A DNA stretch of 40,935 bases from a virus. Location: the IMG/VR virus record IMGVR_UViG_3300043425_000923, positions 1-40,935 of that record; one strand, given 5' to 3'. Both the position numbers and the translations under genes were made by a program. Shown in pieces: positions 1 to 40,935 of the stretch; within the stretch, counting starts at the first letter, position 1, and each line of letters starts with the position of its first letter. The notes under the pieces were generated by a model. That model ran no database searches and was not told the DNA's origin. It saw only the letters and a program-made list of their open reading frames with translations.

Positions 1-376
1 AGTTGGAAGAAGCGAACCCGGCCGCGGCGACGGCCCATTCGCTGAGGACTTCGGTCCCGATGCATGGGGTGGCTACGACGGGCCGCGCGCGATGAGCGTG
101 AGCGTGAGCGTGCAGCCCGAGCCGGTCGTGCCCGACGGGCCGCTGCTCGACCGCGTGCTGCACGACGTGTTCGTGACGGCGATGGAAGGCGGCATCGGCT
201 ACTGGTCGAGCTGCTCGTCGTACCGTTGGAGCGTCGACGACAGCGGGGTCGATGACCTGACCGGGTTCCGCGCGGTGATCTTCGACGATGCGAACGACCC
301 GTCGCCCGGCAGTCCCGAGATGACGATCGACCGCGACGTGATCCTGCGGGGCTACCTGCGTGCCCTCGACTTGGAT
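1..376. repeat. Terminal near-repeat of the right end (alternative haplotype)
   Basis: Bases 1-25 match 40351-40375, bases 25-91 match 40501-40567, and about 112-376 match about 40684-40935. Two stretches present at the right end are therefore missing here. Each deletion is bounded by short shared sequence (CGGCGACGGC, and the GAGCGT repeats followed by CAGCCCGAGCCG). The last 46 bases (331-376 and 40890-40935) are identical, while the middle has scattered substitutions and an indel. Joining 40935 to 377 restores one continuous gene. I infer a circular or permuted genome whose two ends are variants from a mixed population; diverged tandem paralogues are the alternative. Confidence 0.75.
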
Positions 377-502
377 CTCCGGTGGAACTGCGAGCCGCTC
401 CCGCACCCGCATCAGCTGACCGAGGATGGGTGGGAGTGCGACGCCGAGGATGCGGACGTGATCGTGCAGCTGGGCCTCTTCAACGAGGTGCGCTATGGGT
501 GA
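92..502 (+). CDS. Hypothetical protein, Ser-Val repeat N-terminus
   Basis: This 136-aa acidic protein is not recognised. It begins with three Ser-Val dipeptides encoded by GAGCGT units, then PEPVVPDGPLLDRVL, and ends NEVRYG. The frame is also open upstream to the window edge, where it reads the same residues as the middle of the gene at 40406 (GDGPFAEDFGPDAWGGYDGP). This copy therefore looks like a fusion of the 40406 gene with the 40675 gene through a deletion. If 1-376 is an assembly variant, the real gene starts at 40675, crosses the junction and ends at 502. It overlaps the next gene by 8 bases. Confidence 0.6.
   Translation: MSVSVSVQPEPVVPDGPLLDRVLHDVFVTAMEGGIGYWSSCSSYRWSVDDSGVDDLTGFRAVIFDDANDPSPGSPEMTIDRDVILRGYLRALDLDLRWNCEPLPHPHQLTEDGWECDAEDADVIVQLGLFNEVRYG
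94..111 (+). repeat. GAGCGT hexanucleotide repeat, 3 copies
   Basis: Three perfect GAGCGT units encode Ser-Val repeats at the start of the gene. The corresponding place near the right end (40570-40599) has five units. The unit is six bases, so copy-number change keeps the frame. It also marks one edge of the deletion that distinguishes the two ends. Confidence 0.85.
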
Positions 503-704
503 GCGTTACCGACTCACAGGTGACTACGGCACCTTCAGCATCCGTCGCGTGGTCGAGGTGTCCGACATCGAGGACGCGTGGGCCGAGACGGGGATCTGCA
601 CGACGCTGGTCGCCGACGGTTGGGAGATCGTCGAGTGGCCCGATGGTGAGGAGTGGACTGCCGAGCTGTGGCAGGACGGGGCGTGGGTGGAGGTGGAGCT
701 GTGA
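495..704 (+). CDS. Hypothetical small acidic protein
   Basis: This 69-aa protein starts at an ATG inside the previous gene (overlap through 502), which suggests coupled translation. It is rich in Asp, Glu and Trp and not recognised. Its last residues, WQDGAWVEVEL, are nearly the same as the end of the gene at 40406 (WQDGAWVEVKL), although the rest of the two proteins differs. The end of the next gene (APEVEL) echoes the motif. This looks like a shared exchangeable 3' module rather than whole-gene duplication. Confidence 0.65.
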   Translation: MGERYRLTGDYGTFSIRRVVEVSDIEDAWAETGICTTLVADGWEIVEWPDGEEWTAELWQDGAWVEVEL

Positions 705-955
705 GCATCCCCGGCCCCGACCCTGACATGGAGCGCGTGCTGCGCGCGCTCGGCATCCCCGACGGCGACTCGTTGCACGACCTCGTCGTGGCGGCCGAGC
801 GGATGAGCGAGACGGTGGGCGCGATCGATGCGCTGCACCAGCCGAGCACCCGACCGTGGGACATCACCCACTGCACGGCCTGCTTCCTGCGTTGGCCCTG
901 CCCGACGAACCGTCTGATCCACCCGTCGGACGAGGCACCGGAGGTGGAGCTGTGA
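701..955 (+). CDS. Hypothetical protein with CxxC-like motif
   Basis: This 84-aa protein starts with GTG overlapping the previous stop (GTGA at 701-704). Residues read SIPGPDPDMERVLRALGIPD at the N-terminus, with a CTACFLRWPC segment in the C-terminal third that could bind a metal or form a disulfide. It ends in EVEL like its upstream neighbour. No family is recognised. It belongs to the tightly overlapped rightward operon of small proteins. Confidence 0.6.
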   Translation: MSIPGPDPDMERVLRALGIPDGDSLHDLVVAAERMSETVGAIDALHQPSTRPWDITHCTACFLRWPCPTNRLIHPSDEAPEVEL

Positions 956-1200
956 AGGTGCGACGCATCGAGCATGGCCACGTCGAGGGGAACTGCGACC
1001 GTTGCGACACCCTCGTCGAGTGGTTCGGGTACGGCTCCGAGATGGAGTGCTTCGCTTGCGGGGCGTTCTACAACGTGTTCGGCCAGCGGTTGCGGGACGA
1101 CCTGCACAGCCGGCCGAACGCATCAGCGTGGGATGACGACATCGACGACATGACCGGCGACGAGCTGTCGCTGCTGGCAACGGAAGGGGGTGACGTGTGA
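952..1200 (+). CDS. Small zinc-ribbon protein
   Basis: This 82-aa protein starts at GTG 952, overlapping the previous stop as GTGA. Two CxxC knuckles (NCDRCD and ECFACG, about 18 residues apart) form a likely single zinc ribbon. The C-terminal half is acidic (WDDDIDDMTGDELS). Small zinc ribbons of this kind in phage early operons are often host-takeover or nucleic-acid-binding proteins, but the function here is unknown. Its stop overlaps the start of the recombinase gene. Confidence 0.65.
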   Translation: MKVRRIEHGHVEGNCDRCDTLVEWFGYGSEMECFACGAFYNVFGQRLRDDLHSRPNASAWDDDIDDMTGDELSLLATEGGDV

Positions 1201-2033
1201 GCGTGGCAGGAAACAGAACGGCCGCCCCAAAGGGCGGCCATCCCGTGCAAGTTGCCGCCTGGAGGCAGCGACATGCCGGCCAGCCTACACGGGCGGTGGT
1301 GTACCTGCGCGTGTCGACCGTCGAGCAGGCTGAGCGGGGGCTCGGGCTCAAGGTGCAGCAGGCTGCATGCGTCGAGCTGGCCGAGGCTGAAGGCTTCGAG
1401 GTGGTGGCGGTGCATGCCGACGAGGGTGTGTCGGGTGCCGAGCAGCTCGACGCGCGCGACGGGCTGGTGTCGGCGATCGACATGCTGCAGTCGGAGCAGG
1501 CTGACGTGCTGGTGGTGTACCGCCTCGACCGCCTGGCACGCGACCTCATCATGCAGGAGACGCTGCTGCAGCGGGTGTGGGCGGCGGGTGCGTTGATCCT
1601 GTCGTGCTCGGCTGCCGAGACGGAGCTGGCACGCCTCGACGACGGCGAAGACCCGGCCCGCACACTGGTGCGTCAGATCCTCGCCGCGGTCGCAGCGTAC
1701 GAGCGCAGCATGATCCGGTTGCGGATGCGTGGCGGCCGCCGCCGGGCGGCGCGCGAGCGTGTGTTCGCTGGGGGTATCCCGCCGTTCGGGTGGGAACCGG
1801 ACAAGACCACCCCGATGGGGTTGCGTGAGGTGTGGCTCGAGCAGGCCACGATCCAGCGGGCTGCCCGCCTGCATGAGGTCGACGGGCTGTCGTGGCCCGA
1901 GGTTGCCGCCCAGCTGAACGCCGAGGGCATGTACCGTCGGGAGGCGCGAGCGTGGGATGCCCAGTCGGTGCGCCGTGCTGTCGCCGCCGATCAGCGGGTG
2001 CGAGACGAGGCCCGCGAGAAACGCATCGGCTGA
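1197..2033 (+). CDS. Serine recombinase (resolvase/invertase family)
   Basis: This 278-aa protein carries a serine recombinase catalytic domain: YLRVSTVEQ with the nucleophile near Ser40, and the conserved arginine motif YRLDRLARD near 107-115. The region after about 190 resembles the Recombinase-type DNA-binding domain (GGIPPFGW, then WLEQATIQRAARL). Its length lies between a small resolvase and a large serine integrase, and it lacks the long zinc/coiled-coil tail of integrases. GTG 1197 overlaps the previous stop and has a GGAAGGGGG ribosome site, but a strong hairpin lies just inside the frame, so GTG 1245 is a possible alternative start. It is the last gene of the rightward operon. Its DNA target is unknown; resolution of multimers, inversion or integration are possible. 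Confidence 0.85.
   Translation: MSVAGNRTAAPKGGHPVQVAAWRQRHAGQPTRAVVYLRVSTVEQAERGLGLKVQQAACVELAEAEGFEVVAVHADEGVSGAEQLDARDGLVSAIDMLQSEQADVLVVYRLDRLARDLIMQETLLQRVWAAGALILSCSAAETELARLDDGEDPARTLVRQILAAVAAYERSMIRLRMRGGRRRAARERVFAGGIPPFGWEPDKTTPMGLREVWLEQATIQRAARLHEVDGLSWPEVAAQLNAEGMYRREARAWDAQSVRRAVAADQRVRDEAREKRIG
1220..1239 (+). other. Strong hairpin inside the recombinase 5' end
   Basis: An 8-bp perfect stem (GGCCGCCC / GGGCGGCC) with a CAAA loop lies about 23 bases downstream of the GTG start at 1197. It resembles an attenuator or terminator stem without a U-run. It may lower recombinase expression relative to the upstream genes, or indicate that the recombinase starts farther downstream. Confidence 0.6.
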
Positions 2034-2046
2034 CGTTCGAACAGGT

Positions 2047-2076
2047 GAAGCCCCCGACCTACTGGTCGGGGGCTTC
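2047..2076. terminator. Bidirectional terminator between converging operons
   Basis: A 13-bp perfect stem (2047-2059 with 2064-2076) closes a TACT loop and is followed on the + strand by TTCGTTC. It sits 13 bases after the recombinase stop and overlaps the last codons and stop of the leftward zinc-ribbon gene. It therefore ends both operons. It is the strongest terminator-like hairpin in the window. Confidence 0.85.
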
Positions 2077-2232
2077 TTCGTTCACCGGCTGCATCACGGT
2101 CACGCCTCGCCGGTTGCGGCGGCATGCGTTGGTCGCTGCGCACAGCACCTCGACGGGCTGCACGCCGGCCGACTGGTATCGCTTCTTGCACACCGGGCAC
2201 TGGTAGAGCGGGAAGCGGGGCGCCGGCTTCAC
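2059..2232 (-). CDS. Small zinc-ribbon protein
   Basis: This 57-aa protein starts with GTG (2232) overlapping the stop of the upstream gene as GTGA. It contains CPVCKKR and a second cysteine pair in CAATNAC, a four-cysteine arrangement consistent with a small zinc ribbon. The C-terminus is acidic (NEEAPDQ). The stop lies inside the terminator stem. No family is recognised; it is the last gene of the leftward repressor-side cluster. Confidence 0.6.
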   Translation of the reverse strand: MKPAPRFPLYQCPVCKKRYQSAGVQPVEVLCAATNACRRNRRGVTVMQPVNEEAPDQ

Positions 2233-2549
2233 GACACGCGCAGCCGCAGGTAGCCCTCGTTGGGTACGTCGACCTGGCGGCCGCTGGCGAACGTGACTCG
2301 AAAGCGTGCGAGCAGCTCGGCCGGCGCCACGGTCAGGTCGCTCGTCGTCTCGCACGACACGATGCCCTGCGAGGTGGAGACGATGGTGCAGGACTTCGTC
2401 CAGCTCACACCCGAGCGTGGGTTGTCGATGTTGAGCTCGACGGCTGAGGCGGTCGTCAGGTCGATCGCCGTGCCCTCTTCGGACTGGAGGGCGCACACGA
2501 TGTACGGGAGCGTGGTGCCAACGCCGAGCCCGATCACTTGGTCGTTCAC
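2229..2549 (-). CDS. BppU N-terminal-like / Ig-like phage protein
   Basis: This 106-aa protein has the pattern of the phage baseplate upper protein N-terminal domain family: a short lead (LGVGTTLPYIVCAL), DLTTASAVELNI, then beta-strands ending GYLRLRVS. The GTG start overlaps the previous stop (GTGA). In known phages this domain is a small beta-sandwich that mounts receptor-binding proteins. Its position in the repressor-side cluster, about 17-30 kb from the other structural genes, is unusual. Family assignment is by pattern only. Confidence 0.55.
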   Translation of the reverse strand: MNDQVIGLGVGTTLPYIVCALQSEEGTAIDLTTASAVELNIDNPRSGVSWTKSCTIVSTSQGIVSCETTSDLTVAPAELLARFRVTFASGRQVDVPNEGYLRLRVS

Positions 2550-2719
2550 GACAGGCCGCTCGCAGTCTCATCGAGGGGAACCGCCACCAGGCGGTAGGAG
2601 GGGACGACGGCCGCCTGGGGGGTCTGCCCGTAGGTGCCGCTGCCGTACAGACCTTGACCGTACAGACCTTGGGTGGTTGCCACCCCTTCGACCAGGCGAA
2701 CCGTCGTCTCCCTGCGCAT
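2546..2719 (-). CDS. Gly/Tyr-rich small protein
   Basis: This 57-aa protein starts MRRETTVRLVEGV and contains LYGQGLYGSGTYGQ, encoded partly by a 15-base tandem repeat around 2641-2670. Such YG-repeat peptides accompany small virion-associated Ig-like proteins in some phages, matching the overlapping downstream gene. ATG 2719 was chosen because TAGGAT, a plausible -10 element, lies 7 bases upstream, suggesting a leaderless or nearly leaderless transcript. An alternative in-frame start is at 2749, but it would lie inside the operator-like region. Confidence 0.55.
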   Translation of the reverse strand: MRRETTVRLVEGVATTQGLYGQGLYGSGTYGQTPQAAVVPSYRLVAVPLDETASGLS

Positions 2720-2725
2720 GCGACT

Positions 2726-2753
2726 GATCCTAGTTGCAACGGATGGCAACAGG
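2726..2753 (-). promoter_or_regulatory. Putative promoter with operator half-sites
   Basis: The 8-bp palindrome GTTGCAAC (2733-2740) is followed at 2747 by GCAACAGGT, which matches 9 bases of the full operator seen at 37399. On the minus strand TAGGAT (2726-2731) lies 7 bases upstream of the ATG at 2719. This suggests a second promoter in the repressor-side cluster, controlled by the same DNA-binding protein as the other TGCAAC sites. No good -35 is visible. Confidence 0.5.
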
Positions 2754-2776
2754 TGTGGATCAGCCGACGCTGACTG

Positions 2777-3166
2777 TCACGTCCTCCACGGGCGGTAGCA
2801 GTCGCCCCATGCCCGGCGTGCGAACTCGCACAGCTTCGCCGCGGCACGGATGTTGTTCGTCGGGTTCTTCAGCCAGGTCGCCATCTGCGAGGTCGGCACA
2901 CCGAACTTGCCGCTGAGGTAGGCGAAGTTGATGCGGTTGATCTGCAGCAGACCGTGGTCGTTGGTGCGGGACACCACGCCCGGCAGGCAGCGCGACTCGC
3001 GCCAGCTGAAGTAGCTGATGCGCTTCACGTCCCAGCCGCCGCGCGGGGCGAGGCTGGTCATGGCCGGCTCGAACTGGGGGCAGCGGCCGCCGGCCGCATG
3101 GGTGGTGGTCGGAATGATGGTGAGGGTGCTGGTGGCCAGCAGGATGGTGGCGAGGATGCGTCGCAT
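2777..3166 (-). CDS. Secreted lysozyme / SLT transglycosylase-like protein
   Basis: This 129-aa protein has a signal peptide: MRR, a hydrophobic stretch to about residue 20, and a likely cut near THA/AG at 24-25. The mature part reads YFSWRESRC with a candidate catalytic Glu57, followed by DHGLLQIN (71-77), the pattern of lytic transglycosylase/lysozyme folds. Four cysteines could form disulfides. It would cleave peptidoglycan outside the membrane. AAAGGAG lies 7 bases upstream of ATG 3166. It lies with the repressor and RusA genes, not with the amidase-holin lysis cassette, so lysogenic expression or a non-lysis role is possible. Confidence 0.75.
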   Translation of the reverse strand: MRRILATILLATSTLTIIPTTTHAAGGRCPQFEPAMTSLAPRGGWDVKRISYFSWRESRCLPGVVSRTNDHGLLQINRINFAYLSGKFGVPTSQMATWLKNPTNNIRAAAKLCEFARRAWGDCYRPWRT

Positions 3167-3201
3167 CGGGTCGCTCCTTTCGGTTGGTCGTGTGTTGTCG
3201 T

Positions 3202-3223
3202 CCCCCAGGGGCGTCCCTGGGGG
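3202..3223 (-). terminator. Hairpin between RusA-like and lysozyme genes
   Basis: A 9-bp stem (CCCCCAGGG / CCCTGGGGG) with a GCGT loop lies in the 100-base gap 3167-3266. There is no U-run. It may terminate or attenuate transcription from the repressor/RusA pair before the lysozyme gene. Confidence 0.5.
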
Positions 3224-3266
3224 CGGCGTAATAAGGGGGGCGGCCGTTGGCCGAGGCGGGGCGTCA

Positions 3267-3683
3267 CTAGGTGCGCTCGATGACGATGTGGGCGCCGGTC
3301 ACGCCGTTGGTGGCGTACTGCTTGGCCATCTCGACGTGGACGACCTGCGAGTCGTCGTTCCACACGCCTGCGTCGGTGAGCCCGTCGAGGGTGGAGCGGA
3401 GCAGCTTGTCGATGTCGGGCTTCTTGGTCGTCCAGACCATGCTCTTCGGCGCGCTCTTCGGCTTCGGCATGCCGAAGGCGACGGTGATCTTCACGGGGCC
3501 ATCGATCGCCGGGGCTTCGCCGCGCGCCTCGATGGCCTGGAGGGTGACGGCGGTGCGCCAGGCGCGCTGCTTCTCGCGGCCGCTCTTGCTGGAGCCCTCG
3601 ACGACGACAGCTCGGCCGCCGCGCACGAACGCCGACTTGCTGCCCTGGGGTGCGGGCACGCCGTGGACGAAGAAGTCGAGCAT
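3267..3683 (-). CDS. RusA-like Holliday junction endonuclease
   Basis: This 138-aa protein matches the RusA family layout: HGVPAPQGSKSAF at the N-terminus, KKPDIDKLLRSTLDGL with Asp90 and Asp92 as metal ligands, and the NDDSQVVHVEMAKQY signature with Asp110/Asp111. RusA enzymes resolve Holliday junctions during phage recombination or replication. The length is typical. ATG 3683 overlaps the repressor stop as TGATG (GTG 3686 is possible), so the two genes are co-translated. Placement directly behind the repressor rather than in the replication module is unusual. Confidence 0.85.
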   Translation of the reverse strand: MLDFFVHGVPAPQGSKSAFVRGGRAVVVEGSSKSGREKQRAWRTAVTLQAIEARGEAPAIDGPVKITVAFGMPKPKSAPKSMVWTTKKPDIDKLLRSTLDGLTDAGVWNDDSQVVHVEMAKQYATNGVTGAHIVIERT

Positions 3684-3910
3684 CACGACTCGTCACCCCA
3701 CAGCAGGCGGGCGGGGGTCACGTCGAGTGCCTTGGCGATGGCGTCGAGCGTGGTGATGAGGCAGTCCTCGCCGGCCTCGATGCGCGCCAGGCTGCGCATG
3801 CTGACGTGCGATTCCTCGCTGAGTGTCTGCCGAGTCATGCCGCGCGCGGTGCGTAGGGCTCGGATGTTGCGGCCGACGTTGTCGGTGATGGGTGATGCAG
3901 TCGATGGCAT
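3683..3910 (-). CDS. cI-like HTH repressor (XRE family)
   Basis: This 75-aa protein is almost entirely a helix-turn-helix domain: NIRALRTARGMTRQTLS, then HVSMRSLARIEAGED (HTH about 26-46), and a C-terminal helix ending in ARLLWGDES. It has no protease or oligomerisation domain, so it probably dimerises through the HTH unit. It is the best candidate for the immunity repressor: it lies beside the integrase, is divergent from a second HTH gene, and its promoter contains the operator. ATG 3910 was chosen because an extended -10 element lies 6 bases before it, giving a leaderless mRNA. An ATG at 3928 falls inside the operator and is unlikely. Confidence 0.8.
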   Translation of the reverse strand: MPSTASPITDNVGRNIRALRTARGMTRQTLSEESHVSMRSLARIEAGEDCLITTLDAIAKALDVTPARLLWGDES

Positions 3911-3916
3911 CTGCCA

Positions 3917-3943
3917 AGTATGGCACATGCAACCTGTTGCAAC
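3917..3943 (-). promoter_or_regulatory. Repressor promoter with full operator
   Basis: The operator TGCAACCTGTTGCA (3928-3941) is a perfect 6-2-6 inverted repeat, extended to GTTGCAAC at 3936-3943. On the minus strand an extended -10 (TGC-CATACT, CATACT at 3917-3922) lies immediately downstream of it, so bound repressor would cover the -35 region. Transcription would begin at the A of ATG 3910. This predicts autoregulation and a leaderless message. Confidence 0.7.
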
Positions 3944-4036
3944 TACCTCATGGTCCCGCTCGGGGGGTGGTGGTCAGGCGTCCCGGTCCCGACGAACTCC
4001 TTGTGTTATGGGGCAAATGGCGCGAGTATGTAACTC
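3944..4036 (+). promoter_or_regulatory. Candidate rightward promoter for the second HTH gene
   Basis: The divergent intergenic region contains TTGTGT (4001-4006) and GTATGTAA (about 4026-4033) before ATG 4037, with no ribosome-binding site. The start may be leaderless. The fit to consensus is weak, and no complete TGCAAC operator lies on this side. Confidence 0.35.
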
Positions 4037-4426
4037 ATGGCACAAAGGAAACGACACATTCTTCGGCACCTTCCACCGGAACCATTCGGGCGAAAGCTGT
4101 GCCGCATGCGGGAAGATATTGCCCACCTCGGTGTCGACGAGCTGGCGCAGCTCGTCTCGCAGTGGGCTGCGGTGAGCGGCTCGACGATCTCGCGCTTCGA
4201 GCACCAAGAGGCGCCGCCGAACCGGCCGCAGGCACGCACCGTGCTGGTGTTGGCTGCCCTGGCCTGCGGTGTTGACCCCGAGGAGCTCGAGCTGTCGATC
4301 GACGACCTGCCGCCGGCCTGGGATCGTGAGGCGGTGATGGCGTCACTCGCCCCTGCATCTCCATGCAATCCGCGCTCCTCCAGGCAGCCACCGATTTTCA
4401 CAGCACCTTCGTCACGGGCGGCGTGA
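4037..4426 (+). CDS. Second HTH regulator (Cro/excise-like candidate)
   Basis: This 129-aa protein has an HTH-like segment at about residues 22-60 (RMREDIAHLGVDELAQLV, then SGSTISRFEHQ) followed by ARTVLVLAALACGVDP, typical of XRE-type regulators. The last 25 residues are Pro/Ser-rich and look unstructured. It is divergent from the repressor gene and upstream of the integrase, so it could be a Cro-like antagonist or integration control factor. No ribosome-binding site is visible before ATG 4037; a later ATG at 4106 is a weaker alternative. Confidence 0.6.
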   Translation: MAQRKRHILRHLPPEPFGRKLCRMREDIAHLGVDELAQLVSQWAAVSGSTISRFEHQEAPPNRPQARTVLVLAALACGVDPEELELSIDDLPPAWDREAVMASLAPASPCNPRSSRQPPIFTAPSSRAA

Positions 4427-4490
4427 TTCGAATGAAGAGGCGGGGATCACTCGGTCGGGATTTGAAGAAGAATCTCGGCGCCCCAGTTGG

Positions 4491-4511
4491 ACACAGTTTT
4501 GATAACTGTGT
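4491..4511. repeat. 8-bp inverted repeat upstream of integrase
   Basis: ACACAGTT (4491-4498) and AACTGTGT (4504-4511) form a perfect 8-bp inverted repeat around a TTGAT spacer. It lies in a distinctly AT-richer 128-base gap (4427-4554) before the integrase. It could be part of attP, an integrase or excise binding site, or an operator. No tRNA 3' end is visible in this gap. Confidence 0.45.
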
Positions 4512-4554
4512 AGAAACTCCCACTTCTGAAATAGACCACCCTGGGGAGGAAAAC

Positions 4555-5460
4555 GTGGTTCAGGATCTTGAGTGGGTGCGGCTCCTGCATGCCTACCTGG
4601 GGGAACGGACAGCTCGACGAGATCTGTGCGCGCTCACCGTGCGACAGCATCGGTACACGCTGGTGGCGTTCATCGCCTGCATCGAGCACGGCGGCACCGT
4701 CGATCGTGACGTGGTGATCCGCTGGCTCGACGACTGCCGCACGATGCAGCCGGGGACGTTGCGCACCTCGATGGGGCGGGTGCGCACCTTCACCTCCTGG
4801 CTGTACATGGTGGGCGCGATCGTCGCCGACCCGATGGTCGAGTTCAACGCACCACGGGTGCCGAAGGCGGTGCCGCGGGCGTTGGGAGCGGACGAGCTGC
4901 AGCTGCTGTGGGACGTGCTGCCCGACTCGAGGGCGCGGCTGATCGTGGCGCTCGGCGTCGGGCTCGGGCTCCGACGAGCAGAGATCGCCGGGCTCGAGCT
5001 CGGTGACTGGGATCGATACAACCAAGTGCTGACGGTGCGGCACGACACCAAGGGCGGCAACCAGCGGCTGCTGCCCGTGCCCGACCATGTGGCCCGCCGC
5101 ATCGAGAGCTACCTGCGCGACCGGCCGCGCGGCGCCGGGCGGCTGATCCGCTCACAGGTGACGCCGGCCAGCGGCATCAACGCCGACCGCATCGGCAGGA
5201 TGATGACGGCCTGGATGCTCGAGGCCGGCGTGAAGGAAGCGCCGTGGGATGGGCGCTCGACGCACGCGCTGCGTCACTCGTTCGCACAGATGCTGTACCG
5301 CCAGGGCGGCGACCCCGACCTGCGGCTGGTGCAGCACGCACTCGGCCATGCGCACCTGTCCTCGACCGAGGTGTACATGCGTGCAGCGGTCGACACCGAA
5401 CGGCTGCGGCTGGCGATGGCGAACGTCGACATCGGCGGGCTCCCGCCGACGGCCGCCTGA
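4555..5460 (+). CDS. Tyrosine recombinase / integrase
   Basis: This 301-aa protein has an N-terminal SAM-like core-binding domain (about 1-95) and a catalytic domain with the full set of residues: Arg140 (GLRRAEI), Lys166 (DTKGG), His237 and Arg240 (THALRHSF), His265 (ALGHAH) and nucleophile Tyr274 (TEVYMRA). The length is that of XerC/D and simple phage integrases. GTG 4555 was chosen because GGGGAGG lies 5 bases upstream; longer in-frame starts lie in AT-rich non-coding-looking sequence. It should integrate and excise the prophage at a host attB, possibly with help from the upstream HTH protein. Its stop is 1 base from the stop of the converging 10-kb late gene, leaving no room for a terminator. 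Confidence 0.93.
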   Translation: MVQDLEWVRLLHAYLGERTARRDLCALTVRQHRYTLVAFIACIEHGGTVDRDVVIRWLDDCRTMQPGTLRTSMGRVRTFTSWLYMVGAIVADPMVEFNAPRVPKAVPRALGADELQLLWDVLPDSRARLIVALGVGLGLRRAEIAGLELGDWDRYNQVLTVRHDTKGGNQRLLPVPDHVARRIESYLRDRPRGAGRLIRSQVTPASGINADRIGRMMTAWMLEAGVKEAPWDGRSTHALRHSFAQMLYRQGGDPDLRLVQHALGHAHLSSTEVYMRAAVDTERLRLAMANVDIGGLPPTAA

Positions 5461-5461
5461 G

Positions 5462-8400
5462 CTACTGGCTGAGCCGCTCCCGCTGCTTCTCGCGCCGCTT
5501 GCGCTCGGCCTCGGTCATCGTCTCGGGGAACGGGACGCCGAACATCGCAGCGAGCGCACCAGCTCGGGTCTTCCCGTTCGGGATCGGCCGGCCGCTGCGG
5601 TCCTTGATCGGCTCGCCGGTGCCGTAGCGGATCGACGGCCCGTCGATGAAGTCGCGCAGGTTGCGCGCCATCGGCAGCTGCCCGAAGGCGTAGCCGAGCA
5701 GACCGGCCGGGTCGTAGGCCAGGGGCTCGGCCACCTGCTGGCCGAACGCACCGCGCGCACGGTCCTTCGGCGGCTTCGTCACCTGCTGGAGCCGACCCAT
5801 GTCGATGCCGGTGAGCCCGGCGATGCCGACCTTCAACGCCGGGGACATCGACCGGAGTAGCGACGTGGGGTTGAGGATCGGGTTCTCGAGCGGGTTCTCG
5901 AGCGGCGACAGCGACCCCAGGTTCACCGACGACCCGTCGCCGAGCATCCACTTGCCCGAGAAGAACGCCAGCTCGGCGCCGGTCAGCCCCTCCTCGTTGG
6001 CGAGCACCGACAGCTGGGCCAGCCAGGCGGCGCGCATCGGATGCTCGATCGGGAGACGCATCGCTGCGACGGTCGAGTGACGAATCCAGCTCCACCAGGG
6101 GAACACCTGACGAAGGTACTTGCGCTGCCACGGGGCCATGTTCGTGTAGTCGCCCATCGCTCGCAGCGTGTCGCGCAGCGCAGCCTTCGCTGCCGCCTCG
6201 ACGGAGGCTGACGGGTTCGTCTCGTCGACCAGGCCGCGGCGCACCATCTCCTTCACGTTGCGCTCGAGCTTCGACAGGTACACCGCCGAGCGGGACACGT
6301 TGTCGAAGAACTCGTTCACCCCGTACCCGTAGTCGGTCACCTTGCGGAGGGCACGGCCGGGGCGGGTGCGGGCGTCGGGTGTGTCGAACTCGGCGAGCCC
6401 GAGGCCGCGGCGCTGGTTCTCGAACAGACCCGACTGCACGATGCGACCACCGCGCACGCCGCCCACGTCGAGCGCACCACCGAGCAGGTCGGCCTCGAGC
6501 ATCGACTGCGACTTGCGCCCCGCGCCCTTGAACCCGACCTCGGAGCGGAGGCGCTTGATCTGGCGGAACAGCTCGACCGGCCCGACGCCACCGAACACGC
6601 CGGCCATGATGACGTTGCCGATGGTGTTGTTGATGTACCAGCGGGCCGACAGCGGCAGCACCTGGGTCTTGTAGGCACGGTTCGCACGGGTGAGCAGCCG
6701 GAAGCCGGGCAGCGTGCCGCGGTCCCACAGCGAGGCGTCGCGCATCATCTCGCGGGCGATCGTGTCGGGCACCAGCTTCGGCAGCGCAGCCTCCTCGGCG
6801 GCGGCCAGCTCGGCGGCGCGCTGGTCGAACTCCTTCTGTGCTGCGGCCAGCACATCGGGGTCCGTCGAGTACCGACCTTCGAGCGACCCGCCCTCGGGGT
6901 CTTGGTCGAGCATCTTCGCCAGCTTCACTCGAGCCGTCTCGTACCGGCCCCACGCCTCGCGCAGCACCTTCGGGGTGGCGTTCACCGACCGCTGGTGTGC
7001 GGTGTCGGCGGCGTCCAGCTCGAGCCGGGCACGCTGGATGCGGGCATCGTCGCCGGAACGGATGGCGTCGTCGTAGTTCTTCTCGGCCTGCTGCAAGTCC
7101 TCGAGGAGGCGGCCGGCGTTGTCGACTGCCTTCGTCGCACCGAGCCCCTTCGCCCGGTTGAGCGGCACCCAGCCCATCTGGCGGGCGGTGTCGACGAACT
7201 CGTCGCGCGCCGGGTAGCGGTCGTTCTCGGCGATGAAGTCGCGCAGCCAGCCATCGAGGCCAGGCACCTGCGACACCGTCTTGCCGAACGTCTGCTCCAC
7301 CCGGTCGTACGTCTCGTTGCGCAGGCGTCGCACCATGCGGTCGAGCTGGGTGCGCTGCGCACCCTCGACGGTGAGCGGCTTGAACGGGGTGCGACGCATC
7401 TTCTCGTCGGGCAGCGGCGACTTCGACACCGTCTCGACGGTGCCGATGCTCTTCGCCGGGATGCCACCGGCAACGTAGATCGGGTCGACACCCATCTCGG
7501 CCAGGTCGCGGATGTTGGTCGCCACCTCGGCGGCGATCTTCAGCTGCTCGGATGCGGCCAGGTGGTCGCCGTCGTTGGCGAGCCGGCGGGCCTCATCGAG
7601 ATACCAGCGCACCTGGCGGCGGGCGAACTGCGCCGGGGCACGCCAGCGGGGCGGCATCGCCTCGACGTTGAGAGCGTCATCGGCCAGGGAGCGAGCACGC
7701 CGGTCGTCGAAGTTGAACCGGACACGGTTGCGGGCGTTCTGCCACTCCTGCGGAGCGAACTCGAGATCCTCGGTGAGCCGTCCCAGTTCATGCGGCAGAT
7801 CCATCCAGGCGCCGTCGTTGTGCCGCTGGGTGACGACAGCATCCATCGTGGCGAGCTTCTCGTCGACACGCATCGACTCCTCGAGCGCACGCAGCTCGCC
7901 GTCGTTCAGGCCGAGCCGGTCGGCGTTGGCCTCGAGGTACGAGTACCGCTCCCGGTCGCTGGCAGCGTTCGCCAGGTCGTCGCCGACCTCGATGAGGGTG
8001 TCCACGGCATCCTCGCCGAACGTGCGGTTCACCGCGGTGCGCACCGTGTCCCACACCACACCCTTGCCGACGGTCACCTTGCGCGTCGTCGGCATCCCCG
8101 ACGCCGCCAGGTCGGCGAGCTCCTCCTTGCTGACGTTCAGCGACTCCTCCCGGTTGGCGAGGAACCCGAACGGGTCACGCAGGCGCCGCAGCTGGCGCTG
8201 CAAGGTGCCGACAGCACCCGAACGCTCCCCGACGTACCGCCACTTCCCTTCGAACGGCACCGACTCGACCTTGCCGCCCGACATGCGCACGTTCCAGCCG
8301 TCGGCCTTCAGGATCGGCATGCGGTCGGGGCCGAGGACCGGCTTCCCGTTGGGGCCGATGACCTCGACCATGTTCGGACCAACGACCCGACCCCAGCGCC

Positions 8401-11400
8401 CGTCCTCGAGCTCGATCCAGCCCCTCTCCTTGACGACCTTGGCCTCGGGGAGGCGCTTGGCGGCCGGCAGCGACTGCGACGTGCCATGCACGGCGTCGCG
8501 GATCTCGGCCTGCGCCGGCCGGGACAGCAGGTGCGGGACATCGGCGATGTCTCGGTTGATGCGCTCGATCTGATCGACGAGCTGGGCATGGCGTCGAGCA
8601 GCGACCGACGCCCGCTCCTCGGCGGCACCGACCTGGCGGTTGATGCGCTCGACGGCGCTGCGGGTCTTCAGCACCCCGTCCTTCGTGTAGCTGCGACGCC
8701 ACTGGCGTGACGCCGTGCGCTCCTCAGGGGTCAGCTCGCCGAACGTCTTCACCGCCTCGAGGTTGCGACCGGTGCGCTCCACGTTGTCGAGGGCGGTCGA
8801 CACGGCGTCGCGCGCCTTCGTGATCGTCACCGGCTCAGGGCCGGCAGCCTTGCGAGCCAGCTTCACCTGGGCGCTGGTCGCACGACGCTCGGCCTCGCCG
8901 AGGGTGCGCTCGGCCTCGAGGCGTCGACCGCGCGCCGTCGGCAGCTTGGCGCGCTCACGTCCGACGTTCATGTCGCCACCGCCCGCGCCAGCACCGCCCG
9001 CGCCGGAAGCAGGCGGCACGGGCGGCTCGGCCGGCGGCTGCGCACCGCCACCAGCGGCAGCAGGTGCAGGCTCGGGCTCGGGTGCGGCAACCGCCGAGAC
9101 GGGCGCTGGCTGCCCACCGCCGTCGAGCGGCCGACCGGCGGGGTCCGTCAGGTCGCGAGCGAACCGCACCAGCTCTGCGTCCGACGGCAGGCTGATCTTG
9201 CGGCTCCTGCCGTCGGCGTCGAACAGCAGCTCGATGTAGGCGCGCGGGTTGCTGGTCAGCGAGGCGTCGTCGACGGTCACCTTGGCGACCATCGCACGCT
9301 CGCCATCCCACTCGACGACGTTGCCAGGACGCAGCTGCTCCATCGATGCCACCTCACCAACGGCACCGCCAGCGCGCATCTTCTCAGCATCCTCGAGGTT
9401 GTCCCAACGCCATCTGGCGACGGCGTCCCACTCCTTGAGGGGCCGGATCTTCTCGGCCGCCAGCTCCTTCATCAGCGCGTTCGAGCTCATCTCGCTCATC
9501 CGGTAGGTGAGGACATGGCCGGGGGTGTCGACAGGCGGCAACGTGTCGAACGCCAGGTTCTCGAAGCCCGGCATGCGCCCCATGCGGTACACGGTTTCGT
9601 CGGCGTACGCCCTGACCGACCCGCCCCCCGTCGGATGGGAGTGCCCGAAGCGGTAGCCGACGCGCTCGAGCGGCACGCCCGGCGGCGGCGGGCTGAGGTG
9701 CAGCACGGCGTCCTCATCGCCGGGGAGCTTGTACTCGTACTCGGGGTGCGGACTGCCCTCAGCGACGACGTAGATGCGGCCCGTGTTCTCGTTGAGGATC
9801 ACGTCACCAAGCCGCACCTCGCTGCCGTCGATCGCGTCGACAACGCCGTCGCTCACCAGGCGCTCCACGTCTCTGCCCGCAGCCTCCCACGCCTTCTTGG
9901 CCTGGTCGTCGAGCGCCCGATACTCTGCCGCACCCGACTCGCCGGGGAAGCTCATGTGGACGCTGCCGTCAGCGTCCACTCGGGCTTCCTTGATGGATCG
10001 GGTGTACGACTTCGCCAGCTTCGACTTGGGCTCCACGACGTTGCGCGGAGCAGCGGGACGAGGCTTCGCCGCCGCAGCGAGCTTCGGTGTGGCCGGTGAC
10101 GCCGGCTCGGCAGCCTTCGACCAGTCCTGCGGGGTGCCCTCCTCGAGCTGGGCAGCGATGTCGTCGAGGCCGTTGACCATGCGCATGGCACCCTCGGCGC
10201 CCGCCCCATTGCGGGCCATCACCTTGGCGAGCAGTTCGGCGCGACGGTCGTTGATCGCCTCGACCACCTTCGGCACGTCCCGCGGATCGACGTAGGCCGC
10301 GCCATCGACCACGTCGAGGTAGGGGATGGCCGGCTTCGTCGACGGGCGCTGGTTCATCAGCTGGTCGTACGCCCTCAACCCGTCGCCAGACACCGTCACC
10401 TTCACCGAATCACCGGTCGGCACCTTGGGTGCTGTGACGGTCACGGTCGGCTTCGGTGCCTGCTTCGAGAGCTTCAGCGACTCGGCCCGGCGAGCGGACC
10501 CGGCGATCTCCCCGGCGATCTTCTTCTGCGCCCCGATCCCCTCCGACCCGACGAACGGAGCCACGACATGGCGGTCGCCGATGGTGGTGACGACGGCGCC
10601 CGTGTACTCCTTGCCGCCGAGCACGACGACCGGCTTGTCGGGGAGCCCGCGCGCCTGGCGGCGCAGGGTGTTCACGTCGATGACGCCCTCGTCGCTGAAC
10701 TTGAACGACACCTCGTACGGCTCGATGACCTCGTCCAGGGGGAGGTAGCCGTGCTTGGCCGACAGGATGCGGATGCGAGAGTCGTCGCCGCCGGTGATGG
10801 CGCGGGCGGCCTCGAGGTTCTTCTTGAAGTAGTCGCTGGTGTACAGGTCGGCGGCGGCAGCAGCCGTGCCGAGCTTCGAGTTGCCGCAGGAGATCACGAC
10901 GATGGCGTCGTCGCCGGCCTCCTTGGCGACCTCTTCGACGGAGCGCAGAGGCTTGCGGTTCATCTCGCGGCCGGTCCTGTCGAAAGCCTTGCCCCGCTCG
11001 GGCACCAGGCCGTCGAACACGTCCTCGGCGTTCATGCCGCGCTGCGCGCCCTTGCGCTTCCTCCAGGCTTTCGGGATGTCGACGCCGAGACGCTGGAGCA
11101 GCTGCGGCTTGCTCTTCGCACTCAGCTGTCGCAGCTCGACCGTGTAGTCGGACACCTGAGGCTTCGGCGCTTCAGTGGCACGGCGTTGCCGTTCGGCCTT
11201 CAGGCGTTCTGCGTGCGGGAACGGGGTCTGTCGCAGCAGCTCGACCCGTTCGTTTGCGCTGATGCCCCACACCTTGCCGTCGGGTGCGATCATCGCGGCG
11301 TACCCGGCGTCGTTGACCCACACGACGGTGCCCGTCACATCGATGCTGTTCGAGCGCACCACTTCGCCCACCTGCAACGTGGACGGGTCGACCCGGTCGA

Positions 11401-14400
11401 TCACCTTGCCCGACTTCCACGTCTCGGCCAGCTCGGCGGCAGCCTCCAGCGCGGCGCGATGCTTCGCCGAGAGATTCTTGTTGTCGAGGCCGACGCCACC
11501 GAGGTTGTCGTTGAAGACGACCCGATCGCCGTTGATGGCCTCGTCGGACTTGAAGGTCAGCTGCTGGGAGAGGTAGTCGTTGATCGTCTCATCGGCCCGC
11601 CGAGTGACCTCGGCCGGCTTGGCGACCTCGGCGATCTTCCTGGGGATGCGCGTCTGCGTCGACGGCCGCGCCATCACCCCGTCGGGCGGGGTGACCATGC
11701 GAGGCACCTTGCGCTGCGGCGCCACCGGGGTGGCGGCGGCCGCGACCCCCTCGGCCTTGCCCTCGATGATGTCGATCGCCGACTGCGCCTGTGCGATGAG
11801 GCGCTGCTTCATGTCGGACGGGAACATCGACAGGTCGATGCGCCGGTTCACCACGTTGTACAGGTAGTCCGACGGGATGACGGCCGGTCGACCGTTGCGG
11901 GCCGTGGCGCGCTCGGCGGCGCGATCCATGTCGTTCTTCAGGTTCCCGAGGTACGTCTCGAGGATGCCCATCACCTCGGCGCGCTTCGTCTTCCTCGAGA
12001 GGCCGTCAACGTCTCGGAAGCGTTCGATGATCGAGCGGACGGTGTCGGCCTTCTTGACGGCGGCGAGGCGGTCCCTGAACGACAGGTACTCGTTGGTGGC
12101 GCGATCGAGGTTCTGGCTGCCGACGCGGGCGTTGTAGTCCGTGTAGTGGTTGGCCAGGTCGCCGAACTCGGCGCCGGGGTTCTCGAAGATGTCCTTGACC
12201 GCAGCATCCTGGGCGTCGCGGAACGCCCGCTGTGCGCTGTCGTACGGCGAGTCGAACTTCCCTCGACCGCCGGCAGCGCGCGCCTCGGCGATCAACCCCG
12301 TCTTCGACGGTTCCCGCACCCACCCCTTCGACTCCCGGTCGGGGTCCAGTTCGGCCATCCGCTTCGAGATCCCAGCGATCCGCTGCTCGACCTCGGGCTT
12401 CACCTTGCCCTTCCCGAGCTCGAGGAGGCGGTCGAGAGCCGAGCCAGGGCGGGCGTAGGCGCGGGACTTCTTCACCATGTCCCCAACCCGCTTCGCCAAC
12501 GCCTCAGCGTCGAACGAGCCGGGCGCGAGCTCACCGCGCACACCCATCACCAGGCCGACGGGCTTCCCGTTGCGCATCACCAACACCGGCTTGGTCGGGC
12601 TGTCACCGATGAACAGCTCGGTGCCGGGGCCGGCGACGGTGTTCAGCTTGTCGAGCTGCACGCCGATCGTGTTGGTGCCGTCGGACAGCAAGATGGCGTT
12701 CGTCTGATCCTCACCGATGAGGCTGCGCCCGATCGGCTCGGCACGCCGGTAGGCGCCCTTCTTGATCGCCTCGAGCGGCGCCGTCAGCAGCTTCATGAAG
12801 TCGGGCGCCTCGTTGCCGGTGGCCCTCCACTTCGTCTCGTCCTTGAACGAGCCCGACACCTTCTCGGAGTCGGGCAGGTAGGTGCCGGGCTCGGTGATCT
12901 TCCCGACCAACCTCGGCGGCAACGGTGCCATGAGGTAGGTGTCGGTGTACCACAGCTCCCCGTCGACGAGGTTCACCGGGAGCGATCGAGCGGAACCGAT
13001 GTGCGCCTTGATCGTCGCCTCGGCGCGCTGGGTCAGCACCTTCTCCGTCGGCGCTTCCCACTTCCGCTCGCCCTCGGCCTGGCGGTCGAGCTCGTCGGCG
13101 ATGGCGGTCAGCTTCTTCGCATCCGACGGCGACAGCTGCTCGTCCTTGGCGGCCTCGCGCAGCGCCGTCGAGAACTCTTCAGCGGTGCCGCGCTCCAGGG
13201 TCTTGACCCCCTGGTCGCGCAGCTCCTTGCGCTCCTTGTCGAGGCGGGTGTACTCGGCGTCGAGCTTGCTGGCGTTCGCCTCGGCCTCGTCGGCAGCCTT
13301 CTTCGCCCTCTCGAACTCGACTCGAGCGCGTGCGGGGCGGGTGCGCGGAGTGTCGGGTGCCGCCGTGGCAGCCTCGGCCGGCTTCTCCGGTGCGCGCTCG
13401 GCGACACGGGAGAGCTTCGTGGTGCGCTTCGGTTCCGTCGGCGTCGACGACCGGCGCAGCTCGCTCCCGGCGGGCTGCGGTGCAACCTCGGGCTCGGGCT
13501 GCGGAACCACCTCGGGCTCCGGTCGAGGAGCCGCCGCCGGTGCCGCACCACCGCCACCCGAAGGGGGTTCGGGCGTGTCAGGGGAGGACGGGCCTGACGA
13601 CGGGGGGACATCCGGCGGCGGCGGCTCGGTACGCGGAGCACGGGCAACCTTCGCCCGGCTCACGCGCGACTGCTGAGTCCTGCGCAGCTCGGCCTCACGC
13701 GCCTTCAGCTCCTCGACGCGCTGGGCCTGCTTCTCGACGGCAGCGAGCTTCTCATCGACGTTCGCCCCACCACGCTGCAGCTCGGCGTCGTAGTCGGCGT
13801 ACAGGCGGCGCAGGTTCTGGCGGGCTCGCACCAGCATGTTGCGAGCACGGCGCTCCACCTCGACGGCGCGCTGCACCGACTTGCCGCGCTCCATGATCGT
13901 CGACAGCCGCGGCGGTGCCGGGATCTCGTCAGCGAGCAGCGACGAGATCCTCGCCTGCACCTGGGTGCGGTTCATGTCCTTGAACGCACGCATCTCCTGG
14001 CGCTGCAACACCTCACGGCGCCCCTCGAGGCGACGGCGCTGCCGCTGTTGCTCGACCGGCAGAGGCTCCGACCCCATCTCGGCGGCCGTGATCGGCCGGC
14101 CACCGACACCCTGGCGGCCCATCTCGGGCAGGATGTCGTACATCTCGCGCATCGCCGGGCTCACCCGGTTGATGAACTCGGCGTCGGCAGCCGGGAGACG
14201 ACCGAGGGCGTCGTCGATGAGGATCTTCGCCACGTCGGGCGTCACGATCTGCGACGAATCGGAAGCGCCTTCGAACAGCGTCGACAGCTGGCCGGCAACC
14301 CGATCCATCACCGCGGCCTGCTCGGCAGGGGTGGCCGCCGCCTCATACTCGCGCGCCCAGCCAGCCACCTGCTGGTCGAGGTCTCCGATCGTCTTCGCCA

Positions 14401-15466
14401 CCGTCGCCTTCGACAGGTTGATGTACTCGGGGTCTTCGCGCGACAGGCGCCGACCCGTCTCCTTCGACACCTCCTCGACGATGGTGCCGGGCTGGGCCAC
14501 ATCCATCTGTGCCTTCAGCAGCTGATCCTCGAGGGGACGCTGTGCCACGTCGGCGAGCGCCTGCCCCTCAGGGGTGAGGCGGGAGAACAGTGCGCTGCGA
14601 CCGACACGGGTGCCGACGAGCCCGTTTGCCGCCACCTCGGACAGACGCAACGGCCGCGAGCCCGTGCGGGCGATCTCGAAGGGGCGACCGAGACGTTCGG
14701 TGACGGCCCGCTCGACGAGCGGAGCGGCGGCGTCGCCGAGCTTGCCCGACGCCCACCGGATCGCCGGGAACGGCTGGCTGGCGACCGTGTCCACCACACG
14801 ACTGCCGTGCTTCAGCATCGTGCCGGCGCGCTCGGCGGCCTGTGCCGCCTCGAGATACCCGCCCTCGTTCAGCAGTCGAGCGACACCGGAGCCCCTCGCA
14901 CCCGCCTGAGCACCCCGAGCGACAGCCTGCGTCGCCGCCTCGCCGATCGTGCCAGCAGCAGCACCGGCTTCGGCTGCGCGCGCTGCCGCACCGGCGGCCC
15001 CGGCGCTGCCAGCGGAGCCGAGTGCCTTGCCGAGGCCACCTGCGACGATGGCAGCGTTGCCGAGATCCTCGAGCACGACACCGACGATCTCGCCCCGCTC
15101 GATCGCCCGCAGGTAGCGCGACGGGTGACGCAGCCGCATGACCGAGTTGCCCAACGAACGCGCCACCATGTCGCCGAACGGCAGGTACTCGTTCGTGAAG
15201 TCGCCGAAGGAGTCGACATCCACGTCGCCCTGGGCTGCATCCCACGCCAGGTGGAACGGTGAAGCGACCGTCTGCGCGGCCTTGCCGGCGAACTCGGCCA
15301 GGCCGCCGGGAAGGCCGCGCAGCACGTCACCGAACTGCTCGAAGAGGCTCGGCGCCGGGGTGTCACGGGTGAGCTTGGAGATCGGGGTGTAGCCCGACCC
15401 GCCAGAGCTGGTGCCGAACTTGCGGTAGCCGCCGACGGTCGAGCCGGCAGACGCCAGGTCACCCAT
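5462..15466 (-). CDS. Giant internal virion (ejection) polyprotein, about 3334 aa
   Basis: This single frame is about a quarter of the genome. From the start it has an Ala-rich hydrophobic region (about 135-190), charged coiled coils (about 330-600), a Pro-rich linker (about 610-690), a beta-rich region with WYTDTYLMAPLPP and KPVGLVMGVR (about 830-990), and a DUF6884-like domain (about 1510-1640; VISCGNSKLG, DLYTSDYF, ILSAKHGYLP, PYEVSF). A Gly/Ala/Pro linker follows (about 2120-2170), then helical repeats and a hydrophobic C-terminal region (about 2920-3155; ARWYINNTIGN, VFPWWSWIRHST) resembling polyvalent-protein C-terminal domains (LPD38-like, tentative). It is last in the late operon after two other internal-protein candidates. 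I infer a capsid-stored protein ejected with the DNA, as in T7 gp16 or the 3500-aa N4 protein, but I see no RNA polymerase motifs. ATG 15466 lies 1 base after the previous stop. Confidence 0.8.
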   Translation of the reverse strand: MGDLASAGSTVGGYRKFGTSSGGSGYTPISKLTRDTPAPSLFEQFGDVLRGLPGGLAEFAGKAAQTVASPFHLAWDAAQGDVDVDSFGDFTNEYLPFGDMVARSLGNSVMRLRHPSRYLRAIERGEIVGVVLEDLGNAAIVAGGLGKALGSAGSAGAAGAAARAAEAGAAAGTIGEAATQAVARGAQAGARGSGVARLLNEGGYLEAAQAAERAGTMLKHGSRVVDTVASQPFPAIRWASGKLGDAAAPLVERAVTERLGRPFEIARTGSRPLRLSEVAANGLVGTRVGRSALFSRLTPEGQALADVAQRPLEDQLLKAQMDVAQPGTIVEEVSKETGRRLSREDPEYINLSKATVAKTIGDLDQQVAGWAREYEAAATPAEQAAVMDRVAGQLSTLFEGASDSSQIVTPDVAKILIDDALGRLPAADAEFINRVSPAMREMYDILPEMGRQGVGGRPITAAEMGSEPLPVEQQRQRRRLEGRREVLQRQEMRAFKDMNRTQVQARISSLLADEIPAPPRLSTIMERGKSVQRAVEVERRARNMLVRARQNLRRLYADYDAELQRGGANVDEKLAAVEKQAQRVEELKAREAELRRTQQSRVSRAKVARAPRTEPPPPDVPPSSGPSSPDTPEPPSGGGGAAPAAAPRPEPEVVPQPEPEVAPQPAGSELRRSSTPTEPKRTTKLSRVAERAPEKPAEAATAAPDTPRTRPARARVEFERAKKAADEAEANASKLDAEYTRLDKERKELRDQGVKTLERGTAEEFSTALREAAKDEQLSPSDAKKLTAIADELDRQAEGERKWEAPTEKVLTQRAEATIKAHIGSARSLPVNLVDGELWYTDTYLMAPLPPRLVGKITEPGTYLPDSEKVSGSFKDETKWRATGNEAPDFMKLLTAPLEAIKKGAYRRAEPIGRSLIGEDQTNAILLSDGTNTIGVQLDKLNTVAGPGTELFIGDSPTKPVLVMRNGKPVGLVMGVRGELAPGSFDAEALAKRVGDMVKKSRAYARPGSALDRLLELGKGKVKPEVEQRIAGISKRMAELDPDRESKGWVREPSKTGLIAEARAAGGRGKFDSPYDSAQRAFRDAQDAAVKDIFENPGAEFGDLANHYTDYNARVGSQNLDRATNEYLSFRDRLAAVKKADTVRSIIERFRDVDGLSRKTKRAEVMGILETYLGNLKNDMDRAAERATARNGRPAVIPSDYLYNVVNRRIDLSMFPSDMKQRLIAQAQSAIDIIEGKAEGVAAAATPVAPQRKVPRMVTPPDGVMARPSTQTRIPRKIAEVAKPAEVTRRADETINDYLSQQLTFKSDEAINGDRVVFNDNLGGVGLDNKNLSAKHRAALEAAAELAETWKSGKVIDRVDPSTLQVGEVVRSNSIDVTGTVVWVNDAGYAAMIAPDGKVWGISANERVELLRQTPFPHAERLKAERQRRATEAPKPQVSDYTVELRQLSAKSKPQLLQRLGVDIPKAWRKRKGAQRGMNAEDVFDGLVPERGKAFDRTGREMNRKPLRSVEEVAKEAGDDAIVVISCGNSKLGTAAAAADLYTSDYFKKNLEAARAITGGDDSRIRILSAKHGYLPLDEVIEPYEVSFKFSDEGVIDVNTLRRQARGLPDKPVVVLGGKEYTGAVVTTIGDRHVVAPFVGSEGIGAQKKIAGEIAGSARRAESLKLSKQAPKPTVTVTAPKVPTGDSVKVTVSGDGLRAYDQLMNQRPSTKPAIPYLDVVDGAAYVDPRDVPKVVEAINDRRAELLAKVMARNGAGAEGAMRMVNGLDDIAAQLEEGTPQDWSKAAEPASPATPKLAAAAKPRPAAPRNVVEPKSKLAKSYTRSIKEARVDADGSVHMSFPGESGAAEYRALDDQAKKAWEAAGRDVERLVSDGVVDAIDGSEVRLGDVILNENTGRIYVVAEGSPHPEYEYKLPGDEDAVLHLSPPPPGVPLERVGYRFGHSHPTGGGSVRAYADETVYRMGRMPGFENLAFDTLPPVDTPGHVLTYRMSEMSSNALMKELAAEKIRPLKEWDAVARWRWDNLEDAEKMRAGGAVGEVASMEQLRPGNVVEWDGERAMVAKVTVDDASLTSNPRAYIELLFDADGRSRKISLPSDAELVRFARDLTDPAGRPLDGGGQPAPVSAVAAPEPEPAPAAAGGGAQPPAEPPVPPASGAGGAGAGGGDMNVGRERAKLPTARGRRLEAERTLGEAERRATSAQVKLARKAAGPEPVTITKARDAVSTALDNVERTGRNLEAVKTFGELTPEERTASRQWRRSYTKDGVLKTRSAVERINRQVGAAEERASVAARRHAQLVDQIERINRDIADVPHLLSRPAQAEIRDAVHGTSQSLPAAKRLPEAKVVKERGWIELEDGRWGRVVGPNMVEVIGPNGKPVLGPDRMPILKADGWNVRMSGGKVESVPFEGKWRYVGERSGAVGTLQRQLRRLRDPFGFLANREESLNVSKEELADLAASGMPTTRKVTVGKGVVWDTVRTAVNRTFGEDAVDTLIEVGDDLANAASDRERYSYLEANADRLGLNDGELRALEESMRVDEKLATMDAVVTQRHNDGAWMDLPHELGRLTEDLEFAPQEWQNARNRVRFNFDDRRARSLADDALNVEAMPPRWRAPAQFARRQVRWYLDEARRLANDGDHLAASEQLKIAAEVATNIRDLAEMGVDPIYVAGGIPAKSIGTVETVSKSPLPDEKMRRTPFKPLTVEGAQRTQLDRMVRRLRNETYDRVEQTFGKTVSQVPGLDGWLRDFIAENDRYPARDEFVDTARQMGWVPLNRAKGLGATKAVDNAGRLLEDLQQAEKNYDDAIRSGDDARIQRARLELDAADTAHQRSVNATPKVLREAWGRYETARVKLAKMLDQDPEGGSLEGRYSTDPDVLAAAQKEFDQRAAELAAAEEAALPKLVPDTIAREMMRDASLWDRGTLPGFRLLTRANRAYKTQVLPLSARWYINNTIGNVIMAGVFGGVGPVELFRQIKRLRSEVGFKGAGRKSQSMLEADLLGGALDVGGVRGGRIVQSGLFENQRRGLGLAEFDTPDARTRPGRALRKVTDYGYGVNEFFDNVSRSAVYLSKLERNVKEMVRRGLVDETNPSASVEAAAKAALRDTLRAMGDYTNMAPWQRKYLRQVFPWWSWIRHSTVAAMRLPIEHPMRAAWLAQLSVLANEEGLTGAELAFFSGKWMLGDGSSVNLGSLSPLENPLENPILNPTSLLRSMSPALKVGIAGLTGIDMGRLQQVTKPPKDRARGAFGQQVAEPLAYDPAGLLGYAFGQLPMARNLRDFIDGPSIRYGTGEPIKDRSGRPIPNGKTRAGALAAMFGVPFPETMTEAERKRREKQRERLSQ

Positions 15467-15467
15467 G

Positions 15468-16919
15468 TCAGTACCCCGTGTAGGCGTCGAACACCGCACG
15501 CTGGACCGCGTCCAGCTGGCGACGGATCTGGAACAGCGACTCTTGGAACTCGGTGTCGTCGGCAGCGTTCTGCTCGGCCTGGCTGGCGTCGGCCAGGGCG
15601 GCGTTGAGCATCTCGTCTTGGTTGAGCATGGTGTACACCTGCTCGGGCTTCATGTTCGCCGACCGCGCCAGCTGCTCGACATCCATGCCGATCTGCTGCG
15701 ACATGGTGTCGTAGTCGGCCTGCGCCGAATCCTTGGCCGCCTGCTCGCTCGCTCGAGCCGCCTCGGCGTCGGTCGGACCACCCGAGATCCGGTTCGTGTA
15801 GTCGGCGTAGCTCTCGCCGACGTTGTACGTCGGGGTCAGCGCCTCGATGAGATCCTTCACCTCGACGTTGGCGAACATCGGGTCGTTCATGGCGATCCGG
15901 TTCATCGCCTCCTGAATGACCGACGGGTCGTTGAGCAGTCTCGACTGCTCACGAACGGCACCACCGAGCTGATCCTTGGCGCCGGCGATGCTCTTCGAGA
16001 GGCTGCGACGCAGCTCGGGCGGCACGGTGTCCTTCAGCTGCTTCTCGTAGGCACCCTCGAGCGACTTGTCACCCATCCGGTAGCCGACCAGCGCCTGCGC
16101 CTGGGGGTTCGACTTCGCTGCGATCATGCGCAGCCGGGCCGCCTCGCGCCCCATCGCCTGCTGGGCCTGCTTGGTGTACAGGCCCGCATCGGTGTTGAAC
16201 TCCATGCCCTTGGCGCGCTCGTCGTAGTCCTTCGCGCGCTTCGCCAGGTCAATGCCTCGAGCGACCGGCTGCTCGTAGTTCTGGCGCAGCCAGTCGGCGA
16301 ACGGCATCTTCGCCCGCTCCGACCCCTTGGCAGCGAGCTCGATGCGGTTCTTGTTCGTCATCAGCTCGCCCATGCCACGGGTGATCTGGCGGGCTCGGAT
16401 CGCTTCCTTGCGGACGTTGCCGCCCACCTCAGCGGTTGCCTTGTCGGCGAGCGCCTTCTTCAGCTCGTTCACGGTGAACTTCGTGCTGCCACCGCCGCCA
16501 CCGCCACCGCCGCCACCGCCCGACGAGCGACGCTGCGCCTGGAGCAACGCCAGCTGCGCCTTCGTCTGTGCGTCGATGACCGATGCCTGGTCGCGGGCGA
16601 TCGTGTCGACCAGCGAGCGAGCCGACTCGACGTTGTGGGCGTACTCGTTCCAGCGGGAGGTGCGGCGCGCGGTGTCGGCGTTGAAGTCGGCCGCCTGCTG
16701 GGTCATGTTCAGGGCGGCCATGTCGTAGGGCTCGCTCGTCGCCGACTCGATGCTGCCCATCGATGCACCAGGCGCACCGCGCCCAGCTGCCTCTGCGAGC
16801 GCCGTGTCGACGGCCGCCTTCTTGCGGCGCGCCACCTCCTGCTGGGCCTCGAGGTAGGCGTTGGCACCGTCGATGCCGCCGGCTGCCTGTGCGCTCAGAA
16901 GTGCCGAATCTGCGCTCAT
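15468..16919 (-). CDS. Probable internal virion protein
   Basis: This 483-aa, mostly helical, Ala/Gln-rich protein starts MSADSALLSAQAAGG. It has a run of 11 glycines (around residues 134-144) separating an N-terminal coiled coil from a C-terminal helical half. No enzyme motif is recognised. Its size, composition and place between the small structural genes and the giant ejection protein match podovirus internal core proteins. ATG 16919 overlaps the previous stop as ATGA. The function is inferred from context. Confidence 0.6.
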   Translation of the reverse strand: MSADSALLSAQAAGGIDGANAYLEAQQEVARRKKAAVDTALAEAAGRGAPGASMGSIESATSEPYDMAALNMTQQAADFNADTARRTSRWNEYAHNVESARSLVDTIARDQASVIDAQTKAQLALLQAQRRSSGGGGGGGGGGGSTKFTVNELKKALADKATAEVGGNVRKEAIRARQITRGMGELMTNKNRIELAAKGSERAKMPFADWLRQNYEQPVARGIDLAKRAKDYDERAKGMEFNTDAGLYTKQAQQAMGREAARLRMIAAKSNPQAQALVGYRMGDKSLEGAYEKQLKDTVPPELRRSLSKSIAGAKDQLGGAVREQSRLLNDPSVIQEAMNRIAMNDPMFANVEVKDLIEALTPTYNVGESYADYTNRISGGPTDAEAARASEQAAKDSAQADYDTMSQQIGMDVEQLARSANMKPEQVYTMLNQDEMLNAALADASQAEQNAADDTEFQESLFQIRRQLDAVQRAVFDAYTGY

Positions 16920-17428
16920 TTCTGCCCCTGGTAGAACTTGAGCAGCTGATCCTGCTGATCCTTCTGCGCCTTCGCCGTGGCCTTGCGGGTCGCCTCGTCC
17001 TGCTCGGCGCCCAGCATCCGCTCGACGGTCTGCTGACGGAGCGAGTCCTCGACCTGGCCGTAGGCACGATCGATCGCCGTGAGCCGGTTGGCCTTGCCTT
17101 CGGCGAGCTGCGACATCTGGCGGCCACGCTCGGCGTCCTGCTTCGCATACCGGTCGTTCGCCTCACCGGACGAGAAGATGCCCCTCGAGACGAGGTTGGC
17201 GGTCAGGTTCTGGCGGCCCTGCTCGTAGTTCCGGCCGGCGTCGTCGACGGAACGGATGTAGTCGCGGCCGGTCTGCCCACGGTCGCGCGCCCGCGTGTCC
17301 TCGGCGTTGGAGAGGGTCATGCCGACCCCCCGCAGATACGCCATGAGGGCAGGGGTGTAGAACGGCTTGTTCCTGGCGTCGAGTTGCAGCTTGCTGAGGA
17401 CTCCACGGGTGTAGTCGTCGAGCGCCAT
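16916..17428 (-). CDS. Probable small internal virion protein
   Basis: This 170-aa, highly charged, helical protein (MALDDYTRGVLSKLQLD, then many Arg/Gln/Lys) resembles the first of three ejection-type proteins in podoviruses. GGAGG lies 6 bases before ATG 17428. Its last codons overlap the next start (ATGA). No family is recognised. Confidence 0.55.
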   Translation of the reverse strand: MALDDYTRGVLSKLQLDARNKPFYTPALMAYLRGVGMTLSNAEDTRARDRGQTGRDYIRSVDDAGRNYEQGRQNLTANLVSRGIFSSGEANDRYAKQDAERGRQMSQLAEGKANRLTAIDRAYGQVEDSLRQQTVERMLGAEQDEATRKATAKAQKDQQDQLLKFYQGQK

Positions 17429-17441
17429 GATGGGCCTCCGC

Positions 17442-17696
17442 TCAGTACAGGGCGAGGATGAGGGTGGCGGTCGTGCCCGTGGCTCGGACGCGCACGGCCG
17501 TCATGTCGAGCTTGTAGCCCGCGGTGATGCCCGAGACGAGCACGGTGGAGCCGCCGCCGGTGATGAGCGAGATCGCGCCAGCGCCACCGACCCACAGCGC
17601 CTTGCAGGGGCCGTCGGGCAGGTCGGCGGTGTCGCTCGGAGTGACGGCCTTGGCGTCGATGGCCGGGCCGATGAGGCCGTAGTTCAGCTGGGGCAT
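17442..17696 (-). CDS. Spike base protein (Rcc01079-like)
   Basis: This 84-aa beta-rich protein has the pattern of the spike base family described from Rhodobacter gene transfer agents: AVTPSDTADLPDGPCKALWVGGAGAISLI, GGGSTVLVSGI and ATGTTATLILALY. These proteins mount head spikes or fibres. ATG 17696 overlaps the previous TAA (TAATG) and follows GGGGAGG. Its presence in the late operon supports a role in the virion. Family recognition is by motif memory. Confidence 0.7.
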   Translation of the reverse strand: MPQLNYGLIGPAIDAKAVTPSDTADLPDGPCKALWVGGAGAISLITGGGSTVLVSGITAGYKLDMTAVRVRATGTTATLILALY

Positions 17697-17908
17697 TAGC
17701 CCTCCCCTGTGGTGCGGTTGCCGATGATCGGTTCGACGGGGTCGCCGCGTCGGGCTGCGATGCCGTTGCCGAGGATGTACCCGCCGATGGCGGTGAGGAA
17801 CGGGACGCCTGCTTCGCTCGAGACGTGATCCGTCATCATCAGCAGCGTCATGAAGCCCGACAGCACCAACGCCGCGACGAGCTTCGGAAGGTTGTTCACG
17901 GACATCAT
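17696..17908 (-). CDS. Probable holin
   Basis: This 70-aa protein has two hydrophobic segments (LPKLVAALVLSGFMTLLMM, and VPFLTAIGGYILGNGIAA) and a charged C-terminus, the size and layout of a small phage holin. It directly follows the amidase gene with an ATGA overlap at 17905-17908, forming a lysis cassette. It would form membrane lesions that release the endolysin. ATG 17905 is an alternative start. Confidence 0.7.
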   Translation of the reverse strand: MMSVNNLPKLVAALVLSGFMTLLMMTDHVSSEAGVPFLTAIGGYILGNGIAARRGDPVEPIIGNRTTGEG

Positions 17909-18612
17909 GCCCCCTTGGTCGGACAGGTGCCGCCGGCACCCTCGTAGAAAGCCGCCACCCGGCTCGCCACCTGGCGTCGCAGCTCGTCCATCTGACGGAT
18001 GCGCTGCTGACCAGGGCAGGTCTTGCCGACGTAGATCGACCACTCCTTGAACTGGCTGTGGTAGCCGATGCCGGTGTCGTCCCACGTCGTCGGCGCCGTG
18101 CAGGCGATCCGATAGGCGACGCATTGGACGGTGGTCATGGCGACCAGGGCGTGGAACTGCTGCTGCGCCCACGGGGTGGTCTGCAGCGAGGCCGCGCCGA
18201 AGTCCTGCGTCTCGCAGGACAGGGCGCCGTACCGGTTGCCGAGGTGCGTCCAGCTGTTGCCCTTGTAGTTGTTGTCGGCGCGCACGTTGAACGGCATCGC
18301 CTGGATGATCGTGCCATCGAGGTTGCACAGGGTGTGCGCCTCGCCGGTGATGTCGCCGCGGTTCCAGTACGCCCAGGCGTTCCACCACGGGATCTTCGTG
18401 GGGGCGGCCTGCGAGTGCAGGATGACGTTGCGCGGCGTGATCTTCGGCTGGGTGGCAGCTTCGGGCAGCGGCTTGTAGAGCACACCGGGGCCGTGGAGGA
18501 CGTGGTCAGCGTCGAGCCAGAAGCCGCCGGTGGCGAACTTGATGATGTCGAGCTTCGAGGTCTTGCCGTTGAGGCCGAGGCCACGGAAGGCGAGGTGAGG
18601 GGCGGCGGTCAT
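17905..18612 (-). CDS. N-acetylmuramoyl-L-alanine amidase endolysin
   Basis: This 235-aa protein fits the amidase-2/PGRP fold. VILHSQAA places zinc ligand His66, GIGYHSQF places His185, and KTCPGQQRI places Cys199. Between them is the conserved core (EAHTLCNLDGTIIQ, GALSCETQDFGAA). It would cut the MurNAc-L-Ala bond during lysis. There is no signal peptide, so it depends on the adjacent holin. ATG 18612 has GGAGG 8 bases upstream; GTG 18627 would add five residues. The last 10-15 residues contain another CPT motif. Confidence 0.85.
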   Translation of the reverse strand: MTAAPHLAFRGLGLNGKTSKLDIIKFATGGFWLDADHVLHGPGVLYKPLPEAATQPKITPRNVILHSQAAPTKIPWWNAWAYWNRGDITGEAHTLCNLDGTIIQAMPFNVRADNNYKGNSWTHLGNRYGALSCETQDFGAASLQTTPWAQQQFHALVAMTTVQCVAYRIACTAPTTWDDTGIGYHSQFKEWSIYVGKTCPGQQRIRQMDELRRQVASRVAAFYEGAGGTCPTKGA

Positions 18613-18649
18613 GTGGGAGTCCTCCACAGGTGGGCGATGGGTTCGGGTG

Positions 18650-19438
18650 TCATGCGGACACCCGTCGGACGGCCACGGCGTGCGAGTAGACGCAGGTGCC
18701 GCCGGTGGCGTTCAGGACGTTGCAGACGATGGTTCCGGCGGCAGCGATCGGGACGGTGACCGCGAACGACTCGGTGATGCTGGTCACCGCCATCTCGTAC
18801 ACGGTGCCGCCGGCAGTGATTTTCGCCAGCGTGCCGAGGCCGGCGCTCGGCGTGCCCGACGTGCAGCTCAGGTCGAGCGCAACAGCCCACGTTCCCGCCT
18901 CGGGGACGGTCACCGTCGCACTGCCGACGGCCGACATGGCGTCGGTGTCCAGCGTCTCGGTGTCTGCGGACAGGTTGGCGTTGCCGCCGTTCGCGATCGA
19001 CGTGCCCGTACCGGACCAGTTGCCACCCATGAGGCCCGAGACGAGCAACCAGTTCGTCCCGTCGAAGACGCGCACGCGCGACTTGTCCGTCTCGAAGATC
19101 AGCTGGCCGGCGATCGAGCCCGCCGGGCGGGTCGACGAGGTGCAGATGATGAGCGGCCGCTGGGTGGCGACGAACTTCGTGTGGTCGACCGAGAGCGCAG
19201 CGAGCTCGTTGTAGCCGACGGCGTTGTTGGCGATGCGGGCCTGGTCGACCCAGTCGGCCGCCTCGATCGTCTGGAATCGCTGGTCGACCGTCGCCACAGC
19301 ACCGGACGGGTTGGAGCCGAGCTCGTTGATGATGTCGGTCAGGGCGTTCGAGACAGCGTTGTGGTCACCCGCATGGTTGGTGTCCATCGAGGTGAGATTC
19401 CCGCGCGAGTTCGGTGGGACGGTCGGGGGGTACGCCAC
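18650..19438 (-). CDS. Tail fibre / receptor-binding candidate
   Basis: This 262-aa protein begins MAYPPTVPPNSRGNLTSMDT, then a helical stretch resembling trimerising fibre starts (NHAGDHNAVSNALTDIINEL), a short FETDKSRVRVFDGTNWLLV module as found in phage fibres, and a C-terminal beta-rich domain (GGNWSGTGTSIANGGNANLS onward). It is likely a virion surface protein, possibly receptor-binding. The GTG start at 19438 has AGGA 9 bases upstream. The 65-base gap before it contains an operator-like site, the only such site inside the late operon. Confidence 0.65.
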   Translation of the reverse strand: MAYPPTVPPNSRGNLTSMDTNHAGDHNAVSNALTDIINELGSNPSGAVATVDQRFQTIEAADWVDQARIANNAVGYNELAALSVDHTKFVATQRPLIICTSSTRPAGSIAGQLIFETDKSRVRVFDGTNWLLVSGLMGGNWSGTGTSIANGGNANLSADTETLDTDAMSAVGSATVTVPEAGTWAVALDLSCTSGTPSAGLGTLAKITAGGTVYEMAVTSITESFAVTVPIAAAGTIVCNVLNATGGTCVYSHAVAVRRVSA

Positions 19439-19460
19439 GGTCTGATCCTACTTTCCCATC

Positions 19461-19490
19461 TGCAACACGTCAGTGATGCAACCGGTTGCT
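19461..19490 (-). promoter_or_regulatory. Operator-like site inside the late operon
   Basis: TGCAACCGGTTGCT (19477-19490) matches the TGCAAC-N2-GTTGCA operator at 11 of its 12 defined bases, and a further half-site TGCAAC lies at 19461-19466. It is in a 65-base gap between the long fibre gene and the gene starting at 19438. It could block or reduce readthrough transcription (a stoperator-like role) or control an internal promoter. No convincing -10/-35 pair is visible. Confidence 0.55.
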
Positions 19491-19503
19491 CATTGGGTGG
19501 TGC

Positions 19504-21549
19504 TCAGGTGAGGTTGAACGCCTGAGCGGCGACGGAATGGAACGTCCACACGGCGCTGGTGTTGGGCAGGACCGACAGGCCGGCGAACAACGTCGCCCCG
19601 GTCGTGTCGAACGCTGCCGACGTGACGTTGAACATCTGCTGCTGCTGCACATTGGCGATACCTGTGTTCGTGTTCTTGTGCCACAGGGTGATCGTCGCCA
19701 ACGCCAACGCCGTCGCCGACGAGCCCGACAGCGACAGCTCGATGTCGAACCAGCCGGTGTCGGCCGCCGCTGTCTGGACAGCAAATGCGTTGAAGCTGCA
19801 GCGGGCCGCGTCAGCGATGGCCCCGGCGGTGCCGAACCGGACGAAGATCTGTGGGGCAGCTGTGCCGAAGGCGGTCTTCGAGAACGTGGCACGCCAGCGC
19901 AGGTGGGTTCCCGCCTTGATGCGACCACCGATGGCGAGGCTCGAGCCCGTGAGGTAGGTGTCGGTGGCGTTGATCGCCTGCGTCGCCGAGTTGCCGTTGA
20001 CGATGAGCTGAGGTAGCGGCAACGTCTGGAATGTCGCATCACCCCGCAGGTAGGTGGTGGTCGTGCCGGGCGGCGCCAGGGTCGCGAGCGAACCGAGGCC
20101 GAGGTTGGTGCGCGCCGTCGCCACCGACAGCACGTCCGACAGGTTGTTCGCGCGCAGCATGTCGCCACCACCGGCAATCGACTGCCAGGTGGCGTCACCA
20201 CGCAGGAACGTGGCGGTCGAGCCGCCGGAAGGGACCAAGCCCTTCAGGACCGTGGTGAACACGTCGAGCAGGGTGGTGGCCTGGGTTCCGGTGAGGTCTT
20301 CGGGATCGCCCGTGCCCGCCGTCAGCCGCCCCTTCAGGGTGGCGGTCGCCATGTTCGCCAGCTTCGTGTTGTCGACGGCGTCGTTCACGATCTTGATCGT
20401 CGACACCGTGTTGTCGGTCGGCGTCCGAGTGTCGGTGAACCGGGCGTCGTTCCCCAAGGGCACCGTGGTGCCCGTGGTGCCCGTCGGGATCTGAGCGATC
20501 GGCACCTTGATGCTCGCGTCGAGAGATGCGTAGCCGTTGGCGGCGGCCTTCTCCGACTCGAGCTGGTACTGCGTGTGAGGGTCACCTGTGGTCAGGCCCG
20601 CCAGGTTGTTGTGGCTGATCGGGTCGGTGCCGCCCGAGCTGTGCGTCGATGCGTGCGCCGTCGGCGTGCGCGCGTCAGTGAACCGGGCGTCGTTCCCGAA
20701 TGGCACCGTGGTGCCCGTGGTGCCCGTGGGGATCTGAGCGATCGGCACCTTGGTGCCTGCGTCGAGGGAGGCGTAGCCGTTGGCGGCGGCCTTCTCCGAC
20801 TCGAGCTGGTACTGCGTGTGAGGGTCACCGGTGGTGAGGCCGGCAAGGTTGTTGTGGCTGATCGGGTCGGTGCCGCCCGAGCTGTGCGTCGATGCGTGCG
20901 CCGACGGGGTGCGGGAGTCGGTGAGCCGCGTGTCGTTGCCCTGCACCACTTCGGTCGCAGCGGCGTTGCCGGTGGCCGGGACATCCTTCGTGGCCGCCGT
21001 GCCGAGGCCGAGGTTGGAGCGCGCCGTCGTGACGTTGGTGAGGTCGGACAGGTTCGATGCCTTCTGCGCCGCCCCGGTGATGCGGGAGTCGTCACCGGCA
21101 GCGACGGTGCCGGCCGCGGTGCCGACGTTCAGGGTCGCAGCGCCGCCGAGCCCGAGGTTGGAGCGCGCCGTGGTCACGTTCCCGAGGTCGGAGAGGTTCG
21201 ATGCCTTCTGCGCCGCCCCGGTGATCCTCGAGTCGTCACCGGCAGCGACGGTGCCGGCCGCGGTGCCGACGTTCAGGGTCGCAGCACCACCGAGCCCCAG
21301 GTTCGAGCGCGCCGTGGTCACGTTCGCCAAGTCGGACAGGTTGTTCGCTGCCAGGAGCGCCCCGGCGGCGGCGGCCGCCAGGTACGGCAGGGTGTTCCAG
21401 GCGGTCACACCGTTGCCGACCTTCAGCTTCGGGGCTGTGGCCGGCGCAGCGACATCGATCTCGATGCCGATCTCGCCGACGCCGAGCACCGGGTTGTTGG
21501 TCGCCCAGTTGGCGGCCGTGTCACGCCTGCTGCGGATCTGCACGCTCAC
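19504..21549 (-). CDS. Tail fibre protein with tandem repeats
   Basis: This 681-aa protein starts with a major-tropism-determinant N-terminal-like module (IRSRRDTAANWATNNPVLG, GEIGIEID, KLKVGNGVTAWNTLPY). The shaft repeats NLSDL-x-NVTTARSNLGLG and two 81-residue blocks containing HASTHSSGGTDPISHNNLAG. The C-terminal domain (about 540-681, starting LIVNGNSATQAI) is beta-rich and could be the receptor-binding or capping part. It is probably a trimeric fibre. The GTG start overlaps the previous stop (GTGA at 21546-21549). No chaperone or peptidase domain is recognised. Confidence 0.8.
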   Translation of the reverse strand: MSVQIRSRRDTAANWATNNPVLGVGEIGIEIDVAAPATAPKLKVGNGVTAWNTLPYLAAAAAGALLAANNLSDLANVTTARSNLGLGGAATLNVGTAAGTVAAGDDSRITGAAQKASNLSDLGNVTTARSNLGLGGAATLNVGTAAGTVAAGDDSRITGAAQKASNLSDLTNVTTARSNLGLGTAATKDVPATGNAAATEVVQGNDTRLTDSRTPSAHASTHSSGGTDPISHNNLAGLTTGDPHTQYQLESEKAAANGYASLDAGTKVPIAQIPTGTTGTTVPFGNDARFTDARTPTAHASTHSSGGTDPISHNNLAGLTTGDPHTQYQLESEKAAANGYASLDASIKVPIAQIPTGTTGTTVPLGNDARFTDTRTPTDNTVSTIKIVNDAVDNTKLANMATATLKGRLTAGTGDPEDLTGTQATTLLDVFTTVLKGLVPSGGSTATFLRGDATWQSIAGGGDMLRANNLSDVLSVATARTNLGLGSLATLAPPGTTTTYLRGDATFQTLPLPQLIVNGNSATQAINATDTYLTGSSLAIGGRIKAGTHLRWRATFSKTAFGTAAPQIFVRFGTAGAIADAARCSFNAFAVQTAAADTGWFDIELSLSGSSATALALATITLWHKNTNTGIANVQQQQMFNVTSAAFDTTGATLFAGLSVLPNTSAVWTFHSVAAQAFNLT
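20438..20923 (-). repeat. Two tandem 243-bp repeats in the fibre gene
   Basis: The blocks 20438-20680 and 20681-20923 are nearly identical in DNA and encode an 81-residue fibre shaft unit. The period is an exact multiple of three, so unequal recombination would change fibre length without a frameshift. Confidence 0.85.
20999..21338 (-). repeat. Tandem 144-bp repeats in the fibre gene
   Basis: The unit beginning GGTTCGATGCCTTCTGCGCC recurs at 21051 and 21195 (period 144, 48 codons), with a partial copy on the low-coordinate side. It encodes the NLSDL/TARSNLGLGGAATLNVG module. Confidence 0.85.
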
Positions 21550-22004
21550 AGTGATGCTCCTCCGTTGATTACCGACGTGAACGACGCCGTGGTCGAGTCG
21601 CCGCCATCGAACGTCGCCGACGACGAGCTGCTGCCGCCACCCGACCCGCCGGGCGGTGCCGCCCAGGTGCCGTCGGCGCGCAGGAAGTTCGTGGACCCGC
21701 CGCCGGATGCGGGCACCACCCCCTTGGTGGTGGAGGTGAACTGGTCGAGCAGCGCGGTCGCTCCCGAGCTGGTTGCGGTGGCGAACGCTCCGAGCCCCAG
21801 GTTCGACCGGGCGGTCGACACACTGAGCACGTCGGAGAGGTTGTTCGAGCGGAGCATGTCGCCCCCGCCGCCACCCCCGCCGCCGCTGGCGGCGAGCTCA
21901 TTGAGCCAGTCCTCGAGCTGGCGGTCACGCTCGTCGAGGATCGCAGCTTCCGAGGAGTCGCCACGCAGCTGCGACCAGCGGATGATGAACTGGAAGAGCC
22001 TCAT
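21546..22004 (-). CDS. Small fibre-associated structural protein
   Basis: This 152-aa protein has a hydrophobic/helical N-terminus (MRLFQFIIRWSQLRG), an eight-glycine run, and then the fibre-like motif NNLSDVLSVSTARSNLGLG, which also occurs in the next gene. The Gly/Ser-rich C-terminal part appears flexible. It may connect the nozzle-like protein to the fibre, or be a short fibre itself. It starts at 22004 with a TGATG overlap. Confidence 0.6.
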   Translation of the reverse strand: MRLFQFIIRWSQLRGDSSEAAILDERDRQLEDWLNELAASGGGGGGGGDMLRSNNLSDVLSVSTARSNLGLGAFATATSSGATALLDQFTSTTKGVVPASGGGSTNFLRADGTWAAPPGGSGGGSSSSSATFDGGDSTTASFTSVINGGASL

Positions 22005-23554
22005 CACGTCCTCTGCGAGCGCACATCCAGGCCGACGACGATGTCGCGGATGGCGACGCCCCGCATGTCGGTCACGTTGATGCGGAACCCTGAGCCGAAG
22101 CCCTGGTCGCCGATGGCGAAGCGGGCGATGAGGTCGGAACCGGAGGTCGACACCTCGTTCCACGCCACCCGAGCATGCTGTTCGGGGCTGGTGGAGCTGC
22201 GGTCGTCGTACGGGCTCAGAGTCTCGACGGAGACACCGAAGCCCGACATCAGCTTGCTGGCCTCGGTGGCGTTCGAACCGATCTTCCATGCCCGATACCG
22301 GACCTGCACACTGCGAACCCGCACGTCGCGGCCCTGGGGATCGAACCAGGCTCGTGTCTGCAGGTAGGCGTCGATCGGAGTGTCGACGCCGTCGCCGAGC
22401 GATCCGAGGGTGTCGCTGGCGATCGGCGGGCGGTCGGCGTCGATGTTCCAGGCGTACAGCTGCAACGCTTCACCGGCTGTGGTCGACTTCTTCGCAGCCA
22501 AGATGGTGCCGGGCGTGGAGATGCCGTAGCCGTTCTCGATCACGTCGGGGGCGTAGCCGGCCAGGCTGACACCGAGGTCGTGGTAGGAGGCGCCACCCGA
22601 CTCGGCGAACATGATGACGCTCGAGGTGGCGCCGTTGTCGTAGCCGAAGATGTTGGTGCGCCCGGTGGGCGACGCCATCACGGCCTGCGACGCCAGAGGG
22701 TTGAACGCCGGCACGACATGGTCGAGCAGCAGCGACGAGCGAGAGCCGTTGAAGAGGGCCGGGTTGTAGGACCGCGGCCAGTAGACGATGCGGTTGTCGG
22801 CGGTGGCGCCAGCGCCGCGCGCATCGACGGGGCCGTCGCCGCTGGTCGCCTGCCGGATGGCGCTGCTGGTGCCGATGACACCCGTGATCGCCCACCAGCC
22901 GCTGCGCTTGCCGACGAACAGGGTGTTGTAGACGGGGACGATCGCGGTGATCGGCTCGCTGTCACCCACGTCGAGGTAGTTGCCGACCGGCCAGACCGAG
23001 AAGTCGAAGCCGCCGGCCGTGATCTGCGAGAACCACAGCCGGTACGGGGTGACGGAGTCGACACCGACGCAGTACAGGTTCCAGCGCCGGATGAAGCTGA
23101 ACGGCGACGGGGTGGTGACCGCGGTGGTCGTCATGCCCGACGTGTTGTGCCGGTAGAGGGCGTTGTCGACGAGGGCGAAGATCAGCGAGTCGGTCTGCGC
23201 GACGTACGTCACCCACTTCGACGGGGTCACCGGGTAGGCGGCGAACGGGGTCGCCACACCGGCGCCGGCCTCGAGCCCGGTCAGCGGGATCATGTACGTC
23301 CTGTCGGCGGTCACCAGGGCGTTCGAGCCGAGAGTGGCGAAGCCCTTCGGCCCGTTGGCGACCGGCACGGTGATGCCGCCGCCACCGGACACGGTGACGG
23401 CGAGCGACTTGAGCCCCCAGCGCGGCCCGATGAGCCCCGAGTTGTACATGTGGACGTTGCGCCCGTACCAGGCGTTCTGTGGGGCCATGCCGGGGTCGAG
23501 GCGGCCGGCGTTCCCTGCGGACCAAGAGTCGAAGCGGACGAACAGGTCGGGCAT
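22004..23554 (-). CDS. Tail nozzle-like protein (T7 gp12-type candidate)
   Basis: This 516-aa, beta-rich protein (MPDLFVRFDSWSAGNAG) has repeated short beta-strand units such as WVTYVAQTDSLIFALVDNALYRH and VFGKR-like turns, suggesting a propeller. Its size and order (adaptor, then this gene, then fibres) match nozzle proteins of short-tailed phages. It starts by TGATG overlap at 23554. The assignment depends on synteny and beta-repeat character, not a recognised motif. Confidence 0.55.
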   Translation of the reverse strand: MPDLFVRFDSWSAGNAGRLDPGMAPQNAWYGRNVHMYNSGLIGPRWGLKSLAVTVSGGGGITVPVANGPKGFATLGSNALVTADRTYMIPLTGLEAGAGVATPFAAYPVTPSKWVTYVAQTDSLIFALVDNALYRHNTSGMTTTAVTTPSPFSFIRRWNLYCVGVDSVTPYRLWFSQITAGGFDFSVWPVGNYLDVGDSEPITAIVPVYNTLFVGKRSGWWAITGVIGTSSAIRQATSGDGPVDARGAGATADNRIVYWPRSYNPALFNGSRSSLLLDHVVPAFNPLASQAVMASPTGRTNIFGYDNGATSSVIMFAESGGASYHDLGVSLAGYAPDVIENGYGISTPGTILAAKKSTTAGEALQLYAWNIDADRPPIASDTLGSLGDGVDTPIDAYLQTRAWFDPQGRDVRVRSVQVRYRAWKIGSNATEASKLMSGFGVSVETLSPYDDRSSTSPEQHARVAWNEVSTSGSDLIARFAIGDQGFGSGFRINVTDMRGVAIRDIVVGLDVRSQRT

Positions 23555-24174
23555 CAGATCCAGCCGTCCCGGCGCACCCGCGGCACGACCGGGCCGGTGG
23601 AGCGACGCAGTGCGTTGCGCATGCGCCGGATCCAGTTCGCCACGTCTTGGTCGCAGGCGTCCTTGATGCCACGCAGCTCCTCGCGCATGGCGATGTTGGC
23701 GGCGGCCGCGGCGACGACCGAACCGTGCCACTGGTCAGGGATGAGGGGCTCGTCCTCGTCGGCGACCAGCTCGATCGTCTGCCGGTAGTAGAGGTGCGTC
23801 ACGGTGTACGCCTGGTCGGGCGTTTCGACGAGCACGATGTTGTTCCCGACGATGCCGTAGGCGTCGGGTGCGCCGGTTGCGAGGTCCGACTTCGCCAACG
23901 CCTGGGTGGGCGAGACGTTGTACAGGATGCGCTGGCTGCCGCCGGTGTTGCGCAGCAGGATGCTGCGGGTGGCGCGATAGTTCGCCGGCAGGGCGTAGGT
24001 GTCGGTGCCGGCCACGGTGGTGAAGGTGTCCGTCACCTCGAGCCACGGCCAGTGGTACTCGGCGTCGATCTGCTCGAGCGCCTGGTTGACGGCGTCGTCG
24101 ATCACGCTCGACGGGATGAACTGGTCACCCGAAGCGATGCCGGCGCGGTTGCGCACCTTCTCGCGGTACTCCAT
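23554..24174 (-). CDS. Head-tail adaptor protein
   Basis: This 206-aa protein begins MEYREKVRNRAGIASGDQF, then a helical segment (SSVIDDAVNQALEQIDAEY), a beta region (FTTVAGTDTYALPANYRATR) and a long C-terminal helix. This pattern is common in adaptors of short-tailed phages (T7 gp11-like position). It would dock to the portal ring and to the nozzle. ATG 24174 is preceded by GAGG at very short spacing; GTG 24183, overlapping the upstream stop as GTGA, is an equally plausible start. Confidence 0.65.
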   Translation of the reverse strand: MEYREKVRNRAGIASGDQFIPSSVIDDAVNQALEQIDAEYHWPWLEVTDTFTTVAGTDTYALPANYRATRSILLRNTGGSQRILYNVSPTQALAKSDLATGAPDAYGIVGNNIVLVETPDQAYTVTHLYYRQTIELVADEDEPLIPDQWHGSVVAAAAANIAMREELRGIKDACDQDVANWIRRMRNALRRSTGPVVPRVRRDGWI

Positions 24175-24179
24175 GAGCC

Positions 24180-24611
24180 TCACGCCAGACCTGCCTTCTT
24201 GACCTCGAACCGGAGCCGCTCGCCGGCTTCGACGAGCTGCTCGACGTTGCGGTCGAACTTGGCCTTGTCGAGGCGGGCGTTGTGGGCATACAGCGCCTTC
24301 AGCGGGTCGGTGCGGCGGGTGTCCTTGGCGACGAGGTAGTCGATCAGCCGCTCGTCGAGGGGCTGATCGGTGGGGCGGCGGGCGACGAGGTGGTACTGAC
24401 CGAAGTCGAGCCGCCACAGCTCCCACTGGTCGAGCTCGGTGTTCAGGACGAGCGCGAGACGCTCATCGCCTTCCCAGCCGCGGGCCGGGTCGCCGTAGCG
24501 CAGCTTGTCGGCGAGCTCGCCAGGGCTCGTCCCCTGGGCGCTCCACACGGTGTGACCACCGATCGTCTCGGGATGCACCAGGCCGGTGACCGTCTCCTCG
24601 CGCTGCAACAC
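24180..24611 (-). CDS. Hypothetical structural-region protein
   Basis: This 143-aa protein lies directly after the capsid gene. Its middle (RLALVLNTELDQWELWRLD) and C-terminal helix (KALYAHNARLDKAKFDRNV) show no known motif. AGGAGG precedes the start; GTG 24611 gives 4 bases of spacing and TTG 24608 gives 7. Possible roles are head completion or decoration. It is separated from the capsid gene by a strong hairpin, so it is probably made at a lower level. Confidence 0.6.
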   Translation of the reverse strand: MLQREETVTGLVHPETIGGHTVWSAQGTSPGELADKLRYGDPARGWEGDERLALVLNTELDQWELWRLDFGQYHLVARRPTDQPLDERLIDYLVAKDTRRTDPLKALYAHNARLDKAKFDRNVEQLVEAGERLRFEVKKAGLA

Positions 24612-24631
24612 GTTTCCTCCTGGGGGGTTGA

Positions 24632-24671
24632 GCCCCCACGCCCCGGTGCTCGTAGGCCGGGACGTGGGGGC
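24632..24671 (-). terminator. Hairpin after the major capsid gene
   Basis: GCCCCCACG (24632-24640) pairs with CGTGGGGGC (24663-24671), and an inner CCCGG/CCGGG stem extends it past one C-A mismatch, closing a 10-base loop. It has no U-run. It probably acts as a partial terminator or mRNA 3'-end stabiliser that favours capsid protein over downstream genes. Confidence 0.65.
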
Positions 24672-24693
24672 GCCGTCAGGCAGCCGGGTTGGA

Positions 24694-25893
24694 TCAGCTG
24701 TCCGACAGGTCGTCGATGCGGGCGTGCGACTGGCGGCTGTCCGTGCAGGGCTGCGCGTACAGGAACAGGGTCGCCTCGTAGGCATCGGTGTTCGGGACTC
24801 GGCTCAGGATCGCGCCGTCCTCCTCCATGAACTCCCAGTCGCTGGCGCGCTGGAACTCGAGGCGGGAGGTGCAGAGGCCGAACGCCTGCTTGACCGGTGC
24901 GTCCTGGTCGTAGACCAGGCTGACGGTCGAGCTGCCCTTGCGGCCCTGGCCGGCGGCCGAGATGTCGACGCCCTCGTAGCCGCCCTTCAGCACGTTGGTC
25001 GGCATGAAGCGACGGTCGTTGAGCAGGTCGGTGGCGACCGAACGGTGGATGCCGGGGGTGGTCACCCACAGGTCGATCTCGTCGCCCGAGGCGATGTGAG
25101 CCGACTGCCAGGTGGCGAAGAACAGGTCTTCGACCGCGGTGCGCGGGGTGCCACCGTTGGCGTTCACCGTCGACTTCCACACGCCGTAGACGGTGGGGTC
25201 GATGGTGAGGTAGGTGCCGGTCGCCGACACGATCTTCGCCAGGCCGTCCATCTCGGCGTCCTTCGAGCCGGTGCGATAGATCTTCGCACCGCTCGCCGCC
25301 GTCACCGAGGTGGTGAGGGTGATGGTGGTCGAGGTGACCGACTGGATCACCACGGCGGTCGCCTGGGCGGTGCCACCGTTGAAGATGTCGATCACCATGC
25401 CGGGCACGATCTGGCGCAGCTGCGTCGAGCTGAGAGCGACCGTGAGGGTGGTGGCGGCCGTGGTGGCAGCCGTCAGGGTGGCGAGGGCGCCGGTGGCGTC
25501 ACCGTACAGCTGACGGTTGATGTCCTTCTTCAGGTCGGTGACCACGCCCTTCGTCTCCGTCTCCAGCGGACGGGCGAAGCCGCCCTTGTCGCTGGTGACC
25601 GAACGCATGAGCGGGCCGCTGATCTGGATGCGGCCGTAGTTGTAGGCGAGTGCGACCTTGGCGTTGACCGTGACTTGGTTGCCGGCCGCCGGCAGCGTGC
25701 CGCCGTCGGCGCGGGCACCGATGCCCTGGTTGCGGCCGACCTTGATGTCCATGAGAACCTGGCGGCCCTCGACTCGGTCGGACTTGGCCTCGATCTGCGA
25801 CAGCAGGAAGCACTCGTCGTTGAGGGTCTTGCGGACGCCGGGAAGGTAGTAGTCCTTCAGCAGGGCGTCCATCGTGGAACGGTTTGCAGGCAT
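24694..25893 (-). CDS. Major capsid protein (HK97 fold, inserted beta domain)
   Basis: This 399-aa protein begins MPANRSTMDALLKDYYLPGV and has an N-arm, an early KVGRNQGIGARADGG strand region, then a Thr/Ala-rich beta insertion at about 135-215 (LTAATTAATTLTVALS to AASGAKIYRTG), then the main fold resumes (DLWVTTPGIHRSVATDLLN, FQRASDWEFMEED). This layout is like P22-type coat proteins with an inserted domain. AAAGGAG lies about 10 bases upstream of ATG 25893. It follows the scaffold gene after a 152-base gap, consistent with separate high expression. Confidence 0.88.
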   Translation of the reverse strand: MPANRSTMDALLKDYYLPGVRKTLNDECFLLSQIEAKSDRVEGRQVLMDIKVGRNQGIGARADGGTLPAAGNQVTVNAKVALAYNYGRIQISGPLMRSVTSDKGGFARPLETETKGVVTDLKKDINRQLYGDATGALATLTAATTAATTLTVALSSTQLRQIVPGMVIDIFNGGTAQATAVVIQSVTSTTITLTTSVTAASGAKIYRTGSKDAEMDGLAKIVSATGTYLTIDPTVYGVWKSTVNANGGTPRTAVEDLFFATWQSAHIASGDEIDLWVTTPGIHRSVATDLLNDRRFMPTNVLKGGYEGVDISAAGQGRKGSSTVSLVYDQDAPVKQAFGLCTSRLEFQRASDWEFMEEDGAILSRVPNTDAYEATLFLYAQPCTDSRQSHARIDDLSDS

Positions 25894-25971
25894 GGCTGCG
25901 TGACTCCTTTGGGAGGCGAAACGGGGATGGTGTTTCTGCGTCCCTGCACCAGGCAGGCGCCAGAGTCGAGC

Positions 25972-26023
25972 GGCGCTCCAGGCGTGAGCTCGAGGGGGGG
26001 GTCAGGGCCGGGCGCTCCAGGCG
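25972..26023 (-). repeat. 13-bp direct repeats in the scaffold-capsid gap
   Basis: GGCGCTCCAGGCG occurs at 25972-25984 and 26011-26023, with an 8-G run between them. The gap 25894-26045 holds no gene. The repeats could be a regulatory or mRNA-structure element upstream of the capsid gene; I see no clear promoter. Confidence 0.6.
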
Positions 26024-26045
26024 CACCGGCAACCTGTCCCGAACG

Positions 26046-26852
26046 TTAGCTCATCCCGCCTGTGTTTTTGAGGAACTCGCGACCTGCCTTGAACGCGTCG
26101 TCGAGGTTCTTCGGCTCGACGCGCTGCACGCCGGTCGTGCCGTTGGGGACGAGCGGGGTGGTGCCGCCCTTGGCCTTGCCCTGAACGTAACCGTCGATGA
26201 CCGACTGGCGGTACTGCTCATGTGCGGCGAGGGCGGCCTGGATGTCGCCGTTCGTCTCGTTGCTGGCACGCCAGAGCACCATGTAGCCGTCCATCGAGTT
26301 GGGGTCGATGCCGGCCTGCTTGATCTCGGCGAACACCTCGCCGACCATCGACTCCATCTCCTGGGCCGCGGCCTGACGCTGCATCTCGGCCTGCACGATC
26401 CGCTGCACCTGCTCCTGGGTGAGCTCACCGCCGGCCTCCTGTTCGGCGTCCTCGAGGTCGTCGTAGAACTCGTCGGACGCGTTGCCCTGCTCGATGTCGC
26501 CGAGCACGCGGCTGGCGATCGTGCGCATCTGCTCGGCGGCGGCGTACGGGTCCGACTGCCACGTCTCGGCGAGCCCGAGCCACACGGCCCGGTCGTCGTC
26601 GTCGTAGTCGTCGAGGATCTGGTACTTGCCGGGCTGCTGCATCTTCTGCTCGAGCTCGCGCAGCTGGGTGCGGTAGCCGGCCGATTCGCTGCGCAGCTTC
26701 TCGACGTAGCTGCGTTCGAACAGCTGCTGCCCGTCTGGCAGGTCGATCGGCGCGTAGCTCTCCGTCGTGCTCGAGCTGGAGGTATCAGCGGCAGGGGCTG
26801 CGGCTGCGACATCTCCAACGGCGGCAGGTTCGGTTCCTGCGATGTCACTCAT
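26046..26852 (-). CDS. Scaffolding protein
   Basis: This 268-aa acidic, helical protein has a Ser/Ala-rich N-terminus, coiled-coil segments (YVEKLRSESAGYRTQLRELEQK; EFYDDLEDAEQEAGGELTQEQ) and a basic-to-amphipathic C-terminal tail (LDDAFKAGREFLKN) typical of scaffold ends that bind coat protein. It lies between portal and capsid genes, as scaffolds do. ATG 26852 overlaps the portal stop by 8 bases. No protease domain is visible, so the scaffold is probably released rather than cleaved. Confidence 0.82.
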   Translation of the reverse strand: MSDIAGTEPAAVGDVAAAAPAADTSSSSTTESYAPIDLPDGQQLFERSYVEKLRSESAGYRTQLRELEQKMQQPGKYQILDDYDDDDRAVWLGLAETWQSDPYAAAEQMRTIASRVLGDIEQGNASDEFYDDLEDAEQEAGGELTQEQVQRIVQAEMQRQAAAQEMESMVGEVFAEIKQAGIDPNSMDGYMVLWRASNETNGDIQAALAAHEQYRQSVIDGYVQGKAKGGTTPLVPNGTTGVQRVEPKNLDDAFKAGREFLKNTGGMS

Positions 26853-28782
26853 TCATGGTTCCTTCCATCGGTCCTCCCGGCGCTGCGGGAGGGGGCGGTG
26901 CGGGTTGCTGTGGCTGGGCACCGCCGGCCAGCACTTCGGGCGGGATCACGCTGGATGCCGCAGTGGGGATGAGGGCAGCGGCAGCGCCGCCGGCCTGGGC
27001 CGCCATCGTCTGACGTGCCGCCTGCTGGGCGGCGTACATCTCATGGGCGGCGAGGTGCTCGACGAACATCTGTCGGGACTCGTCGGCCAGGTGCTCGAAG
27101 CGGTCGGACTTCATGAAGTCGCGATGCGTGTTCAGGTGGTTGGCGTGGTCGTCGATCTGATCGACGGTGCGGGCCACGCCGACAGCCATCTGATAGTTCT
27201 CCCGGCGGGCTCGCGCCGTGTCGGGGTCGATGCCCTCGAGCAGGTCGTCTTGGTCGGGAAGGTCGGCGATCTTGGCGAGCTCCTGCGGGCTCTTGATGAT
27301 GCCGCGGTCGTACAGCTGCATGGCGTAGGCGGCCTGGGCGGCGCGCGACCGGGGGAGCACGGCGTCGATCGGCACCTCGGCGTACACCTGGCCGGCCAGG
27401 TCACCGCCGTTCCACTCGACGATCTCGGGGACGCCCGACGGCATCGTGATGCGGGCGGTGCGCGTCTCCTGCACCCGCACCTCGAGGAGCTGGAGCACCA
27501 TTGTGGCGACACGGCCCCAGCATTCGCCGAGCTCCTTGGCGAACGACCCGACGGGGGTGTCGTCGTTCTCGGCGAGGATCGACAGGGCGACACCGGACTC
27601 GACACCGGACGGAGCCTGGCCTCGGGACACGTCGTGGACGTTCAGCACGTCGTCGAGCGCCTCGCCCAGCATCGAGGGCTGACGGATCCACCAGTCGGGC
27701 ATCGACGGGGGCGACTCGTAGACGGGGCGAAGGTTGCCGATCGGGTTGTACTCGACGGCCTCGCCGGGCGTGTCGGTCAGCTCCTCGATGTCGTCGACCG
27801 ACCCGAGCGGCACCCACAGGCGGGCGTTGCCGGCCTGACGCAGGTGCTCGATGATCGACGACCAGCTGGCGTTGTAGAGCGCCTGGATGGGGACGGCGTC
27901 GGACACGGGGGTGTGGCCGAGCCAGGTGGCGTGCATCGGCTGCACGCAGGCGGTGGCGACGTTGAGGCGGTCGGTGAACTTGAACGGCCACGGCGACTCG
28001 CGCACGACGCTGTCGTTGACGACGGTGACGACACGGCCCTCCGAGCTGCCGAACGGGCGCTCGTACATGGTGAGCACCATCGTCAGGTTGCTGTCCTGAA
28101 GGTCACGCACCGAGTCGCCCAGCCGGTAGATGCCGTCGACGCTCGAGGCGTCGGCCTGCGGCTCCTTCTCCATGCCGAACAGTGCCTGCACCTCCCTGGC
28201 CGGCAGTGCCTGACCGCGGATCCACCATTGGGCGTGCTCGATGTCGTGGGTGCCGGGCTCGCAGCACATCTCGTGGAGCGACAGGGTGGTGAGACGGATG
28301 TCGCCGGTGCAGACCTTGTTGCCCTGCTCGTCGAACCCGACGTGCGTCCCGGCCTGGGGATCCCACTCGACGCAGATCGCACCGACACCGCCCTCCCAGG
28401 TCGTCCAGGCGTGGTCGAAGCGGATGCGTTCCCAGTTCTGGCGGCGATGCAGGTCGGCAAGAGCGGCCTCGGCGATCCGGCTGCCACGGCCGGCAACGTC
28501 GTCGGCAGAGGTGGCGGGCACGTCGAAGATCAGCGGCCGGCGCATCAGCTTGGCGATGATGCGCCGCGAATCCGGCCCCATGCGGTTCACGGTGGCGCGC
28601 ACCCGCGACGGGACACGCGGCGCCTCCTCGAGCCGGTTCGTCTCCTTGTTGTAGAAGACCCACTGCTTGTTGCGCATGAAGCTGCGGTTCACCGCGGCCT
28701 GCTGGCGCTCGGCCATGAGGTTGCGCGAGCCGCGCATCCAGCGGTCACGGATCTCGACGGCGGGGCTCTTGTCTTCTGCCAT
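26845..28782 (-). CDS. Portal protein
   Basis: This 645-aa protein shows the clip/stem-type portal pattern of short-tailed phages: an N-terminal helical region (WMRGSRNLMAERQQAAVNRSF), VNRMGPDSRRIIAKLMRRPL, WTTWEGGVGAICVEWD, a central QALYNASWSSIIEHLRQAGN, and a helical C-terminal part with Gln/Ala/Pro-rich end. It would form the dodecameric DNA channel at one capsid vertex. The start is ATG 28782 overlapping the previous stop (GTG 28785 possible), preceded by GAAGGG. Its position between terminase and scaffold supports the call. Confidence 0.9.
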   Translation of the reverse strand: MAEDKSPAVEIRDRWMRGSRNLMAERQQAAVNRSFMRNKQWVFYNKETNRLEEAPRVPSRVRATVNRMGPDSRRIIAKLMRRPLIFDVPATSADDVAGRGSRIAEAALADLHRRQNWERIRFDHAWTTWEGGVGAICVEWDPQAGTHVGFDEQGNKVCTGDIRLTTLSLHEMCCEPGTHDIEHAQWWIRGQALPAREVQALFGMEKEPQADASSVDGIYRLGDSVRDLQDSNLTMVLTMYERPFGSSEGRVVTVVNDSVVRESPWPFKFTDRLNVATACVQPMHATWLGHTPVSDAVPIQALYNASWSSIIEHLRQAGNARLWVPLGSVDDIEELTDTPGEAVEYNPIGNLRPVYESPPSMPDWWIRQPSMLGEALDDVLNVHDVSRGQAPSGVESGVALSILAENDDTPVGSFAKELGECWGRVATMVLQLLEVRVQETRTARITMPSGVPEIVEWNGGDLAGQVYAEVPIDAVLPRSRAAQAAYAMQLYDRGIIKSPQELAKIADLPDQDDLLEGIDPDTARARRENYQMAVGVARTVDQIDDHANHLNTHRDFMKSDRFEHLADESRQMFVEHLAAHEMYAAQQAARQTMAAQAGGAAAALIPTAASSVIPPEVLAGGAQPQQPAPPPPAAPGGPMEGTMNE

Positions 28783-29012
28783 CACGACAACCCTTCGATG
28801 TACGGCGGTGAGGTGCGGTCATCCGACCGCTCGGGCACATACGAGCCGTTGTCCAGGGCGCGCACCTCGCCGACGTGCTTGGCGACGACGAGGTGGATGA
28901 GGTGCTCGCGCTCCCTGGCTGCGCGAGTGAGCTCGGCGTTCAGGATGAAGCCGTAGACGATCGAGGTGGACAGCGCCGTGAGCACCAGGCCGACGACGAG
29001 GACGATGACCAT
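28782..29012 (-). CDS. Small single-pass membrane protein
   Basis: This 76-aa protein starts at ATG 29012, overlapping the previous stop (TGATG). Residues 1-23 (MVIVLVVGLVLTALSTSIVY) form one transmembrane helix, followed by a charged cytoplasmic-looking tail (ELTRAAREREHLIHLV). The function is unknown. It could be a spanin-like or inhibitory lysis component, but it is far from the lysis cassette. Confidence 0.6.
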   Translation of the reverse strand: MVIVLVVGLVLTALSTSIVYGFILNAELTRAAREREHLIHLVVAKHVGEVRALDNGSYVPERSDDRTSPPYIEGLS

Positions 29013-29293
29013 CAGACCACCAGCTCGTAGGTGGCGGCGAACACGTCGGGGGCGCACGGGTAGATCCCGTCGACCGCCCCCTGGATCATCCAGTGGTCGG
29101 GGCTGGCGTGCGTCCAGCCTTCGAGGGTGAGCACGTCGATGCCGCCGTCGGCGCCGATGAAGAGCAGCTTGCCGGCGGCGTGCGCGTCACGAATCGCCTG
29201 CGGCAGCAGCGACCATTCGGTCTGCATCGTCGTGGTGAGGGAGGCCACCGTCCACGCCTCGACCTCCACCGGCAGCTTCCGGTAGGCGGTCAT
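29012..29293 (-). CDS. Small phage protein, YRK-PVEVEA type
   Basis: This 93-aa protein starts MTAYRKLPVEVEAWTV and contains FIGADGGIDVLTLEGWTHASPDHWMIQGAVDGIYP. The YRKxPVxVEA start and the GDW-I-G-V-G-YP end are typical of a widespread small phage protein related to the PGDYG family, whose function is unknown. It overlaps both neighbours (ATGA and TGATG). Confidence 0.75.
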   Translation of the reverse strand: MTAYRKLPVEVEAWTVASLTTTMQTEWSLLPQAIRDAHAAGKLLFIGADGGIDVLTLEGWTHASPDHWMIQGAVDGIYPCAPDVFAATYELVV

Positions 29294-29667
29294 TCGGTCA
29301 CCGGCTTCTTCGCTGCGGCCTTCTTCGCCGGCTTCGGCTTCTCCTCGACGGCCTTCGGTTCGGGCAGGCCGAACGCCTGGAGGGTCGCCATCAGTGCGGC
29401 GACCTTCTCGTTGAGGGCGCTGTTCTCCTCACGGTACGCCTCGGTGAGCGCCAGCTGGTCGAGATGCACCTGCTCGCTGACCATTCCGAAGTGCGCCGCC
29501 ATCGAGCGGATCGTCTCGGCCGACAGCACCAGCGTCTCGGCGCGGCGGCGACGGGTGAACATGTCGGTGCTGATCTGCAGGTCGACGCACGGGCCTTGGG
29601 AGATCTGCCCGTTGACGAGGCAGTGCCCGAAGGCGGGGTGCGGGGGGAACGTGTCGCGAAACCTCAC
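29290..29667 (-). CDS. Hypothetical protein with basic tail
   Basis: This 125-aa protein begins at GTG 29667, overlapping the terminase stop (GTGA). It has an N-terminal region with two cysteines (FGHCLVNGQISQGPCVDLQ), a coiled coil (AYREENSALNEKVAALMATL) and a Lys/Ala/Pro tail (EEKPKPAKKAAAKKPVTE) that may bind nucleic acid. No family is recognised. Longer in-frame starts lie inside the terminase gene and are unlikely. Confidence 0.65.
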   Translation of the reverse strand: MRFRDTFPPHPAFGHCLVNGQISQGPCVDLQISTDMFTRRRRAETLVLSAETIRSMAAHFGMVSEQVHLDQLALTEAYREENSALNEKVAALMATLQAFGLPEPKAVEEKPKPAKKAAAKKPVTE

Positions 29668-31235
29668 ATGGCTCCAATCATCGGGCGGCCACGGTGGCGG
29701 CCGCGCTTGTCGAGGAATCGACGGACGTGGCTGTCCACATCCGTCATGTCCGAGTGGTCGCGCTTGCGACCTCGGGCGGTGCCGCGCGCCAGCTCGATCG
29801 CTGCGTAGCTGGTCACGTCGACGGTGTCGTCGTGGGCTGCGACCGGGAACGAGAGCAGCTCGTCCTCCCAGGTGGACAGCCAGTCGGACTCGGTGTCGCG
29901 CGGGTGGTAGATGCGGCCGGCCTCGTACAGGGCGGCGGCCGTCTCGGCTCGAGCGCCCTTCGACTTGTCGGGGGTGAGGGGGCGCACGACGACACCGCGG
30001 CGCTGCGCTTCGACGAGCAACGTCAGCGAGGCGGTGGTCTTCTCGATGCCGATCCAGCTCGGCTTCCACTTCCTCCAGGCGCCCTCGACCATCGGGGCGT
30101 GCTCGGTCGAGTCGACCCGCACCCGATACCCCTGCAACAGCAGCATGTACGCCGGGTTGTGCGGGGTGACACCCCAGATGGCGAGTGCCGTGAAGTCGGA
30201 ACGCTTCCCTCGGGTGAACGCCGGGTCGAAGGTGCCGAACACGAACAGATCGCCCTGGTGGACGAGGTGCTCGCGGTCGCCGAGGATGTACAGATCCTCC
30301 TCCTTGCGCCAGTAGTGGAAGTGCTGGCGCTGGAACACCGACCCACCCTGACGTTGCGGACGCTGCTGGTAGAGCGACGCCCACACCCTCGAGCCGACCG
30401 ACTCGCGGATCATGGCGAGGGCGTTCAGGTCGTAGCGGGGCGGGCACAGCGCCTCGCCGGGGGCGCGCCCGAGGGCGTCGTCCTCCTCGGCGATGGCCGG
30501 CAGGTTGACGAGCTTCACTCGCATCGTGCCGAGCGCCGCTTTCAGCAGACGGCCGGCGAGGTCATCCTCATGCCAGCGGGTCATGATGAGCACGACCTTC
30601 GCGCCGGGCTCGCGGCGGGTGAGGAACGTCGAAGTCCACCACTCCCACACCTTCTCCCGGTACACCGGCGACTGCGCCTCCTCGGCGTTCTTCACCGGGT
30701 CGTCGACGAGCAGCAGCTGGCCGCCCTTGCCGGTGACCGGGCCGCCGACACCGGCGGTCCACATGCCGGCGGTGGAACCCTCGAGCTCCCACCGGGATGC
30801 CGACCGGGTGTCGGACTTCACCTTCACCCCGTACTGCTCGCCGATCTCGCCGATGATCTCCTTGGTGCGGCGACCGTGTGTGGCGGCGAAGTCGGCCTCG
30901 TAGCTGGCGAGGCCGACACGCAGGCCGTGCTTGATGATCGCCCAGGCGGGCGTCCAGCGGGACGTGAGCTCGGTCTTGCCGTGCCGGGGTGGGGTCGTGA
31001 GGATCAGCAGATCCCACTCGTTGCGCTCCACCCCGGCGACGATCTCGTCCGAGATGAACGTCAGGTGCCGGTACGGCTCCCACAGCCCGTTCGAGTGCGC
31101 CGCGGCGAACGCTGCCGGTGACGCCAACGGGTCAGCGACCAGCGCCTGACGTTCGAGTTCGGCCAGGAGTGCGCGCCGCTCCTCGACGGAGAGCCCGCCA
31201 AGGATGTCATCGGTTGCACTCTGGCGTCGCTTCAC
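29664..31235 (-). CDS. Terminase large subunit (TerL)
   Basis: This 523-aa protein is the packaging motor. Its ATPase domain has Walker A PPRHGKTEL (82-90), Walker B LLLVDDP (174-180) and coupling motif IMTRWHEDD (about 217-225). Its nuclease domain shows TFDPAF (Asp337), SDFTALAIWG, IEKTTAS and DDTVDVTSYAA. GTG 31235 was chosen because it overlaps the upstream stop (GTGA) and has GAGGG upstream; an earlier GTG at 31265 would extend into the neighbour. No small terminase subunit is recognised nearby. Confidence 0.95.
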   Translation of the reverse strand: MKRRQSATDDILGGLSVEERRALLAELERQALVADPLASPAAFAAAHSNGLWEPYRHLTFISDEIVAGVERNEWDLLILTTPPRHGKTELTSRWTPAWAIIKHGLRVGLASYEADFAATHGRRTKEIIGEIGEQYGVKVKSDTRSASRWELEGSTAGMWTAGVGGPVTGKGGQLLLVDDPVKNAEEAQSPVYREKVWEWWTSTFLTRREPGAKVVLIMTRWHEDDLAGRLLKAALGTMRVKLVNLPAIAEEDDALGRAPGEALCPPRYDLNALAMIRESVGSRVWASLYQQRPQRQGGSVFQRQHFHYWRKEEDLYILGDREHLVHQGDLFVFGTFDPAFTRGKRSDFTALAIWGVTPHNPAYMLLLQGYRVRVDSTEHAPMVEGAWRKWKPSWIGIEKTTASLTLLVEAQRRGVVVRPLTPDKSKGARAETAAALYEAGRIYHPRDTESDWLSTWEDELLSFPVAAHDDTVDVTSYAAIELARGTARGRKRDHSDMTDVDSHVRRFLDKRGRHRGRPMIGAM

Positions 31236-31474
31236 AGCTCGAAGCCCTCGTTCGTCTTGCGCCACTGGGACGGGGCGTGGTTCGCCTCGACGGCCTTGCG
31301 GGTCGCCGGGTCATCGCCGTACAGCCGCACCATCGGGATGCACGGGTCGTACTCCTCGGCTTCCTCTTCCTCGGCTGCGGACATGGGCATGCCGTCATGG
31401 GTGATGCACAAGACGGCACCACACCAGCCGTTCTGTACGCCGACGGCGTACCACTCTTCGAAGTCGATCTCCAT
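31232..31474 (-). CDS. Hypothetical small acidic protein
   Basis: This 80-aa protein has a strong ribosome-binding site (AGGAGG, 4 bases before ATG 31474). It contains WYAVGVQNGWCGAVLCITHDG, a poly-Glu stretch (AAEEEEAEEYDP) and PCIPMVRLYGDDPATRK. It is not recognised; its stop overlaps the TerL start. A terminase-associated role is possible from position only. Confidence 0.65.
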   Translation of the reverse strand: MEIDFEEWYAVGVQNGWCGAVLCITHDGMPMSAAEEEEAEEYDPCIPMVRLYGDDPATRKAVEANHAPSQWRKTNEGFEL

Positions 31475-31501
31475 CCAACCTCCTTGGATCGACGGGGCGG
31501 G

Positions 31502-32050
31502 TCAGTCGAGGGTGAAGCCGCGCGGACGCAGCTGCTTACGCGCCGCCTTCGCCGCGTAGAACGGCCGATTGCCGCCGTTGCCACGCATGTACGCCGCAGT
31601 CGCCTTGCGATCAGCCACATAGCCGTGGCGCGACGTGCTGAGGTCGCGGTCGGCGCCCGTGTCCTTGTCGACCTCGCGCGTGTCGGGAACCCAGGAGGTG
31701 TAGGCCGGGCGCTTGTTCTGCATCGTGCCCTCCCTGCGGTATTGGTCCTCGACGGTGCGAGCCCACTTCACCGAGCCGGCGCGCGACTGGAAACGCTGCT
31801 TGGCCGCCCTGCCGTTGTTCTCCCGGTCGAAGCTCGAGGGCATGCTCGGCGAGTAGGTGTTCATGCCGGTCATCGCCACCTTGCTGCCGCTGTGAGCCTC
31901 ACGATTGGCCTTCTTCTCGGCGGCCTCCTCGCTCTGCTCCTTGGGAGACGGACGCCCAGGGGCGCCGGCGCCCCGGCCCTTGCCGCCAGCGACACGGCCG
32001 AACGCCTCGGTGGCCGCCATTCGGCGCTTGTAGCTCTTGCTCATGCCCAT
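31502..32050 (-). CDS. Hypothetical basic protein, first gene of the late operon
   Basis: This 182-aa protein starts MGMSKSYKRRMAATEAFGRV and is rich in Lys, Arg, Gly and Ser, with little hydrophobic core. GGAGG lies 7 bases upstream of ATG 32050. A small terminase subunit or DNA-binding role would fit its position before TerL, but no helix-turn-helix is obvious. Longer starts cross the divergent promoter region and are rejected. Confidence 0.6.
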   Translation of the reverse strand: MGMSKSYKRRMAATEAFGRVAGGKGRGAGAPGRPSPKEQSEEAAEKKANREAHSGSKVAMTGMNTYSPSMPSSFDRENNGRAAKQRFQSRAGSVKWARTVEDQYRREGTMQNKRPAYTSWVPDTREVDKDTGADRDLSTSRHGYVADRKATAAYMRGNGGNRPFYAAKAARKQLRPRGFTLD

Positions 32051-32170
32051 GAAGGCACCTCCAGAGAAACCATGTGACACCCCCATCGTATGGTGCCCGT
32101 TGCAGTCGGGCGTGGATGCTGTTGCAACCAGTCCCGAATGTGCAATACTCGGCAACCCTGGAGGACTGAC
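32051..32170. promoter_or_regulatory. Divergent promoter region, late (left) and replication (right)
   Basis: Rightward: TTGCAA (32122-32127), 16 bases, then AATACT (32144-32149), followed by GGAGG before ATG 32171. Leftward: TACGAT (32085-32090, minus strand) is a possible -10 for the late operon without a clear -35. The GTTGCAAC palindrome (32121-32128) and a half-site GTTGCA (32099-32104) cover the rightward -35, placing this promoter under the same operator family as the repressor promoter. Confidence 0.6.
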
Positions 32171-33739
32171 ATGACCGATTTCAAACGCGACCGCTACGGT
32201 CGCCCCCTCGTCGTCGTCGGCGACGACACCGTCGCCTACAAGCGCCCCTCGAGCTACGGGAACGTGCTCGAGGACAAGTTCGCTCTGAACGCCTGGTCGC
32301 AACGCATGGCACTCATCGGCGCAGCGAAGCGCCCCGACCTGCTCGCACAGATCGCCTCGACCGCACAGACCGACGAGAAAGGCACCACCGCGGCGCTCAA
32401 CGAGCTCGTCGAGAACTGCATCGAGGCATCGGGCGGCAACGAAGGCCGCCGGCTTGGCGACGCGCTCCACAAGTACATCCACCTCGTCAACCAGGGCCGA
32501 GACGTGCAGGTCATCGCCCCGTGGGACAAGGACGTGGAGGCGTACCGCCGGCTCCTCGACGAGTACAACCTCGAACCGATCCCCGAGCTGTGCGAAGTGA
32601 ACCTCGTCAACGACGCCTTCATGGCCGCCGGCTCCGCAGACGAGTTCCTCCGCGACCGCACCACCGGGCGCATCTACCTCGCCGACGTGAAGACCGGCAA
32701 GCGCATCAACAGCTGGAACGCCTACCTCATCCAGATGACCCTCTACGCCAACAGCCAGCTGTACAACACCGAAACCGACGAACGGCGCCCGCTGCCCGAC
32801 GAGCTGCGCACCGACGTGGGGCTGCTGATCCACATCCCCGCCGGCACCGGCACCGGCGAGATCATCGGCCTCGACCTCATCGAAGGTCTGCGCCGCACCG
32901 AGATCGCACAGAACATCCACGGCCTTATGAAGGACACGTCCTTCCGGTCGGTTCTGCCGAAGCCGTCCTCGACCACTGCAGCTCCGTCCGCAGCGGAACC
33001 CCCTCCTGTGGTGGTCGAGGACACCCCCCGCCCGCGCTACCAGCACCTCGCCGACCGCCTCCAGGCGATCGTTGCCGTCCCCAACGGCAAGAAGGTGCTC
33101 GCCGAAGCCTGGATCGCCGCAGGCATCGGGTTCCCGCCGAAGGAGCTCGCCGAGAAGGTCGACCAGGCCAGCCATCCGTCAGCGAACGACGAGCTCACCG
33201 CACAGATGGAAGCCGTCCAGCGGGTCATCGAGCACGGCGAGAAGCTGCTCTCGATGCCGTTCCTCGACCCGCCGCAGCCGCCGGCGGCCGCACCGAAAAC
33301 GAAGGAACGCACCACCCAGCCCCGCACCCTCGACGAAGGTGGCGACGCCGACCCGGCCGCCATCAAGGCGCTCGAGAAGCACGTCAGGGCACTCCCCGAC
33401 AGCATGCAGCAAGGCATCAAGCAGATCGCCGCCGACGCCAACAAGGCCAAGGGGTCGATCAGCCTGCGCCAACGCCGCACCGTGCGCCGCTTCGAGCTCG
33501 GACGAGCCCTCGTCGCCATCGCCAACATCCTCGGCCCCGATGACGACCTGGGCACCTACATGGCTGCGCTCATCCAGCACGTCTGGCCCGACCACACCCA
33601 CATCTCCGTCGGGGCGGCCATCGCCACCCTCGACGCCGAAGCGGCCAGCGCACTCGCGCACGCCGCCGACCAGCTCGCCGAAGGACAGCTCACCCTGCGA
33701 TTCGACGACAACGGCCGCCCCGTCATCGGGCGCGACTGA
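32171..33739 (+). CDS. Cas4/RecB-like PD-(D/E)XK nuclease
   Basis: This 522-aa protein has the Cas4/RecB nuclease core: RRLGDALHKYIHL near residue 100 (His100), ELCEVNLVNDAFMAAGSADEFL (about 139-160), ADVKTGK (Asp172, Lys174) and QMTLYANS (the QxxxY motif, 188-192). The C-terminal 250 residues are Pro/Ala-rich then helical, with no recognised domain. It is likely an exonuclease for recombination or replication. There is no iron-sulfur cysteine set. GGAGG lies 6 bases before ATG 32171. It is the first gene of the replication module; no RecT/Beta-like annealing protein is visible. Confidence 0.82.
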   Translation: MTDFKRDRYGRPLVVVGDDTVAYKRPSSYGNVLEDKFALNAWSQRMALIGAAKRPDLLAQIASTAQTDEKGTTAALNELVENCIEASGGNEGRRLGDALHKYIHLVNQGRDVQVIAPWDKDVEAYRRLLDEYNLEPIPELCEVNLVNDAFMAAGSADEFLRDRTTGRIYLADVKTGKRINSWNAYLIQMTLYANSQLYNTETDERRPLPDELRTDVGLLIHIPAGTGTGEIIGLDLIEGLRRTEIAQNIHGLMKDTSFRSVLPKPSSTTAAPSAAEPPPVVVEDTPRPRYQHLADRLQAIVAVPNGKKVLAEAWIAAGIGFPPKELAEKVDQASHPSANDELTAQMEAVQRVIEHGEKLLSMPFLDPPQPPAAAPKTKERTTQPRTLDEGGDADPAAIKALEKHVRALPDSMQQGIKQIAADANKAKGSISLRQRRTVRRFELGRALVAIANILGPDDDLGTYMAALIQHVWPDHTHISVGAAIATLDAEAASALAHAADQLAEGQLTLRFDDNGRPVIGRD

Positions 33740-33778
33740 ACCACCCACGTCAACACGCCAAGACACAAGGAGAACCAC

Positions 33779-34219
33779 ATGGCACTCGACGACATCATCA
33801 ACGACGCCCTCAGCAGCGGCGGCAAATGGCTCAAGATGGGCAAGGTCGGCGACAAGATCGTCGGCGACATCGTCGACATCGACAAGCGCGACAAGCGCGA
33901 CCTCGAGGGCAACGTCGTGCTCGGCAAGAAGTCCGGTGAACCCCGCAAGGAATGGGTCGTCACCATCAAGACCGACGAGCGCGAAGACGGCGAGGACGAC
34001 GGCGTCCGCAAGTTCTCGGCCAACGAGAGCATGCAGCGCGCCCTCAAGGAAGCGATCAAGCGGGCCGGCTTCACCAGCGGCAACCAGCTCGAAGGAGCGA
34101 AGCTCGCCATCCAGATGACCCGCGAGCCCGAAGACCGCTTCTCGCAGGCCGACTACGCCGCCCAGGTGAAGGCCGGCGAACGCAAGCCCGTCGCCGACCT
34201 CGACGACCTGTTCGGCTGA
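33779..34219 (+). CDS. Probable single-stranded DNA-binding protein
   Basis: This 146-aa protein has a short N-terminal helix, a beta-rich centre (KVGDKIVGDIVDIDKRDKR; KEWVVTIKTD) consistent with an OB-fold, and an acidic tail ending DLDDLFG, like the protein-binding tips of SSB and T7 gp2.5. It sits between the nuclease and the primase-helicase. AAGGAG precedes ATG 33779. The fold is inferred; no canonical SSB motif is claimed. Confidence 0.6.
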   Translation: MALDDIINDALSSGGKWLKMGKVGDKIVGDIVDIDKRDKRDLEGNVVLGKKSGEPRKEWVVTIKTDEREDGEDDGVRKFSANESMQRALKEAIKRAGFTSGNQLEGAKLAIQMTREPEDRFSQADYAAQVKAGERKPVADLDDLFG

Positions 34220-34226
34220 CACCCCC

Positions 34227-34264
34227 TGCCCGGCCGTCGCTCCCGCTCAGGTGACGGCCGGGCA
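34227..34264 (+). terminator. 12-bp perfect hairpin after the SSB-like gene
   Basis: TGCCCGGCCGTC (34227-34238) pairs fully with GACGGCCGGGCA (34253-34264) around a 14-base loop, 8 bases after the stop. No U-run follows, so it may be an intrinsic terminator of the high-GC type or a processing/stability element. It is directly followed by the tRNA-like element. Confidence 0.7.
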
Positions 34265-34268
34265 CCCC

Positions 34269-34326
34269 GCCCCAGGCAGGCAGCTCGCTGCGTCACGCCG
34301 ATCGGGTTCGACTCCCGACTGGGGCA
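34269..34326 (+). other. tRNA-like minimal cloverleaf 1
   Basis: GCCCCAG (34269-34275) pairs perfectly with CTGGGGC (34319-34325), followed by A at the discriminator position. Next to it is an ideal T-arm: stem TCGGG/CCCGA (34302-34306 and 34314-34318) around loop TTCGACT. Only 26 bases lie between acceptor and T-arm, containing one small hairpin (GCAG-CTCG-CTGC), so normal D and anticodon arms are absent and it cannot be a standard tRNA. It lies 28 bases upstream of ATG 34355. It may be a degenerate or mimic tRNA, a processing signal, or an attachment-site remnant. Confidence 0.6.
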
Positions 34327-34354
34327 CACCATCCGCTGCGAACAGGAGAACAAC

Positions 34355-34537
34355 ATGGTGGACCCCGCAATCGCCGAGCAGGTGCCCGGCCTTCTCGCAA
34401 CCCTCCGCTCGACCGCAATCGAGCTCCACAGCCAAGGGCTCAACGCCCTCGGCGACCTGCTCCTCGACACCGCCACCGTGCTCGAGGTGTTCATCGAAGA
34501 GCTGGAGAACCTCGGCGCCGTCAACGTGGAGTGGTGA
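34355..34537 (+). CDS. Hypothetical small helical protein
   Basis: This 60-aa protein is one or two amphipathic helices rich in Leu and Glu (VPGLLATLRSTAIELHSQGL; LLLDTATVLEVFIEELENL). AGGAG lies 5-6 bases before ATG 34355. Its stop overlaps the primase-helicase start as TGATG, so it may be a helicase-loading or regulatory partner; this is inference from position. Confidence 0.65.
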   Translation: MVDPAIAEQVPGLLATLRSTAIELHSQGLNALGDLLLDTATVLEVFIEELENLGAVNVEW

Positions 34538-36273
34538 TGATCGACCCCATCGACCTCGTCGAAGACCGCCTCGCCACCGCCGGCTGCGCACCACGGCGCC
34601 GCGGCGACAAGATCATCGCCCGCTGCCCCGCCCACGACGACTCCACACCCTCATTCAACGTCGCCAGAGGCACCAACCAGCCCGTCATCCTCGACTGCCG
34701 GGCAGGATGCAGCACCGAGAACATCCTCCACGCCCTCAACCTCACCTGGGCCGACATCTCCACCCCCCTCGAGAAGATCGACCACCGGGTCGTCGCCACC
34801 TACGAGTACCGCGACGAGCACGGCGAACTCCTCTACAGCGTCCAACGCATCGAACCCGGCTACGACGGCAAGACCAAAAGCTTCAAGCAGCTCCCCGCCA
34901 ACGGAAAAACCGGCCCCGGCAGCATGCAAGGCGTCCGACGAGTCCCCTACCGGCTCCCCGCCATCCTCGAAGCCGTCCGCAACGACACCGTCGTGTTCAT
35001 CTGCGAAGGCGAGAAAGACGCCGACAACCTCGTCAAGGCCGGCTACGAAGCCACCACCAACGCAGGCGGCGCCCAAAGCTGGACCGCCAGCTGGAACGGA
35101 TGGTTCGAAGGGGCGCGAGTCGCCGTCGTCATCGACCGAGACGCCGCCGGCTACGAACGAGGCGCCTACATCGCCTCCACCATGCACTCCATCGCCCGAG
35201 ATGTCACCATCCTCGAGCCCACCGACGGCAAAGACGTGACCGACCACCTCAACGCCGGGCACGCCGTCACCGACCTCAAGCGCATCAGCCTCGCCGCCTG
35301 CATCAGCAACGGCAAAAAGCTCGAACAAGAAGCCGCACCAGCCGTCGACTCCAGCCGGCTACGCCAGTACCTCATCGACTGGAACGAGCTGTGGACCGCC
35401 GACCACTCAGCCGACTGGCTCGTCGAACCCTTCATCGCCACCGGCCGCGCCCACACCCTCTACGCCGGGGCCAAGACCGGCAAATCGCTCTTCACCCTCA
35501 ACGCCTGCGTCAAAGCCGCCCTCGGCGTCGGCGCATTCGGCATCCCCACCAACGCCAACCCCGTCGACATCCTCTACGTCGACCAAGAGATGACCCCCAG
35601 CGACCTCATCGAACGCATCGCCGACATGGGATACGACGGCCAGGTCTTCGACCACCTCCACTACATGCAGCTCGCCGCCCTCCGACCCCTCGACACCCCC
35701 GAAGGCGGCGGCGAACTCGTCGAACTCGCCATCGAGCTCGGCGTCCAGCTCGTCGTCATCGACACCACCAGCCGAGTCATCGCAGGCGAAGAGAACTCCG
35801 CAGACACCTTCCGCTACCTGTACATGAACTGCATCCAACCCCTCAAAGCCGCCGGCATCGCCAGCCTGCGCCTCGACCACGCCGGCAAAGAAGCCGGCCG
35901 AGGACAACGAGGCTCCAGCGCCAAGAACGACGACGTGGACGTGGTCTACCGCCTCGACCGCACCGAAGAGGGATACGCCCTCGCCGCCACCCACCGCCGC
36001 ATGGGTTGGGTGCCCGAACACACCGCATTCACCATGCGCACCGACCCCCTCGACTTCCTCCTCGGCCTCGAAGCCGTCCCACCCGGCACCCGCGACCTCA
36101 TCATCGCCCTCGACCGCCTCACCGTCCCCCTCGACGCCTCCGTCCGCACCGCCTCCGCAGCCCTACGAGCCGAAGGCCACAAGGCCCGCACCGCCGTCGT
36201 CTCAGCCGCACTCAAAGCCCGTCGGCGCACCCACATCGCCCCCGTCGTCGAGGACGGAGACGAGCTCATCTGA
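34537..36273 (+). CDS. Primase-helicase (zinc, TOPRIM, RecA-like ATPase)
   Basis: This 578-aa protein has an N-terminal zinc module (Cys30, His33, Cys54, Cys58), a TOPRIM domain (FICEGEKDADN with Glu157; VVIDRDAAG with Asp200/Asp202) and a RecA/RepA-type ATPase (Walker A GAKTGKS 311-317, YVDQE 347-351, Walker B LVVIDTTSR with Asp409). The C-terminal 100 residues look like a winged-helix or flexible tail. It is the main replication protein and should prime and unwind DNA at the adjacent iteron array, recruiting host polymerase. ATG 34537 overlaps the previous stop; GTG 34531 is an alternative. Confidence 0.9.
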   Translation: MIDPIDLVEDRLATAGCAPRRRGDKIIARCPAHDDSTPSFNVARGTNQPVILDCRAGCSTENILHALNLTWADISTPLEKIDHRVVATYEYRDEHGELLYSVQRIEPGYDGKTKSFKQLPANGKTGPGSMQGVRRVPYRLPAILEAVRNDTVVFICEGEKDADNLVKAGYEATTNAGGAQSWTASWNGWFEGARVAVVIDRDAAGYERGAYIASTMHSIARDVTILEPTDGKDVTDHLNAGHAVTDLKRISLAACISNGKKLEQEAAPAVDSSRLRQYLIDWNELWTADHSADWLVEPFIATGRAHTLYAGAKTGKSLFTLNACVKAALGVGAFGIPTNANPVDILYVDQEMTPSDLIERIADMGYDGQVFDHLHYMQLAALRPLDTPEGGGELVELAIELGVQLVVIDTTSRVIAGEENSADTFRYLYMNCIQPLKAAGIASLRLDHAGKEAGRGQRGSSAKNDDVDVVYRLDRTEEGYALAATHRRMGWVPEHTAFTMRTDPLDFLLGLEAVPPGTRDLIIALDRLTVPLDASVRTASAALRAEGHKARTAVVSAALKARRRTHIAPVVEDGDELI

Positions 36274-36299
36274 CCCCCGAAGCAGCGTTACCCGAGCTC

Positions 36300-36449
36300 G
36301 GGAAACGCACAAATGTTCGATGGGAAACACTTCGGGAAACACCAACCCGCTGACCTGGGGAAACACACGGGAAACACCCTGGGAAACACCGGGAAACGCA
36401 GGATCGGTTGTTTCCCGTTTCCCCCTCTCTATAGGGGAAACGGGGAAAC
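36300..36449 (+). other. Iteron array, candidate replication origin
   Basis: Eleven copies of GGGAAAC occur here: direct at 36300, 36322, 36334, 36358, 36369, 36381, 36391, 36435 and 36443, and inverted (GTTTCCC) at 36410 and 36417. Spacings of the first seven are 22, 12, 24, 11, 12 and 10 bases, close to one or two helical turns, so bound proteins would align on one face. The array starts 27 bases after the primase-helicase stop. I infer an origin bound by a phage or host initiator. Reading frames across it are not convincing genes. Confidence 0.75.
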
Positions 36450-36706
36450 GCTCCCAGGAACCAGCCCCAAACCTGCCATGCATTGCACAATCCCGATGCT
36501 CCGGTCTAGGAACGCATGGGATCCCATACATGCAGGGGGGCGCCCCTCACCGGGGGCATGGGGGGGCGGGGCGCTCGCCGTCGGGGCGGGGGGCGACGGA
36601 TGCCCCTTCCCCTCGACAACCGGCGGGGTTCGTCGTCGAGCTGGTCGCCACCTCCACGCCGGGCACCGTTGCGTCACGTCACTGGAGTGCCCGGTAGCGG
36701 TGCAGG
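36450..36706. other. Gene-free G-rich region beside the iterons
   Basis: No supported gene lies here. It contains the 12-bp perfect palindrome ATGGGATCCCAT (36516-36527), and a very G-rich stretch (36535-36593) with runs of 6, 5, 7, 4, 4 and 6 G on the + strand, able in principle to form a G-quadruplex. A short ATGCATTGCACAATC segment (36479-36493) partly matches the sequence beside the operator at 37399. These features may belong to the origin. Confidence 0.55.
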
Positions 36707-37357
36707 TCAGCGGCCGTCGGCCTCGACCACGGCGCCGGCCAGGTTCGCTCGCACCTTCTCCACCAGTGCGCCGAGATCCTGCCCGGCCGCCTCGATCGCC
36801 GCCGGCCGCCGTCGGCCTGGCGCTACAGCTGCCCGCTCCTGCAGTGCCTGCACCGCTGCGGCCGCCCTCACGATCCCATCGAGGAGGGCAGCGGCATCGG
36901 CACCGCTGCGCACCAGCTCGCCAGTCCGCGCCGCGGTGGCCAGTGCCCGAAGCACGGCGCGTAGGGTGTGCATCGCACCTGTGGCCGCCGAGTCGAGCAT
37001 TTCGGCGGGGTCGGTGGGTTCGGTGCGCCGGGTGCCGTGTGCGGCTTGTGCCTTCGCTAGTGCGGCTGCCTGTTCCTCGAGCCGGCGGCGTAGGGCGGCG
37101 GCTTCGGCTCGTGCTGCACGCGCGTCGGCTTTCTGCTCGAGCAGCTGGGCGCGTGCTTCTCCTAGTTGTGCCTCCAGTCGCTGTGTGAGCTTGTCGAGCT
37201 TTGCGGCGGCGGCGACCTGTTCCCGTTCTCGCTCCTTGTTGGCCCGGCGGGCGGCGGCGCTACGGGCTTGCATTTCTCGGGCGGTGTCGGCGGTGATGGG
37301 GGGACCGGGCGGGGTGGGTTTGCGGGGCGTGGTTGCGGGGTCGGGGTCGTTCTGCAT
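36707..37357 (-). CDS. Coiled-coil protein next to the origin
   Basis: This 216-aa protein has a Pro-rich N-terminus (DPATTPRKPTPPGPP), a long Ala/Glu/Arg/Gln coiled coil (about 30-110; REREQVAAAAKLDKLTQRLE onward) and a helical C-terminal region (MHTLRAVLRALATAARTGEL). Long coiled-coil proteins beside plasmid origins (KfrA-type) act in partition, but this one lacks an evident HTH, so that is only an analogy. ATG 37357 was chosen because CAGACT lies 6 bases upstream (possible leaderless start); ATG 37399 falls in the operator. It points toward the iterons and converges with the primase gene. Confidence 0.65.
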   Translation of the reverse strand: MQNDPDPATTPRKPTPPGPPITADTAREMQARSAAARRANKEREREQVAAAAKLDKLTQRLEAQLGEARAQLLEQKADARAARAEAAALRRRLEEQAAALAKAQAAHGTRRTEPTDPAEMLDSAATGAMHTLRAVLRALATAARTGELVRSGADAAALLDGIVRAAAAVQALQERAAVAPGRRRPAAIEAAGQDLGALVEKVRANLAGAVVEADGR

Positions 37358-37398
37358 GTGTGCAGTCTGTCGGCCTGGTTCCTGCCACTGGTGGAACA

Positions 37399-37427
37399 TG
37401 CAACAGGTTGCACAATCGTGGTAGTGT
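37399..37427. promoter_or_regulatory. Full operator and rightward promoter
   Basis: TGCAACAGGTTGCA (37399-37412) is the exact reverse complement of the operator at 3928-3941. On the + strand TAGTGT (37422-37427) is a plausible -10 with 17 bases to the TGCAAC half-site, placing the operator over the -35 region of the small-protein operon starting at 37479. It is also upstream of the leftward coiled-coil gene, so it may control both directions. Confidence 0.7.
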
Positions 37428-37478
37428 CGAGTCGGGCACCGTGCAAGGGATGCCCCACGACAATGGAGGAATGAGCAA

Positions 37479-37688
37479 ATGTTGGATCTGTTGAACCCTG
37501 CAGCGTTCTGGCTGGGCGTTGCGTTCTGTGTTGCCGCTCTCGGCGCACTCTGGGCGATCCTCGACGGTTGGGCGTTCGAACGTGGCCGCCTGGCTGGGCG
37601 TGCTGAGGTGCGCGAGGAGATGAGCGAGACGGCCGATGAGCTCGCCGAGCTCCGCTACTGGCATGTGCCCGCGAATGGCGGCAAGTGA
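37479..37688 (+). CDS. Small membrane protein
   Basis: This 69-aa protein begins MLDLLNPAAFWLGVAFCVAA with one transmembrane helix (about 8-28), then a charged helix (ERGRLAGRAEVREEMSETAD). GGAGG lies 9 bases before ATG 37479. It is the first gene after the operator at 37399. Superinfection exclusion or another membrane role is possible, but nothing specific is recognised. Confidence 0.65.
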   Translation: MLDLLNPAAFWLGVAFCVAALGALWAILDGWAFERGRLAGRAEVREEMSETADELAELRYWHVPANGGK

Positions 37689-37978
37689 TGGGCGGCCCGA
37701 TGCGTCCCGATCAAGTGCGCACGGTGGACGACGCCCTGTCGTTGGTGCGTTGGCTCGGCCTCGACGATCGTACGGTGGCGATCCTGTTGCCGTCGGTGTC
37801 GGCGGTTCTGCTGGTCGATGACTGCCCGGTTCCGCCGGTCGAGATCCTCGACATGCTGACTGCACAGGGGCGCATGGTGCGCGCCGAGTTCGCCGACCAG
37901 CTCGACGACGGCGACGCCCCGGCGGCGTTCCTTGTGTTGCCCACTCCGGTGGGCGATCTGATGGGGGTCGAGCTGTGA
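37685..37978 (+). CDS. Hypothetical protein
   Basis: This 97-aa protein starts at GTG 37685 or ATG 37688, overlapping the previous stop. It alternates helices and short strands (DQVRTVDDALSLVRWLGLDD; TVAILLPSVSAVLLVDDCP) and ends LPTPVGDLMGVEL. No family is recognised. It is part of the overlapped early operon. Confidence 0.6.
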   Translation: MMGGPMRPDQVRTVDDALSLVRWLGLDDRTVAILLPSVSAVLLVDDCPVPPVEILDMLTAQGRMVRAEFADQLDDGDAPAAFLVLPTPVGDLMGVEL

Positions 37979-38157
37979 TTCTCCGTTGGCATTCCGGCGC
38001 TCACTGCCTGGGCGTGTTGAAGCCCGACCGCTCGGCGTACATGGTGCGCCTGCGTTACCGCTACCTGCGTTCGTACATGGGGCGGCGTGCTGCCCGCCTG
38101 TGCCTGCTGTCGGAGCTGAACGCTGCCCGGGCGGTGTCGTGGTCGGTGCCCGCCTAG
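37975..38157 (+). CDS. Hypothetical small basic protein
   Basis: This 60-aa protein starts at GTG 37975 overlapping the previous stop (GTGA). It is Arg-rich (VRLRYRYLRSYMGRRAARLC) and may bind nucleic acid. It is followed by a 109-base gap with a hairpin (38168-38195). Confidence 0.55.
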   Translation: MILRWHSGAHCLGVLKPDRSAYMVRLRYRYLRSYMGRRAARLCLLSELNAARAVSWSVPA

Positions 38158-38167
38158 TTGCGCCGTC

Positions 38168-38195
38168 TCCCGCATCGGCTCCGGTCGGTGCGGGA
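38168..38195 (+). terminator. Weak hairpin in the 38158-38266 gap
   Basis: TCCCGCA (38168-38174) pairs with TGCGGGA (38189-38195) across 14 bases that contain further CGG/CCG pairing. No U-run follows. It may reduce readthrough into the gene at 38267, which has its own strong ribosome-binding site. Confidence 0.4.
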
Positions 38196-38266
38196 CGCGG
38201 TGCGCCTAGTCGAGGTGCGCCCCGGTCGCTTTGCAAGGGCGGCCGGTGTCTGTTGGAGGGGTTCTG

Positions 38267-38647
38267 ATGATTGAAACGCTGTGGCCGGGTTCGTGGTTCC
38301 GCATGCTCGATGTCGTCGACGGTGCGCCGTGTCCGGTGTTCGTCGGGGTCGACACGCTCGATGGTGCTCTGAACATCTACGCCGGTGGCCCTGAGGGGTG
38401 CGGCTTCACGATCGAGGTTGACGGGGGCGTGGTGCGGGTGATGCGCCGTTACGGCTCGATCTTCGAGGAGGTGGACCGCTGCCGCGTGTCGCCGACGTGG
38501 CCGGCGCCGGTCGAGCAGCCGCGTGTGCGGGTCGGTGCCGCTGACTGTTTCGAGGTGCGGGCCGGTAATGGCACGTTCTACCCGTTCGGGCGGGATCTCT
38601 CGACGGCGCTCCGCATGGGCGGGCTTGCTGTGCGGGGTGAGCTGTGA
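38267..38647 (+). CDS. Hypothetical protein
   Basis: This 126-aa beta-rich protein (MIETLWPGSWFRMLDVVDG; LNIYAGGPEGCGFTIEVDG) has a good ribosome site (TTGGAGGGG) before ATG 38267. The C-terminal part (YPFGRDLSTALRMGGLAVRG) ends in an overlap with the gp88-like gene (GTGA). It is not recognised. Confidence 0.6.
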   Translation: MIETLWPGSWFRMLDVVDGAPCPVFVGVDTLDGALNIYAGGPEGCGFTIEVDGGVVRVMRRYGSIFEEVDRCRVSPTWPAPVEQPRVRVGAADCFEVRAGNGTFYPFGRDLSTALRMGGLAVRGEL

Positions 38648-39486
38648 CGTTGCGCGCTGGTGCTCAACAGGTCGAGGCGTTCGGGGGCGTGGCGGTGTCG
38701 CTGCGCCCTCGTGGCGCGTTCGTCCGTTCGTACGATCGCAAGGTGTCGCCGCTGGTGCGGGTCCGGTCGACTCAGTCGGCCGCGGTGATCGGCAACAGTG
38801 TCGGCACGACGGCGGGTGTCACCTGCCCTGGTCGTACGTCGTTCTGCTCCTCGTGCTACGCCGAGAACCTGCAGCGGGCACGTCCGGCGGTGGCTGACGT
38901 TGTCGAGCGAAACACGGCGGCGTTGTTGGCCGGCGATCCGGTCGAGCTGCACGCTGCAGCGGTCGCCGAGTTCTGCGCCGAGTTCGACCGCTACCTGGCG
39001 CGCGGCCTGGTGCGGGAACGGGATCGGATCTATCGCCACAAGTGGGATGGCGACGTGGCGACGGTGGAGGAGGCGCGCGCGATCCGTTCGGTTGCCCGCC
39101 GGTTTCCGACTGTCCGGTTCTGGATCTACACGCGTTCGCTCCGGTGGGTTGGCTCGATGCTCGGCCCCGAGAACCTGACTGTGTACCTGTCGGCCGATGC
39201 GGAGAACGTCGGCCAGGTGCGCCGCCTCGTCGAGCGGTACGGCGAGCGGGTGAGGGTGGCAGCGTGCGCCTCGACGCAAGCGGAGGCGGCCGAGATCCAC
39301 GCCGCTACCGGGTCGGCTCGACCGTTGCGGGCCTGCCCTGAGAACGTCGGCCGGTTGCCGCTGGTGGTGCCTGTCGAGCGGGGTGGCGAGCTGGTGCCCG
39401 GCTCCTGGGGGCGGGGTGCTTGCGCCGCCTGTCGTATCTGTGTCGTCGGCTCGGCTGACGTGGCTTTCGCTACCCGCAAGCGGTAG
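38644..39486 (+). CDS. gp88-like protein with cysteine clusters
   Basis: This 280-aa protein resembles the mycobacteriophage gene product 88 family: GNSVGTTAGVTCPGRTSFCSSCYAE (Cys61, Cys68, Cys71), a HKWDGDV segment, PTVRFWIYTRSLRWV, and NLTVYLSADAENVG. A second cluster near the C-terminus (GACAACRICVVG) has CxxCxxC spacing. The six cysteines could hold zinc or an iron-sulfur cluster. The biochemical role of gp88 proteins is not established to my knowledge. GTG 38644 overlaps the previous stop. Confidence 0.7.
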   Translation: MTLRAGAQQVEAFGGVAVSLRPRGAFVRSYDRKVSPLVRVRSTQSAAVIGNSVGTTAGVTCPGRTSFCSSCYAENLQRARPAVADVVERNTAALLAGDPVELHAAAVAEFCAEFDRYLARGLVRERDRIYRHKWDGDVATVEEARAIRSVARRFPTVRFWIYTRSLRWVGSMLGPENLTVYLSADAENVGQVRRLVERYGERVRVAACASTQAEAAEIHAATGSARPLRACPENVGRLPLVVPVERGGELVPGSWGRGACAACRICVVGSADVAFATRKR

Positions 39487-39492
39487 CGGCCA

Positions 39493-39547
39493 GCGGTGCC
39501 CCTGGTGGGGCGGCTTCGGCCGGCGGGGTTCGATCCCCTGCACTGCA
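39493..39547 (+). other. tRNA-like minimal cloverleaf 2
   Basis: GCGGTGC (39493-39499) pairs with GCACTGC (39540-39546; one G-T pair), followed by A. Inside are a D-like mini-hairpin (CCCC-TGGT-GGGG), an anticodon-position hairpin with a TTCG tetraloop (CGGC-TTCG-GCCG) and a T-arm with loop TTCGATC closed by GCGGGG/CCCTGC. Acceptor and T-stems compete for one or two bases. Only 55 bases long and without an anticodon loop, it cannot decode. It lies between the gp88-like stop and ATG 39592, with a small CCCGG/CCGGG hairpin (39550-39568) after it. Confidence 0.55.
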
Positions 39548-39591
39548 CTCCCGGTCATGGTGGCCGGGTCGGAACCCTGAGAGGGGATGCA

Positions 39592-40167
39592 ATGAGTACG
39601 GAACGTGTGAGCGTGGGTTGCGATCGGTGCAGCCAGCTCGTCGAGGACGGCGGCGGGCACCGCGTCGGCGAGTACCGGGTGTGCGCCGAGTGCGCCGCTT
39701 CGGCGTGGGCGGCGGCGACGCGTGAGCGTGTGAGCGTGCAGGCGGCCGGCGGTGTGAGCGTCGAGCGTGTCGGGGCGGGTGAGCGGTGGCCGCACCGGTT
39801 CCTGCTGGCATGGGAGGACGAAGGTGGGCGAGCGTGGCGCGGGAGCGTGGAAGCGGACAGCGAGTCGGCTGCACGTCAGGCGTGGATCGATGGCGATCTC
39901 GATGCCTCGCATCCGCTGTTCACGGTGCCCGACCTGGCCGCCAACGAGGTGGTGCTGCACGACCCGTACACCGAGCGTCGTTCGGCGTGGGTTCGGGTCG
40001 ATGAGACGGGCCTGTGCCTGCGCCCGGTGGGCACCCATCCCGACAACTGCAATCTCATCGTGGAGGCTCACTCGGGGCACCAAGTGCGGATCTACACGGG
40101 CACCGATGCGGAGCGCGTCTACTGCTTCAACCTGAAGACCGGAGCTTTCGAAGGGGTGGAGTCGTGA
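39592..40167 (+). CDS. Zinc-finger N-terminal hypothetical protein
   Basis: This 191-aa protein begins MSTERVSVGCDRCSQLVEDG with a zinc ribbon (CDRC and CAEC, about 18 residues apart). The rest is a mixed alpha/beta domain (RFLLAWEDEGGRAWRGSVEA; CNLIVEAHSGHQVRIYTGTD). AGAGGGG lies 5 bases before ATG 39592; longer starts run through the tRNA-like element and are rejected. Function unknown. Confidence 0.65.
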   Translation: MSTERVSVGCDRCSQLVEDGGGHRVGEYRVCAECAASAWAAATRERVSVQAAGGVSVERVGAGERWPHRFLLAWEDEGGRAWRGSVEADSESAARQAWIDGDLDASHPLFTVPDLAANEVVLHDPYTERRSAWVRVDETGLCLRPVGTHPDNCNLIVEAHSGHQVRIYTGTDAERVYCFNLKTGAFEGVES

Positions 40168-40409
40168 GCGTCGACGAGTGCTGGCAGTGCGGCGAGGAGC
40201 TGACCGATGACACGGTCGGCACGGTCGGCGGCGACGGCTTCGCAACGTGCGAGGACTGCGACCAGGCCGACGTGATGAAGAGCGCGCACGCGCGCATCGA
40301 GGAGATGGGCAGCGACGAGCTGTGCGACCTGGCGCACGAGCTGCTGCGCGAGTTGGAAGAAGCGAACCCGGCCGCAGCGACGGCCATTGCTGAAGGGATC
40401 ACGACATGA
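40164..40409 (+). CDS. Small zinc-ribbon protein
   Basis: This 81-aa protein starts at GTG 40164 overlapping the previous stop (GTGA). It contains CWQCGEEL and CEDCDQ, a compact zinc ribbon, then a helix (DELCDLAHELLRELEEANPA). It is one of several zinc-ribbon genes in this operon. The window's first 25 bases copy its last helix. Confidence 0.65.
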   Translation: MSVDECWQCGEELTDDTVGTVGGDGFATCEDCDQADVMKSAHARIEEMGSDELCDLAHELLRELEEANPAAATAIAEGITT

Positions 40410-40678
40410 AGACCACGACCCGTACCTATCTGGTGACGGTCGAGCTGGCCGGCGACGACCCGGCCCGGTTCGACCGGGAGATCACCAACTACCTGGCCAG
40501 CGGCGACGGCCCATTCGCTGAGGACTTCGGTCCCGATGCATGGGGCGGCTACGACGGGCCGCGCGCGATGAGCGTGAGCGTGAGCGTGAGCGTGAGCGTG
40601 CAGCCCGAGCCGCTGCCCGACGAGCCGCTGCTCGACTGCGTGTGGCAGGACGGAGCGTGGGTGGAGGTGAAGCTGTGA
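40406..40678 (+). CDS. Hypothetical protein with Ser-Val repeats
   Basis: This 90-aa protein starts at ATG 40406, overlapping the previous stop (ATGA). The N-terminal half (TYLVTVELAGDDPARFDREI) resembles a small alpha/beta domain. The C-terminal half holds five Ser-Val repeats encoded by GAGCGT units (40570-40599) and the shared WQDGAWVEVKL ending. The window start carries a fused variant of this gene. Confidence 0.6.
   Translation: MKTTTRTYLVTVELAGDDPARFDREITNYLASGDGPFAEDFGPDAWGGYDGPRAMSVSVSVSVSVQPEPLPDEPLLDCVWQDGAWVEVKL
40570..40599 (+). repeat. GAGCGT hexanucleotide repeat, 5 copies
   Basis: Five perfect GAGCGT units, compared with three at the matching place at the window start. Units keep the reading frame. 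Confidence 0.85.
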
Positions 40679-40935
40679 GCGTGCAGCCCGAGCCGATCGT
40701 GCCCGACGAGCCGCTGCTCGACCGCGTGCTGCACGACGTGTTCGTGACGGCGATGGAAGGCGGCATCGGCTACTGGTCGGGCTGCTCGTCGTACCGGTGG
40801 AGCCTCGACGGCGGCGAGGTCGACGACCTGACCGGGTTCCGCGCGGTGATCCACGACCACGTCATGCCCGGCCCTGCGATCACGATCAACCGCGACGTGA
40901 TCCTGCGGGGCTACCTGCGTGCCCTCGACTTGGAT
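40675..40935 (+). CDS. Hypothetical protein, cut by the window edge
   Basis: This partial gene (87 codons, no stop) starts at GTG 40675 overlapping the previous stop. It is homologous to the protein at 92-502 (shared VLHDVFVTAMEGGIGYW and DVILRGYLRALDLD). Joining to base 377 continues the frame to the stop at 502, which supports circularity. Function unknown. Confidence 0.7.
   Translation, partial: MSVQPEPIVPDEPLLDRVLHDVFVTAMEGGIGYWSGCSSYRWSLDGGEVDDLTGFRAVIHDHVMPGPAITINRDVILRGYLRALDLD

Follow-up and report, generated by a model that had tools for sequence, protein, structure and literature searches.

Minimal tRNA-like elements between early viral genes are candidate punctuation signals of polycistronic mRNA

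Introduction

mascRNA and menRNA (RF01684) are small tRNA-like RNAs with reduced arms that RNase P and RNase Z release from the 3' ends of animal lncRNAs. An acceptor stem, a T-stem and a T-loop alone form a model substrate that RNase P cleaves, and 12 bp has been proposed as the ruler of this enzyme (PMC11143913). Natural phage substrates of host RNase P include M3 RNA and the antisense C4 RNA (PMC11143913). In mitochondria, tRNA folds located between genes serve as cut sites of the message for tRNA enzymes and are functional tRNAs (PMC8601606). Cluster K mycobacteriophages carry multi-copy elements of a different kind ahead of start codons in their early regions: SAS is a ribosome-site motif of 13 bp, whereas ESAS is an inverted repeat with imperfect symmetry; they have no assigned function, and neither a T-loop nor an acceptor stem is described for them (PMC3203893). 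Similar repeats, likewise multi-copy and upstream of start codons, are present in Microbacterium phages (PMC7302621).

Here we analyse two elements, E1 and E2, in a virus DNA of 40,935 nt (IMG/VR record IMGVR_UViG_3300043425_000923, positions 1 to 40,935; hereafter the window). They share with the RNase P model minihelices (AT1, pMini3bpUG; PMC11143913) the acceptor stem, T-stem, T-loop and ~12-bp stack. However, the minihelices are synthetic, single and end in 3' RCCA, whereas E1, E2 and their relatives are natural, repeated and intercistronic, lack CCA and are predicted substrates. They also differ from M3 and C4 RNA, individual RNAs of single phages, in forming an intercistronic repeat family (PMC11143913). 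Like the mitochondrial tRNAs they are tRNA-like folds between genes, but they cannot decode and would act in processing only by our reading. They resemble mascRNA and menRNA in size and reduced arms, with no indication of common descent. The SAS 13-bp motif GGGATAGGAGCCC has one 2-mismatch match in the window versus 0.83 expected, away from both elements.

Results

Two reduced tRNA-like folds in sense gaps

The initial annotation had described two minimal cloverleafs with a 7-bp acceptor stem, a following A and a T-arm containing TTCGA, placed between genes of rightward operons. Both structures proved real, and the A and the TTCGA are present in each (Table 1). In E1, the acceptor strands GCCCCAG and CTGGGGC form seven Watson-Crick pairs, which completes a 12-bp stack with the T-stem; in the middle of E1, an alternative fold pairs positions 34276-34279 with the 3' strand of the mini-hairpin. 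The 7-bp acceptor stem does not hold for E2, where the minimum-energy fold has a 5-bp acceptor followed by A and a 6-bp T-stem (an 11-bp stack with a canonical T-loop), and a 7-bp acceptor would require G39540 to pair there, shrinking the T-stem to 4 bp. E1 thus has the 12 bp and TTCRA T-loop of a canonical tRNA, and E2 has the loop with one pair less. At 55-58 nt, neither contains a D-arm or an anticodon arm with a 7-nt loop (the absence of normal arms had been noted); mini-hairpins stand in their place, one in E1 (the sole structure of its 26-nt middle) and two in E2. Both elements lie on the coding strand, behind a stop codon and ahead of the following ribosome-binding site, within gaps of rightward operons: E1 is 49 nt past the stop and 28 nt ahead of the ATG at 34355, and E2 is 6 nt past the stop and 44 nt ahead of the ATG at 39592, the start distances being those first reported. 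The 109-nt gap at 38158-38266 of the window is without an element.

Table 1. Features of the E1 and E2 loci in window coordinates
Feature	Position	Strand	Details
Gene 5' of E1, 146 aa	33779-34219	+	phrog_1911, function-unknown family (family match)
Strong hairpin between upstream stop codon and E1	34227-34264	+	fold of 34220-34360
E1, minimal tRNA-like element, 58 nt	34269-34326	+	acceptor/T stack of 12 Watson-Crick pairs
E1 acceptor stem, 5' strand GCCCCAG	34269-34275	+	partner CTGGGGC at 34319-34325 (sequence)
E1 mini-hairpin GCAG-CTCG-CTGC, replacing D and anticodon arms	34280-34291	+	sequence; fold uncertain
E1 T-arm TCGGG-TTCGACT-CCCGA	34302-34318	+	5 Watson-Crick pairs; top R1 match of the window
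Ribosome-binding site AGGAGA and ATG of 60-aa ORF	34344-34357	+	sequence
60-aa ORF 3' of E1	34355-34537	+	no family match (family searches)
Primase-helicase gene following the 60-aa ORF in the E1 operon	34537-36273	+	AAA_25, Toprim-like (family match)
GP88 gene, stops 6 nt 5' of E2	38644-39486	+	PF17338 (family match)
E2, miniature cloverleaf, 55 nt	39493-39547	+	fold; RF01684 12.8 bits
E2 D-arm-like hairpin GCCCC-TGGT-GGGGC	39498-39511	+	fold
E2 mini anticodon-like hairpin GGC-TTCG-GCC	39512-39521	+	fold
E2 T-arm, loop TTCGATC	39523-39541	+	6 bp in minimum-energy fold
Hairpin CCCGGTC-ATGGT-GGCCGGG between E2 and next start codon	39550-39568	+	fold of 39480-39595
191-aa gene 3' of E2	39592-40167	+	no family match (family searches)

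A strict 5+7-bp match is expected by chance 0.025 times per window. Under relaxed matching, shuffled sense gaps yielded an expectation of 0.007 versus the two observed, and none of 4000 shuffles reached two matches. The claim that the elements are not decoding tRNAs was borne out: ARAGORN called no tRNA at E1 or E2, the canonical tRNA family RF00005 had zero matches across the record, and no Rfam family reached its cut-off at either element. With loose thresholds, RF01684 ranked E1 first (28 bits, E 2.4e-5) and E2 second (12.8 bits, E 0.26) in the window, both below its curated cut-off of 42.5 bits. A promoter/terminator scan flagged neither element, and a reading as intrinsic terminators was dropped.

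A wider family of covarying, regularly placed elements

A blast search with E1 led to the Gordonia phage VanLee. In one leftward operon of this phage, a single element built like E1 occupies each of the 16 within-operon gaps that reach 40 nt; the phage has about 17 copies, and its rightward operons have none. A degenerate pattern matched at least 119 viral contigs, and a covariance model trained on 43 of these matches found elements in VanLee, Cafasso, Dagobah, SWU2 and halovirus HSTV-2. Archaeal 43-nt matches to the pattern were discarded, being mostly pieces of real tRNA-Asp genes where tested. No close homologue of E1 or E2 was found, and literal E1 patterns gave 0 matches in viral contigs. 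Searches with GP88, the 146-aa protein, the terminase and the exonuclease revealed no close relatives of the window phage, and the capsid-protein alignment was too divergent to serve as a query. The primase recovered 39 distant relatives; in their records and those of six related phages, the mascRNA model matched real tRNAs only (E 0.01). The elements form part of a large and apparently undescribed family of RNAs, about 40-60 bases long and located among the early genes of many viruses; the open-access literature that was searched contains no description of it.

The compensatory substitutions by which the structures were to be judged are present in relatives of E1 and E2. In the alignment of relatives, 97.5% of cells are paired versus 78.8% in shuffles, double-changed cells number 96 versus 35 in shuffles, and slid pairing registers reach 37-55%. 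T-stem positions that the search pattern leaves free are paired and show all four Watson-Crick combinations. Placement is equally regular: all 31 model matches in annotated phages fall between genes and share the orientation of both neighbours, with a median spacing of about 9 nt past the stop and 46 nt ahead of the start. A DNA-level repeat or insertion element was rejected because of the covariation and the strict sense orientation. Across 54 elements, a purine predominates at base 73 and C occupies base 74 in 42; the base preceding the element is A in 31 (pre-tRNAs usually have U there), and none encodes CCA.

The proposal that the elements are relics of attachment sites is at present disfavoured. 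In favour of an origin from decaying tRNA genes or from attachment sites derived from tRNAs, phage genomes frequently contain tRNA genes, and their attP sites often include the 3' half of a tRNA; HF1-group haloviruses have partial tRNAs that have suffered deletions (PMC7230728), and the window phage has a tyrosine integrase. However, a search of 296 Actinomycetota genomes that allowed up to 2 mismatches found no copy of the 3' half of E1 (the host may lie outside this set), both acceptor strands are retained, and the integrase gene (4363-5460) adjoins neither element. The family is moreover multi-copy (up to 17), with compensatory changes and regular placement. We consider an origin as remnants highly improbable.

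Membership of E1 and E2

The compact covariance model, R1, fits E1 and E2 poorly because their middles are longer. A second model with a longer middle, R2, from whose training the window was excluded, gave 36.6 bits for E1 (E 2.7e-4), with the runner-up in the window at 16 bits. The search with reduced-tRNA models that had been called for gave a clear match for E1; E2 stayed below significance with R1 (13.1 bits, E 0.94, second-ranked in the window) and with R2 (13.7 bits), both covering the T-arm only. E1 clearly belongs to the minimal intercistronic tRNA-like family, and E2 probably does, by its fold only.

E2 might instead be a chance GC-rich fold, leaving E1 as the sole family member here. 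Its fold barely beats shuffles (z about -1), its scores are 13-14 bits and its stack has 11 bp. A chance origin is opposed by the absence of double matches among the 4000 sense-gap shuffles, by the spacing of E2 from the neighbouring stop and start, and by its position directly 3' of GP88, as in SWU2. Moreover, the viral element L087 shares with E2 the arrangement of three hairpins, TGGT and TTCG loops included, and the D-arm-like hairpin and its loop type also appear in VanLee elements. We think a chance fold rather unlikely. Adjacency to GP88 is not a general rule, as it fails in the other cluster A phages examined.

Discussion

The structure of these elements, the covariation among relatives, their copy number and their strict sense placement between genes are established. 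Each keeps the features that tRNA-processing enzymes read, namely a ~12-bp acceptor/T stack, the canonical T-loop TTCGANT, a base in the manner of a discriminator and, in most cases, a GG resembling that of the D-loop; it lacks the decoding parts. We consider it reasonably probable that E1, E2 and their family serve as punctuation marks of the early polycistronic message by acting as natural minimal substrates of RNase P and RNase Z. The element would fold right behind the stop codon of one gene; we infer that host RNase P cleaves its 5' end and/or that RNase Z or exonucleases work at its 3' end. The message would be split into units, the downstream gene retaining its own ribosome-binding site, which amounts to tRNA punctuation by tRNAs pared down to the processing signal. 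Among the functions offered in the initial annotation, a guide for RNase P/Z processing fits best, given the compensatory changes in relatives, the sense placement between stop and start and the RNase P model substrates that consist of acceptor stem and T-arm only (PMC11143913); cleavage itself is a prediction. Presence in a halovirus fits an enzyme common to bacteria and archaea. Several observations count against punctuation: the A rather than U before the element, the missing CCA, the 11-bp stack of E2 and its scores below significance in the family models, and the occurrence of elements in some operons and gaps only.

The same folds could act uncut, blocking exonucleases, shielding the preceding message at its 3' end, or insulating or tuning translation of the next gene. 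Strong folds right behind stop codons and ahead of ribosome-binding sites would suit this role, and start-linked repeats (SAS/ESAS, PMC3203893) exist in other actinobacteriophages. However, a plain barrier would need no TTCGANT loop, GG or ~12-bp stack, and the window shows no enrichment of the SAS motif. We consider uncut structures improbable. Alternatively, the elements could be tRNA mimics, excised or in place, that titrate or recruit a tRNA-binding factor such as RNase P itself, EF-Tu, a modifying enzyme, a defence nuclease that acts on tRNA or a Ro-like protein of the phage, with mRNA processing secondary. Conserved elbow features (T-loop, GG) without decoding parts, the high copy number in VanLee and the Ro-like RNA-binding protein encoded by that phage are compatible with such decoys or ligands. 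But a decoy needs no once-per-gap, always-sense siting between stop codon and ribosome-binding site, and none of the window proteins scanned was recognised as Ro-like. Since the anticodon arm is absent, the elements would not be bait for anticodon nucleases. We regard mimicry of this kind as quite unlikely.

Punctuation may extend well beyond the window. In a wider picture that could about equally well be right or wrong, many tailed actinobacterial viruses and some haloviruses would have stripped a tRNA to an intercistronic mark of about 40-60 nt, one per gap, at which host RNase P/RNase Z yield single-gene messages, in parallel to mitochondrial punctuation and independently of it. If right, this would represent a widespread class of phage regulatory RNA that escapes standard scans for tRNAs and Rfam families. 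The elements would be the natural equivalent of the minimal RNase P substrate known from the test tube, and the phage equivalent of punctuation by mitochondrial tRNAs. The culturable phages VanLee, Cafasso, SWU2 and Dagobah offer directly testable sites, and the elements may serve as compact RNA-processing parts.

Two compact tRNA-like elements

The acceptor and T-arm helices of the minimal tRNA-like elements E1 and E2, read from the sequence and folded, stack in tRNA fashion into 12 bp and 11 bp, respectively. In E1, the T-loop is TTCGACT, an A directly follows the acceptor, and the 26 nt in place of the D and anticodon arms form only a mini-hairpin. E2 contains the hairpins GCCCC-TGGT-GGGGC and then GGC-TTCG-GCC, and its T-arm loop is TTCGATC, with an A after it. 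The initial annotation had proposed a TTCGA-containing T-arm and trailing A for both elements, which was borne out, and a 7-bp acceptor for both, which holds for E1, whereas the acceptor has 5 bp in the minimum-energy fold of E2. ARAGORN called neither element as a tRNA in the window and Rfam at curated cut-offs gave no call for either; the mascRNA model placed E1 and E2 first and second in the window, both sub-threshold. A strict 5+7-bp match is expected 0.025 times per window of the same composition, and with a relaxed descriptor E1 and E2 were the sole matches in the whole window (0.33 expected). On the sense strands of gaps 0.007 matches are expected, and two at once occurred in 0 of 4000 shuffles; E2 by itself is just modestly more stable than its own shuffles.

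Features and their coordinates
Record	Position	Strand	Feature	Basis
Window	34269-34326		E1; 7-bp acceptor, 5-bp T-arm, all Watson-Crick	Sequence, folding
Window	39493-39547		E2; miniature four-way junction, 5-bp acceptor, 6-bp T-arm	Sequence, folding
Window	34227-34264		Strong hairpin upstream of E1	Fold
Window	39550-39568		Strong hairpin downstream of E2	Fold
Window	5462-15499	-	3345-aa ORF
Window	3928-3941; 37399-37412		TGCAACNNGTTGCA, perfect, intergenic
Window	40350-40935; 1-400		Right end resembling imperfect repeat of left end
HSTV-2	2985-3028		Element of same build, upstream of gene 89
Chloroflexota chromosome	1111-3202	-	Four matches in ~2 kb	R1
VanLee	23455-25368		Ro-like RNA-binding protein gene
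Cluster A mycobacteriophage (one record)	1064-1166		~100-nt tRNA-like structure
Viral contig	4240-4305	-	Pistol ribozyme match
Another viral contig	9251-9334	+	tmRNA match

The phage in the window is temperate and podovirus-like: it has a P22-like portal, a terminase and a tyrosine integrase, and its major head protein has relatives at ~30% in phages of Arthrobacter, Microbacterium and Cellulosimicrobium. E1 follows a 146-aa gene and precedes a 60-aa ORF, after which comes the primase-helicase; E2 lies between GP88 and a 191-aa gene. Elsewhere, one ORF, whose sole recognised domain is DUF6884, occupies a quarter of the 41-kb genome. Sites resembling TGCAACNNGTTGCA with at most 2 mismatches number 8 (1.06 expected), and these palindromes are operator-like. 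The apparent repeat between the ends may reflect a circularly related record or duplicated genes.

A family of related elements

Since the collections searched yielded no near relative of this phage, the elements themselves were traced. Sensitive blastn with E1 led to Gordonia phage VanLee and to cluster A mycobacteriophages, at a site without annotation in each case. In the leftward operon of VanLee (72-82 kb), each of the 16 within-operon gaps that measure 40 nt or more carries one element of E1 build, the sole element-free gap being that before the first gene; the genome announcement does not mention them. The Ro-like gene of VanLee adjoins its sole tRNA gene. The cluster A structure (AnnaL29, LadyBird, Loser and ArcherNM) is unannotated, has an E1-like T-arm and lies 33 nt upstream of an early gene. 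A degenerate pattern, with a length limit that shuts out ordinary tRNAs, matched at least 119 viral contigs. The pistol ribozyme and tmRNA matches stand in viral contigs with mini tRNA-like elements of their own.

The degenerate pattern fixes positions 1-4 of the acceptor and 52-53 of the T-stem, which are hence uninformative. The three unfixed T-stem pairs were all formed in 73 of the 85 matches read and at least two in all 85, with GC, CG, AU and UA all occurring. In 43 aligned elements 97.5% of cells were paired (37-55% in slid registers) and 96 were double-changed, versus 35 in shuffles; these elements were picked after seeing the best pairing, and the counts over all 85 are the fairer figure. 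A model of 18 longer-middle relatives (R2), built with the window left out, scored E1 at 36.6 bits (E 2.7e-4; next match in the window, 16 bits); the pattern was designed to match E1, which is in neither training set. Both R2 and R1, the model of the 43 elements, match just the T-arm region of E2, whose probable membership rests on fold, placement and a layout matching viral element L087.

Distribution and placement

R1, trained without annotated phage records, matched VanLee, Cafasso, SWU2, Dagobah and halovirus HSTV-2, and also Phlei, Odin and Sheen; scans of Jasmine, Shocker, DS1 and other distant relatives gave no elements. All 31 matches in the first five lie between genes, on the coding strand of both neighbours. 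Usually the stop codon is 5-13 nt away and the next start ~30-50 nt. The base after the acceptor is mostly a purine, and the following base is without exception C or T, mostly C. The element in HSTV-2, a haloarchaeal tailed virus, means that the family may span archaeal viruses. Actinobacterial chromosomes examined hold 1-3 clustered copies, and just 3 of 198 sampled actinomycete genomes matched, one being the chosen centre; such sparse, clustered copies fit mobile elements. The Chloroflexota locus is possibly a prophage; a Pfam scan of five proteins there gave no match.

Possible role in early mRNA

RNase P cleaves model substrates reduced to acceptor stem, T-stem and T-loop, with 12 bp as the proposed ruler (PMC11143913). 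RNase Z likewise recognises an acceptor plus T-arm, and the position between stop codon and ribosome-binding site is what intercistronic processing requires. We therefore infer, with moderate confidence, that the elements would act as tRNA-style punctuation marks in early mRNA. Against this count the A, rather than U, preceding the element, the missing CCA and the confinement to certain operons; the elements may instead be decoys or ligands, or uncut structural parts of the mRNA. The open-access literature searched held no description of such elements, an earlier account elsewhere being possible, and at the sites of the best matches, deposited phage records mostly show no annotation. Each of the three ingredients, tRNA-like RNAs, minimal RNase P substrates and tRNA punctuation, has precedents; combining them in a repeated element of phages appears to be new.
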